Shown here in pieces: positions 1-64,000 of a stretch of DNA of 64,000 nt (position 1 is its first letter; each line of letters starts with the position of its first letter). Source of the DNA: Polytrichum commune (taxonomy: Eukaryota > Streptophyta > Polytrichopsida > Polytrichales > Polytrichaceae); NCBI GenBank assembly GCA_950295325.1, contig OX485806.1, positions 53,563,169 to 53,627,168 of the forward strand, written 5' to 3'. Made by a program: the position numbers and the translations under genes. The notes beneath the pieces were generated by a model. The model had not been told where the DNA came from and did no database searches. It saw only the letters and a list, made by a program, of their open reading frames with translations.

Positions 1-776
1 ACATTTTTGTAACTCTTCAGCTTGGCACCTAATTTGACCTACATTTTCTCGGCCAATCAAATATTTTGTAAAACATTCCGCTCCTTCATCAGAAGGTCTA
101 AGAGTACTTGGAAAGACTACCCTAGCTACTTGGGGCAATGTATCACTTTGGACGAAATCATTTAAGAACACTTAAGTACATTTAAGGGCTACTTCACACA
201 CGAGCCAAGAGCCATGACCATGAATTGTGAGAACCCACGAGAAGGTGTCCAAAGGCCGTCCCAAGACACCTCCAAAATTATGTATTGTGGTCATGGATCC
301 TCAACTGTAGTGTGCACCCATATGTGACCAGACCCTCAATCAAGTGTTATTTCAATGGATTTCTATTCATGTGAGTCTTCACACATGATAAAAACAAAAT
401 AAATCAACGGTTGTGAATATTCGGAATGCCAAGGTCTTTTGATTTTGTGTTAGGCCTACCTCCCAAAGGTGGATTCTTATGTTGTTGTTCGATTTCAATT
501 GATGACGTTAGCCCTAATTTAATATGAAACCATTTGAAACCTAGACTATAAGATCTTTGATATCAAATACATTCTTCCACGCCTTTAGGTTCTGGTTGTT
601 CCTTGAATTAGGTTGGGTTATTATCTCCACGGGAATGGGGTGCCTTTCCAACAAATTGAATTCAAACTATCTATAAATTCCACGGAAATAGGCATTGTTT
701 GTCCTAAAATTATCCAACAAAGTCAAAGTTTTCCGCTCTCTGCTCTCCGCTCTCCGCTCACACTACTAAGTTTTCC
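1..776 (+). mobile_element. Right end of a Mutator-like transposon (copy C), start outside window
   Basis: No coding region is visible here. The last 45 bases hold three to four clustered AGCGGA-type motifs (reverse complement of TCCGCT) and end in CTAAGTTTTCC. Read inward this is GGAAAACTTAGTAGTGTGAG, closely matching the right end of the 8-kb element at 17928. The upstream part shares short stretches with copy A, such as 'agccctaattt' and a 'ttccacggaaatagg'-like string also near 49050. Just after 776, chromovirus leader sequence starts at 'gaggaagc', so this end lies inside an older chromovirus. The matching target duplication lies outside the window. Confidence 0.6.
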
Positions 777-2760
777 GAGGAAGCGATGGCTATCAAATGT
801 GCGGCTTATGATTGTCAACCCATAATTTCTAAAATGTTGTTACACTCAAATTGGAATAAGGATCATGTACAAGTGGATGTTGACCCCACCATTGATTATA
901 ATAAGAATGATAAGGATAATGGTGGATTCGGGAAGAAAATGGGTGGAGTCCTTTGGAAAGGCTCCTGCAAACCTCAGAAATAATTCGAGGCTAGAATACC
1001 GAATATATCCGAAAGCTTGGAACGTGATGATGTTGGAATCAACTTGGTGCAAATGAGCCACCCAGGGTCTCTCAAGGCCTATGTCCGCGAATTTTACACC
1101 CACATGAATGCTACATCTAAAATGAACAAGTTTTTCTAAGAAATGCATTGTTTTAGGTGGGGTTTCAAAAGCGGGTGGAGAATACCATGTTCAAATTCAA
1201 AAAACTTATTGAGGTCGGTGCAGAGATCATCAAAATTGCCAAGAGCATTGAAGCCGATGATCCCGAAAAGAAGTTAGGTGGTGCCTCACCACAAAGTGGT
1301 TTTAGCCGATATAGGTCTCAAGGAAATGAGCGCAAGTACTTTGGCCCATTAAACCAAGGCAAAACATGCTCGTGCTTTATGGTACCAAGGTAATTCATGC
1401 TCGTGTCGTGGACGGAATGTTGGAAGGTGGCTTTGTGCTACCAAGGCAAATTATATTTGTGTCACGGATGGAATGTTAAAAGTCATTTTTGCGGACCAAG
1501 CCAAAACATGTTTGTTTCGGAGATAAAATGTTAGCAGTTGGCTTTGTAGTACCAAGCCAAATCATGTTTATGCCGCATACGGAATGTTAGAAATTGGCTT
1601 TGTGGTACTAAGAAAAATCACTTTTGTCTCACGGACAAAATTTTAGAAGTTAGCTTTGTGGTATTAAGCCAAATCATGTTTGTGTCGCGGATGGGATGTT
1701 AGAAATTGGCTTGGTACTACCAAGCCATATCAAATTTGTGCCGCAAATAAAATGTTAAACATTGGCTTTGTGGTATCAAGACAAATCACGTTTGTTGGCC
1801 ATTGCACATAAGAATATTAATCTCAATGATTGTCTGACCTTGTCCGATTTCTGAAAGAGATGGCTATCCCAAGAGTGGGATGAACTTTGTCACCAAGTCT
1901 TTGGGGAGGTTAAAAGAAAGTTGTCTTCGCCGTCCATGCTCAAGTTCTCGGAGTTTGACAAACATTTTGAGGTGCATACGAAGGCGAGTGATTTTGCCAT
2001 TGGCGGATTGTTGATGTAAGATGGATGGCCATTGCATATGGGAGGATGAAGCTCAATGGTTGTTGAAGAAGACGGCCAACTCACGACAAAGAACTTTTGG
2101 CGTAGTGCATTGCTTGAAGAAGTGGCGACATTATTTGGGGTCATACAAAGCAAAGGTCTACACGGACAATGTGTTCTTGAAGTATTTTATAACCCAAGCA
2201 CAAGTGAACGTCAAGTCATTGCGGTGGGATGATAGTTTGGCGCTAATGAAGGTGGATTTGATCCACAAACTAGACCATGGCAATGTGGTGCCGGATGCGC
2301 TAAGTAGACGGGAAGAGTTCCAAGCAATGAGAACCATCCAAACCTTGTGGCTAATGTTTACGGGTGAAAGAAACTCGTGATGCAAGATACGGAAGGGGTA
2401 CATTAACTACCCCGAAGCACAAAAAATTTAATGTGGGCTTCGCAAGAGTAAAGTGCTCAAAAATGTTAAATTGGTGGATGGATTGTTCAAGTATAAGCAA
2501 AGTCATGTGTATGTGTCATAAGGCAAGTTCAAGCTATCGATTTTGAAGCAGGATTCTGATGGTTCCATTGCTAGCCATAAAGGAGAAAGAACAAACCACC
2601 ATACAATGGTATCAAGGAGGTACCATTGGCGGTGCATAAAGGATGATATAGCCCACTTTGTGAAGGTTTGGATGAAGTGTGAAGTGAACCAAACCTCTTA
2701 TCAAAAGCAAGGCAACCTCTTGCAACCATTGCTTATTCCGTCGGAGCCATGACATAGTAT
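777..2760 (+). pseudogene. Chromovirus gag-pol remnant, plus orientation
   Basis: Decayed internal part of the same family as the minus-strand element at 21143-28275. In order: the post-PBS leader (777-860), gag (about 860-1350, with the phrases SLKAY and CIVLGGFQKRV), a 56-bp tandem array (1353-1800), an RNase H stretch (about 1860-2360, with 'MAIAYG' and 'THDKEL' in shifting frames) and the integrase zinc-binding N-terminus (about 2500-2750, with 'KRYHWRCIK'). Protease and all of reverse transcriptase are missing between the array and RNase H. Stops and frameshifts occur throughout. It was cut at its 5' side by the Mutator-like end at 776, and it abuts opposite-strand chromovirus sequence near 2770, which indicates rearrangement. 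Confidence 0.75.
1353..1800 (+). repeat. 56-bp tandem array in chromovirus gag, about 7.5 units
   Basis: Units begin with 'accaagccaaatcatgttt' or a variant and end with 'ggctttgtggt'. Unit starts fall at about 1384, 1440, 1495, 1551, 1607, 1663 and 1719. The unit is not a multiple of three, so successive units are read in different frames. About three diverged units occur at the matching place in the minus-strand element (26470-26660). Their translation there repeats a motif with a conserved Cys, but it is not a standard zinc knuckle. Confidence 0.75.
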
Positions 2761-2774
2761 GTGCATGGACTTAC

Positions 2775-2947
2775 CAAATTCATCGTTATTCCTACCAATG
2801 TCATTAAAAACAATGGTGTGGTCAAAATCCACTTGCACATGATCTTTGTTCCAATTTGAGCATCACAACCTTTAGGAAACCCCATGCTCAGCATCATAAC
2901 CCGCATTTGTGATACCTCAAAAATTCAACCCCTACTCTCAAACTACG
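2775..2947 (-). pseudogene. Chromovirus leader and gag start fragment
   Basis: Minus-strand leader sequence following the LTR at 2948-3909. It matches 27120-27300 by the run 'tttgttccaatttgagc' and the 'cataacccgcat' block. The tRNA primer site next to the LTR is no longer recognisable. The left side joins abruptly to plus-strand integrase remnant near 2770. Confidence 0.6.
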
Positions 2948-3909
2948 TGTCGCAACCCTCGCGTGTTCTTTTTAATTAGCTTGGTTATTTTTATTTCTAG
3001 CAAAGATCATGAATGCTAACAGTTTGCATTCTGCCATATCAATGGTTAGCTCCCCATACCACAAACCTGAATGCATAGGAGGGAAAAAAACCCTCTTCTT
3101 TGCTTTCAAGATTCACCCCTTAATCAATAACCAATTCTTAAATGTGGACTTCCATCCATGGAAGTCCAATCTTATGTTGACCATTGCGTTGCCGAAGCAA
3201 CACTACAACAACCCAAACCATATTAGGCAATGTTGCCCTCATATTGGGCCAAGCCCATGGAGGCCGTGCCGTTCGGCCTTGGGTGGGTTTGGCCACACCA
3301 CCTTACACATATAAGCCTTTAGGACTTTTAGCAGGGCCCCTACCCCACCGTCAAGAAACCTTTTGTCCCTCTACTAAGAATTGGGGCCAAGTAGATATTT
3401 TCCCTTAGACGCTGGGTTTTTGAAACCCCCATCATCTTTAGAACAACATAACTTTCTTATATGATATCTCATGAAACAAGCAACCCCTCCATTATCATGT
3501 ATGCATTACGTCAATGCCAATGGACTCCTCTCTTGCCCCACTAGGACAAGTATTGAGGAAGTTATTCCTGTTCAAACCTTAGTAGTCTCAGAAGCCACTC
3601 CTAGGCCACTGCTGTCTCAGGGTGCTGTCTCGGGACAACGCCCCACTCAAAATGCCATATCTCCAAGCTCACAACTTCGATTAAAGTTCTCTTAAGCATC
3701 CTATAATTTCCATGCCATAAGCTACGCATAGCTCATGGCCTTATCATTGTCCTACTTAGTCTCCATGAATGGGAGGCGTTCTCTATGCCCAGGGCCCCCA
3801 CCCACACTAGGATCATTTGGGCCCTCTCACCAATGGCGCCACAAATTATGGGTGTCACTCCGGGGTCCAACTTGTGCCCATGGTATTTTGGGCATTCTTT
3901 CATGGAGAG
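2948..3909 (-). repeat. Chromovirus LTR, old and truncated at its 5' end
   Basis: Starts TGTCGCAACCC on the plus strand, which is the 3' end of the LTR in its own orientation. It carries the family's marker hairpins in eroded form: the 'ggacttccatccatggaagt' stem, the modified CGCTGTC palindrome and the 'acgcatagctcatggcc' block. The last 12 or so bases of the family consensus are missing at 3909, where gag leader sequence begins. No target duplication is found. Confidence 0.8.
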
Positions 3910-4129
3910 CCTTTTCACTCCTCCGATTTCTTTACCAAATCCACCATTATTCCCACCAATGTCATTAGAATCAATGGTATGGTCAAAATACATTTGCACA
4001 TGATCTTTGTTCCAATTTGATCGTCACTAGCTTTTAAAAACCCTGGTTTCACCATCGTAACCCGCATTTTAGATAGCCATCTCTTCCTCCAAAAGCTAAT
4101 TCAAATCTAAAAACCGTGCTTTGATACCA
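3910..4129 (-). pseudogene. Chromovirus leader with degenerate tRNA-Met primer site
   Basis: Leader and gag-start sequence downstream (minus strand) of the LTR at 4132-5106. The primer site is the reverse complement of 'gctttgatacca' (4118-4129), one mismatch from the standard TGGTATCAGAGC complementary to initiator tRNA-Met. The order LTR, primer site, leader, LTR, leader from 5106 down to 2775 is two 5' ends in tandem, not a normal element. Confidence 0.7.
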
Positions 4130-4131
4130 CG

Positions 4132-5106
4132 TGTCGCAACCCTTATTAGCCCCCTTGACAATCTTAATCATTCTTCAATTCTAGCAAGGATCACAAACGC
4201 TTACCCTTCGCATTCCGCCATGCTAATGATTAGCTCCTCATATTGCAGACCTTATAGTTCATAGAAAGGGAACCAACCCTTCTACTTTGCTTTTGGGACT
4301 CATCCCTTGATTGAGAACCAATTTTAAGATGTAAACTTTAATTCATGGAAGTCCAATTTTATGTTGATCATCGCATTGTCGAAGCAACACTACAACAACC
4401 CGAACCATGCTAAGCAACTATGTCCTTACATTGGATTTATGCCCATAGAGGTTGTGCCGTTCGGCCTCGGGTGCGTTCCGCAACACCACCTCACCCAGAT
4501 AAGCCTCTAAGACTTTTGGAAACGCCCCCATCACACCATTAAGAAACCTTTTGACTCTCTACTAAGAGTTGGGGCCAAATAGACATTCTACCTTAGCCGT
4601 TGGGGCGGGAAGCCCCCAACAACTTCAGAACACCATAACATCCTTCTATTATGTTTGATGCTATAAAAAAACCAGTCTATTGTCATGTACACTTTACGTA
4701 GATCCTAATGAACTCATCAAATGCCCCATCTAAGCAAGTATTGAGGAAGTTATGCCTGTTCAAACATTGGCAACCCCAGGAGCCACTTCGAGGCCACTGG
4801 GGTAGCATGGTGATGTTCAGGGATAGCGCCCCACTAAAATTGCCATATCTCCTAGCTCACAAATCCGATTGAGGTGATCTTGAGCTTTCTAGAATCAGCA
4901 CGTCATAAGCTACTTATGGTTGATGGCCTTACCTTCTAGCCTGTTAATCTCCTTGGGTGAGAGGCGTATCCAATGCCTAGGGCCGTTACCCACACTAGGA
5001 TCATTTGGGCCCTGTCACCAACGGCGCCACAAGTCCTGGGTATCACTCCAGGGTCCCCCTTGTGCTCATGGTGTTTTGGGTACTTGTCATGGACATGTGC
5101 GCAACA
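4132..5106 (-). repeat. Chromovirus LTR, old
   Basis: Bounded by TGTCGCAACCC and GCGCAACA (family form GCGCGACA). It is followed on the minus strand by a two-base gap and a degenerate tRNA-Met primer site, which fixes transcription as minus. It is diverged from the young copies but keeps the 'attgaggtgatcttgagc' and 'ggcgccacaagtcctgggt' blocks. The right flank is chromovirus pol remnant, with no target duplication found. Confidence 0.8.
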
Positions 5107-5569
5107 CAATGGGACTATCATATATTTCCTTCAAAATCAATAGCCTCAACTAGCCCTATGGATCATACATTCGACTTTGTTTATACTTCAACAATTTGTC
5201 CACCAACATGATTTTTTTAAGCACTTTCACTACTAAAGATTGTGTACAATCTAGACATGTAACAAGACATTTATTGAAGTAAACAAAGACGTGACCTAAT
5301 AGCATATATTACTAGAAAGTGTGTTGTCTACGACATATCTTGGGGGACTATGCCCTACACCCCATGGATCATCTATTTGGACATAGCCAATATGTTTAGG
5401 ACCATTGCTTATGATGTCTAAATATACTAAAAGTTTTACGGGCTCCATACTAAATTATTACTTAATGTTAAAGCGTGCATGCATGTGTAGGGCTATCATT
5501 GGTTGATATGTTGAATAATGAGTGGTCCTATTTTATAACAAATGAGTGTCATTTAAAAGAGATATCCAC

Positions 5570-5710
5570 CATCTATAAGCACCTATAGTTCTAAGTGCCT
5601 AGACACTTACCTAGTAGGCTAAGCCAAGGGCGGGGGCCAAGGGATTTGATCCTTGAACCTCTTGGCTCCCACATAGAGGCCTTAGCCACTAAGCCACCAC
5701 TCCGCGCATG
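5570..5710 (-). repeat. tRNA-derived SINE-like sequence
   Basis: On the minus strand, TGGCTTAGTGGC (plus 5685-5696) fits the RNA polymerase III A box, and GGATCAAATCCC (plus 5641-5652) fits the B box, at tRNA-like spacing. The stretch is followed by unrelated sequence and the anticodon region does not fold as a functional tRNA. It lies inside the CACTA element, so it was either captured or inserted there. The 3' boundary is uncertain. Confidence 0.6.
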
Positions 5711-5734
5711 ATATATTAGAAGTATTTAAAACAT

Positions 5735-6720
5735 TTGTATATATAGAGGCCCCAAGTTATTTTTTATTTTTTATTTACTGTATACAATATAATATCAACT
5801 ATATACGGCATATATTATGTACTGTCTATTATTTACTGCTTAAAATTTATTATCCAGTATTTGTTGTATACTGCCTATTATTTATTATTAAGATTCTCGT
5901 ATTTATTATTTACTGCCTCGTATTTACTGTTTATATTATCATATTCACTATGTAGAACCTAATAATCACTGTTTATAGTTTATAGTTTATAGTTTATAGT
6001 ATTTTATTTTATAGTTTATTATTATTTAGTATTTTTAGTATGTTATTATTATCTATTGTATATAGTATACTATTTACTATTTAAGGTATGATATTTACTA
6101 TTTACTATTTATAGTATATTATTACTATTAATGGTATGTTGTATATTATTTATTATTTTTAGTATGTTATTATTATCTACTGTATATAGTATATTTTTGC
6201 TATTTATAGTCTGATATGTAATTTTCAATATTCATAGTATATTAATACTATTAATGGACTTCTATTTATTATTTTCAGTATGTTATTATTATCTACTGTA
6301 TATAGAATATTGTTTTCTATTTATAGTCTGATATTTAATTTTCAATATTCATAGTATATTAGCACTATTAATGATCTTCTGTTTATTATTTTCAGTATGT
6401 TATTATTATCTACTATATAGTATTTTTCTATTTATAGTCTGATATTTAATTCTCAATATTCATAGTATATTAGCACTATTAATGGTCTTCTGTTTATTAT
6501 TTATAGTATTTTATTATTATCTACTTTATATAGTATATTATTTATTACCTCCAGTATGTTATTCTTATCTACTGTATATAATATATTATTTATTATTTAT
6601 GGTATGATATTTATTATATTAGTTCTATTAATTGTATGTTATTCTTATTTATTATTTATAGTATGTTATTTTATTATTATCGGACTTTTATTTATTATGT
6701 ACTGGAAATTGTCTACTATT
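5735..6720. repeat. AT-rich tandem array inside the CACTA element
   Basis: Degenerate direct repeats built from 'tatttatagtatgttatta', 'tatctactgtatatagta' and 'attaatggtcttctgttta'. A longer period of roughly 110-125 bp can be followed through the 'caatattcatagtatatta' blocks near 6225, 6345 and 6460. No coding potential. Confidence 0.8.
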
Positions 6721-7114
6721 TACTGTGTACATGATTCTCTACATACGCCCTAAAAATTACCGACCATAAATCATACAATCTAGTGGGCAAATTGTCAGAT
6801 TGTTTATAGGAGTCGTCCTATAAACAACATCGGGGCGTCAATGTGTCCACAATGACTATTTTCCAACACTTATACTAGAAATATGTCAATTTACTTTTTT
6901 TCATGAAGTGTTAGTCCAATTAGTACATGCATGCTAAAACACTGTACTAAAAACCCTTGTTTCTCTTGTAGTGTTTGCCATTGGAAAGCTCACTTAAAAA
7001 CGTTTGTGCTCTAGGGTTGTTGATGTACCCCTCGCTTATCTTGCATGACAAGTTTCTTTCATCGGTTACATTAGGCAAAAGAATTTAATGATCCTCGTTG
7101 CTTGGAACTCTTCC

Positions 7115-9016
7115 TGTAGCGCACCTCTCCATGAGGAGTGCCCGAAACATCATGGGCACAAGGGGGACCCCGGAGTAACACCTCGGACTTCTGGCGCCGT
7201 TGGTGAGAGGGCCCAAGTGATCCTAGTGTGGGTGACGGCATCGGGCTTTGGGAACGCCTCCCACCCATGAAGACTAGGAGGCACGAGGGTAAGGCCATGA
7301 GGTGAGGTAGCTTATGTCATGATGATTCCATAAAGCTTAAGAACACCTCAATCGGAGGTGTGAGCTAAGAGTTATGGCCATTTGAGTGCGGCGCTGTCCC
7401 GCGACAACGCCTTGGTACAGCAGTGCATTGGAGTGATTCCCAGGACAGCCAAGGTTTGAACAGGCCTAACATCCTCAATACTTGGCTGAATGGAGCAGGT
7501 GAGGAGTCCATTAGCATTTCTGTGAAGCGTAGATAAAGATGGAGTGGTTGCTTGTTAGCATCAAACATCATACAAGGAAGTTATGATGGTCTGAAGCTGC
7601 TAGTTGCTTCTAGGCCCAGTGGCTAAGAGAAAATCTCTACTTGGCCCCAACTCTTGGTAGAGAGACAACAAGTTTCTTTATGGTGGGGTAGGGGCCCCGC
7701 GTAAAGTCCTATAGGGTTATATGGATGAGCTGGTGTGGCGTCACCCACCCGAGGCTGAACGGCACGGCCTCCATGGGCATTTTTCGCGACCCTTGCTAGT
7801 TTTTCTTCACTTAGCTTGACCGCCTTTCCAACCTAGCAAGTGCCACGAGCGTTAACCTGCACATCCCACGCACATGCATCGTTAGCTCCCAAAACCACGG
7901 ACCTTCAAGCTCATGGCTTGGTCACCAAACCCTCCTACACATGCATTCGGGACTCTCCCCTTAGTAGGTAGCCCATGGCTAAGGTGGACTTCCATCCATG
8001 GAAGTCCACTCTTGAGTTGATCATCGTGTTGCCAAAACAACACTACAACTACCCGGAGCACATTGCCAAGTATGCTCCAGGGGGGTCGGTCGGCTAAGCC
8101 GCCTCACCCATATAAGCCTCTAGGACTTTGGGCGGGGCCCCTACCCCACCATCAAGTATCCTTTTGTCTCTCTACAAGGGTTGGGGCCAAGTGGACATTT
8201 TCCCTTAGCCGCTTGGGCTAGAACCCCCCCAGCAGCTTCAGACCACCATAACTTCTACATATGATGTCAGATGCTCTCAAGCAACCACTCTATCGTCACC
8301 TACGCTTTGCATAGATGCCGATGAACCCCTTACTTGCCTCATTCGGGCAAATATTGAGGAAGTTATAGCTCTTCAAACCTTGGCAGTCCCGGGCACCACT
8401 CCCAGGTCACTGCTGTCCCGAGACAGCGCCCCACTCAAATGGCCATATCTCCTAGCTAGCACCTCCGATTGAGGTGTTTCTTAGCATTCTAGAATTCCAC
8501 CGCCATAAGCTACTCATAACTTATAGCCTTACCCTCATGACTTTTAGTTCCCATGGGTGAGAGGCGTTCTCAACGCCCGGGGCCCTCACCCACACTAAGA
8601 GTACTTGGGCCCTCTCACCAATGGCGCCACAAGTCCCGGGTGTCACTCCGGGGTCCCCCTTATGCCCATGGTGTTGCGGGCACTCCTCATGGACAGGTGC
8701 GCCACTGCATTGGCCCAAGGTGACGCCATAGTTGCCTAGTACGCTTCGGGTTGTTGTAGTGTTGCTCCGGCAACGCGATGATTAACATAGGATTGGACTT
8801 CCATGGATGGAAGTCCACATCAAAGAAATGGGTTACCGATTAAGGGGTGAGTCCCGAAAGCAAAGTAGAAGGGTTGGTTCCCTCCTATGAACTATAGGGT
8901 CCGGGGTGAAAGGAGCTAACCATTAGCATGGCGGAATGTGAAGGGTTAGCGCTCGTGACCTTTGCTAGCAAATAAATTTGGCAAGATTGTTAAGGGGGCT
9001 AGCAAGGGTTGCGACA
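7115..9016 (+). repeat. Chromovirus solo LTR interrupted by another solo LTR
   Basis: In sense orientation it starts TGTAGCGCACC at 7115 and ends GGGTTGCGACA at 9016. The pieces are 7115-7776 and 8712-9016. The flanking 5-bp duplication is cttcc (7110-7114 and 9017-9021). No internal retrotransposon sequence is attached, so this is a solo LTR left by LTR-LTR recombination. It was later hit by the LTR at 7782. Confidence 0.9.
7782..8706 (-). repeat. Chromovirus solo LTR nested in a solo LTR of the same family
   Basis: Ends are TTTCGCGACCC and GGTGCGCCACT, degenerate forms of the family termini. The 5-bp duplication gcatt (7777-7781 and 8707-8711) comes from the host LTR sequence 'gggcattggccc'. 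It is opposite in orientation to its host. Both insertions were followed by LTR-LTR recombination. Confidence 0.88.
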
Positions 9017-9390
9017 CTTCCCGTGTACTTAGCGCATCCGACACCACATTGCAAAGGCATGGTTTGTGCATCAAGTCCACCTTAAAAAATGCCAAGGTAT
9101 TTTACGGCAAAGACGTTTAGTTATGTTTGTGTCTCATAATATTTCAAGGATAAATTGTGCATGTAGACCTTTGTAGTTCAAGCAAGGCAATATGGCGTAG
9201 AGGTATTTCTCATAAGTTGGCCATTTTGTTTTACAACCATCGAGCTTCATGTTCTCATCTGCAATGGCCATCCATCGTGCATGTAACTTGCCCTTGTATG
9301 CACCTCAAAATGTTTGTCAAATTCCGCAAATTCAAACACGAGCAGCAAAGATAACTTGCTCTTAAGCTCCCCAAAGACTTGGTGACAATG

Positions 9391-9915
9391 TGTAAAAGTT
9401 TAATTTGATTTTTTTAATTGAATTAATCTAATATTAGTGGTAAATACAAAATAAATAGTAAATATTATATCAGTTGGATAAGTTGGGAGTTAGAAATTAG
9501 CTTAGTAAATAAATCCTAATGGAATAAGCGATAACAAATTATTATAAGACTATTTTGGAATTTACTTAGCTAAAGGCAATAATCGAGTGGTTGGTAAGGC
9601 TAAATGTTTAAGATATTCCAAATACGAAATCACTAAGCGACAAAACAATTAGAAGAGTGGACTAAAATCACATTGACTAATAAGAATACTCCTTTGACTA
9701 AGCCGATTCATCTCGACGAGGGAAGATCCAATTTGACAAGTGTTTTGTGGGAGCCCAATATTCTACGGAAATACGGAAATACGGAAATACAGATCCATTT
9801 TCTGTATTTTACTCTGCTCGTATAAGGATAATAGGATCTCTTAGGGTAAATTAATTGTATTAGAAAACAGGGCGTTCTAAATCCGCTTCGCACGATAAAA
9901 ATGATAAAAAGGGGT
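9391..9915. other. AT-rich sequence with no recognised gene
   Basis: After chromovirus homology fades near 9390, nothing is recognised up to the 8-kb transposon. The only structure is a short direct repeat of 'tacggaaa' (about 9765-9790). The last eight bases before the transposon, ATTGTTAC at 9916-9923, form its left target duplication. Confidence 0.6.
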
Positions 9916-9923
9916 ATTGTTAC

Positions 9924-9990
9924 TGGAGCGTGACTTGTATGCGAGCGATGGGCGGAAAGCGGAGAATTGGAAAGCGGAGAGCGGAAAATG
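9924..9990 (+). repeat. Left terminal inverted repeat and subterminal AGCGGA cluster
   Basis: The tip is followed by TATGCGAGCG and then by motifs in the series GCGGAAAGCGGAG and GAGAGCGGAAAA (about 9951-9987). A comparable cluster lies inward of the copy B end (about 48925-48941) and the copy C end (about 728-760). Repeated subterminal motifs are typical transposase-binding sites; that role is inferred here. Confidence 0.65.
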
Positions 9991-10057
9991 GATAACACGA
10001 TCCAAATATAGAATATTTATGCTAAATTTAGTTTTCAAAATTTAGCATTTCGGAATA

Positions 10058-12831
10058 TTATATGAATATTTCCTTTTTTGGCCAATTTTTGAGACCTATA
10101 ACCGTGGATCCAGGGGGTTTAAAAATTGATACATTCCTATTTTTTTCTATTACCATGCTATCACTTTCAAGAATAATGGGCATCTGCACAGGACGAGCCC
10201 TCACAGCACGTCCTGAACCTCTTGGATGTGAGAAGTTTACCATGTCAGGTCGATGAGACTCCTCTTCAGCTCCAAGAGGTAGATCTGCCTTCCGCTTCGT
10301 GGACCCGAATACCTCTTCTCCAGCCATGCGAGGAACACGGGTACAAAACTCTTTTGCTCCAAGCATGTCCAGCATGGGGTCTTCAAGCAGTAAAGGATTA
10401 CCTGTTTGCTTCGCCCTGCGCTCTGCCATCCTTAGTTTGAGCTCTTTCTTTGTAGGGCATGTTCCGCCGACGTCACCTTTCAGGAACTGGTAGTAATTGA
10501 CAACCTGTAAGAAGCCTCGAACGAAGTCGTCAACTGTAGCAACGTAGAGGTCACCACCGCTGTTTCCAGACGCTTGAAGCCACTTGTTGTGTATTGTTTC
10601 AGCTAGATTACATGAAGGCATTTCTGCTAGTTCTTCTTCTGAAAACTTCTGCAAGTACGTAGTGGAAGTAGTTAGAGATTAGTGAAGAGTTGTTTCATAT
10701 TAGAGTACTGTGAAAAGAAGGAAAATAATATGAAATGTATTGGAAAAACATACCCCGGTCATGAAGCCTCCCCATTGGCGATAACGGTAGTGCCAGAATG
10801 CAAGCTAGAGCTCTAGTTTGTTTAGGGCCTTCTTTGTCACTGCCCCGGCGGATACCCACCATGCACGTAGCCCGTGGTACATACTCTCCGCTTCGTCCAT
10901 GGTCCTCGCCGTCCTATACTGGTGGCACATCTTCTTGTGCTGCTCCCAGAGTTCTTCGGGAATGTACTTCTCGGTATACTTAACCATAGACTGGGTCCAG
11001 TGAAACTGACAGGTTCTCTCGCGGTCGTCCATGCGGTCGTCCTTCTTCCCGTTGCCATATATGACCCAAACTGCATTCCAGTTGGCCTGGGCGCTGTTGG
11101 CCATGAAACCCTTGAAGTTGGGCTTGACAACGCCATTTCTCTCCATGACAGTATTGAGATTTTTCCAGAAAACGATCTGGACATCAGAGTCCTCAGATTG
11201 CATGTCACAACTTGCAATGGTCATGACACGGCAATATGTGGAGTCATACACGTGGCATGCCATTGTGGTCCATTGTCTTACACGTTTGACATGGTCGAAC
11301 ATCATCCAGGCATTCTCCAGATCTTCGCCGGGTTGCATACGCTTCACCAAGTCTACCCCACTACCAGGCCCGACTTCCGACATCTTGAAGACAAAAACCT
11401 TGTCAAGATCAGCCCCTTGACCTGGAAATTTGTTCTCCTAAACAAAGGCCCATAAACTGATTCCATGGAGTTTGGTGATAGAGTCCATGACACCATATCT
11501 TCTGAGGAAACGGAAGCTCATGACCTTGTTGCGGATGTTCGGAGAAGCCATGTCCTTGCATCGGTCAAATAGAGGAACAAGTTCCTCTAGACTAAGCTTC
11601 TTTGGCGGCGTGTCATCGGGTTGAAGAAGATAGTTGCTAATTAGAACTTTGCTAGCCTCCAACACCACTGCACTCTTGGTAGCCTGGGGAGTCTTCTCGA
11701 TCTGTTCTTCAATTAGGCCACTGATCTCAGCCTTAGTGTCTCTGTAGTCGCCCACCTTGACTGGGTGATCGTGAGTTCCTAGGTGGATACACGCTCTTGT
11801 ATGGTTGATTTTGCCAGCCACATAATAAATCTTTGCTCCACATGTAGCAATATATGCCGGGGGTCTTTACATACCTTGCAAACAAGAGTGGATTCAGTTG
11901 GGGGTGTTTGATTCACTACAAAGGCTTGTAGGGTACAACCTTCAAACTCTGTCTCGTTGATTTGGAAAATACGAGGACGGCGGATCAGATATTCGTAGTC
12001 CTTGTTGTTGCAACGCAGGTATGCAACGCAGTCGTTTGTGATGATGGTGGTGATGGTCTTCGTCCACATATGGCCGTCGTAACGCTTGTCCATTCCCTGC
12101 ATTGACTTGGCCTGTAACCGTGCGGCCGTGTGACCAATGGGTGGCAACTCAAATATGACGGCACCATCGAACACAGCAGGAAGGTACTCTACCCTTTCGT
12201 GTTTAATCACCGAGTAGTCTATTTTTTTAAGAATATTTTTTTTCCCAGGCATTCCGGCGAGTTGTTTAAGTAATGGTAATATGCTAACAGTATCTTGCCA
12301 CAAAGGATATACTTTAGGAGTGTTCCCACTAACTATGACCTTAGGCGGGGCCTTTGTGGGACTGCATTCTTCATCAGAAGAAAGTGTTATTACAGACTGA
12401 AATGTAATGTTTTCTACAATTGGCGTATCAAGACCAGGCTCGAGCTTGACCTTCACATCACGTGGCAGAGGAGTTTGAATGGTGCAGGTAGAGGAAGAAC
12501 GAGGAGTAAGGATCTCAGTAGACACAGCCATCTGAGAATCAGTGAGGCCATACACTCGGTAATCACCTGGATGAAGACTCCAGAACAAGTTATTGTTCTC
12601 ATCTCGCTGCAAAACCCGACTAAGGGTGTGTGTAAGCTCAGATGTGACAATGTCAAAAATATCCTCGTCAACAATAATAGTGTCTTCTCTGAAGCCGAAC
12701 CGAAGACTCAAGCGTTGTGACGTCACATAAGCTAGTCCGTTCTCCTCCATCCGAAAGGTAAGTGGGACTCTAACTCCATCAGCATAAAGGACAACCATCC
12801 CCAACTCTCCGTTAGCAGGAAAATGAGCCAT
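10058..12831 (-). pseudogene. Mutator-like (MULE) DDE transposase, broken
   Basis: Minus-strand gene starting at ATG 12829-12831 (MAHFPANGELG). A longer frame to 12942 is possible. The N-terminal part carries SVITLSSDEE, resembling a SUMO-interaction motif, beside VKVKLEP, a sumoylation-type site. A CxxC...CG zinc-binding-like segment follows (about 11850-11890). The catalytic region has VYDSTY (first Asp), FMANSAQANWNAV (second position, Asn where Asp is expected), the RTCQFHW motif (the MULE CxxH block) and NLAETIHNKW (catalytic Glu). Defects are a frameshift near 11850, an in-frame TAG at 11438-11440 and another TAG at about 10805-10807. The last exon follows a 105-bp intron. Transposase identity rests on motif order; I assigned no exact subfamily. 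Confidence 0.75.
10649..10753 (-). other. GT-AG intron in the MULE transposase
   Basis: The donor GTATGT follows the codons for QWGGFMTG, and the acceptor TACTTGCAG precedes KFSEEELAEMPSCNLAE. The homologous copy B has a 93-bp intron at the same place (54647-54739). Intron conservation shows that these are decayed genes, not retrocopies. Confidence 0.8.
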
Positions 12832-13371
12832 GATGAGGGGAATGAGGCCTTGCACTAAGAAAAAAATATGAAAGAGGATTCTTAACATTGTGGGCCATCT
12901 ATATATTACAAATGGGCTGCCAACGATAACGACATGATCCACATGATGGATGAACTCTGAACGAAAGCTTCACTAATATTTTCAATATGGAAACAACCGT
13001 CCTTGAGTCTAAAAGTGATGGGTAACGTTGTCATGATATATATAAGTATAGCGTGCAAGTCATGGTAGACATTCTACTCGACAAGCAATTAAATATGATT
13101 ATTTGGCGCCGACTTAAAGCATAATTCATAACTAGGTCTAGAGATAGACTTCACGTTTCAAGACAGGAATAGAACGAATGACAAAGACCCAATTGGGCAT
13201 TAAATATAGGATTGTCGCTCGTGCGAACACTTGTATAAGATCTCGTGATACTCATATCCTTTGTTTTAGAATCATAAGTTATGGACTCTCGAGTGCCGTA
13301 AGATGTGTTCGGTTCAAGGGAGGGTTTTGGGAGTGCTGGAGTAGACATGCTCTAGAAGGGTGATACCTGAC
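12832..13371. promoter_or_regulatory. Divergent promoter region between transposase and methyltransferase-like genes
   Basis: About 540 bases separate the two start codons. A TATA-like TATATATAAG at 13037-13046 points toward the plus-strand gene, about 325 bases before its first ATG. No clear TATA was found for the transposase side. Shared control of the two genes is inferred from the layout only. Confidence 0.45.
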
Positions 13372-13701
13372 ATGCAGAACCATATCAAGAAAAGGAAAAA
13401 GAGAAGGAAGTTGTATTTCAGTAGCACTAAGGCATTGAAGACGAGTAAAATGGGGAGGAAGAATGTCCAACACAAAAGATACAAGACAAATGGAATTAAC
13501 AAAGTTTTAGATTTTGAAGACAGTGGGGAGAACGCAACATTGTCGACGGTAGATGAATATGAAGGTCCGTCAACATCCCGGGGCCGAGGATGTCCGTCTG
13601 GAGGTACATCGAAAGAATTGGAAACGCAGTCCAATCCTGCATCCAATCCCGCATCGGAGGAGCACAGTGCGGAGGACGAGCTTGATGGAACCGAAAGGTG
13701 G
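13372..13701 (+). CDS. Probable first exon of the methyltransferase-like gene, lysine-rich
   Basis: An open frame from ATG 13372 encodes a basic start (HIKKRKKRRK, a nuclear-localisation-like cluster), then a Ser/Thr/Glu-rich low-complexity stretch with YEGPSTSRGRG. The frame stays open to a stop at 13720-13722. GT donors lie at 13698 and 13702. Joining 13701 to an acceptor at 14271 (GGCCTCAG) keeps the frame into the next exon. The link is not proved, and this could instead be a separate small basic protein. Its position inside the transposon and its plus orientation fit the methyltransferase-like gene downstream. Confidence 0.5.
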
Positions 13702-14271
13702 GTTTCTAGAACCTATACTTGATTCTTGTGTTCACCTCAGATTAGGGGCCAGAGTGATTCAAAAACTTCGTGACAATGAACATTTGAGTAGGACAGACAA
13801 GATTTATGGACTGCGACGGAGGAGGTGCAGGCAAATGATATCAAGTTTGGGTTCTAGACGTTTAGGGCTTTGTTTTGGCGAGTCTAAGCACAAGTTTGAG
13901 GCTGCAGGGGGCTAAGTGAGGCTCGTCAAAATCAAGATTTTAGTGGTTCCGGTTGGAAGTGAGGCTGTCTGCAGAGGGTTTTAGTTGATGCACATAGAAT
14001 GCTGGTTTTGCTTTGTAAGGGTGTAGAGGGTTGTTTTGTACAAGTCTAAGCACAAGTTTGAGGCTGCAAGGGCTAAGTGACACTCTCCATAGAGATATGG
14101 ATCTCTTTGTTTGGGCTTGGCATGTAGAAGTTATGGCCAGTAGAATGGAAGTTAGTATTCATCTTGAATTTCATGTTGTCATTTGACTATCCCCTAATAA
14201 GCTATGGCAAGGATGGTAACCTGTAAGACAACATCTAATTTCTTAAAAATGTTTCGTGTGCATGGCCTCAG

Positions 14272-16605
14272 ATAGCAGTGGAGGCTGACGAGCTCTTCTC
14301 GGGTGTTCTCATAGACCTTGGGGAAATTGTTGAGTACAATCTCGATGGCGAAGATCCTATTTTGACTATCTTCGATTACGTGGAGGCCATGAGGTGTCAG
14401 CTCTGGGAGATTGCCTTCTTCATTGAGTTGGGTGGAGATAACGGCGCTCACAAGAACAACCCCCCGGACAAGCAACATTTTTTTGTTCAAGTTGTCCGCA
14501 GAGTCCTTTACAGGTACTTTTGATACGTTCTCCTACCCATGAAGGCCATCTCTAAGGTACCCGCTTTCTTCCCTAACTACCTGGACTTCGAAAGTCCTGA
14601 TTCCATGTTCACTCCTGCAATTATAAAAATATGGGATCCAATTCACTTTCAATAGTGCGGGTGGTACTTGGATTGTCCGTTCAAGAAGCCTCTTCCCTTT
14701 GACATCACGCTCAAGGACTCCATCTAACCTCTCCTACCTTCTCCCGCTGCATCAGTTCCAAGCTCAGAGTCTCCCACACCCCCCAAGGGTGGCTCCTCCA
14801 GAAGCAAGACCGCTACTAAAGGGAGTAGGCCTCGGGGATCCAAGCGGAAGGCTGCTGAGTTGGTTGAGGAGCCAATGGACAAAGATATTTGTGTAACAGG
14901 TGGTGATTTCGGTGTTCCACCTGCTGAACTTGCAGACCCTATCAGCTCCCATCTTCCACGTGCACCTGGTCCTAAGCGTATTCATCTGGGAGTTGCTGGT
15001 CAAGCCAAACCCATCACATTCGTCCCACCTGCGTTTAAGTCAATGTCGTCATCCCAGGCATGCACCTCCTCCTCTGCTTCTCCTCGGGTTCTCATACTCA
15101 ATGACTCATTCCACATGATGTTGGATTATAAGGCGAAGCACAACAAATTCCCTTCAACTTACGATGACATGGTTGCTTTTCTAAGTGAGGTACATATCCA
15201 GCTTAATTCCCATTCAATTCAGCTAGCATGCCCTTATTCACCAATTCATTCTCTACTAAACGCTCTGGTTTTTTTGAAACAAAGGTTGGAGCATCCAGGG
15301 AATTCTTCTTCTCAAGCAAGGTGTTGCAGAAGGCTGCAGTGGACCTCATTATTGCAGAGTATCCCGATGGTTTGCCTGTCCCAGGAATTTCCAAATTTCC
15401 AGGGCAAGTTCCAAATTGGAATAAGCAGGTTGACAACTTTATCAAGTTCACAATTGGCTTTTGTCAAGGGTATCTTCACGACGACGGGGCTCTCCTCCTA
15501 TTCTATCCTGACAGCGTGCAAATAAAAAAGGAGGTTTTGAGCTTTCTCTACAACAACAATCTGGAGGTCAAGGAAGAATGGACCATCGTGAATCCTCTCC
15601 ACCTCACTCACCCTATGCATAACTCCAAGCGGGTCAGTAATTCTAGTCATTTTGTGCTCTTTAAGTTCTCACTCCTTCATGACTTGAATCACATTGCTAA
15701 CAATTCGGGGCCTATTATTGATGTCCAGACTCTGAAATTCAAAGCCATTGTGTTGGTTCGGTCTTTCTCCACACCTTTGGTTAGGCAACCGAAGGAGTTC
15801 GTCATTTCGTCTAGTGACAAATTTGAAGATGTTGACCTTGCAAATGATGACGTCCTTTTCAACATTGTCACTGCTGATACTGCACTCAAGCGCAATGACG
15901 GTGACAAGTTTTGGAGGGGCCCTAAGGAGAAGGCAGTGTCCCTGCTCCAGCTTCTAATCAGTGGCCTTAGCCCTCCCGGGGGCATTATATGTGACCTCAC
16001 TGCTGGAACTGGTATAAGCAATTTGTTCAACATTCCCATCTCTCTAGACTTAGGCAATTCAATCACATGCGACTAATTCATTTGTTTCGGTCTTTGTAGG
16101 TGCCTCGGTTCTTGCAGCACAATCTTCTAACAGGGCAATTGTGGCACTTGAGGGAGACAAGGAATTGTACGAAGAACTCCTGCATCCACTTCAGGTCGCA
16201 GCGTCGGAGTGTCGCGGGGTCGATCCAACCCACTTTGTAGACCTTGACGACGACGACGATACCCTCTCTCAACAGGGTGCAGTTAGTCTATGTGAGTAAG
16301 TCTTTTGTCATTTTAAACTTCTTTTTTGAATATGTTGCATTTAATTCGAATGATTCTAACAATCTTAATTTGTCCTTTGTTGTTGCAGTTTGATGGTTGA
16401 AGGCCGTCGCTCCGTAGACTACGGCTCACCTCGTAGTTCTAACATGCGACTTCCCTGTTATGCAGAGGATATGGCAGTAGCTTATGCCAAAAACTCTTCT
16501 CCTAGTTGTAGTGCCTCTTCTAGTCCATGTCATAGATACGATCCAAGAGTACTCAGATTCATAGATCAAAGTGCTTCGGAGAGTGAGAATGAGTTTATTC
16601 CTTGA
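14272..16605 (+). pseudogene. DNA (N4-cytosine/N6-adenine) methyltransferase-like gene carried by the transposon, broken
   Basis: Four exons follow from frame and splice sites: 14272-15189, 15285-16011, 16100-16295 and 16389-16605, with GT-AG introns of 95, 88 and 93 bp. Exon 1 has a Pro/Ser-rich linker with basic RPRGSKRKAA. The next region reads AVDLIIAEYPDG, at the place of the catalytic S/D-PP-Y motif, then GYLHDDGALLLFYPDS, like the following strand. The SAM-binding motif I, ICDLTAGTGASVLAAQ, is split by an intron and followed by AIVALEGDKELYEELL. The order catalytic motif before motif I is that of beta-class amino-methyltransferases (N6_N4_Mtase family). In-frame stops lie at 14521, 14653 and 14725. 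The catalytic motif lacks the Pro-Pro pair, so activity is doubtful even apart from the stops. Confidence 0.65.
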
Positions 16606-17928
16606 ACTCCATTTTGTATTGGATTGTATTATTTATGTCTTTTTGATTTCCGACGCAAGTCTCATACTTGCTCTTCTTTATTTCATACTCATAATGTCAA
16701 CCCGCATTGCATTCTTCATTTATTACTGTTAATTTTTTTAGTTTGTGGATTAGCCTTTAAGTATAGTTCAAGTGTCCCTAAACAATATGGCTCTCACAAT
16801 CTTAACCGCTAGTCACAAAACAATGTAGCATCCACCCATTCCAATAAAAAGTTGGTGCCTCACACACCTCCTCCTTGTTTCATTAAATCATAAGTATTCA
16901 ATAATACTTAAGTTGCACACCACACAATACACTCCAATTCATACTACCCACTTGTATTCTTCATTTATGTTCACCCTCTATAATGTTCACCCTCTATAAA
17001 TGTTAACCCTCGGGAGTGGATCAAAGTTAACATTCATAAATGTGTTAACAGCTAACAATCATAAAATTATTTTTTTGAGCAATATACAAATCTTAACATG
17101 TTCTAAATATAAGCAAATGTGAACAGTACCTGTGAGAGAATACAATTCACAAAATTGCAAACCCAATCCAAACTTTATTCAATATCAAGTTTACAAATCA
17201 TGGGTGAAGTATGAATCAATGGTTCTTTGGTGAGATTCATGGGCATGCACAACTTCCAAATATTTCTCAATCTGCACCAACAAACCCACGTACTTGGACA
17301 TCCACATGAACGTGTTTCCACGTACCTTCTAATGGAACTTTTCATATGCCTCCATTCTTGAACATCCATCACTAGAACTATTAGTAGCCAAACTTAGTCT
17401 TTCCAAAAGACTGTTTATGGTTGTATTTCATTCGTTAACATTTATAGAGTCAAATTTACAAAGAAGGGAGTAGCATTTTGTTAACAAGTCACACGTTTAA
17501 CATTTATAGTGTGCAATATGTGGGGAGTAGAATAAAATTAACATTTAGAAAGGGTTAACATTAATAGAGGGTGGACTGTATGTGGAGAATTTTTTTTCAC
17601 AAACATCCTTTGTGTTTCCTTCAAATAGTAAATTTTATTTAATTTACAGTAATATGTACTATAGTACACAAGTTTGCTAATTGTATTTGTGACGTCATAG
17701 TGATGTAAGCCCTAATTTTTATTTTATTAAAATATTTCTATGTTTCAAAAATCTATAAACGTTATGAATGGGGAAATGTTGGCTTATTTCCATGGTAATA
17801 GAGTCCCTAACTCTTAAAAGTTTCTAAAAATAGTTCGATTTTTTCCCTCAATCCCGCGGTTATAGGTGCATTTTCCCTCTCAATTCATGTCTCAAATTGA
17901 GTTCTCCGCTCGCATACTAACTTTCCCC
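16606..17928. other. Right non-coding arm of the 8-kb transposon
   Basis: AT-rich sequence after the methyltransferase-like gene. No gene is seen. It contains a small nested inverted-repeat element (16968-17578). The last 25 bases, CTCCGCTCGCATACTAACTT and the closing TCCCC, form the right terminus. Confidence 0.6.
16968..17578. mobile_element. Small pogo/mariner-like inverted-repeat element (MITE-like)
   Basis: Inward from the left the sequence reads TGTTCACCCTCTATAATG, and the same motif restarts as CACCCTCTATAAATGTTAAC. Inward from the right it reads CAGTCCACCCTCTATTAATG. Both ends abut TA (16966-16967 and 17579-17580), as expected for Tc1/mariner/pogo elements. Further 'ttaacatttatag' copies occur in the right half (about 17440, 17500 and 17550). 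No transposase is seen. The left tip is degenerate, so the exact boundary is uncertain. Confidence 0.5.
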
Positions 17929-17936
17929 ATTGTTAC

Positions 17937-18373
17937 CGGTCCGGCAATTGGACTAGGAGGACCATTTAATAGATTGGACTAGAGTAACGGTTACGCCACG
18001 ATTAACCAACGGTCCGGAAGTGGCGGTTACAACGGACTTGTGGCGGTTGGGGGAAAACCGTTGGTAAAACGGTTGGCAACCGTTTTCCGTTAAAACGAAC
18101 GGTAACAGGGGAAGGAAGAAGGAGGAAGGATATTTAAGGGTCCCTTCCTTCTCCTCCCCACTTTTTCGCAAGAAGAAAATTTGTTGAGAGAACGAGTGGT
18201 GAGGTGGTGTTTTTTTTCTCTCGAGCCGCCAGCAGTTGGATTGCTGGGACTCCGTAATTTCCAGTTACCGGCAGTTGGCTTACCGGGACTCCATAGCAAT
18301 TAAGCGGAAGAGAGGGAATCCGGAGGGGAGAGAATTTCCGTAGCTGTGACAGGGGGTGAGAGAAGATAGGAAA
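17937..18373 (+). promoter_or_regulatory. Promoter-like leader of plant-transposon-protein-like copy A, with clustered AACGG motifs
   Basis: About eight AACGG/CCGTT cores lie between 17985 and 18110 and form overlapping hairpins. Such cores resemble MYB-binding (mitosis-specific activator-type) sites. A TATA-like TATTTAAG lies at 18131-18138, about 240 bases before the first good ATG at 18374. Pyrimidine-rich sequence follows. The regulatory role is inferred. Confidence 0.45.
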
Positions 18374-19962
18374 ATGCCGGAAGCACGGGAAGAAGATCGG
18401 AGGGAACCCATCCCGATTCCGCTCAAAGCCCTCATCCCTACAATTCCGAGGGAGGACGGGGAGCTGCAGCAGCTAGCGGAGGATTTCCGGGTTATGGGTT
18501 GCGCGGGGTTGCTCGCCAAACCCTGGAACCTCCGAGCGGAAGATACCCTCCGGGAGTTCAAGTTCGAGAGAGGGAATCAGTGGCTGGGAACTAAAAGGAG
18601 GGATCCGGATAGTTGGACTCCGGATGTCTGGAATAAGGTTTATGGGTTTCCGAGAGGAATTGCAGAGGGGTGGGCCGGCCGCCGCGATGGCCTGTTCGCC
18701 GGAAAGTTTAGAGGGGACGCGGACCCGAAGGACGGCTTCCACCGCGGGAACTGCCGCAACCTTAGGTATTAGAGTTCCTCCTGCCCATCCTTAACCCGGA
18801 CAAGCCTAAGCGGATCAGCCTTACCATGGCTAACACCTTGTTTGGTGCTATGTCCGGAGTCCGGCCCGTGAATTGGGGGTTGATAATTCACGAAGTAGTA
18901 GGGCGGGGGCCTCCCCAATGTAGGCCGGAAACCCTCCTTCCTCTCCCCTTTCATTCTGCACCTCTATCAGCACTTTGACTGCATCACGGCCGAGGAGGAG
19001 GACCTGCTGACGATAGCGGCGGAGGAGGTCACCTACAAGCTCCATCCGGAAGTTGGGGACCTCGAGACGGAAACTTCTAGCGACCCCATCATTCCGGAAG
19101 CGCCTCCCTCTTCACCCGGAAGCCCGCCGCCGACCCTCCAGAGACCAATCTCTCCTCCCCTCATTATCATCCGGAAGCCGGACCCTGTCGGGAGACCACT
19201 TGGCGGAATGTGGATCTCTCCGCTTGGGACTTTCCGGAAAATCCCTTCAAGCGGGTCCAGGAGGGGCTGGAGGATCTACAGAACCAGTACTTCCGGCTAG
19301 GACACATCGTCCGGGGAACAAATCAGGCCATGGACGACTGCGGACCTGGAAATATTCTCCGGGAGTTGGCGAAGAGGGCGGACAGGAAGGAGCTTGAGCA
19401 AGCCAAGACGGAGAACGCTCACCTCACCGCGCAGGTAGCGGCCATGACTCAGGAGTTGAATAAGAAGAGTGAGGAGATCCGGAAGTACCACGCAGAGCAG
19501 GCAGTGGTCTTCGGCCGAATCCGGGAGCTGGTGGAGCATCCGGCAGAGATCGTCAACAAGGCGCATCTCTACGACCGGATGATGGAGTTCGGAGAACCAA
19601 CTTTCGCTAGGCAGACCCTTCCCATCCTCGTGAAATACTCATGGACGATGAAGGATCTCATGGCGGAGATCTAGAAGGTGGTTCCGCCAAGCGGAACACC
19701 CCGGCGGGTACTCTATCCGGGCCCTCCTGGGTCACCAACCGGAACCCTCTACGAGGTAGTTGGTGAAGTCGCCCTAGTCCAGAATCCACCAACGGCTGCA
19801 GGACCCAGCCAGCAGGGAGGCGACTCTCGGCCTGCCAGTTCCGGAAGAGCTCCGGAAAGGATCCGCTATCCCCAGGTGAGGCGGAAGAGCATCGGGTCTG
19901 TTAGATCCGGACGAGGCCAGTCCCATGTTCCTGAAGGAGGAGGGAAGGACTGGAACGGTTAG
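18374..19962 (+). pseudogene. Plant-transposon-protein-like gene, copy A, broken
   Basis: Starts MPEAREEDRREP. A block around VYGFPRGIAEGWAGRRDG, GKFRGDADPKDGFH and RISLTMANTLFGA resembles the conserved core of the 'putative plant transposon protein' (Transposase_32-like) family; the assignment is from memory. A Pro/Ser-rich linker follows, then a coiled-coil-like stretch (about 19370-19530: KRADRKELEQAKTENAHL) and a Ser/Gly/Pro/Arg-rich tail. A deletion of about 10 bases at 18768 relative to copy B shifts the frame, another change lies near 18905, and a TAG occurs at 19672. Copy B (60123-62679) is clearly homologous. The molecular role of this family is not established. Confidence 0.6.
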
Positions 19963-20640
19963 GATTCCTGGTCGGAGGCCATCTCCGGAGTGTAGTGGGA
20001 AGGGGACCTTATTGTTCCGGATGTCTGGGTAACGTCTCGGTGAGATAGCCGTAGGGAGGACTGGGTTAAGATCCGGGAGGGATCCGGACTTGTGCCAATC
20101 TGATCTTCTGAAGAGGTCTCACTGCTTTTGGATGGGACAATCCGGAAAATGGTATGGATCACCCACTTATCCCGTTGAGTTAGATCTCCGGGTGGAATCC
20201 GGCATACTCCGGTCGTTGTAGCCCTAAGATATAATCCGGGTTCCCTGTGTGACCTACCAGGACGGATTGGCTAATCCGGATTGGTTGTGAGGGAATACCC
20301 GGATCCCAATCTTGTAAGGGACGTCTTCACCGGAAGAAACCAACTATTCTAGAGGGGTAAATCAAGACCATAGGGGTGAGTAAGTTTTATAATTAGGACC
20401 TAAAGATACAATCCGAAAAGGCAAACCCCGGAGGAAGAAGAGTTTCCAAAAGACCGGAAGACCGGAAACTGGAGTTTCCGGAAATTCGGCTAAGGAGTGG
20501 AAGATAAGCGGGTACGGAGAGTTCTCGACCTCCTACACTTCACAGAATCCCTGGACGATACTAGGGTCATCTGGACAAAACCGGATTAGGCACTTAAAAA
20601 CGCCAATCTGGATAATTTAGTGTTTGTGTGAACTCACATG
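19963..20640 (+). other. 3' non-coding region of copy A, rich in CCGGA
   Basis: No open frame of note. From about 20080 it is homologous to 63140-63712 behind copy B, and the homology stops at almost the same base ('...gtgaactcaca' here, '...gtgttcccaca' there). This marks the 3' end of the mobile unit. TCCGGA/ATCCGG motifs occur every few tens of bases in both copies. Confidence 0.6.
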
Positions 20641-21020
20641 TTTTTTAATATTACTAGATCAAAATAGGATGAAGTCTTTTAAATACGAAGAATCAATGGT
20701 GGTTAACAAAATCCAATGCAAAGGTGGACGTGGCAAGGCAAAATACCATGGAAGTGTTCAAGTCCACCGTGTAAAACAACCTTATTTAAGGGGCGTTGAA
20801 GTTCAACGGACTTTGCATACCGAGGCAAGGGACTTTGCCATTGGCGGATGTTGATGCAAAATGGATGGCCATTACATACAAGAGCATGAAGCTCAATGGT
20901 TGTTAAAACTTGTCCGACTTGTTCAAAAATAACTATTCCAAAAGTGAGTCGAATAAAATGTAAGGTAAGGTAGGCACCCCTTTGTTTCCAAGCCAAAGGG
21001 TTGAATTGTGCTTGCCCTTA
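20641..21020 (+). pseudogene. Chromovirus RNase H fragment, plus orientation
   Basis: The stretch 20790-20935 matches the RNase H segment of the chromovirus ('tttgccattggcggatg', 'gatggccatt', 'gaagctcaatggttgt'). Stops occur in every frame. The first 150 bases after the plant-transposon-protein-like unit show nothing recognisable. Confidence 0.55.
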
Positions 21021-21137
21021 GTTTCAATCTCTAAGACTTTTAGCAGGGGCGCTATTCCACCGTCAAAAACCTTTGTCTCTCTACCAAGAATTGGGGCATG
21101 AAGACATTTTCCTTTAGCCTTTGGGGCTAAAAGCCCC
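21021..21137 (-). repeat. Left remnant of an older chromovirus LTR
   Basis: Matches the middle of the family LTR ('ctctctaccaagaattgggg', 'cattttcctttagc', 'aaaagcccccag'). It continues without loss at 28281 once the 7.1-kb insertion and one copy of its cagca duplication are removed. The outer end of this LTR is truncated near 21020. Confidence 0.75.
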
Positions 21138-21142
21138 CAGCA

Positions 21143-22113
21143 TGTCGCAACCCTTGCTAGGTCCCTTAATAATCTTGCCAATTTTCGTTTCTAGCAAAGG
21201 TCACGAGCGCTAACCCTTCGCATTCCGCCATGCTAATGGATAGCTCCTTTTACCCCGGACCAATAGTTCATAGGAGGGAACCAACCCTCCTACTTTGCTT
21301 TCGGGGCTCACCCCTTAATCGGTAACCCATTTCCCCAATGTGGACTTCCATCCATGGAAGTCCAATCCTATGTTGATCATCGCGTTGCCGGAGCAACACT
21401 ACAACAACCCGAACCATACTAGGCAACTATGGCCTCACAATGGGCCAATGCCCATGGAGGCCGTGCCGTTCGGCCTCGGGTGGGTGAGGCCACACCACCT
21501 CACCCATATAAGCCTCTAGGACTTCACGCGGGGCCCCTACCCCACCGTCAACCAACCTCTTGTCTCTCTACCAAGAGTTGGGGCCAAGTGGACATTTTCC
21601 TTTAGCAGCTGGGCCTAGAACCCCCTAGCAGCTTCAGACCATCATAACTTCCTTGTATGATGTCTGATCATAACACCCAACCACTCCATCTTCATCTACG
21701 CTTCACGTAGATGCCAATGGACTCCTCACTTGCTCCATTTGAGCAAGTCTTGAGGAAGTTATGCCTGTTTGAACCTTGGCAGTCCCGGTAATCACTCCAG
21801 GCACTGCTGTACCAGGGCGCTGTCCCGGGACAGCGCCCCACTCAAATGGCCATAACTCCTAGCTCACACCTCCGATTGAGGTGTTCTTGAGCTTTCTAGA
21901 ATCACCACGCCATGAGCTACGCATAACTCATGGCCTTACCCTTGTGCCTCCTAGTCTTCGTGGGTGGGAGGCGTTCCCAACGCCCGGGGCCCTCACCCAC
22001 ACTAGGATCACTTGGGCCCTCTCACCAACGGCGCCACAAGTCCCGGGTGTCACTCCAGGGTCCCCCTTGTGCCCATGGTGTTTCGGGCACTCCTCATGGA
22101 GAGGTGCGCGACA
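21143..22113 (-). repeat. 3' LTR of the young chromovirus
   Basis: Termini TGTCGC and GCGACA form a 6-bp inverted repeat. The LTR contains the perfect palindrome GCGCTGTCCCGGGACAGCGC and several other hairpins. It is the downstream LTR because the purine tract lies at 22114-22125 and the primer site follows the other LTR. Confidence 0.93.
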
Positions 22114-22125
22114 CTCACCCCCACC
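22114..22125 (-). promoter_or_regulatory. Polypurine tract
   Basis: The minus strand reads GGTGGGGGTGAG immediately before the 3' LTR, the expected place of the plus-strand DNA primer of an LTR retrotransposon. Confidence 0.75.
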
Positions 22126-22398
22126 AAACGGAGTCGATGCCCTCATCGACTATACTCGTAGTCGGCACACCAATGCTCAAGTTGCCATCCTCTATGGTGC
22201 CGCATTGTGTTTACCTTAGGGCGCGACCCCCACAATGCATCTTCAAATTTGGCATAGTCCCAAAGGTGTCGTTCCTAGGTGGTCCGTTAGCGACCTTGGA
22301 TCTCTCATCCAAGGACCTAACCTACACTAGACCCACCTACTTTGGGACTCACTTGGGTTGCCCCTCCTTTGGGGCCTCCCCCGTTAGGCTCCACTAGC

Positions 22399-22554
22399 CT
22401 AACGTGACACATCTAGGCGAGACCTCAACGCTTCCACTAAGTTGTCTCGGTTGCAACTCCGAGATGGCTTTCCATTGTTAAGCCACGCCTCGATCGCACG
22501 GGGGTGATGCCAAGTCCCGCCCGACTCGGTTCCCACTTTGCTCTTTCGAGACAT
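22399..22554 (-). CDS. Small basic ORF in the chromovirus 3' region, SAP-like
   Basis: A 51-residue frame from ATG 22552-22554 to TAG, between the chromodomain and the 3' LTR. Its second half (AIEAWLNNGKPSRSCNRDNL, then VEALRSRL) has the spacing of a SAP-type DNA-binding helix-linker-helix, ending in the usual 'LVEALRSRL' pattern. The homologous stretch at 48853-48906 keeps the start and KMGTESGGTW but has a TGA at codon 3 and is cut by transposon copy B. It may be a separate small ORF or a degraded 3' tail of pol. The fold call is tentative. Confidence 0.35.
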   Translation of the reverse strand: MSRKSKVGTESGGTWHHPRAIEAWLNNGKPSRSCNRDNLVEALRSRLDVSR

Positions 22555-22971
22555 GGGTTCATGACTCCCATGCGCCAACTCTCGTTAGCTCGTGGGTAGC
22601 ACTTTTATGAGCACGCGCCATCACCTTGTCCCCGCCCGGACAAGCCCACGGCTAAGAAGCTTTTTGGTTTTATCCAAGGCCCCTCCTAGCCATGGCCCCA
22701 ATTACTCGGCTTACCCAACCTAGTTTGGCATATCTATTCCCCCTCTTCCACTAACCAAGCACAAGTACAAGACTAGGACCTCATCTCGTACTTTTCTCTT
22801 TGCACCACTAAAGTTTGGACTTTATTCCCTCAAGCCAAAGAACAAGTTCATGTTGTGGAGCAATTAGCCTCGAAGCTAAGTGTGCTACTAGCGTCTCTCC
22901 CCCACTAAAGGAGATTGATGTCCTCATCAATGCCTACGCTTCATTTTATTGGAATGTCTAGCCTTAGTTTC

Positions 22972-23074
22972 TTCAAAGTGCTTTACCAATTCCTTGGCGT
23001 TCATCATGTCTCTTGCCGCTACCCAAACGGCTTCTTTCTCATGGTATCCTCACCATTTCACCAAGTACTCCTTT
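22972..23074 (-). pseudogene. C-terminal chromodomain with internal stop
   Basis: The minus strand encodes KEYLVKW, a TGA (plus 23050-23052), then GYHEKEAVWVAARDM. This is the conserved chromodomain core (YLVKWKGY...W) with the Lys codon after the aromatic Trp replaced by a stop. The copy at 44260-44363 has the same TGA. Chromodomains steer integration of this gypsy branch to particular chromatin. Confidence 0.75.
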
Positions 23075-24735
23075 GTACATTTTCTTTCATTTTCACTTGG
23101 GCTTCCTACACTTGAGGATGCCCTCTTACCTCATGTTCCAAATGACCTCCACAAGGTCGGGACGTGGCCTAATCACTTGCTTGTGATCGGGCCACAAGGT
23201 GTCGTCCTAAAATGACTTTCGTAATGAGACATGAAATGTCGGATGCACTTTGATGTCCGGCGGTAATTCCAACATATACATGTCCTTGAACACTTGTTCC
23301 ACAATGGAAAACGAAGCTCCAATTTTGGACATGAACTTTTGGAGCGAGGCCTTCCGGCTAAGTGAAGTTGTTCACATTCAACAACACCTTTTGGCCCACC
23401 TCATTCTCCACTTCGCGTCTTCCGGCATTTACTAGCACTCCGTAGCACCTTCGGGCTTTCTCCACCAACAACTTGGTCATCTCCAAGACTTGTTTACCAT
23501 CCTTGGCCAAGTCCTCACCATCTTGGTTGAACTCTAGTGTTGAATGTGCCCCCTCGAGAGCTAGGTTAATAGGTTGGAGCGCATCCACTCCATAAGCCAC
23601 CACCAAAGACCACCCCTTGGTAGCCAAGTGCGTGGCTACATTGCAATTACACTCCGCTCGACCCACATAGTCCGCCCAATCTCCTTGGTCCGCCCCCACC
23701 AAGTTCCTCAAGTATTGCTTCAAGTCTCCATTCACACGCTTTGTTTTCCCATCCATTTGGGAATACACGGCCGTGCTAAACCTTAGTTTCAATACAACCT
23801 CCTTAGAGAAATGCATTGAAAATGCACTTGTGAACTTTGGATCTTGATCCCACACAATCACTCTTGGCAACCCGTGGTGCCTCAACCATCCTTTGAGAAA
23901 AGGCTATGCGGTCTCCAACGCGGTGGCGGTTCCCACAATCGGCACCATGTGTGCCAACTTGGCAAACCACTCTACCATCAACAAGATGGCATCATACCCA
24001 TGTGACTCCGGCAAACTTGTGATCAAGTCCATGCACATACTATGCCATGGCGCCGACGGGATAGGCAACGGTTGCAAGAAGCCGCCTTGCTTTTGGTAAG
24101 AGGTTCGGTTCACTTGGCACTTTGATTCAAGCCTTCACAAAGTGGGTTATATCCTCCTTTATGCACCGCCAATGGTACCTCTTTGACACCATTCTATGGC
24201 GGCTTTTTCTTTCTCGTCTATGGCCGGCAATAGGACTATCATATTCCTCCTTCAAAACCGATAGCCTCAACTTGCCTTGTGGCACATATACCCGACTTTG
24301 TTTGCACTTGAACAATCCGTCCACCAACTTAACCTCTTTGAGCACCTTGCTCTTGCGAAGCTCACCTAAAAGCTTTTGTGCTTTGGGGTAGTTAATTTAC
24401 CCCTCCCGTATCTTGCATCACAAGTTTCCTTTGCCGGCACACATTAGCCACAAGGTTTGGATGGTTCTCATTGCTTGGAACTCTTCCGGTCTACTTCGCG
24501 CATCCGGCACCACATTTCCACGGTCCGGTTTGTGGATCAAATCCACCTTCATAAGCGCCAAACTATCATGCCACCGCAATGACTTGGCGTTCACTTACGC
24601 TTGTATGTCAAAATACTTTTAGGACACATTGTCCATGTAGACCTTTGCTTTGTGCGACCCCATATAATGTCGCCACATCTTCAAGCAATGCACTACGGCA
24701 AAGAAGTTCTTTGTCATGAGTTGGTTGTCTTCTTT

Positions 24736-25630
24736 GACAACCATCGAGCTTTATGCTCCCATATGCAATGGCCATCCATCTTACACATAATCCACCATTG
24801 GCAAAGGCACTCACCCCGGTATGCACCTCGAAAGGTTTGTCAAGCTCCGCGAACTTGAGCACGGGCGGCGAAGAGAACTTGGTGTTAAGCTCCCCAAAGA
24901 CTCGTGACAAACATCATCTCACTCTTGGGATAGCCATTTCTTCCACAAGTCGCACAAGGTGGGACAACCATCGAGCTTCATGCTCTCATATGCCATGGCC
25001 ATCCATCTTGCCTCAACATCCGCCAATGGTAAAGTCACTCGCCCCTGTATGCACCTCAAAAGGTTTGTCAAACTCCGCGAACTTGAGCACGGGCGGCGAA
25101 GAGAACTTGGTCTTAAGCTCCTCAAAGACTTGGTGGGAAGGCTCATCCCACTCTTGGGATAGCCATTTCTTTCACAAGTCGCACAAGGTGGGACAACCAT
25201 CGAGCTTCATGCTCTCATATGCCATGGCCATCCATCTTGCCTCAACATCCGCCAATGGTAAAGTCACTCGTCCCCGTATGCACCTCAAAAGGTTTGTCAA
25301 ACTCCGCGAACTTGAGCACGGGCGGCAAAGAGAACTTGCTCTTAAGCTTCTCAAAGACTTGGTGGCAAGGCTCATCCCACTCTTGGGATATCCATTTCTT
25401 TCACAAGTCGCACAAGGTTTGACAACCTTTAAGCTTAATGCTCCCATATGCAATGGGCATCCATCTTGGATCAACATCCGCGAATGGTAAAGTTACTCGC
25501 CCCCGTATGCACCTCAAAAGGTTTGTCAAATTTCGCAAACTTAAGCACGGGCGGCGAAGAGAACTTGTTTTTGAGCCCCCCAAAGGCTTGGTGACAAGGC
25601 TCATCCCACTCTTGGGATAGCCATTTTCCT
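24736..25630 (-). repeat. 229-bp tandem array across the RT/RNase H junction, about four units
   Basis: Unit starts ('gacaaccatcgagctt' or variant) lie at 24736, 24963, 25192 and 25421, giving periods of 227, 229 and 229. Each unit covers WDEPCHQ, KFSSPPVLKF, DKPFEVHT and MAIAYGS. Because 229 is not a multiple of three, each unit shifts the frame. The older element at 29397-30010 has about three units of the same array. Confidence 0.85.
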
Positions 25631-27290
25631 CAATAAGTTGAATAAGGTCCTAGCAACCTTAGAAAACTCTTGAATGAAGTTGTGGTACTAATTGGCTAGG
25701 CCAACAAATGACCTAAGCCATTTTTGAATGAAGGGCCAATTGTCCTTTTGGATTGTCTTGACATTCTTCATGTTCGTCCACCAACTTCATTTATCACCAC
25801 ATACCTCAATAGCTCAATCTCTCGTTGAGCAAAGTTATTTTTCACTTCTTGGCGGTAATTTTTTTTTTTTTGGGCAACACATTGGTGAATACATCCTTGT
25901 ATTTCACCAACATCACACCAATGTTGTTTGGGGGAGGCCCATCTTTCCTAGCCTCCCCATACGTTCCTTGGAGTTGCTCCAATTGAACCACGACTATTAT
26001 GTTTTTTTTTTTTTTTTATTCGGTCCATTAAGACCAAATTCAACTTAGGTCCTCCTACCATAGGAGTCATTGTTAATTTGAACTTCAATTCTTTGCCATT
26101 ATGACACATCATAATGCACCGCAAGCACACCGGCTTGCACCTCACATCTATCATGTGAGTTTCAAAGAAGGCGGCCTTCACAATGACATGCATTTTATCT
26201 ATTTCACTTGGTGTGAAATTTTGACAAAAATCCAATGTCCCACATTGCAAGGTTACATGCATCGCGGCCTTCTTTGTCTCATGCGGTTTGCCCTTTCCAA
26301 ACCGCACCTTGGTGGGTTTGCCCGCTCTACCAATCGGCAAGCCCCAACTCCCTTATGAGTTTTGGGCTCAAGAAGGCATGGCTTGCCTCTTTGTCAACCC
26401 ATTAGACGTTTGTCCCATTCATTTGAGCCTCAAGATATAAAATAGTTGGCCTTGGCTTAAAGCTACTAGCCTTGGCCACAAAACCATCGTCTAACATTTG
26501 GTCCTCGGCAACACCGTGAGTTTGGCTTGGTCCACAAGGCCAACTTTTAACACTCCGTCCGTGGCACAAATATGATCTAGTTTGGTACCACCAAACCACC
26601 TTCTCACATTTTGTCCACGGCACGAGCTAGCATGATTTGCCTTGGTATAATGGGCCAAACTACTTGCGCTCATTTCCTTGGGGCCTCTTTCGGCTAAACC
26701 CACTTTGTGGTGATGTGCCGTCCAACTTCTTCTTAGGAACATCGGCTTCAATGCTCTTCAAATCTTTATGATTCGCACTACGTCCTCAAGATGCTTTGGG
26801 GTCTTGAACATGGTTTTCACCACCCGCTTTTGAAACCCACCTAAAACGATGCATTTCTTAGAAAGCTCGTCCATCCTAGATGTACCATTCATTTGGGTGT
26901 GAAATTCGCACATATACGCCTTAAGAGACCCCGCGTGCCTCATGTGCCCCAAGTTCATTTCAACATCACCACCTTCTAAGCATTTCGAATTGAAATTTCA
27001 ATCCAACATTAATGCCCTCCAAGGTTTTGGGTGCATTCAGTATTCTAGCCCCTGAATACTTTTCGAGGTTTGCGGGAGCCTTTTCAAAGCACTCCTCCAT
27101 TTTCCTCACCGAATCCACCCTCATGCCCACCATTGTCATTAGAACTAATGGTATGGTCAAATTCCATTTACACATGATCTTTGTTCCAATTTGAGCCTCA
27201 CAACCTTTTGGAAACCCCGGGTCACCATCATAACCCGCTTATATGATAGCCATGCTTCCCTCAAAGTGCTAGCTCAAATATTGGAACCCT

Positions 27291-27302
27291 GCTCTGATAC
27301 CA
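27291..27302 (-). promoter_or_regulatory. Primer-binding site for initiator tRNA-Met
   Basis: The minus strand reads TGGTATCAGAGC two bases after the 5' LTR, the standard plant tRNA-Met primer site. It proves the transcription direction of the whole LTR family. Confidence 0.92.
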
Positions 27303-27304
27303 AG

Positions 27305-28275
27305 TGTCGCAACCCTTGCTAGGTCCCTTAATAATCTTGCCAATTTTCGTTTCTAGCAAAGGTTACGAGCGCTAACCCTTCGCATTCCGCCATGCTAATG
27401 GATAGCTCCTTTTACCCCGGACCAATAGTTCATAGGAGGGAACCAACCCTCCTACTTTGCTTTCGGGGCTCACCCCTTAATCGGTAACCCATTTCCCCAA
27501 TGTGGACTTCCATCCATGGAAGTCCAATCCTATGTTGATCATCGCGTTGCCGGAGCAACACTACAACAACCCGAACCATACTAGGCAACTATGGCCTCAC
27601 AATGGGCCAATGCCCATGGAGGCCGTGCCGTTCGGCCTCGGGTGGGTGAGGCCACACCACCTCACCCATATAAGCCTCTAGGACTTCACGCGGGGCCCCT
27701 ACCCCACCGTCAACCAACCTCTTGTCTCTCTACCAAGAGTTGGGGCCAAGTGGACATTTTCCTTTAGCAGCTGGGCCTAGAACCCCCTAGCAGCTTCAGA
27801 CCATCATAACTTCCTTGTATGATGTCTGATCATAACATCCAACCACTCCATCTTCATCTACGCTTCACGTAGATGCCAATGGACTCCTCACTTGCTCCAT
27901 TTGAGCAAGTCTTGAGGAAGTTATGCCTGTTTGAACCTTGGCAGTCCCGGTAATCACTCCAGGCACTGCTGTACCAGGGCGCTGTCCCGGGACAGCGCCC
28001 CACTCAAATGGCCATAACTCCTAGCTCACACCTCCGATTGAGGTGTTCTTGAGCTTTCTAGAATCACCACGCCATGAGCTACGCATAACTCATGGCCTTA
28101 CCCTTGTGCCTCCTAGTCTTCGTGGGTGGGAGGCGTTCCCAACGCCCGGGGCCCTCACCCACACTAGGATCACTTGGGCCCTCTCACCAACGGCGCCACA
28201 AGTCCCGGGTGTCACTCCAGGGTCCCCCTTGTGCCCATGGTGTTTCGGGCACTCCTCATGGAGAGGTGCGCGACA
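27305..28275 (-). repeat. 5' LTR of the young chromovirus
   Basis: 971 bp, almost identical to the LTR at 21143. A TATA-like segment (minus GGCTTATATGGG, plus about 27664-27675) could be the promoter. The terminal inverted repeat TGTCGC...GCGACA is intact. Confidence 0.93.
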
Positions 28276-28280
28276 CAGCA

Positions 28281-28717
28281 GCTTCAAAACAACATAAAAT
28301 CCTTGTATGATCTTTGATGCTCATATTCAACCACTTCATTGTCACGTACACTTCACGTAGATGCCGATGAACCCTCTCACTTCCCCCATTTGGGCAAATA
28401 TAGAGGAAATTATGCATGTTAAAATTTTGGCAGTCCTAAGAGATACTCCCAAACCACTGTTGTACAAGAGCGTTGTCTTGAAATAGTGGCCCACTCAAAT
28501 TGCCATATCTCTTAGCTCACAACTCCGATTCTATAATTACCCTCGTGACTCCTAGTTTAAGCGGGTAGGAGGTGTTCCCAACTTCTGGGGCATTGTCCTA
28601 CATTAATACCACTTGGGCCCTCTCACCAACGGCACCACAAATCCATGGTGTCACTCCGAAGTCCCTCTAATTCCCATGGTGTTTCGGGCATTCCTCATGA
28701 AGAGGTGCGTACGAGTA
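28281..28717 (-). repeat. Right remnant of the older chromovirus LTR (continues 21021-21137)
   Basis: Starts in mid-LTR ('gcttcaaaacaacataaaat') and runs to the degenerate terminus 'gaagaggtgcgtacgag'. The 'acttcacgtagatgccga' hairpin and 'ggtgtttcgggcattcctca' are recognisable. It is the 3' LTR of the older element whose 5' LTR is at 31262-32228. Confidence 0.75.
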
Positions 28718-28796
28718 GTATTGGTCTTATAATGCGAGTACATTCTACAATTGGAGAACATTGCAGACAACCTTTTTTTGATGGTTTAGGCTAGAG

Positions 28797-29063
28797 ATGC
28801 GCCAACAGAGAGCCCTCATCGCATTGACAAGCATGAGACAAGGCTCATATAAGAGCATAACGTCTTATATATGGTGTTTTGAGACTATAGTAACCAGGCA
28901 CAAAGGATTTTTTCTCGCAAATGATACGATTAAATTTTACTTTATACAAAGGTCTAACAAACAAGGTACTATCCGAGAGATTGTCAATTCTAATCCTCAA
29001 GACATAGAAGACGTTAGAAAAAAAACTAGGAGGATGAAATGGCTGGACAAACACAATGATTGA
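28797..29063 (+). pseudogene. Ty3/gypsy gag fragment of another family
   Basis: An open frame of 88 residues with LTSMRQGSYKSITSYIWCFE and DTIKFYFIQ...GTIREIVNSNPQDIED matches the second half of the retrotransposon gag domain. It corresponds to the gag at 35610-35800 of the 33-kb element (LTSLKQGREEEISAYIRRFD), but the two are diverged. It lies opposite to the surrounding chromovirus. No LTR ends are seen around it (28718-29386), so it is an orphan fragment. Confidence 0.65.
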
Positions 29064-29386
29064 ATGTGGAATTGGACAATCGCGCCAATTCCAACTTTCC
29101 TACATTCAACATATCACCTCCCGAAACAAAGTAAGCCTCCTCAGTTGGAGCCATCCTGACCGGATGCATACACTGTCCACAAAACAACCATTGTTTTTTT
29201 TGCTACTTGCCCCCCCCAAGCCACACTATGATTGACGAAGTAGAGCGTAATGTTGAAAAAGGCCAACAACGAGTTGAGAAATGATTTCATAGTAGCTCAA
29301 GACACTCACGAAGCTACTAACAATGGCAATTACATCTAAGCCCTTAACATAGAAAATTTTACAATCTCGCAGGCAAATAACTACAG

Positions 29387-31247
29387 CACCAACTATCGAG
29401 CTTCATGCTCCTATATGCAATGGCCATCCATCTTGCATCGACATCCGCCAATGCTAAAGTCACTCGCCCCCGTATGCACCTCAAAAGGTTTGTCAAACTC
29501 TGCGAACTTAAGCATGGGCGGCAAAAGAACTTCGTCTTAAGATCCCCAAAGACTTGGTGACAAGATTCATCCCACTCTTTGGATAGCCATTTCTTCTACA
29601 AGTCGCACAAGGTTGAGCTCCATGCTCCCATATGCAATGGCCATCCATCTTGCATCAACATCCGCCAATGGCAAAGTCACTCGCCTCTGTATGCACCTCA
29701 AAAGGTTTGGCAAACTCTGCCAACTTGAGCACGGGCGGCGAAGAGAACTTGCTCTTAAGTTCCTCAAAGACTTGGTGGCAAGGCTCATCCCACTCTTCAA
29801 ATCGCCATTTCTTCCACAAGCCGAACAAGGTTGGACAACCATCGAGCTTAATATTTTTATATGCAATGGTCATGCATCTTGCATCAACATCTGCCAATGA
29901 TGAAGTCCTTTGCCTCCATATGCACCTCAAAATGCTTTTGAAAACCCGGGAATTTGACCACATCTTGTGAAGAGAACTTGCTTTTGAGCTCCCCAAAGGC
30001 TTGGTGACAAGGTTCATCCTACTCTTGGGATAGCCATTTTCTCAACAAGTTGAATAAGGTCCTACCAACCTTAGAAAAATCTCGAATGAACTCGTGGTAG
30101 TAGTTGGCTAGGCTATCCAATGACCTAAGCCTTTGTTCAGTCAAGGGCCAATTCTCCTCTTGGATTGTCTTGACATTCTTCATGTTCGTCCACCAAACTT
30201 CATTTGTTACCACATACCTCAAGAACTCAATATCTCGTTGAGCAAAGTTATTTTCCACTACTTGGTGGTAATATTTTGAGCAACACATTGGTGAATTCAT
30301 CCTTGTACCTCACCAACATCCCACGAATGTGGTTTGGGGGAAGCTCATCTTTCCTAGCTTCCCCATGAGTTCTTTGGAGTTGCTCCAATTGAACCACGAC
30401 CATTATTATTATGTCTTCCCATTTATTCATTTGGTTTATTAAGACCAAATTCGACTTGGTTCCTCCTACCATAGAAGTCCTTGTCAATTTGTAGTTCAAT
30501 TCTTTGCCATCATGACACATCACAAATGCACCGCAAGCTCACCGGCTTGCGCCTCACATCTATCATGTGAGTTTCAAAGAAGGTGACGTTCACAATGACA
30601 TGCACCTCATTTATTTCACATAGTGTGAAATCTGGACAAAAACCCAATGACCTATATTCAAAGGTTACATGCATCGCCGCCTCCTTTGCCTCATGCGGTC
30701 GCCCTTTGCAAACCGCACTTTGGTGGGCGTGCCCGTTTTACCGGTCCGTAAGCCCCAACTCCTTTGTAAGTTTTGGGCTCAAGAAGGAGTGTTAGCCTGT
30801 TTGTCAACCCATGATGCTTTTGAACCTCAAGGTATATCCTTCATTTGTGCATTTGAATAGCGCAAATAGGCCTTAAAAGGCCCCGGGTGCCTCATTTGCA
30901 CCAAGTTCATTTCAACGTCACCACCTTCTAAGCATTTCAAATTGGAATTTCAATCCAACATTAATACCGTCCAAGGTTTTAGGTGAATTCGGTATTCTAG
31001 GCCCCAAATAATTTCTCAAGTTTGCGGGAGTACTTTCAAAGGACTCCTCCATTTTCCTCACCAAATCCACCCTCATGCCCACCAATATCATTAAAATCAA
31101 TGATATGGTCAAAACCCACTTGCATATGATTCTTGTTCCAATTTTAGCCTCACAACATGTTGGAGACCCTGGGCTCACCATCATAACCCGCATTTTTTTA
31201 TGATAGCCATGTTTTCCTCAAAGTGCTAGCTCAAATATTGGAACGCT
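29387..31247 (-). pseudogene. Broken gag-pol of the older chromovirus
   Basis: Read on the minus strand from 31247: leader and gag start (VRKMEESFESTPANL near 31050), a segment with KELNYKLTRTSMVGG (near 30480), then '..FTNVLLKILPP' joined closely to '..NFAQRDIEFLRYVV' (30241-30290), so the reverse transcriptase palm is absent. The connection domain (LANYYHEFIRDFSKV) and tandem RNase H units (30010-29397) follow. Integrase is missing; the sequence changes to unrelated material at about 29387. It shares the palm deletion with the young element, so the deletion predates both insertions. Confidence 0.75.
29397..30010 (-). repeat. RNase H tandem array of the older chromovirus, about three units
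   Basis: The 'gagcttcatgctcc'-type block recurs near 29397, 29613 and 29847, with the KFSSPPVLK and DKPFEVHT coding block between. The period is about 217-235 bp. It is the same array as at 24736-25630 with one unit fewer. Confidence 0.75.
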
Positions 31248-31259
31248 GCTCTGATACCA
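31248..31259 (-). promoter_or_regulatory. Primer-binding site of the older chromovirus
   Basis: The minus strand reads TGGTATCAGAGC, two bases after the LTR at 31262. It matches the site at 27291 exactly. Confidence 0.9.
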
Positions 31260-31261
31260 CG

Positions 31262-32228
31262 TGTCGCAACCCTTGCTCATCCCCTTCAAAATCTTGCCAA
31301 TATCCATTTCTAGCAAAGGTTACGAGTAATAACCCTTCGCATACCGCCATGCTAATGGTTAGGTCCTCTCAACCCGGACCTTATAGTTCATAGGAGGGGA
31401 ACCAACCCTCCTACTTTGCTTTTGAGACTCACCCCTTTAATCGGTAACCAATCCTTAGATGTTGATTTCCATATATGGAAGTCCAATCTTATGTTGATCA
31501 TCGCATTGCCTGAGCAACACTATAACAACCCGAAGCATACTAGGCAACTATGGCCTAACATTGGGCCAATGCTCATGGAAGCCGTGCCGTTCGGCCTCGG
31601 GTGGGTGAGGCCACACCACCTCACCCATATAAGCCTCTAGGACTCTACGCGGGGCCCCTATCCCACCGTCAAGACACCTTTTGTCTCTCTTCCAAGAGTT
31701 GGGGCCAAGTAGACATTTTCCCTTAGCTGTTGGGCATAGAAGCCCCCAGCAGCTTCAAACCATCATAACTTCCTTGTATGATGTTTCATGTTAACAAATG
31801 ACCACTCCATCTTCATCTACGCTTCACGTAGATGCCGATGGAATCCTCATTTGCCCCATTGAGGCAAGTATTTGGGAAGTTACGCCTGTTCAAACCTTGG
31901 CAATCCCGGGAACCACTCCCAGACACTGTTGTATCAGGGCAGCGCCCTGAGTGGGACATCGCCCCACTCAAATTTCCATAACTCCTAGCTCACACCTCTG
32001 ATTGAGCTTTATGGAATCACCACGCCATAAGCTATGCATAGCTCATGGCCTTACCCTCGTGCCTCCTAGTCTCCGTGGGTGGGAGGCGTTCCCAACGCCC
32101 GGGGCCCTCACCCACACTAGGATCACTTGGGCCCTCTCACCAACGGCACCACAGGTCCCGCGTGCCATTTCAGGCTCCCCCTTGTGCCCATGGTGTTTTG
32201 GGCACTATTCATGAAGATGTGCGCGACA
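31262..32228 (-). repeat. 5' LTR of the older chromovirus
   Basis: Bounded by TGTCGCAACCC and GCGCGACA. It differs from the young LTRs at many sites: 'gaccactccatcttcatct' is kept, but the palindrome region is rearranged to 'gggcagcgccctgagtggga'. The primer site follows on the minus strand. The right flank is plus-strand RNase H remnant. Confidence 0.88.
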
Positions 32229-32482
32229 CTTGCCACCAAGTGAGGAGCTTAAGAGCAAATTATCTTTGCCGCCCGTGCTTAAGTTCGCAGAGTTTGACAA
32301 ACCTTTTGAGGTGCATACGAGGGAGAGTGATTTTACCATTGGTCAATGTTGATGCAAGATGGATGGCCATTGCATATGGGAGTATGAAGCTTGATGGTTG
32401 TCCAACCTTGCCGGTGAAGGAAACTTGTGATGCAAGGTACGAAAGGGGTAAATTAACTACCCCGAAGCACAAAAACTTTTAT
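32229..32482 (+). pseudogene. Chromovirus RNase H fragment, plus orientation
   Basis: Matches the RNase H unit ('gaggagcttaagagcaaatt', 'cctttgaggtgcatacga', 'gatgttgatgcaagatgg') and then skips to the later 'gggtaaattaactaccccga' block, so an internal deletion is present. It ends at 32482, where a reverse LTR starts. Related plus-strand sequence resumes at 44229. Confidence 0.65.
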
Positions 32483-33084
32483 GTGTCGTAGTCCGGGTGG
32501 AGGCCCAAGGCTTATATGCTCCTTTACTTGAACCCTCCCAAAATCTTATAATCTTTTCCCATTAATCCAATGATATAACTAGAAAACACTAATCATTTTA
32601 TTCAATACATAGAGATGCCAAACATTCACAAATACTTAGGCCTCACTTGCACACAAGTGAAAACAATTCAAATATAAGTCGTGATCTAAGAAATTCTAAC
32701 CCAAGTGCCTTGATCACGTGATGCCTCTCACTCAGGTTCACCACTTGAATAAGCCTCACTTAGACATGCCCACCCACTAAACTTCAACACTAAACTCAAT
32801 ACTACAGTGTGCCTAACACTGGTCCATCCTTGGCTCCCTGCTCTCTTGGGCCCACTAAGCAGCTTCCTAAGTCCGTGGGTGATGACACCGCCCACTTCTT
32901 CCTTCGTCTGAACCCCTAGACTCAACCACTTCACCAATGCGGCCTCCCTTGTTGGCCGAACCCCCAGGACTCAACCCAATCCACCCGCGGTTGATAGCTC
33001 GAGACCCCTGCCGCACTCCGCTAGTTCTGCCTCCCACGCATTCGCCTTTGAGCCCAAGTGTGGTCACTGAACCCAAAGGCCCAG

Positions 33085-34044
33085 TGTGAGCCCAAAATGG
33101 TGCCCACATGTGTTATTAACCCTTTGAAACCATTAGGAGTTACATTTTGATGTTTTATGATTATTCTCAAAAATATAAAAAGAGTGAGGCTTGGTGTGAA
33201 GTTATGTTTAGGCCTTAGGCTTATGTAGTGTAGTTAATTAGAAGCTTAGCGGCATGAAGGAAGTTCTTTGGTTAGGTGAGTGTAGCATGTGGTGGATCAA
33301 GGGAGCTCCTTGAGTTTAAATATTTGAATTGGGATCCATCTTGTTGATTTAGGAGTTGAAGGCTTAGCGGATAGGATAAGAGCCTACGAAGTAAGAGAGG
33401 ATTGAGGGGCTTACTTAGAAGATAGGATAAGAGCCTACAAAGTAGGCAAGGATCGAGGGACTTATCTTGAGCTTTGAGGGTGCTCACCCCTTCCCTTCTC
33501 CTATATATTCCTTTTTTTCACCTTCTTCATTCACTTGTGTTCCTATTCGATATCTCGTCCTTCGCGCTCTTCCATCTTGCACGTGTGGGTGCACACGTGT
33601 GTGTGGGCATATGAGCATGTTGTATTGAGAGGGGAGTGTGGGTAAAGATGAGAGGTTCATACAAGGCCCCCTTACCCTCTGCTTCTCTCTCTCTCTCCCT
33701 CTTGTTGTTCCTCTCATAGAATTGAATTTTGGAATTAGAGTTGTGTGGAAATTAGTAGAAGGATTAGTGGAATTAGTAGAAGGATTAATAGAATTAGTAG
33801 AATTCATAGAGACTTGAATGGGACTTAGTAAGGTTTATTGTAGTAGTTGGTTGACCCTTGAGAAGGCCAATGCTCTACCTATTCAAGAGATTAGCATTAA
33901 TAAAGCATCATGATTTCAAGTGAGTTGGGAGCTTGTTGAGATGGAAGTACATTCCATGTTATCACGAGCTTTGGTATGACACATGTGATTATCAAAACCA
34001 TCATCCGGACTAGGACGTTTAAGGGTGGTGGGTTTGGCCTCACA
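33085..34044 (+). repeat. 5' LTR of the 33-kb gypsy element
   Basis: Starts TGTGAGCCCAAAATGG and ends GGTTTGGCCTCACA. It contains a two-unit direct repeat of 'ggataggataagagcctac' and the group's 'ccggactaggacg' near the 3' end (34006-34018). It carries about 55 bases around 33590-33650 that are absent from the 3' LTR. Confidence 0.92.
33501..33510 (+). promoter_or_regulatory. TATA box in the 5' LTR
   Basis: CTATATATTC follows a pyrimidine tract and precedes a T-rich stretch. It is repeated at the same place in the 3' LTR (about 42918-42927). A promoter role is expected for an LTR. Confidence 0.6.
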
Positions 34045-34048
34045 TAAA

Positions 34049-34066
34049 TGGTGCGTCCGCCGGGAG
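34049..34066 (+). promoter_or_regulatory. Candidate primer-binding site
   Basis: TGGTGCGTCCGCCGGGAG starts four bases after the LTR. It has the TGG start of tRNA-complementary sites and is not the tRNA-Met type. I cannot name the tRNA with certainty. Confidence 0.5.
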
Positions 34067-34881
34067 TGAAGCGGGAAACATACAGGAGGCAATTAAGAAG
34101 ACTTGGAGGTACAAATTTGAAAGAGGGGAAGGAACACTTGAGACGTGGTAAGAATCTATTCTTAAGTTTTTATTTTTTGAATTATTTAGATTAGTTGCAT
34201 TTTGATTATTTCTTTGGGATGGATTGCATTGTGATTTATGCAATTTCATTTTGAGGAAGGAGCACGGCAAAGGTGTGTCTGCATCCTTTTTGGGAATTTG
34301 CTAAGGACATAAAATGAACTTACGATCGATTAGTTCACGAAGACTTTAGAGGGATAATTAATTTTAGGAAAATTAGACTTTGACACCCACCCGGGGTAAG
34401 TCTCCAAGTCTTGGGACTTGAGAGTTGATGCTATAGATTAGAATTGTTAGTTAGAAATTGTGATTGGGATGTCCCATTGATTCACGGTCGAGGGGAGTGC
34501 TAACTTACAGGGGGAAACGATTGCTTAAGGTACGACGACTTCTTCAAAGTGAAATTATTAATTAATTAATTAATGATTTTAGTATTCATCTTTATCGTTA
34601 TCCGTTGTAGAGGGTAATTCCCTAGTCATAGCATTGTGTTGAAGACAAGAGGGTGATGCCTCGGTCTTTAATATGGTGCATGACGAAGGTCAGCCCCTCA
34701 CTCTCGGTATTGTGATGAGTGTCAATTTGAAGAATAGCACGGAGGTGATTATTCGGCTTGACTAAGAATTGACATGAACATGCCTATCCCATGTTTGGGA
34801 TTTTTCATTTAAGTGGGCTTGTAGGTTCTCTTTCCTCACCTCCATAATTTTTAAGTCACACCAAGGAAAATGATAATATTA
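34067..34881 (+). other. Untranslated leader of the 33-kb gypsy element
   Basis: About 0.8 kb between the primer site and the first gag ATG. No feature is recognised beyond AT-rich stretches and several short upstream ATGs. Confidence 0.6.
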
Positions 34882-37339
34882 ATGAGTGAAGGTAGTGAGG
34901 AGTATGATTGGTCAAATGAGGGTTGATCGATTCTTTGGGGAATACAAGATAAGACTCGATCCCAAAAACCATGCTTGACATTAGGATTAGAAAGATCTAG
35001 ACGTAGAAGGAGATTATCTAGGATTAGTGTAGACGATGTTATGGACGATGTTGATGTTAGATTAGAAAGTTGTTTGAATGTCGAGCCTAGTATTAGATCA
35101 TTGTTAGATACATTAGAATCGGAGGCTCAACTTGAGAAAGAGGCAAGTCCTTCTAAGTTGAGTGGTGAGAAATTCCGATAAACGTTGATAGGGGGTTACA
35201 AGGGAGCGCACCGGTTACCATAGATCCGGATCGAGGGATGGATCCACCACCCATACCTCCTATGCCACCCATTGATCCATTGGTTAGGCCGAGAGGCTTA
35301 CCAATCATGGTTCCACAAAACTTACAAGCGGTGGACATGCCTTCCCACCTTCCTAAATTTTATGGAACTAAGGATGAGGATCCTTCTAGGCATATGGAGA
35401 TGTACATGGAGAGGTTAGCTAGTTCACTCGTGACTAATCCGGGGTATTGGCTAGTATGGTTCCCAACCACTTTAGAGGGTGAGGCTTATGAGTGGTATAG
35501 GGATCATGCCGAGGGATATTTTAGAGGATGGAACCAATTACAAAGGGAGTTTTTGAACGAGTTTCGTCCGGAGGTTGGTCAAAGCACGACTTTGAGGGCA
35601 TTAACTTCATTGAAGCAAGGTAGGGAAGAGGAGATTTCGGCTTACATTAGGAGATTTGATTTAGTATGTACATGATTTGTGGGCACCATGCTTAACGATG
35701 ACACACTAAAACAATTCTTCATTCAAGTATTCTTTAAATCGGGAACAATTAGGGGTGTTCTTGAAAGAAATCCTCACACATTGGTGGATGCCAAGCGGGC
35801 GGCTAGAGAGATAAATAGTTTGGATAAAGATCACGAGAGATTGTGGAGAAGGGAAGATGAATTGATACCTCAATTCATTCTCATTCGACCTAGGGTGGTC
35901 ACGGGAGAACTGGTCAAGTATAAGAGTCAAGTTCCTTATGCTATGGTCGAGACGGGTCCAAGTCCTTTAGCGGTTAGAGAACCGGCGCCACTTCTAGCAT
36001 TACCGGCCCCTAGAGCGGATCCTCACCTTGAGGAAGTGGAGAGAAGGTTGGGTGCTAGTCAATTGGAATTTCAAGAGGTCATGATCAAGCAAATGCAAAG
36101 CCTTAGTGATCAAATGTCGTTGATGATCAAGAGTCAATAGCCGGGACCTCCTCCCCCAATTGAGTCGAGTAGACATTCGTCGGGTTTATGGTGTGTGCAA
36201 TGTGGCCAACCGGGCCACACTCGTCAATTTTGTAGAAGTAGACAAAACCGTGATCATCGGAAAAACGGTGGTCCACCTCCATAAAATCAACGAGGCTAAG
36301 CACAACCTCAATATGGTCAAGGAAACAATAGGGGTCCTCCTCTTAGGGGTCAAGGTGGTCAAGACAATGAAAAGAAGGAGTTCCATCCATTTTGTAGAAG
36401 GTGGTCAAGACAATGAAAAGAAGGAGTTCCATCCATTTTGTAGAAGGTGGTCAAGACAATGAAAAGAAGGAGTTCCATCCATTTTGTAGAAGGTGGTCAA
36501 GACAATGAAAAGAAGGAGTTCCATCCATTTTGTAGAAGGTGGTCAAGACAATGAAAAGAAGGAGTTCCATCCATTTTGTAGAAGGTGGTCAAAACAATGA
36601 AAAGAAGGAGTTCCATCCATTTTGTAGAAGGTGGTCAAGACAATGAAAAGAAGGAGTTCCATCCATTTTGTAGAAGGTGGTCAAAACAATGAAAAGAAGG
36701 AGTTCCATCCATTTTGTAGAAGGTGGTCAAGACAATGAAAAGAAGGAGTTCCATCCATTTTGTAGAAGGTGGCATGCCCAAGGTCAATGTTGGTCCGAAG
36801 GGCAAGGTTATGGTTGTAGTAATTGTGGCGGAAGTCATCCTTCGGACAAATGTCGTCAACCGGACAAGGTTATTAATGTACCTTACCCGGTGGCCAATCC
36901 ACAACAACAAGCGCGAGACAACATGAGGAAAGCTGGACCACCGAATGATCTTAGGCCACCGAATTTGTACTATGACCATGGTAATGCAAGACAAACGTTT
37001 CATCCATCGGCGGGATTACAAACGTCGAACGGGTACATTCCGATTCAAAGTAGACAAGGAGGTCTACAAAACTTTGACAATAGGCGCCAAGCCCCTCCTA
37101 CAGATCCGGGTCTGTCTAATTCTCAAGACGTTAGATTTATGGATGGTGTGATGGATGCTCATTATGATGACACGCTTCCTCTCCCAATAGGGATTGGAGA
37201 GGAACAAGGTCAATGGCCTCCACATACCAATACCATCACCTATGAGTTGAGAAATCTAGATGATGAGGTCATTCATGAGGCACCAGCTTTGGCGGTCACA
37301 ACTAGGGCTATGAAGGAGAAAAATCCATTAGAGGTATGA
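34882..37339 (+). pseudogene. gag of the 33-kb gypsy element, broken
   Basis: Starts MSEGSEEYDW at 34882. The first frame is stopped by TGA 34924, continues with an Arg-rich stretch (ERSRRRRRLS) and shifts frame near 35170. The retrotransposon gag domain follows (35330-35670; PTTLEGEAYEWYRDH, LREFLNEF-like), with in-frame TGA 35673, TAG 36138 and TAA near 36282. A zinc knuckle reads CVQCGQPGHTRQFC (36192-36233) and a second reads CSNCGGSHPSDKC (about 36815-36853). Between them a 46-bp sequence is repeated nine times and changes the frame. The last piece (36677-37339) is in frame with pol but separated from it by TGA 37337-37339. Gag forms the capsid in which the RNA is copied. Confidence 0.8.
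36354..36767 (+). repeat. 46-bp tandem array in gag, nine near-identical units
   Basis: Units start at 36354, 36400, 36446, 36492, 36538, 36584, 36630, 36676 and 36722 with 'ggtggtcaagacaatg' (two have 'caaaacaatg'). The unit encodes NEKKEFHPFCRR in one frame. A single unit would keep gag open into the second zinc knuckle, but nine units (eight extra, 368 bases) shift the frame by two. The near identity of units shows recent expansion. Confidence 0.95.
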
Positions 37340-40300
37340 GTGGAGGGTCAAGAAGAATATTCTTCAGACGAACGCATTAACATTTCCGAATTGGACAAGG
37401 TGGCTAGAGTGGCTAGGAGGGTCACTAAAAAGTTCGAAAAGGAGAATGTGATTCTCAATGATAGGGAGAGACCTAATGTCGTTCATGATTTAGAGGGTAG
37501 TGATATGGGAGAATGGGAAGGACCGGAAATTCCTTTGGATGAGTTTGATGGTGTCGGCAATGCCAAAGTGGAGAAGTCAAGTGTGTATGATTTATGGGCC
37601 GACTTTAGTTCGCTCAAGGCGGACATAACCTTTGGACAACTATTGGAGATTTCATCCGTCGCACGGAAGACTCTCAAGGACGGTATGCCGGTGAATAGAA
37701 GAACTAGGAATGTGAAAACTAGAGTTGCCGCTAGAATTCAATCACAAGGAGGTCGCGATGTGAAGGCTATAGAGATAGAGGTCATCATAGTGGACAAGGT
37801 GGTTCCCAATGTACTTGTGGATGGAGGTAGTAGTTTGAACATCTTGCCGGAACACACTATGAGGAAATTGGGTCTTGGTCTTACGGGATTTTCACCTTTG
37901 ATTATAAACATGGCAAATCAAAGCTCAACCATACATTTGGGAATGATTAAGGATTGTAGGATGACCACTGGGGGAGAGGAGTATTTAGTCACGTTTCATG
38001 TGATTAAGATGCATTCCAACAAGGACACATTCTCCATCTTGTTGGGAAGGCCTTGGTTGAGAATGGCGGATGCCATAGTAAATTGGGGAGGGGCCCCGCC
38101 ATCCATTACTTATGGTCCTAAGGATAATCGAGTCATAGTGTCAATTGGGTCATTAGGAGGATGGATGAAGAAAGAATTGTACCTACCATTGGAGAAGGAA
38201 GATGTTGACAAAGCCAAGGATGAGAGAGGGGAGGCTCTAGTGGGAGTTGTTCATCCCAAAAGTCAAAACACTATCATGGATTCGGGTTCGGGAGGTTTAG
38301 GTCTTAGGTTCTACCATTATGGGCATAATGGGGAGTATGCACAATGGTTAAGGGAATATCCCGAGTCGGAGTTCGATATATTGGCAACATCTCACCATCC
38401 ATGTTTGACTGATGAAAGGATTAGTTCCAGTGGCGAGGATTGTTCGTTGTTGGAGCCATGTGAGGTGCTCACCGAAGAGGAGTGGATTTTAGGGGGTTTG
38501 ACGCCTTGGGTGGATAGTGATGTTAATCTAATACACATGGATGGGACTCAAGAGGAGGAGGCTATCTTGGAAGCTTCTAAATTAGAGGAACCTTTACATT
38601 TTTGGACTACGTCTACAGGGATAGTTGTCGGTCACGATATCAAGGATTATCCCAATGTGCCGGCGGATTGGTATAGAAACAAAGATGAGCAAATCCACGT
38701 GTCGGAGGCGGATTGGCGGTATGTGGATGTGAAGTTGAAGAATGGCAAGGTCCGCCAAATGAAGATGGGGTCTAAATTGAAGGAGAAGGAGGTTAGGGAG
38801 TATAGCGAATTGGTAGATGAATTTAGCGACAACTTCGCTTGGTCATACGATGAACTTAAGGGGATTCCTAGAGAGATGATGGAACATCGTATTCCTTTGA
38901 TTCCGGGAGCAAAGCCAATTAGACAAAAAAGAAGAAGGATGAACCCGAAATTACAATTGGTGGTTAAAGCGGAATTGGAGAGATTGTTGAAGGTCGGGTT
39001 TATTAAGCCAGTGGAAATTACGGATTGGGTGTCTCCAATGGTTTTGGTGAAGAAAAAGAACGGAAAGTTAAGGGTGTGTGTCGATTATAGGAAATTGAAC
39101 GCGTGCACACAAAAAGATCATTTCCCCTTACCATTTATCATGTTGCTACTTAAGGAGGTGGAAGGTCGTGCAAGATATACTTTTATGGATGGGTATGCTG
39201 GCTACAACCAAATTTCGATCGCCCTACAAGATATCCATAAGACGGCTTTCACTACACTTTGGGGGACTTTTGTGTGGATTGTAATGCCATTTGGGCTATG
39301 TAATGCCCCGGCTACTTTCCAACGATTAGTTATGTACATCTTCAACGACTTGTTGTTTAAATCCATGACCGTGTTTGTGGATGATTTTAGCACTCAAAGT
39401 AATGTGAGTGATCACTTACATTATGTTAGAGAGATGTTGGTGAGGTGTAGGAAGATGAGGTTAGCTTTGAACCCGGATAAAACATTTTTGGGAGTCAATA
39501 GGGTAGTATTGCTAGGCTATATTGTTAGTAAAAAAAGAAGGAAACCGGATCCGGAAAAGGTTGTGGCCATAAGCGAGTTGGAGACTCCAACCAATTCCAA
39601 AGGGACCTCTAAATTGCTAGGGCGTGTTGGATGGTACCGGGAACTCATTCCAAATTTTTCAAAGATAGCGGTCCCTATTACACAATTGCTCAAAAAAAAT
39701 GTCAAGTTTGAGTGGACGGATGCATACCAAAAGGCTTTCGAGGAGTTGAGGGATAAATTAAGTACTTATCCCGTTTTGAGGCCACCCGATTGGAATAAAC
39801 CCTTTCATGTTTTTTGTGACGCTAGCAATGTGGCGGTGGGTAGCGCACTTTGTCAATCTACGGGAGAAAAAGAAAAAGGTCAACCCATTGCTTACGCTAG
39901 CAAGCAATTGACACCGGCCGAACGAAATAATTCAACCACCGAGAGGGAATGCCTAGCAATGGTGTTCTCGGTGGAAAAATTTAGACATTACCTCTTGTGT
40001 AACCCGGTGGTCTTCTTCGTGGATCACATGGCCATTAAGTATTTGGTAAACAAGGCGGACCTAAGTGGTAGGTTAGCGAGGTGGGTTTTGCTATTAGAGG
40101 AATTTGATTACACGGTGGAATATAAACCGGGTTGCATGCACTTGCAAGCCGACCACTTGTCTAGGTTGTCGGAAAAGATGGGAGAAAATCCGGTGGATGA
40201 TAGGTTAGTGGATGACGATTTCTTTGTTGTTACTTCAAAACCGGATTGGTACGCGGGCATCGTGGAATTCTTGACGACCCAAACGTTGCCCGAGGAGTGG

Positions 40301-40762
40301 TCCAAGGAAGAGAGAAGAAAAGTGAGAATTAATAGTAGATATTTCATTGTGTTGGGACATAGGTTGTTTAGGAACGGAACCGACGGTCTACTTAGGATGT
40401 GTGTGTCCGCAACGGAGGTTCCTTCCATTTTATTGGCATGCCACGATAGCGCATGCGGTGGGCATTTCTCGGGTCAACTCACCGGCCAAAAAATTCTTAG
40501 GGCGGGTTACTTTTGGCCTACGATATTTAAGGATGCACATGATTACGTAAAAAAATGTGATGCTTGCCAAAGGTATGCCCGAAACGATCTCCGCATGGAG
40601 TTGCCACTCCATGTATCGTTACCGCTAGTTCCCTTTGAGAAATGGAGAATCGATTATGTCGGCGAAGTCCATCCCCATTCCTCAAAAGGGATGGCCTACA
40701 TTGTGTTCGCCACCGAGTACCTTACCAAATGGGCGGAGGCTAAATGTCGCAACCCTTGCTAA
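37340..40762 (+). CDS. pol polyprotein (protease, reverse transcriptase, RNase H, integrase N-part), interrupted by an LTR
   Basis: An open frame of 1140 codons; the first codon is GTG after a TGA, so it was probably reached by readthrough or is part of gag-pol. Protease: VLVDGGSSLNIL (about residue 160) holds the active-site Asp-Gly. Reverse transcriptase: VCVDYRKLNACTQKDHFPLP (about 585) and the FVDDF catalytic pair (about 677). RNase H: VFCDASNVAVGSALC, STTERECLAMV and FFVDH (about 830-900). Integrase zinc-binding HHCC: HDSACGGHF...CDACQRY (about 1034-1076). The first core Asp is in WRIDYVGEV. The frame runs into the solo LTR at 40745. Protease to RNase H look intact. The protein copies element RNA to DNA and integrates it. 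Confidence 0.92.
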   Translation: MEGQEEYSSDERINISELDKVARVARRVTKKFEKENVILNDRERPNVVHDLEGSDMGEWEGPEIPLDEFDGVGNAKVEKSSVYDLWADFSSLKADITFGQLLEISSVARKTLKDGMPVNRRTRNVKTRVAARIQSQGGRDVKAIEIEVIIVDKVVPNVLVDGGSSLNILPEHTMRKLGLGLTGFSPLIINMANQSSTIHLGMIKDCRMTTGGEEYLVTFHVIKMHSNKDTFSILLGRPWLRMADAIVNWGGAPPSITYGPKDNRVIVSIGSLGGWMKKELYLPLEKEDVDKAKDERGEALVGVVHPKSQNTIMDSGSGGLGLRFYHYGHNGEYAQWLREYPESEFDILATSHHPCLTDERISSSGEDCSLLEPCEVLTEEEWILGGLTPWVDSDVNLIHMDGTQEEEAILEASKLEEPLHFWTTSTGIVVGHDIKDYPNVPADWYRNKDEQIHVSEADWRYVDVKLKNGKVRQMKMGSKLKEKEVREYSELVDEFSDNFAWSYDELKGIPREMMEHRIPLIPGAKPIRQKRRRMNPKLQLVVKAELERLLKVGFIKPVEITDWVSPMVLVKKKNGKLRVCVDYRKLNACTQKDHFPLPFIMLLLKEVEGRARYTFMDGYAGYNQISIALQDIHKTAFTTLWGTFVWIVMPFGLCNAPATFQRLVMYIFNDLLFKSMTVFVDDFSTQSNVSDHLHYVREMLVRCRKMRLALNPDKTFLGVNRVVLLGYIVSKKRRKPDPEKVVAISELETPTNSKGTSKLLGRVGWYRELIPNFSKIAVPITQLLKKNVKFEWTDAYQKAFEELRDKLSTYPVLRPPDWNKPFHVFCDASNVAVGSALCQSTGEKEKGQPIAYASKQLTPAERNNSTTERECLAMVFSVEKFRHYLLCNPVVFFVDHMAIKYLVNKADLSGRLARWVLLLEEFDYTVEYKPGCMHLQADHLSRLSEKMGENPVDDRLVDDDFFVVTSKPDWYAGIVEFLTTQTLPEEWSKEERRKVRINSRYFIVLGHRLFRNGTDGLLRMCVSATEVPSILLACHDSACGGHFSGQLTGQKILRAGYFWPTIFKDAHDYVKKCDACQRYARNDLRMELPLHVSLPLVPFEKWRIDYVGEVHPHSSKGMAYIVFATEYLTKWAEAKCRNPC

Positions 40763-41717
40763 GCCCCCTTGACAATCTTGCCAATTTTCAATTTTAGCAA
40801 AGGTTACGAGCGCTAACCATTCGCGTTCCGCCATGCTAATGGTTAGCTCCTCCTACCCCGGATCATATAGTTCATAGGAGGGAACCAACCCTCCTACTTT
40901 GCTTTTGGGACTCACCCCTTAATCGGTAACCATTCCTTAGATGTGGATTTCCATCCATGGAAGTCCAATCCTATGTTGATCATCGCATTGCCGGAGCAAC
41001 ACTACAACAACCCGAACCATACTAGCCAACTTGGCCTCACATTGGGCCAATGCCCATGGATGCCTTGCCGTTTGGCCTCGGGTGGGTGAAGCCACACCAC
41101 CTCACCCATATAAGCCTCTAGGACTTCACGCGGGGCCCCTACCCCACCGTCAACCAACCTCTTGTCTCTCTACCAAGAGTTGGGGCCAAGTGGACATTTT
41201 CCTTTAGCTGCTGGGCCTAGAACCCCCCCAGCAGCTTCAGACCATCATAACTTCCTTGTTTGATGTCTGATCATAACAACCAACCACTCCATCCTCATCT
41301 ACGCTTCACGTAGATGCCGATGGACTCCTCACTTGCCCCATTTGAGCAAGTCTTGGGGAAGTTATGCCTGTTTGAACCTTGGCAGTCCCGGGAATCACTC
41401 CCAGGCACTGCTGTACCAGGGCGCTGTCCCGGGACAGCGCCCCACTCAAATGGCCATAACTCCTAGCTCACACCTCCGATTGAGGTGTTCTTGAGCTTTC
41501 TAGAATCACCACGCCATGAGCTACGCATAACTCATGGCCTTACCCTTGTGCCTACTAATCTTCGTGGGTGGGAGGCGTTCCCAACGCCCGGGGCCCTCAC
41601 CCACACTAGGATCACTTGGGCCCTCTCACCAACGGCGTCACAAGTCCCGGGTGTCACTCCAGGGTCCCCCTTTTGCCCATGGTGTTTCGGGCACTCCTCA
41701 TGGAGAGGTGCGCGACA
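40745..41717 (-). repeat. Chromovirus solo LTR inserted in integrase
   Basis: 973 bp, TGTCGCAACCC to GCGCGACA, with the exact 5-bp duplication ctaaa (40740-40744 and 41718-41722). LTR plus duplication is 978 bases, a multiple of three, so the downstream integrase is in the same phase, but the LTR carries stops. It is younger than its host element. Confidence 0.95.
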
Positions 41718-42466
41718 CTAAAGCGGTGAAAACGGACACGGCGGAGCACGCGGCCACATTTATGTATGAAAACATAATTTGAAGGTTCGGAGTGCCAAAA
41801 ATTCTAGTGAGCGATTGGGGGAAGCATTTTTTGAATTCCTTAATTCGAGAAATGACCGATAAGTTTAAAATTGACCATCGCAAGACTACCCCTTACCACC
41901 CCCAAACCAACGGTCAAACGGAGCGAGTCAATGGCATCTTGGTAAGTATCCTACGCAAGATGGTTTTGGACTAAAAAAGGGATTGGGATACGAAATTAAC
42001 CGCGGCACTATAGGCATACCAGACAACCTACAAGGTGACTACCCACGCTACACCTATTTCATTGGTATACGGTTTAGAGGCCACACTTCCGATTGAGGAT
42101 GAAGTGGAATCACTTAGGGTGGCCATAGGTTCGCGACTTACCGAAAAACAATCCTTGAGGAATAGGCTCACCGACTTGGAGGACCTTGACGAGCGCAGAC
42201 GGACGACCGCTCAACACATCGAGGCGATTCAACGGCGAATAAAAATCATCTTCGACAAAAGGCATAAGAGAAGGGCACTCCAACCGGAAATGATGGTGAT
42301 GATACAAGACGCGCGAAAACTTGAGTTCCCTGCAAAATTTGACGCAGTTTGGTTGGGGCCTTACCTCGTGCATGTGGTTTTTCCCAATAACTTACTCCAA
42401 TTGAAAACCTTGAATGACGAACTCTTTCCTACCCGCCCTTCGGGGAGTAGGTGTAAGGAGTACTAG
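41718..42466 (+). pseudogene. Integrase core and C-terminal part, after the solo LTR
   Basis: Continues the pol frame. The second catalytic Asp is in LVSDWGKHF and the Glu in QTNGQTERVN. A GPY-type C-terminus follows (VWLGPYLVHVV), ending PSGSRCKEY and TAG. In-frame stops lie at 41780 (TAA-TTTGA region, after the string MYENII), near 41972 (after KMVLD) and at 42011. No chromodomain is present. Even without the LTR, this integrase would be inactive. Confidence 0.8.
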
Positions 42467-42499
42467 GCTTGAATCGACACTTACCTTCAGAGTAAATTA

Positions 42500-43387
42500 T
42501 GTGAGCCCAAAATGGTGCCCACATGTGTTATTAACCCTTTGAAATCATTAGGAGTTACATTTTGATGTTTTATAATTATTCTCAAAAATATAAAAAGACT
42601 GAGGCTTGGTGGGAAGTTATGTTTAGGCCTTAGGCTTATGTAGTGTAGTTAATTAGAAGCTTAGCGGCATGAAGGAAGTTCTTTGGTTAGGTGAGTGTAG
42701 CATGTGGTGGATCAAGGGAGCTCCTTGAGTTTAAATATTTGAATTGGGATCCATCTTGTTGGTTTAGGAGTTGAAGGCTTAGCGGATAGGATAAGAGCAT
42801 ACGAAGTAGGCGAGGATCGAGGGGCTTACTTGGCGGATAGGATAAGAGCCTACAAAATAGGAGAGGATCGAGGGGTTTATCTTGAGCTTTGAGGGATGCT
42901 CACCCCTTCCCTTCTCCTATATATTCCTTTCTTTCACCTTCTTCATTCACTTGTGTTCCTATTCGATATCTCGTCCTTCGCGCTCTTCTATCTTGCACGT
43001 GTGGGTAAAGATGAAAGGTTCATACAAGGCCCCCTTACCCTCTGCTTCTCTCTCTCTCTCCCTTTTGTTGTTGCTCTCATAGAATTGAATTTTAGAATTA
43101 GAATTGTTTAGAATTAGAATAGAAGGATTAGTGGAATTAGTAGAATTCATAGAGACTTGTAGGGGACTTAGTAAGGTTAAGTGTAGTAGTTGGTCGACCC
43201 TTGAGAAGGCCAATGCTCTACCTATTCAAGAGACTAGCATTAATAAAGCATCATGATTTCAAGTGAGTTGGGAGTTTGTTGAGATGGAAATACATTCCAT
43301 GTTACCACGAGCTTTGGTATGACACATGTGATTCTCAAAACCATCACCCAAACAAGGACGCTTAAGGGTGGTGGGTTTGGCCTCACA
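42500..43387 (+). repeat. 3' LTR of the 33-kb gypsy element
   Basis: Starts TGTGAGCCCAAAATGG and ends CCTCACA before the cccag duplication. It lacks about 55 bases present in the 5' LTR. No convincing polypurine tract touches its start; the nearest purine-rich run (GGGGAGTAGGTG) is about 45 bases upstream. Confidence 0.92.
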
Positions 43388-44228
43388 CCCAGCTCCATAG
43401 CCGGCACCTCAGCAATTCATCTCACTGCCTTGGGCAGATTTTGCCTCTCCCTTAGCCCTTCTCCGCATTGCGACCCATCAGGTTAATAACAGTAAGAATT
43501 TATGATTTCTCAGTTCGGTGTGCTGGTTGCGGTGTGTTGAGACTAGCTCCTCGGCGCTTCCTACAACTGATCACCGAGCTGCCTCTCCTCAAGAATCTAC
43601 GCCTGTAGCTACCAATTCATTAGTTTCCTCCCTTCTGGCCGCATCTGGAGGAAGTTGTTGGGCTCTGCCGCCATCGTTTCTTTCTTCCACAGCTCCTCCC
43701 CTCGGGGTTGGTTTTCCCCTCCAGCCTTGTGGATTCCAATTAGAAACAACCCCTTGCATGACTTCACACCGAGCCCACTCTCTCTTTCCCCGAATTACAG
43801 CCTTGTCAGCAACAACGTTGTGTAATCTCCAACTTCTCACCCTGCAACCCGATGCGGCAGAGCTCTGCGCTCCAGCCGCCACACTCTTTTCTGCTGCCTC
43901 CGAACCTCCTTGCTCAACCGCTAGCACAGTCTTCCGAGGAGCCGGAAAACTCTAGGGCCCGATGGACACCTGGACCCCCATCCCAAAACGAACAGAGTCC
44001 TAACACTAAAGCCGTTTGAGCATGGCATCCCTTAACTCTAACCAATTTAATTAACTAAGTATTATTTTTTTGCACTTTATAATTCAAACCAATAGCTTAA
44101 CAAAACAACAGTCTAACAAGGGAAACAACAACCCCATCTAATCCTCAACTGATTCAAGACATCCTTATTCTCATGTTTTAGTGTTTTATACAATTTAACA
44201 TGAATTGTGAGCATGAATTCGGGCTCAC

Positions 44229-44472
44229 AGAAGCCCAAGTGAAAAGAAAAGAAAATGTACAAAGGAGTACTTGGTAAAATGGTGAAGATACCATGAGGAA
44301 GAAACCACTTGGGTATCAGCAAGAAACATGGTGAACGCCAAGGAATTGGTGAAGCACTTTGAAGAAACTAGGGCTTAGGGTTCCAATAAAAAGAAGCGTA
44401 GGCATTGATGTGGACATCAATCTCCTTTAGTGGGGGAGAGACATTAGTAACACACTAAGCTTGGAGGCAATG
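44229..44472 (+). pseudogene. Chromovirus chromodomain fragment, plus orientation
   Basis: Collinear with 22930-23110 of the young element on the opposite strand. It encodes KEYLVKW, TGA (44283-44285), then RYHEEETTWVSARNM, the same stop position as in the young element. It continues into the 'gatgtggacatcaatctcc' block and is then cut by the LTR at 44473, resuming at 48555. Confidence 0.7.
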
Positions 44473-47400
44473 TGTGAGCCCAATATTATGCCCGCATATC
44501 AACTTAATCATAAAAAATACTAAAACCTTATAATTGTGTTTTCTTGAGTAGTCAAAAGGATAAAAAGGAGTGAGGAGTTAAAGTTTAGATTGAATTGAGT
44601 TAAGTGGTAAGTTAAAAGTTATGTGGGGCAAGAGGCCGAGGAGAATTAATGGTGGATCAAGTTGAGTAGTTAAGTGTGAGTTCTAGGGGGAGGTAAAATC
44701 AACTAAGGGAATGGGGAAGTGGAGTCTTAAAAAGGAAAAAGACCAAGGAAAGAGGCCTAACCCCGTTTTTCTTTTCAGGCTGCCCAAAAAATGCCAGGCA
44801 ACGCGAGAGAAAAAGAAAGGCTTGGAGGGGTCTCGGGAGGCAAGGGAAAATGTCTCATTATGCATGTTGGAGGCAAGGTGTGGAAGAGAGAGAAGGAGAG
44901 GAGGCGAAACCTGCCTCGTTGGGGATTGATGCAAGAAGAAGGAAGAAAGACCGCGGTCTAGGAATGTCCTCAAGAAGGGCGATAGGCACCGAGAAACGGT
45001 ATAGCTAACCATGGTTTCAAAAGGGTTGTGACGGGTGGCTGCCGAGTAGTCCTTCAATGGTTGACGCTATGATCAGGAAGAAGAGGGGGAAGGGGCAATG
45101 ACTACTAACTCTAGGGGTCGGAGCATCGAGATCCGAGTCCTCAATCCTAGCGGCACGCAGGCACGAGTGGGAGTTAGCTGAGGGAGGGTGGAGTAAGGTT
45201 GTAGCGGCCACAGATGAATTTGGATATCGGGTCATGGCTAGAGGAGCACGCCAGGGAGAGCAACTGCAAGGCGACACCCACGCGGCCGAGATTTCCTCTC
45301 CCTCTGCAGCCAAATATGAGCCCAAAATGAGATGCTCATATGTGTCCTAGGATTAGTGATCACACAGTAGTTAGTATTGGTGTTTTTATTAAAAATATAA
45401 AATATAAAAGGTGTGCTCTCGAAGCTTTGTTTTGACATTGGCACTTAGACTTTAGATCTAGGAACATTGTGTTATGGTTAAAGAGGATTTTGGGAAATCA
45501 ACTAGTAGGTGAATTTTAAGTTTATTTTGGGGTCTTATTAACTCTTCAAATCCAAAACCTTAAGCCTCACGGTTGGGTTGGAAGTGATTGATATAGGCAG
45601 CCGAAGTGTCTGCATAAGGGGTAGGTAGTATTAATTCTGGGAAGGGGGTACAATACCCTTAACAATTTTCGGGAGCAAGGCAGTTGGCAGTTATGAGGTT
45701 GTTGGCGGCGAGAAAAACTTCTTCGAAGCTAGGGGGAATAGGGGAGTTGCCGAGGGCGGAGCCCTAGAGCAACCGCGAATCTGTCTAGGTGTGGAAGGAA
45801 AAAAACTGGCTACCCAGGCAGTTGTTAGTTGATGTGAGAGGAAGGAGGAACGGAGAGACCAGTGGAGATTATAACCAGCAACCATTGCAAGGCCAGTGGA
45901 GTTGTGTGCATCGGGGAGCCTGCATTGGTGCCGAAGCCGTGGAAGTCAGGAAGTCAAGACATGGTCCTAATGGTCGATGACGGGGATTTCAATTCGTGAC
46001 GTGGAAGGTTTGATTGGCATTCAGTGCCATCCAGGGCAGCACATATCAGCTCAACACATTGGCTGTGAGTGTTGGTGAGTTAGTGGGATTCTCTGTGAGT
46101 GTGTGGAAAATTACGCGTTGAGAGGGATTAGTGATTTAAGGTTGAAATCAGTGAAGGGGGAACTCTGGTTTGGTTGCAACTGGGGAGGCGTGGAAGCACT
46201 GCCAAAATCAAGGCCGAAGCCACACATTGGGCGACAGCAGATAGCTGCCAAAAATTGATCGAAGGGTGGAGCTTCAGAGAGGCCTCAGTGGCCACCTCAG
46301 GCTCAAGGTGATATGAGTAAGATCTAGGGTGAAAGACAATATTGTGGAGGTGCTAGATCGGAATGGGAGCATGGCAGCTGGAGTGGTCAGAGTGTGATCT
46401 GAACCAGTGTTGGAAGGAAGTGATGCTACTCTGGAATTCTAAGGAGTTTAGGAGTTACTTGCTGGCCTCTTCCCCTTCGGGGATGACTCGACCAGATGTC
46501 AAGGGAGGTTCAGCCGTGCAGGCACTAGCCAAGATCTGGAACTGCACTGGCTCTAGTTCAAAATAAGCCTCCGGGTATCAGCTACCTCAGAAGGTGTAAG
46601 TCCGAGCTTCAACCTGGTCGGGGTATTGGCCGGGTATAAACCAGGAGGAAGGGCCTAGCTGTTGGGCTTAAGGCTGATCAGTTATAGAAGCTGGTGGCTA
46701 CTGGACTGGGAGGTCACGGGAGGAAGGCTCACCGGGACTGCCGGTACTTGGTAGGAATTAGGGAATAAAGGAAACTCTGGATTATAAGGGAAGAGGTTCC
46801 AACTAGTAGTATTTAGATTAGACATAGTTAATTATGACATATTCCTTAAGCCTAGATTTCAGAGTAGGAGCTAAACTAGTGTGTAGTTCATGTTGGTGTG
46901 TGTAGGACCACAAGGTGTGGAGCATTTCTAAATGTTGATTACTTTGTGACCTCTAATAAAGAGTTGAGTGTTTGAACAACCATCTTGGAGTGGTGGAAGG
47001 GATGGAGCCTAAAAGTTAGAGACTCATAGGAGGACATGTGAGCCTTAACCTCCTACCTGGACTAGGACGCAATGAAAGGTGGGGGTTTAGGGCTGACACC
47101 ACACTACTCAAACGGATGGGAGGAACACTAACGAAATGCGAGGCTAGATCTTATTGCCAAGTGCATGCACCAGTGAGGATGATTCGGGTCATTTTACATT
47201 CTTTTGCTATTGAGTGAGTGAATCTGCCGCAAAAATCTATGTTCATGTGATCGAAGATCGCGAGGGGACTGCAAGGGCTTTCGGATGGGGGCATGGTGTT
47301 GTTGTTTATTGTAGGAATGGGGAATAGAGACGGAGTGTAGACGTCGTTGAGGGATGTGTCGGTTGCGGCGATTAAAAAAGGGGTAGCTGAGAGGAAGTCG

Positions 47401-48549
47401 GTTGGGGAGAGAGGGCGAGATTGAGACCTGAGTACTGAGTTGGTAGATCGTGGACTGGGCCACACGGATGAGGTCGCAATTGTGGTAGTTCTACCACTAC
47501 AAAAGGTTCGGCGAAATGAACGCAGTCGAGACAAGAAGGATGCATTCAAATGGGCGCGGGGTGTAGGTACAGTTGGGAAGAAACGCACCGGGAGAACGTT
47601 GTGGAACTGCATATAACTGTTGGTGTGGGTGTTAGAATTAATCTTCTCTTAATTTGCTCCTTCTGAATGATTGATGCTGAGCAATGTGGATTGTTGCCTC
47701 GACCTGTGTCGAGTGATTGAGGGCAACAACGGCACACATTTTCATGTGTGTGCTCTTCAGATAAAAAAGAAAAGCCTAGGTCGGCACATTGCAGGGGGGT
47801 TACATTGTCTCCATGCTACCGTACTGCCTTCGGATCATTTGTCCTCGTGGTCCGGGTGTGTTCTTTTTTTTCTCTCACAGACTTGCAGAGGATTGATTAG
47901 TCATCTTAGCAGCCAACAACATTATGCCATACCTTACAATTGTGGGTTTCTTCCCCCGAATATAGGTGTTGTGAGGGAGGTCCATGCATTTCTCACCCCC
48001 TGAGTCGGTAGGATGAGATTTGTTGGGTGTGTGAGGCCGTGCCAGGGTAGGAAGGGTTGCCTCCAACAATGTAGACACGCAAGACAAGGCCGCTGTTATA
48101 GGTGTCAATGCAATCAGCTTACCTGGAATCCTCGACCCCGTCCATGAGGGTGTCGAGCAACCATTAGCACCCCCCATAACAACCATTGTAGGGGACTGCA
48201 GCCAATGTAGCCTGCAGCTGCTTGTCGACCGGATACTCGAGGAGGCAGGAGTCAGTGGGACGCCTGGGGCTTTGAAAACTTGGATTGCATTGTGGGTGGA
48301 AATTGGGATCCCCAGGGTAGAGTATGAAGGGAATTGTATAGGTTAGTTCTTGGATGGACTTTGTGTGGCAACCAAGCATTTGTAAATGCTACCATGAGTA
48401 ATAAAATAGGGTGTTATACACACCACTTCTCCCACTTCAATTGAATTGCTTGTGTACTTGCATATGAGAAGGTTAGGCTTAGGATGTGGCACATGATCCC
48501 CCACTCGGACTAGGACGCAATTGAAGGGTGGGGGTGAGTGTGGCTCACA
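44473..48549 (+). repeat. Long solo LTR of the TGTGAGCCC group, with nested LTR
   Basis: Starts TGTGAGCCCAATATTATG and ends GTGTGGCTCACA, with the exact 5-bp duplication caatg (44468-44472 and 48550-48554). Its own sequence (44473-45314 plus 47104-48549) is about 2.3 kb. Near its end it has CGGACTAGGACGCAATTGAA (48506-48525). The region 44640-44940 is homologous to 50140-50450 in the LTR at 49540. No coding region is supported; the open frames here are unconserved. Confidence 0.85.
45315..47098 (+). repeat. Solo LTR of the TGTGAGCCC group nested in another
   Basis: Starts TATGAGCCCAAAATGAGA and ends TTAGGGCTGACA; near the end it has GGACTAGGACGCAATGAAAG. The flanks ccaaa (45310-45314) and ccaca (47099-47103) match at 4 of 5 bases, an eroded target duplication. 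1.78 kb, with no internal element. Confidence 0.7.
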
Positions 48550-48554
48550 CAATG

Positions 48555-48906
48555 TCGTCCACAACATGTACTTGTTTTTTGGCTTAAGGCAATAAAGTCC
48601 AACTTTAGTGGTGCAAAAAGAAAAGTATGAGATAAGGTCCTAGTCTTGTACTTGTGTTTGGTTAGTGGAAGAGGGGGAATACACATGCCAAACTAGGTTG
48701 GGTAAGCCGAGTAATTGGGGGCCATGGATTGGAGGGGCTCTGGAAAAAATCAAGAAATCTCTTAGCCATGGGCATGTTCGAGCGGGGACAAGGTGAGTTA
48801 TAAAAGTGCTACCCGTGAGCTAACGTGAGTTGGCGCATGGGAGTCATGAACCCATGTCTTGAAAGACCAAAATGGGAACCGAGTCGGGCGGGACTTGGCA
48901 ATACCC
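48555..48906 (+). pseudogene. Chromovirus 3' internal fragment, plus orientation
   Basis: Reverse-complement homologue of 22500-22870 ('ggtcctagtcttgtacttgt', 'taagccgagtaattgggg', 'gtcgggcgggacttggca'). It includes the start of the small SAP-like ORF, with a TGA at codon 3. It ends at 48906, where transposon copy B is inserted. Confidence 0.75.
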
Positions 48907-49929
48907 CGGACGACACTCCTATGTGAGCGGTGAGCGGAGAGGAAGTAAGAGTAGTAAACTTCCTAAACTAAATTTAGAAATATTAAATATATTTTTTGAA
49001 AATAATCAAAATATTCCATATTCTCCAAAAATATTAAAAATTTATGACCTATTTCCGTGGAATGTATGAGTTATAAATTAAATAAAAAAACCCTAAATTT
49101 GAAATGGTCTCATTGAGTTTGGAAACCATGAACTGCTAAAATGATAGGAAAATTGTAATATAATATATAAGTATATGATAGAAAGCAATGATGATCCCAA
49201 GAAAAAATAAATGAATTTTTTTTTTGAGATTGGTATAATTAAAAAATGAATCAATCAAAATACAAAGGGCGACCAACTTGCTTCGTTTTTATTCCATCAC
49301 TTTTGTCTTTGTCCTTTGTGTGAGTCAACTCTAGAGCTTGGACTGCAACAATTATTGTTTGTGGTCGAAGAAATTATCTTGAGCTGAATATATATGAGGT
49401 TATAATTTAGACTCATATCCAATATGAATGAAGAAACACATGTACACAATGGGAGAGGAGAGAGACATGTTTGCTGGCCTATGATGGGAGAAGGAGATTG
49501 GAAGTCTAGGAGATCCCCATGTTTTTTTTAATCCATCCCTGTGAGCCCTAAATAGTGCTCACATTGTTCTCTAACCATTAGGAGTTGCTAATGTCTTGAA
49601 TATGCGCTTACTTGAACCATCTAAGGATTAAGAAGGGCGAAGGGTCAAAAGCCTTGGTTAGATTAAATTAAAGGGTGAATAAGAGCTAGGAAGGGCAATA
49701 AACCTTAGAGGAGTAATGAGGAGTGAAAAACATAAGTGATTAAGGGTGAGTCTAGTAAAAAACATATTAAAAACAACCTAGCAATACCAATAGAATAATA
49801 GAAGGGGTCATACCAATGACCATTATTTATTGAATGATATGTACACGATAGCTCAGGAAGAGGGGTAGGAGCCGGTTGGTTGATACTATTTTCCTGCCTA
49901 GAAATCACTAGCCAAGTCATGCGTAATAC

Positions 49930-50035
49930 ACTAAACGGTCAGACGACTCAACGGGAATCGAACCCGGACCGTCTAAGTGTAATACTAACATCCTTCCTCA
50001 ACCAACCAAGGAAACATGACTTGGTGACCACAACC
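49930..50035 (-). repeat. tRNA-derived SINE-like sequence
   Basis: The minus strand has a perfect B box GGTTCGATTCC (plus 49954-49964) in the context CCGGGTTCGATTCCCG, and an A-box-like TGGTTGAGGAAGG about 40 bases upstream. The 5' half does not fold as a tRNA, so it is called a SINE head, not a tRNA gene. Confidence 0.55.
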
Positions 50036-50540
50036 ACTACAAACCTCAACTTATATCATGACACGAGCGTGATTACTTGCTAACAACTATGGTGGGTTAT
50101 TTTCATTTTATCTTATTCATCCATCTATCTATCAATGAGTTTAGTTATCTAGGAGTCTAGGGGGAGAAGAAGTCAAGAGAAGAAAAGGGAAAGTGGGTTT
50201 GGAAGGGGGAGAGGCCAAGGGAAAAGGTCTCAACCCGTTTTTTCTCTCGGGCGGCCCGAAAGATGCCGGGCAACTCGGGAAAAAGGGTAGAGGTTGGAGG
50301 GGTCTCGGGAGGTAGGAGGTAGAGGGCTCATTATGCATGTCTAGGAGAAGAGGAGGAGAAGGAGAAGGGGAGAAGGGCGAAGCCCTGCTCCGTTGGGTTC
50401 CGAAGGGTGTGGCTGGAAGAAGGAGATCGGTGGTAAGAGGGGAGTGCCGCCTCAACCTAGAGGTGTGCACAACCGTCTGGTCTCGTAGAGGAATGGGAAT
50501 TGGTTCAGGGTAATAGAGCTCATGCTTACGGCACACCAGT

Positions 50541-51512
50541 TGTCGCGCACCTCTCCATGAGGAGTGCCCGAAACACCATGGGCACAAGGGGGACCCCGGA
50601 GTGACACCCGGGACTTGTGGCGCCGTTGGTGAGAGGGCCCAAGTGATCCTAGTGTGGGTGAGGTCCCCGGGCGTTGGGAACGCCTCCCATCCACGAAGAC
50701 TAGGAGGCACAAGGGTAAGGCCATGAGCTATGCGTAGCTCATGGCGTGGTGATTCTAGAATGCTCAAGAACACCTCAATCCGAGGTGTGAGCTAGGAGTT
50801 ATGGCCATTTGAGTGGGGCGCTGTCCCGGGACAGCGCCCAGGTACAGCAGTGCCTGGGAGTGATTCCCGGGACTGCCAAGGTTCAAACAGGCATAACTTC
50901 CTCACCACTTGCCCGAATGGGGCAAGTGAGGAGTCCATCGGCATCTACTTGAAGCGTAGATGAGGATGGAGTGGTTGGTTGTTATGATCAGACATCATAC
51001 AAGGAAGTTATGATGGTCTGAAGCTGCTGGGGGGTTCTAGGCCCCGCGGCTAAGGGAAAATGTCCACTTGGCCCCAACTCTTGGTAGAGAGACAAGAGGT
51101 TGGTTGACGGTGGGGTAGGGGCCCCGCGTGAAGTCCTAGAGGCTTATATGGGTGAGGTGGTGTGGCCTCACCCACCCGATGCCGAACGGCAAGGCCTCCA
51201 TGGGCTTTGGCCTATTGTGAGGCCATAGTTGCCTAGTATGCTTCGGGTTGTTGTAGTGTTGCTCCGGCAACGCGATGATCAACATAGGATTGGACTTCCA
51301 TGGATGGAAGTCCACATTGGGGAAATGGGTTACCGATTAAGGGGTGAGTCCCGAAAGCAAAGTAGGAGGGTTGGTTCCCTCCTATGAACTATTGGTCCGG
51401 GGTAAGAGGAGCTATCCATTAGCATGGCGGAATGCGAATGGTTAGCGCTCGTAACCTTTGCTAGAAACGAAAATTGGCAAGATTGTTAAGGGACCTAGCA
51501 AGGGTTGCGACA
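50541..51512 (+). repeat. Chromovirus solo LTR
   Basis: Sense orientation TGTCGCGCACC to GGGTTGCGACA, 972 bp, with the exact 5-bp duplication ccagt (50536-50540 and 51513-51517). It carries all marker hairpins intact. Confidence 0.95.
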
Positions 51513-52875
51513 CCAGTAGCTAGGGAGAAAGAGAGGGGTCGATCAATAGATGACCCTGAATTGGGTAAGAGGGAGCGGTGAAGCCAGTACGAACCCCGGC
51601 AAGAACTGGAGCGAGCAGGAGTAGAAAAGAAGGACTTGTTGATGCTTATGCAAAACAGGGCTACCGGGTGAGCCGAAGAAGAGGAGGAATCGGCGGAATC
51701 CGGGTTATCAACATGATCGAATAAGGGATCCGAGACACCCAGGGGGATTCGGGGAGCTTAGTCATGCCACATCCAGGATGGAGTAAGAGCGATCAGAGGT
51801 TGCACATTGGAAGTGGCACGTAGGTGCAGAGCTGCCGGATGGAGCTAGAGAGAAGAAAGGGATGCAGGGTGCGAAGCACACCCACATTGAGATCGGGTAG
51901 AACCGATCACTACGGCCGCAGGGTGGTTTCAATGGAGACAGGTGAAGGTGGTCGGAGAGATGAAACGGGGATTGCTTGCCTCGAACGCACTCCGTTCACC
52001 TCATTGATCAGGTATCTAGATGCGTTGTCAGTTTCCACTGAATTTTGCTAAGTCAATGGTTGGTTACCCGAAAGCTTCACCGAATATCGCGGGACAGTGA
52101 GGTTGGCCGAGGAGAGGAAGAGCACGGTGGAGTAGCTCGGAAGCGGATGGACCCATATTTGGGAATAGGAATGACCGTGTTAGGATGGGACTATTAGTGA
52201 AGGGGATGTGAGATCGGGAGTACAGAAGGTGATGTTAAGTGTTGGGGGACACGCGGTTGAAGCTTGTAGGATTAGCTCAGTGCACTGCTGTTTTGAACGG
52301 CAGGAACGTTCATGGCGTTGGGCTGGATAGACAGTTGATCACTACGCAACGTCGGAAGAAGAGGCACTGAGCCAGGGAGAGAGGAGGAAGCAAGAACAGG
52401 TGGTAGGAACTAGATCGGTATGCAACCATTGACAAATGCATGAATGAGGATTGGAAGGAGGGAATTTGATTGGCCACTGAGATGTGGGTGAGAAGGGAAT
52501 TAGGCGGTTGTGCAGGCAGGGAGGGTTCTTAAGTCATCAATTTTGCTAACCAAATATAAATCTTGGCAACGGGGCGGAGTTGAATGAGATTGGCAGGGCG
52601 GCAGAAGGATTGAAGGACTTCTCAGCTGAGCGAGCTCCTACTGTGGGGTTTGCTGGGACCGGGGCATGTGGTTAACAGGTTGGGAGGTGGCACAGATGCC
52701 TGCACATCATGGTGTCGAAGTTTTGGCATCAAGGTCCGGAGGGTGAATTCAGGCGGTGTCTAGGCAAGGCGAAGGTGTAGAGTTGCTGCCCAAGCCGACC
52801 TCTGGCAGCTGGGGGTGATTCGGGATCAGGTAAGTGGCGAGGGGGTTACATGGTGGGGAGTGCAAGCAGCCTAAC

Positions 52876-53868
52876 TGTTGCAACCGTTGCTAGCCCCCCT
52901 TGACCATCTTGACAATTTTCATTTCCTAGCAAAGGTTACGAGCGCTAACCCTTCGCATACCGCCATGCTAATGGTTAGCTCCTCTCACCCCGGACCTTAT
53001 TGTTCATAGGAGGGTAACCAACCCTCCTACTTTGCTTTCGGGACTCACCCCTTCAATTGGTAACCAACCCCTTTAATCGGTTACCAATCCTTAGATGTGG
53101 ACTTCCATCCATGGAAGTCCAATCCCATGTTGATCATCGCGTTGCCGGAGCAACACTACAACAACCCGAACCATACTAGGCAACTATGGCCTCACATTAG
53201 GCCAATGCCAATGGAGGCCGTGCCGTTCGGCCTCGGGTGGGTGAGGCCACACCACCTCACCCATATAAGCCTCTAGGACTTTACACGGGGCCCCTACCCC
53301 ATCAACCAACCTCTTGTCTCTCCACCAAGAGTTGGGGCCAAGTGGACATTCTCCCTTAGCCGCTGGGCTAAGAAGCCTCTAGCAGCTTCAGACCATCATA
53401 ACTTCCTTGTATGATGTCCGATGCTAGCAACCAACCATTCCATCTTCATCTACGTTTCACGTAGATGAAGATGGACTCCTCACTTGCTCCATTTGGGCAA
53501 GCTATGAGGACGTTATGCCTCTTTGAACCTTGGCAGTCCCGGGAGTCACTCCCAGGCACTGCTGAACCAGGGCGCTGTCCCGGGACAGCGCCCCACTCAA
53601 ATGGCCATAACTCCTAGCTCACACCTCGGATTGAGGTGTTCTTGAGCATTCTAGAATCACCACGCGATGATCTACGCATAGCTCATGGCCTTATCCTTGT
53701 GCCTCCTGGTCTCCGTGGGTGGGAGGCGTTCCCAACGCCCGGGGCCCTCACCCACACTAGAATCACTTGGGCCCTCTCACCAACGGCGCCACAAGTCCCG
53801 GGTGTCACTCCGGGGTCCCCCTTGTGCCCAGGGTGTTTCGGGCACTCCTCATGGAGAGGTGCGCGACA
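52876..53868 (-). repeat. Chromovirus solo LTR
   Basis: TGTTGCAACCG to GCGCGACA, 993 bp, with the exact 5-bp duplication ctaac (52871-52875 and 53869-53873). About 20 extra bases lie near 53045-53085 (duplicated 'ggtaaccaa' block). Confidence 0.95.
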
Positions 53869-54220
53869 CTAACAGTGAGAGTTGCATTAACATGGAATGG
53901 TTGCTGGAGTGAAAGGACACCTGTACCTCACTTGTTGATGGAGGTAGCTGCGGCATAGCTAAGTGCAGAGGGTGGGTGAAGTATACTTAGGAAGCAGTGT
54001 GATTGGTAGGAGAAGTGTTTAGGACATTGTAAGAGACTCAAGTGTTTATGAATACTTGGACGTTTTGTAATAAAGAAAACATAAAGAAAGGTGTTATACA
54101 CACCACTTCTCCCAATCCTCCTTCTTTGCTCGCATTTGTTCCTTGTATGATTGAATGTAGCCCATGAACCCTCACCCGGACTAGGACGCAATCGAAGGGT
54201 GAGGGGGATTTGGGTTCTCT

Positions 54221-55055
54221 GAGCGACACGAGGGCGAGAGAAGTTGATGGTGTCGGGGCGGTGGTTTTCATCGTCAGCTCCAATTGGGGTATTGGGCTTG
54301 CATTTTTGCGATCCGAATACCTCTGCACCCTTGAGGTGGGGACTATGGGTGTAGAATTCGTCCTGGGCATATCGAGGAGAACTTTCTGTAGAACCACGGG
54401 GTCACCGGTATGTTGAGCACATCGAAGCTTGAGTTCATCTTTGCTAGGGCCATCGCCCCCAACGCCACCCCTTAGAAATTGATGGTACGCCACAACTTGG
54501 AGGACCGCTCCAATGTAATCATCCACAGTGGCCACGTATAAATCGCCACCTTTGTTGTCGGATGCTTGAAGCCATTTGTTGTGAATGGATTCAGCAAGGT
54601 TGCAATTGGGCATTTGTTCAAATCTCTCGATGGTCATGATTTTCTCCTGCCCAATGGAATGGCAGTGTGAGAAATAAGCAAAGCTTGGAAAAAGAAAATA
54701 TAAAACAAAAAACAAGAAGAAATAACACAAAAGACTCACCAATTCTATGAAACCACCCCATTGTCGGTATCGGAAGTGCCAGAAGGCAAGCCAAAGTTGA
54801 ATGTGTTTCAGTCCATCCTCGGAGGTGTAGTTAGACGAAGCCCACCAGGCCTTAATAACAAGGTACCTCGTCTCAGCCTCATGCATAGAGGATGCGTCGC
54901 GATACTGAAGGCAGAGATGTTTTTGTTGGTCTTGCAAGTCGTATTTGATATAGAATTTGGTGTGTTTCTCCAAAGACTATGTCCAATGGAAGTAGCATGT
55001 TCTCTCACGCCCATTGATGGAAACCTTTGGATCTCCAGACCCGTAGACAATCCTT
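54221..55055 (-). pseudogene. Mutator-like transposase fragment, copy B
   Basis: Homologous to the copy A transposase from the CxxH block onward. It shows YGSGDPKVSINGRERTCYFHW, then an in-frame TAG where copy A has the Gln of WTQS. SLEKHTKFYIKY and LAFWHFRYRQWGGF follow, then a 93-bp intron (54647-54739; donor GTGAGT, acceptor GGGCAG), and NLAESIHNKWLQAS with the catalytic Glu. The intron is a multiple of three and contains no stop, so an unspliced reading stays open. The 5' half is lost at 55056 and the 3' end is cut by the LTR at 54220. It supports the gene model of copy A. Confidence 0.75.
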
Positions 55056-58000
55056 GTGGTACTTTTGGGCCACCCTCTTTCGAGGGAGCCTAAAAGTATC
55101 ACACAAGCCCTTCGGTGAAGGTGGCCTGCATTTGCAGGCGCCCAAGCCGAACCCGGATGATAGGTGTATAACGTGAGTAGTTAGATTTTTAAGGGAGATT
55201 AAATATGCGTCGTAGTACCTCCGGAGGTTGGGCCTTAGTTTTTTACTAATGTGGCTTTAAACTCCACTAACCAATTTCATATCTAGTTGTAACCTTAAGT
55301 TACAACCTATTCTACGCGCAGACGCACCAGCCTTGAAACCAAGGCAATCCTAATTTGTGAATTAGGATGGTTCAGATACACACCAACCGGGTGTGATTCA
55401 TACCACCCTAGCTCAATGAACGAAATAACGACAATTTGATGAACCATTCAATTCTTCCTATTTTTTACTTAGTTTTATTTAGTTTTCTAAGCGGGGGAAC
55501 TTGGCCTAAGTCCCACCCTTCACACAAATTCCTTTTTAATTACTTACTTTCGTTTGCACCTCTTACTTCACTACATTCACATATTAGGCATCACCCCTTA
55601 CCTGGTTGGTGCACCCCTTACCTCGGAACCTTCTAAGATCTCGTGCAGGTCCTTTGAAGGTCAAGTAACATCTCAAACCCTTCGGACATCAATGGTTTGA
55701 AGGGTGGTGTCACTCTACCAAGTTAAGTTTCCGATTCGGGTCTCTTGCCAACAAGGGTTTACGATTTATTTTATATGTTTTGATTGTTAAATGTATTTAC
55801 ACTGGATAGACCACGAAATGCAACTCAATGGGACCAGGGTGACGGGCGACCTGTAGGTTCAATCTGTTGCGCAATCTTCAAAAATTGGGCCATTACTTCC
55901 AATCTATGGGGCCAACAACATAATAGTGGATTCGCGGGTCATTAACCCCACCTTTCCACCAACAACATTCAGAGTGGTCGTGACGGTGATTAATCCGACT
56001 TACCACACACGAAACTTGCTAATAAATGAAGCTACTACCACAAAACATACCAAGGGCCCCGAAAACAATGGAGTTGGCTATTCCCTTGGCGGTCAAGTGG
56101 TCAAACCACTTGACCTTATGTGAACCCTTTGAGTGGTCCACCACTCTGCGGGATCACTTTTAGTTAGAATGTTAGCATTAAAAGTTAGAATTGATAGGGA
56201 ATTTAGGAAAAATTAGTTCATTTAGCATTTAGCCTAGAAGAAGGAAGGTCAAAATGAAACTAAGTAGTGCTAGAAGATAGCAAAGTAGAAAAAATGTGCT
56301 AGCTAGTAAAAACAACTAGCTAAGCAAATATTAGTAGATGCTAGTTATTAAGCAAATGTTAGTAGATGCTAGCTAAGCAAGTGTTAGTTTATTAGTTAGT
56401 GTGAGGCACACAAGACTATTGGAGGTGTTTTACGTAAAAAGATAAAATCGGCGTGAAGAATTTTGAAGACAAAAAAGAAAGAGAGCAAGGGGGATACTTG
56501 CCCACTTGCCCCCTTGCCAACTCGATGGCGGAAAAATTAGAAAGATTTCTAAAGGTTTTTTGTCGGAGCCACCTCGGCGAGAGGGTGGCAACCTCAACCG
56601 GGAAACCCCCGAGCCAAAATTTCGGGAAAGGGTTTGAAAAAATGGATCCGGTGGAGGAGGGGTCCAACCCTTTTGTGAGAGGGTTTAAAAACCCCTCCTT
56701 CCACCTTGTAGCTCTCTTTCTTTCTCTAGTTTTTGGGCGAAGCCCTGCTTCAATGTAGTTAGAAAAAAATCCTTTAGCATGTATTCTCAATGGTCTAAAA
56801 GAAAGGCTTGAGAACCTCCTCTACTCTCTCTCTCCTAGTTAGGTTGTGTGTTTATTAACACACCAACAAAATTATTCCTTCTTTTGTAGAGGTAGGTTGG
56901 ATGGTAGAATTTTGAGTAGAGGCATTATAGACCTCATCTGCCAATGCCCTGAAGGCTTAGTTCAAAAGCTAGAACAAGATACTTATCATTTTTCTCTTAG
57001 AGAGATTTCATATAGCTATCCATAGCCGTTTCCCATTTGTGACTTGGTTGAGATGACAATTAGTTATGGATTTTCAAAGATGGAGTAGAAAAACTGGGTG
57101 GTCTTGTGGGTAGCGGCTGCTGGATCATACCTGCAAGCCCAATAGGAATTTTAATTCCAAGAAATTATATTTTTCCCAAGTAGAACTTTTGTGTAGCTTT
57201 CCAAAATGGCTTAGAACATTTGATTTGAGCATGATTTGAATTAGATATGAATTGTGCAAGATGGGACACATAGTTTGAGAACTTTTGGTTGACTGCTGCA
57301 TTACAGAGGACCTGCTGGGTTCACTTCGCCTTACCTTTCTAATCACATATTTTTATCAAATACATATTTTTAATATCTCTCCAGGGTCATATAGAACGTT
57401 TGATTTGACTAAGATTTGAATTAGATATGAATTGTTGAAGGCGAGATACATAGTTTAAGCCTTCTTGATTGACTGCTGTGTTACAAGGAGTCCGTTGAAT
57501 TTCTATTAGCTTAACCTGCTGATGTCATAATTTTTTCTAGTTAGAGCTTGTTCATAGCTTTCCAATGGTATAAGGAAAGCCTAGATCCAAGTAGTAAGGA
57601 ATGTGCTATGAATTTTTGAAGTTAGAAGGTAGATAGGTGGGTTGGAAGGGTCGGTTGAATCGACCTCACACTTCCAACCCTCATAACTTTTGCATTTCTT
57701 ATCCGATTAGAGTGATTTTTAGATCATTGGAAAGATAATTTGGTGCACTAAGTATAAATATTATGCTTAGGATTAAATTACAGGGCAGAATAACACTTTA
57801 TATTTTAATTGTTAACTAAGGTACGCTTACTACCAAACTAGTTACAAAGAAGGAGGCAAGGTCGACGCTCGGAAAGTGGAGCAAGGAAGGAGGTAGCGGC
57901 TCGGCCTACATCAAGCCCAAATCAACCGAGGAAAATTGAGGTAAATTAACTAACCTTAAGCCTTCCATTTAGGATTGGAGGGAGCACGGCTAAGGTACGC

Positions 58001-58957
58001 ATCTCTAAACCCACTCACCTATCTCGTAAGGTCAAGTGGCTTGCCACTTGACCGCCAAGGGAGTACCCAATTCCATTGTTTTCGGGGCCCTTGGTATGTT
58101 TTGTGGTAGTAGCTTCATTTATTAGCAAGTTTCGTGTGTGGTAAGTCGGATTAATCACCGACACGACCACTCTGAATGTTGTTGGTGGAAAGGTGGGGTT
58201 AATGACCCGCGAATCCACTATTATGTTGTTGGCCCCATAGATTGGGAGTAATGGCCCCAATTTATGAAGATTGCGCAACAGGTTGAACCTACAGGTCGCC
58301 CGTCACCCTGGTCCCATTGAGTTGCATTTCGTGGTCTATCCAGTGTAAACACATTTAACAATCAAAACATACAAAATAAATCGTAAACCCTTGTTGGCAA
58401 GAGACCCGAGGTAAGGGGTGATGCCTAATATGATAATGTAGTAAGTTAGGACGTGCAAACAAAAGTAAGTAATTAAGAAGGAATTTGTGTGAAGGGTGGG
58501 ACTTAGGCCAAGTTCCCCCGCTTAGAAAACTAAATAGAACTAAATAAAGAAATAGGAAGAATTGAATGGTCCATCAAATTGTCGTTATTCCGTTCGTTGA
58601 GTTAGGGTGGTATGAGTCACACCCGGTTGGGTGTATCAGAACCATCCCAATTCACAAATTAGGATTGCCTTGGTTTCAAGGCTGGTGCGTCTGCGCGTAG
58701 AATAGGTTGTAGGTTAAGGTTAGAACTAGATATGAAATTGGTTAGTGGAGTTTAAAGCCACACTAGTAAAAACTTAAGGCCTAACCTCCGGAGGTACTAC
58801 GACGCATATTTAATCTCCCTTAAAAATCTAACTACTCACGTTATACACCTATCATCCGGGTTCGGCTTGGGCGCCTGCAAATGCAGGCCACCTTCACCGA
58901 AGGGCTTGTGTGATACTTTTAGGCTCCCTCGAAAGGGGGTGGCCCAAAAGTACCACA
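55056..58957. repeat. Large inverted repeat, arms about 1.06 and 0.93 kb
   Basis: Left arm 55056-56119, right arm 58026-58957, highly similar in reverse complement. The outer tips read TGTGGTACTTTTGGGCC from both sides. The left arm has about 120 extra bases (around 55645-55745). Each outer end also folds on itself: TGTGATACTTTT pairs with the tip around 'tccctcgaaag'. No target duplication is seen. It could be a foldback or long-TIR DNA transposon, or two inverted copies of an unknown repeat. Confidence 0.8.
56120..58025. other. Interior of the inverted repeat, no recognised gene
   Basis: Contains 'tagttagaatgttagcatta' and related short repeats (56160-56400) and a plus-strand open frame at 56453-56758 without recognised domains. 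Near 57970 'ggagggagcacggctaaggt' resembles the leader of the 33-kb gypsy element (34255), so part may be LTR-retrotransposon debris. Confidence 0.5.
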
Positions 58958-58960
58958 GTG

Positions 58961-59150
58961 GTGCATTAGCAAATCTATAGGCACCCGCGGTGCACTTAAG
59001 TCAAATTGGCACCCACGGTGCGCTAGGGTTCGCAATTGGCACCCGCGGTGCATTAGATAGAAAATCGGCACCCGCGGTGCACTTAAGTCGAATGGGCACC
59101 CTTGGTGCGATAGGGATCGAAATTGGCACCCTCGGTGCGGTAAGGTATGA
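58961..59150. repeat. 28-30-bp tandem repeat in an 87-bp higher-order unit
   Basis: Six units start GTGC: 'gtgcattag', 'gtgcacttaagtc', 'gtgcgctaggg', then the same three types again, and a partial seventh. Each ends 'ggcacccgcg' or a variant. The 29+28+30 pattern repeats twice. It abuts the inverted repeat on the left and an LTR on the right. Confidence 0.85.
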
Positions 59151-60122
59151 TGTCGCAACCCTTGCTAGCCCCCTTAGCAATCTTGCCAATTTTCCTTTTG
59201 TAGCAAAGGTTACGAGCGCTAACCATTCGCATTCCGCCATGCCAATGGTTAGCTCCTCCTACCCCGGACCTTATAGTTCATAGGAGGGAACCAACCCTCC
59301 TACTTTGCTTTCGGGACTCACCCCTCAATCGGTAACCCATTCCTAGATGTGGACTTCCATCCATGGAAGTCCAATCCCATGTTGATCATCGCGTTGCCGG
59401 AGCAACACTACAACAACCCGAACCATACTAGGCAACTTGGCCTCACATTGGGCCAATGCCCATGGAGGCCTTGCCGTTCGGCCTCGGGTGGGTGAGGCCA
59501 CACCACCTCACCCATATAAGCCTCTAGGACTCTACGCGGCGCCCCTACCCTACCGTCAAGAGACCTCTTGTCTCTCTACCAAGAGTTGGGGCCAAGTGGA
59601 CATTTTCCTTTAGCTGCTGGACCTAGAACCCCCCAGCAGCTTCAGATCATCATAACTTCCTTGTATGATGTCCGATCATAACAACCAACCACTTCATCTT
59701 CATCTACGCTTCACGTAGATGCCGATGGACTCCTCACTTGCCCCATTCGCGCAAGTATTGAGGACGTTATGCCTGTTTGAACCTTTGCAGTCCCGGGAGT
59801 CACTCCCAGGCACTACTGCACCAGGGCGCTGTCCCGGGACAGCGCCCCACTCAAATGGCCATAACTCCTAGCTCACACCTCCGATTGAGGTGTTCTTGAG
59901 CTTTCTAGAATCACCACGCCATGAGCTACGCATAACTCATGGCCTTACCCTTGTGCCTCTTAGTCTTCGTGGGTGGGAGGCGTTCCCAACGCCCGGGGCC
60001 CTCACCCACACTAGGATCACTTGGGCCCTCTCACCAACGGCGCCACAAGTCCCGGTTGTCACTCCGGGGTCCCTTTTGTGCCCATGGTGTTTCGGGCACT
60101 CCTTATGGAGAGGTGCGCGACA
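59151..60122 (-). repeat. Chromovirus LTR without target duplication, probably recombinant
   Basis: TGTCGCAACCC to GCGCGACA, 972 bp, but the flanks are tatga and gggcc. Its right half (about 59560-60050) is nearly identical to the LTR at 60499, including the shared variants 'cccattcgcgcaagtattga' and 'gcactactgcaccagggc'. Its left half differs ('cccttagcaatcttgcc', 'ttccttttgtagcaaagg'). Confidence 0.85.
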
Positions 60123-62679
60123 GGGCCGGCCGCCGCGACGGCATGTTCGCCGGGAAATTCAGAGGGGACGCGGATCCGAAGGACGGCTTCCACCCCGGGA
60201 ACTGCCGGAACATGAGGGAGCGAAGGGTGTTAGAGTTCCTCCTGCCTATCCTTAACCCGGACAAACCAAAGCGGATTAGCCTTACCATGGCTAACATTCT
60301 GTTCGGTGCTATGTCCGGAGTCCAGCCGGTGAATTGGGGGCTAATTATCCAGGAAATAGTAGGGCGGGCCATCCCCCATATTGGCCGGAAACCCTCCTTC
60401 CTCTCTCCCTTCATTCTGCATCTCTACCAGCATTTCGACTGCATCTTGGCAGAGGAGGAGGACCTGCTAACAATAGCAGTGGAAGAGGTCGCCTACAATG
60501 TCGCAACCCTTGCTAGCCCCCCTTGACAATCTTGCCAATTTTCATTTCTACCAAAGGTTACGAGCGCTAACCATTCGCATTCCGCCATGCTAATGGATAG
60601 CTCCTCTTACCCCGGACCAATAGTTCATAGGAGGGAACCAACCCTCCTACTTTGCTTTCGGGACTCACCCCTTAATCGGTAACCCATTTCCCCAATGTGG
60701 ACTTCCATCCATGGAAGTCCAATCCTATGTTGATCATCGTGTTGCCGGAGCAACACTACAACAACCCGAACCATACTAGGCAACTATGGCCTCACAATAG
60801 GCCAAAGCCCATGGAGGCCTTGCCGTTCGGCATCGGGTGGGTGAGGCCACACCACCTCACCCATATAAGCCTCTAGGACTTCACGCGGGGCCCCTACCCC
60901 ACCGTCAACCAACCTCTTGTCTCTCTACCAAGAGTTGGGGCCAAGTGGACATTTTCCTTTAGCTGCTGGACCTAGAACCCCCCAGCAGCTTCAGATCATC
61001 ATAACTTCCTTGTATGATGTCCGATCATAACAACCAACCACTTCATCTTCATCTACGCTTCACGTAGATGCCGATGGACTCCTCACTTGCCCCATTCGCG
61101 CAAGTATTGAGGACGTTATGCCTGTTTGAACCTTTGCAGTCCCGGGAGTCACTCCCAGGCACTACTGCACCAGGGCGCTGTCCCGGGACAGCGCCCCACT
61201 CAAATGGCCATAACTCCTAGCTCACACCTCCGATTGAGGTGTTCTTGAGCTTTCTAGAATCACCACGCCATGAGCTACGCATAGCTCATGGCCTTACCCT
61301 TGTGCCTCTTAGTCTTCGTGGGTGGGAGGCGTTCCCAACGCCCGGGGCCCTCACCCACACTAGGATCACTTGGGCCCTCTCACCAACGGCGCCACAAGTC
61401 CCGGGTGTCACTCCGGGGTCCCCCTTGTGCCCATGGTGTTTCGGGCACTCCTCATGGAGAGGTGCGCGACATACAAGCTCCTTCCGGAAGCCAAAGACTT
61501 CGAGACGGAGAGTTCCAGCGACCCAATCATTCCGGAAGCGCCTCCCTCCTCACCCGGGAGCCCGCCGCCCACCATCTCAAGGCCACTCTCTCCCCCTCTT
61601 CCTCATCATCATCCGGAACCCGGACCCAGCCGGGAGACCAGATGGCGGAATGTGGACCTCGCCGCTTGGGACTTTCCGGAAAATCCCTTCAAACGGGTCC
61701 AGGAGGGGATGGAGGATCTTCAAAACTAGTACTACCGGTTGGAGCACATCGTTCGAGGAGCAAACTAGGCTTTGGACGACTGCGGACCCGGAAATATTCT
61801 CTGGGAGTTGGCCAAGAGAGCAGACCGGAAGGAGCTCGAGCAGGCCAAGACGGAGAATGCTCACCTCACCGCGCAGGTGGCAGTCATGACTCAGGAACTG
61901 AGTCAGAAGAGCGAGGAGATCCGGAAGTACCACGCGGAGCAGGCAGTGGTCTTCAGTCGGATCCGGGAGTTGGTGGGGCATCCGGCGGAGATCGTCAATA
62001 AAGCGCATCTCTACGACCGGATGATGGAGTCCGGAGAACCCGCTTCCGCCAGGCAGACCCTCCCCATCCTCGTGAAATATTCACGGACGATGAAGGATCT
62101 CCTGGAGGAAATCCAGAAAGTGGTTCCGCCGAGCGGAACGCCCCGGCGGGTACTCTATCCGGGTCCGCCTGGGTCACCAACCGGAACCCTCTACGAGGTA
62201 GTTGGTGAAGTGGCCCTGGTTTAGAATCCGCCGACGTCTGCAGGACCCAGCCAGCAGGGAGGCGGCTCTCGGCCTGGTAGTTCCGGAGGGGCTCCGGACA
62301 AGGTCCGCTCTCCACAAGTGAAGAGGAAGAGCATCGGGTCCGGCCGATCCGAACGAGGCCAATCCCCTGTTCCGCGGACCTCGGATCGGTCCCGGACTCT
62401 GGATAGGGCTAGGACGCCAATTCGGCACCAAACTTCGGATAGGGAGGCAACTCCGAGCAGGGGGAAGACCCCTATGACTCAAGCCTCCCCGTTTTCTCCT
62501 CCGGACTGCCAAATGGTTAGTCCATTCCGTCCGCCACCGTCAAGAGCGGCCTCCAACAGGGATCCGCGGACAACTTCGATCTCGGGAGGACAGAATCCGG
62601 AACAGCGTACCGGAAGCGACCCTTCTCCGGTCCGGAGCATTCGGAAGGGGAGTACCGTCTCCGGAACCCCCAGGGACTA
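60123..62679 (+). pseudogene. Plant-transposon-protein-like gene, copy B, broken
   Basis: Begins within the domain (AGRRDGMFAGKFRGDADPKD) where the LTR ends, so the first 100 or so codons are lost. It continues CRNMRERRVLEFLLPILNPD and SLTMANILFGAMSGV up to VEEVAY, is split by a solo LTR (60499-61471), and resumes in a Pro/Ser linker, a coiled-coil region (about 61800-61930) and an Arg/Ser/Pro-rich tail with SDRSRTLDRARTP. In-frame TAGs are at about 61726, 61768 and 62221. Copy A lacks about ten bases near the RERRV stretch that copy B keeps, so B shows the original reading there. Confidence 0.6.
60499..61471 (-). repeat. Chromovirus solo LTR inside plant-transposon-protein-like copy B
   Basis: TGTCGCAACCC to GCGCGACA, 973 bp, with the exact 5-bp duplication tacaa (60494-60498 and 61472-61476). 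Copy A has the uninterrupted sequence 'gtcacctacaagctcc' at the same site (19029-19044), an empty-site comparison. Confidence 0.96.
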
Positions 62680-63712
62680 AGAGAACCGCGGACTCAGAGG
62701 ATGAGATTGCCCCTTCTCCGAACATGAGGAGGATGCTCACACAGCTGCAGAAGGCGTCTCCGGGAGGCGGCTCATCCGCCGTCAGCGGACTAGAGGGCCA
62801 TTTGAAGGAGGGATCGGCTTCAAAGAAGCCCCACTCTTCTTAAGCTTAGAATGGAAGATTAGTTAGGTAGAATAGAGGTAGGAGGGAAGGACTTAGGAGT
62901 TTTTGAAGAGGAGGCATGGGATTCTCCCTTGAGTTTGTCAGCGGAAAACCCAGATCTTGATCCGGGAAATCCGGGTAAACGGATACAATTAGGGTTTTCC
63001 TTAGGGGCGGCCGCCTGGGCCGTCACCCTCAGGTTAGGGATTTTAGGGCCTCTACTTAAGGCTAAATAAGAAGTTGGGGAAGGGTTCCTTCTCCATTGTT
63101 GTATTTCGATTGCTCCTACCCTAATAAATGACTTGGTTTCTCACAGGTCCGGAAGAGATCCGAAATTGCGCCAATCTGATCCTCCAAAGAGGTCTCATCG
63201 CCGGAGTACGGGACAATCCGGAAAGTGGTACGGGTCACCCACTTAACCCGTCGAGTCAGATCTCTGGTTGGAACCCGGACTCCTCTAGTCCCTGTGGTCT
63301 TAAGAAATAATCCAGATCTCTCTGCCTGACCTGCTAGGACGGATCTGATCAATCCGGCTTGATTGTGAGGGAGTTTCCGGATTCTAAACTTATAAAGGAC
63401 GTCTTCGCCGGAAGGAACCACCTATTCTAGAGGGTAGACGTAGGATGGTAAGTTAGCGTTATAATTAGGACCTAGGGATACAATCCGGAAAGGCACCCTC
63501 CGGAAGAAGGCAAAGAGTGTCCCAAAGACCAAAAGTCCGGAAATTAGGGTTTCCGGAAATTTGGCTAAGGAAGAGGAGATAAGCTGGAACGGAGGGTTCT
63601 AAACCTCCTACACTTCACAGAATCCCTGGACGATACTAGGGTCATCCGGACAAAACCGGATTAGGCACTTAAAAACGCCAATCCGGATATGTTGGTGTTC
63701 GCGTGTTCCCAC
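62680..63712 (+). other. 3' region of plant-transposon-protein-like copy B
   Basis: Begins with the last codons and 3' non-coding sequence. A polyadenylation-like AATAAA lies at 63122-63127. 63140-63712 is homologous to the end of copy A and is rich in TCCGGA. The unit ends at 'gtgttcccaca' (63712), next to RNase H remnant. Confidence 0.55.
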
Positions 63713-64000
63713 AGCGAAGGACTTTACCATTGGCGGATGTTGATCCAAGATGGATGACCATTGCTTATGGGAGCATTAAGCTCCATGGTTGTCGAACCTT
63801 GTCCGGCTTGTACAAAAAATGGTTATCCCAAGAGTGGGATGAGCCTTGCAACAAAGCCTTTGGGAAGCTTAAGACCAAGTTCTATTCGCCGCCCGTGCTC
63901 AAATTCATGGAGTTTGACAAACCTTTGAGGTGCATACGGGGGCGAGTGACTTTACCATTGGCGGATGTTGAGGCAAAATAGATGGCCATTGCATATAAGA
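63713..64000 (+). pseudogene. Chromovirus RNase H fragment, plus orientation, runs off the window
   Basis: Encodes KKWLSQEWDEPCNKAFGKLK, then KFYSPPVLKF and DKPLRCI, the RT/RNase H junction unit. The RNase H block 'actttaccattggcggatg' occurs at both ends (about 63719 and 63950), so at least two tandem units are present, as in the arrays at 24736 and 29397. Confidence 0.7.

What the first reader, a model, noticed from the sequence alone, without database searches (positions are those of the whole stretch)
9924..17928. Transposon pairing a Mutator-type transposase with a DNA methyltransferase-like gene
Seen: an 8005-bp unit with 8-bp duplications (ATTGTTAC), related ends (TATGCGAGCG core) and AGCGGA motifs at the left. 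Inside, transposase (minus) and a four- or five-exon methyltransferase-like gene (plus) diverge from a shared 540-bp region. Known: some Mutator relatives carry extra genes that counter silencing (VANDAL VANC), and N4-cytosine methylation occurs in liverworts. Inference: an element-borne amino-methyltransferase could mark its own ends, resist silencing or tune transposition. I know of no described plant DNA transposon with such a gene.
Basis: partly seen in the sequence, partly recalled or inferred. Interest (0 to 1): 0.9.

Follow-up and report, generated by a model that had tools for sequence, protein, structure and literature searches.

The report
Jumping gene with altered methyltransferase
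A lineage of Mutator-type jumping genes in a plant (probably a moss) carries, beside its transposase, a gene derived from bacterial-type DNA methyltransferases whose catalytic motif is replaced in every relative where it could be read, which suggests it now binds DNA to help the element rather than methylating it.

Summary
Window 9924-17928 is a transposon with 8-bp duplications, a transposase (minus) and a methyltransferase-like gene (plus). Two further copies in the same genome have both genes between their own ends and duplications: one of 16.0 kb with the same ends, one of 12.4 kb from a subfamily about 50% identical in protein. A subfamily under 40% identical keeps both genes. Of 121 methyltransferase-like loci, 36 have a diverging transposase within 20 kb; random placement gave 0.47. 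The transposase fold is nearest ISCth4. The second protein has the beta-class amino-methyltransferase fold and dN/dS 0.07-0.15 in 12 comparisons of moderate divergence. Yet none of 90 relatives carrying the motif IV block has [DNS]PP[YFW] there; most read [DE]xP[DE]. Five of eight element sequences, not this one, add a DGNHR domain (ParB-like by motif only); four of five scanned have a long intronic tandem array. The window copy is decayed. I read the protein as a non-catalytic DNA-binding accessory factor, perhaps anti-silencing like VANC; that is inference. Architecture about 0.95, mechanism about 0.4.

The parts
9916..9923 (.). left target-site duplication ATTGTTAC
9924..9990 (+). left end; TATGCGAGCG core and degenerate GCGGARA heptamer array
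   Evidence: same left end in copies C4b, C3a, C3b and a related one in L065
10058..12969 (-). transposase gene, decayed: protein matches to copy C3a at 10166-10678, 10703-11449, 11453-11863, 11860-12186 and 12223-12960; C-terminal part with SWIM-like finger missing at about 10151-10166
   Evidence: fold of a homologue
13372..13697 (+). exon 1 of the methyltransferase-like gene: basic N-terminal segment
13870..14151 (+). remnant of the intron-1 tandem array; 14151 is the junction where copy C4b holds about 2.1 kb more (array and further exon matches)
14272..15189 (+). exon 2 (N-terminal region and low-complexity linker), with in-frame stops at 14521, 14653 and 14725
15285..15632 (+). exon 3: methyltransferase core with the altered motif IV (AEYPDGLPVPG)
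15729..16011 (+). exon 4: motif X (WRGPKEK) and motif I (DLTAGTG); the 96-nt intron 15633-15728 has no in-frame stop and so reads as an ORF unspliced
16100..16295 (+). exon 5: end of the AdoMet-binding region (GASVLAAQSSNRAIVALEGDKELYEELL)
16389..16605 (+). exon 6: C-terminal tail and stop
17869..17928 (-). right end (reads GGGGAAAGTTAGTATGCGAGCGGAG inwards)
17929..17936 (.). right target-site duplication ATTGTTAC

Best explanation
Shown: this is a decayed copy of a two-gene transposon lineage of the Mutator/IS256 type. The second gene lies beside the transposase, in the same diverging layout, in subfamilies whose second proteins are now only about 35-55% identical, and it was kept under purifying selection between lineages, so it is a core gene of the lineage and no accidental capture. 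Its protein has a beta-class (PF01555-type) amino-methyltransferase fold with a kept motif I, but motif IV is nearly always [DE]xP[DE] (typically followed by GLPVPG) in place of [DNS]PP[YFW]. Inferred: the protein no longer transfers methyl groups to DNA bases. It works as a DNA-binding accessory factor that recognises the element's own repeats (terminal heptamers and/or intronic tandem arrays) and thereby counters silencing of the element, as VANC does in VANDAL elements, or helps the transposase assemble the ends. It may bind AdoMet. In five of eight element sequences a preceding exon adds a domain with an invariant DGNHR motif that looks ParB-like and could provide DNA or nucleotide binding. 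Likelihood: architecture and homology 0.95; loss of base-methylating activity 0.75; anti-silencing as the main role 0.4.
Against: No binding, expression or methylation data exist here. Motifs I and X are kept, which a pure DNA-binding protein would not need, so an unusual enzyme is possible; the first motif IV residue is acidic in most relatives. I did not look for a short word shared by the arrays of different subfamilies. The DGNHR domain is not found in C3a, C4b or the window and has no significant profile match (best phrog_1033 ParB-like E 0.21, one member; no supporting hit in Pfam, NCBIfam, PDB, phages or plasmids). Copy L065, one of at least 11 transposase places with the same score, shows no methyltransferase-like exon in 17 kb, although it has related upstream exons up to a probable insertion at about 13.6 kb. 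S43 shows the second gene without a transposase in the roughly 9 kb fetched upstream. Other dN/dS values: window-C3a 0.22, C4b-C3a 0.24, window-C4b 0.49, finite pairs between distant groups 0.16-0.39, and S43-S43b 1.43. I did not establish a copy intact in both genes.
Confidence: 0.42

Rival explanations
1. Active but unusual amino-methyltransferase: [DE]xP[DE] is a divergent working active site and the protein writes 4mC, 6mA or another mark on the element's ends or repeats, protecting or tuning them.
For: Motifs X and I kept; beta-class fold; an acidic first residue is kept in most relatives; the rotifer N4CMT shows that eukaryotes can adopt a bacterial enzyme of this class (PMC8885841, passages).
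Against: The aromatic residue of motif IV is replaced by D or E in 88 of 90 block-bearing proteins and none of 90 is canonical; in N4CMT, changing the catalytic Ser and Tyr to Ala abolishes 4mC (PMC8885841).
Confidence: 0.2
2. Transposition accessory protein: it binds the terminal heptamers and helps end pairing, integration or target choice, with no role in silencing.
For: Mostly diverging from the transposase, a layout recalled for the second gene mudrB of maize MuDR only as convergent or antisense, so the layout itself does not decide; heptamer ends shared across diverged subfamilies; purifying selection.
Against: Long tandem arrays in the intron are not needed for end pairing; most MULE groups in the table passages of PMC6446971 are listed with a single ORF.
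Confidence: 0.28
3. Capture of a host gene fragment without function.
For: MULEs tend to acquire host gene fragments (PMC6446971, abstract in the listing); the window copy is broken.
Against: Same gene, same place and orientation in diverged subfamilies and dN/dS 0.07-0.15 in the 12 moderately diverged lineage pairs.
Confidence: 0.03
4. AdoMet-dependent enzyme with another substrate (protein, RNA or small molecule) used to alter host silencing factors.
For: Motif I kept while motif IV is consistently changed.
Against: The fold and nearest sequence relatives are DNA amino-methyltransferases; METTL3 and MTA1 structures also appear in the fold list, lower; no other substrate indicated.
Confidence: 0.07

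Closest known systems
VANDAL elements with VANC (Arabidopsis MULEs)
   Same: MULE with an accessory gene; target motifs lie in tandem repeats in introns and noncoding parts of the element (PMC5735166 passages; PMC13317346 passage).
   Different: The word methyltransferase does not occur in PMC5735166; here the protein has a beta-class methyltransferase fold and, in five of eight element sequences, a DGNHR domain. Anti-silencing has not been shown here.
Beta-class DNA amino-methyltransferases (CcrM, M.BceJIV, PvuII MTase, rotifer N4CMT)
   Same: Fold, order motif IV - X - I, and motif I.
   Different: Motif IV not canonical in any relative where it was read; gene carried by a transposon.
[quoted passage not shown]
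   Same: DNA transposons that encode a methyltransferase (PMC3627910 passages).
   Different: Other transposon superfamily, in viral genomes, other methyltransferase families (Methyltransf_26, C5-methylase).
Fungal DNA transposons with TET/JBP dioxygenases; MuDR and HarbingerS elements with SET genes
   Same: DNA transposons that carry a gene touching epigenetic marks (PMC12730594 passages; SET in Phytophthora MULEs also in PMC6446971 table passages).
   Different: Different protein families and hosts.
Retrotransposons that acquired C5 cytosine methyltransferases (dinoflagellates, charophytes)
   Same: Element-borne methyltransferase homologue (PMC5890265, start of abstract in the search listing).
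   Different: Retrotransposons, C5 class.

Membership tests
Mutator/MULE (IS256) superfamily | DDE transposase with IS256-like RNase H core | tested here: met
Mutator/MULE (IS256) superfamily | target-site duplication of 8-11 bp (range from PMC6446971) | tested here: met
   8 bp window, 8-10 bp C3a, 9 bp S50.
Mutator/MULE (IS256) superfamily | SWIM finger, common in plant MULE groups of PMC6446971 | tested here: inconclusive
   PF04434 E 0.0036, 17.2 bits against cutoff 19.6 in copy C3a; E 0.14 in L065; missing in the window copy.
Mutator/MULE (IS256) superfamily | match to a curated Pfam transposase model | tested here: inconclusive
   No MULE-type Pfam match in the window pieces, four C3a pieces or 25 homologues.
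Beta-class DNA amino-methyltransferase (PF01555), catalytically active | fold and motif order IV - X - I with AdoMet motif I | tested here: met
Beta-class DNA amino-methyltransferase (PF01555), catalytically active | motif IV [DNS]PP[YFW] | tested here: not met
   0 of 90 block-bearing database proteins; 0 of 44 readable among 45 genomic loci, the window's own included.
Beta-class DNA amino-methyltransferase (PF01555), catalytically active | Pfam gathering score 26.7 | tested here: not met
   25.8 bits for the spliced window core, 14.6 unspliced. Homologue P0213 carries a precomputed PF01555 annotation.
VANC-like anti-silencing protein | binds element-specific motifs and removes DNA methylation in trans | not testable with these tools
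   Only the anatomy (accessory gene, intronic tandem arrays) is parallel.
ParB/sulfiredoxin superfamily (extra domain in relatives) | conserved DG[HN]HR motif | tested here: met
   DGNHR invariant in 5 of 5 aligned copies, which are 5 of the 8 element sequences searched; DGHHR as a ParB motif from PMC3482391, passages.
ParB/sulfiredoxin superfamily (extra domain in relatives) | significant profile or fold match | tested here: inconclusive
   phrog_1033 E 0.21 only; no supporting match.

The most novel reading that the evidence does not exclude
A bacterial- or phage-type ParB-plus-methyltransferase protein was taken into a plant Mutator element long ago, lost its base-methylating chemistry by a fixed change of motif IV, and was turned into the element's own anti-silencing reader: it scans its intronic arrays and terminal heptamers, and may sense or shield methylated DNA through the old active site. 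This would be a pseudo-methyltransferase counter-defence system independent of VANC.
Probability: 0.25. Interest if true: 0.87.

Novelty: new variant of a known kind. Interest (0 to 1): 0.72.

Why it matters
The described plant case of a transposon with its own counter-silencing gene, VANC, has no methyltransferase homology in the passages I read. Here a MULE lineage keeps a methyltransferase-fold gene with a consistently altered catalytic motif under selection. If it binds the element's repeats, it gives a second, independent system for testing how transposons escape silencing, probably in a non-flowering plant. It also warns that a PF01555 hit in a plant genome need not mean 4mC or 6mA writing: homologue P0213 from Ceratodon carries a PF01555 annotation and reads DIPE at motif IV.

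Tried and rejected
Rejected: random gene capture (diverging pairing and dN/dS). Rejected: the first-pass 'intron' at 14514-14727 (coding in relatives). Corrected: my note puts the small intron at 15633-15728 at 84 nt; it is 96 nt. One search tried exon 5 to 16294; the splice site fits 16295 as. One search prints 16,036 bp for C3a; its right end lies 3 bases further, so about 16,039, and the end compared there starts 3 bases inside. Direct prokaryotic or viral relatives of the full gene: none with A3 or A1 in viral contigs (7 and 30 pattern matches, none confirmed), none with A1 in genome contigs (28, none confirmed); only homologue P0213 reached phage methylases by tblastn, at 21.6-37.3% identity in the rows listed (best E 5e-7 is an unannotated record). 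ParB identity of the extra domain: not established. Genome-wide counts of the right end and of the DGNHR domain: not completed, so not given. Host species: seven large contigs (lengths) and a Ceratodon homologue suggest a moss; one paper search for Polytrichum found nothing; not settled. Paper searches bearing on novelty; none listed a plant DNA transposon with a PF01555-type gene, but preprints and most subscription journals are not held and most hits were seen as listings only.

Limits: genome searches score only the best candidates (150 of 1632 transposase, 135 of 1480 methyltransferase-like), so counts are lower bounds. For one search I used 149 of the 150 transposase places (one on contig C38 left out) and merged the 143 methyltransferase-like matches by hand into 121 loci by dropping second pieces of a locus. 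One search lists 120 of 190 hits; one search examined the 153 listed proteins by a text pattern, so 63 without the block were not judged at that motif; a search of all 153 for [DNS]PP[YFW] found four, all outside motif IV. In one search stops and gaps were skipped, most comparisons between the 88%, 50%, 43% and 35% groups were saturated, and one of 45 loci (L058) had no readable motif IV. The methyltransferase model is of the Ceratodon homologue, with 76 of 275 residues under pLDDT 50, many of them after motif I. Repeat finding was not run on C3b, S43 or S35.
Full report
What is there. Window 9924-17928 is a transposon flanked by ATTGTTAC at 9916-9923 and 17929-17936. The ends share TATGCGAGCG, found without mismatch only at the two ends. 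On the window alone this is modest evidence: two random 60-bp stretches reach the same end score in 465 of 20,000 trials.

Other copies. The window lies in genome G000 (408 Mb, 64 contigs). A DNA search with the left 501 bp gave 42 matches, itself included. Copy C3a (G000:C3, loci L041+L042) has the same left and right ends, its own duplication ATTGTGTG, length about 16.04 kb, and both genes. Copy C4b (L039+L040) has the same left end and both genes; its right end was not found. C3b (L043+L044) has the left end and both genes. So the gene pair moves as a unit.

Diverged subfamilies. The methyltransferase-like ORF has 143 scored matches in the genome, most of them at 75-94% identity, another set at 41-52%, and a few near 34-38% in their longer piece. 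I fetched surroundings of one member each of three diverged groups. S50 (C1, L059+L045+L060): transposase at 1612-5197 (-), second gene at 10061-12064 (+), 9-bp duplication AATGAACTA, 12,385 bp. S35 (C4, L063+L052+L064): transposase 664-4297 (-), second gene 9506-11986 (+), right-end repeats at about 13,610. S43 (C1, L061+L047+L062): second gene and right-end repeats, but no transposase in the roughly 9 kb fetched upstream. From the two genome lists, 36 of 121 second-gene loci have a diverging transposase within 20 kb, 2 a same-strand and 2 a convergent one; randomly placed transposases gave a mean of 0.47 and at most 3 in 500 trials. The lists are capped, so this is a lower bound.

The altered motif. 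In A1 and A2 the block D-L-x-x-x-x-x-P-[DE] holds in all 7 and 24 rows, with D, E, Q, N or V at the first motif IV place and D or E at the fourth. Of 153 listed proteins carry the block: EYPD 47, DIPE 17, DYPD 6, DMPE 4, DLPE 4, DQPE 3 and nine single forms; none is [DNS]PP[YFW], and 88 have D or E at the fourth place (four [DNS]PP[YFW] strings elsewhere in these 153 lie outside motif IV). Motif I, DLTAGTG or close, is kept in most copies. Change at one motif with conservation around it, across proteins 25-55% identical, looks like a fixed functional change, not decay of single copies. In the rotifer enzyme the Ser and Tyr of SPPY are needed (APPA mutant inactive; PMC8885841, passages).

Selection. 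dN/dS is 0.07 to 0.15 in the 12 lineage pairs with dS 0.25-0.48 (for example window-L014 0.07, C3b-L057 0.10), 0.10 for S50-S50b and 0.05 for S35-S35b (dS 2.6 and 1.8, near saturation). Close pairs are higher: window-C3a 0.22, C4b-C3a 0.24, window-C4b 0.49. Pairs between distant groups were mostly saturated; the finite ones give 0.16-0.39. Young copies look relaxed: 25 loci of one group, 290 pairs, mean dN 0.0155 and dS 0.0287; S43-S43b 1.43 (all). This is the usual picture of active source lineages leaving decaying copies. I did not establish a copy intact in both genes.

What the window copy lost. It has three in-frame stops in exon 2, no transposase C-terminus, and at 14151 it lacks about 2.1 kb that C4b has, including the intron array and further exon matches. 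In C3b, S50, S35, S43 and L065, five of eight element sequences, an exon in this interval encodes a domain with invariant residues including I-P-L-C, V-R-P and D-G-N-H-R; it is not found in C3a, C4b or the window. DG[HN]HR recalls the ParB/sulfiredoxin superfamily (PMC3482391, passages), but profile searches give no support beyond E 0.21, so 'ParB-like' is a lead only. That these exons and the methyltransferase exons make one protein is inferred from order and orientation.

Repeats. The intron after exon 1 holds a long array whose unit differs between copies: 212 bp x 16.4 in C3a, 180 x 7.7 in C4b, 170 x 8.5 in L065; S50 has 105 x 6.7 just before its DGNHR exon; the window keeps a remnant. The ends hold heptamers: GAGCGG-type units at C3a 410-432 and 16379-16393, L065 201-244, S50 13021-13077, and GCTCA units at S43 13144-13186. 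VANC21 and VANC6 recognise short motifs that accumulate by tandem repeats in introns and other noncoding regions of VANDAL elements (PMC5735166, passages). This anatomical parallel is why I favour an anti-silencing role, but nothing here tests binding.

Known or new. Element-borne modifiers are known: VANC in VANDAL MULEs, SET genes in Phytophthora MuDR elements and TET/JBP in fungal DNA transposons, methyltransferases in two viral Mariner elements, C5-methyltransferases in retrotransposons (listing with start of abstract). My paper searches listed no plant DNA transposon with a PF01555-type gene. I call it a new variant of a known kind: a MULE with an accessory gene whose ancestry I have not seen described for one.

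Against my reading. L065 represents a group of at least 11 transposase places with equal score, and its 17 kb show no methyltransferase-like exon, although exons related to exon 1, the DGNHR domain and the exon-2 region are there before an apparent insertion at about 13.6 kb. If intact copies of that group lack the methyltransferase part, the fold is dispensable there.

Noticed in passing
window 732-772: Right end of another copy of the family (CCGCTC heptamers followed by TTTTCC); its body would lie before the window start.
   Followed up: partly
window 48912-49202 and 54195-55063: Left end of a further copy, 77% identical to the L065 left end, and transposase remnants 5 kb downstream separated by about 1-kb repeats; no methyltransferase-like match at E 0.05 in the window outside 9900-18000.
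   Followed up: partly
window 21143-22113, 27303-28278, 31261-32231, 40745-41717, 50541-51513, 52876-53868, 59151-60123, 60493-61473: About 0.97-kb repeat that also matches in the reverse orientation (foldback-like), many copies in the window and inside other fetched loci.
   Followed up: no
window 18134-20270: Retroelement-like coding stretch (MPEAREEDRREPIPIPLKAL...) right of the element; a closely similar protein lies in L066 where the L065 copy of the transposon appears interrupted.
   Followed up: no
window 56118-58806: Stretch 97.8% identical to the sequence in copy C3b (L044) from the point where its match to the window element ends, so probably a young mobile element.
   Followed up: no
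L065 10590-11345; also in C3b, S50, S43, S35 (L043, L059, L061, L063): Conserved DGNHR domain of the accessory gene without any significant database profile.
   Followed up: partly
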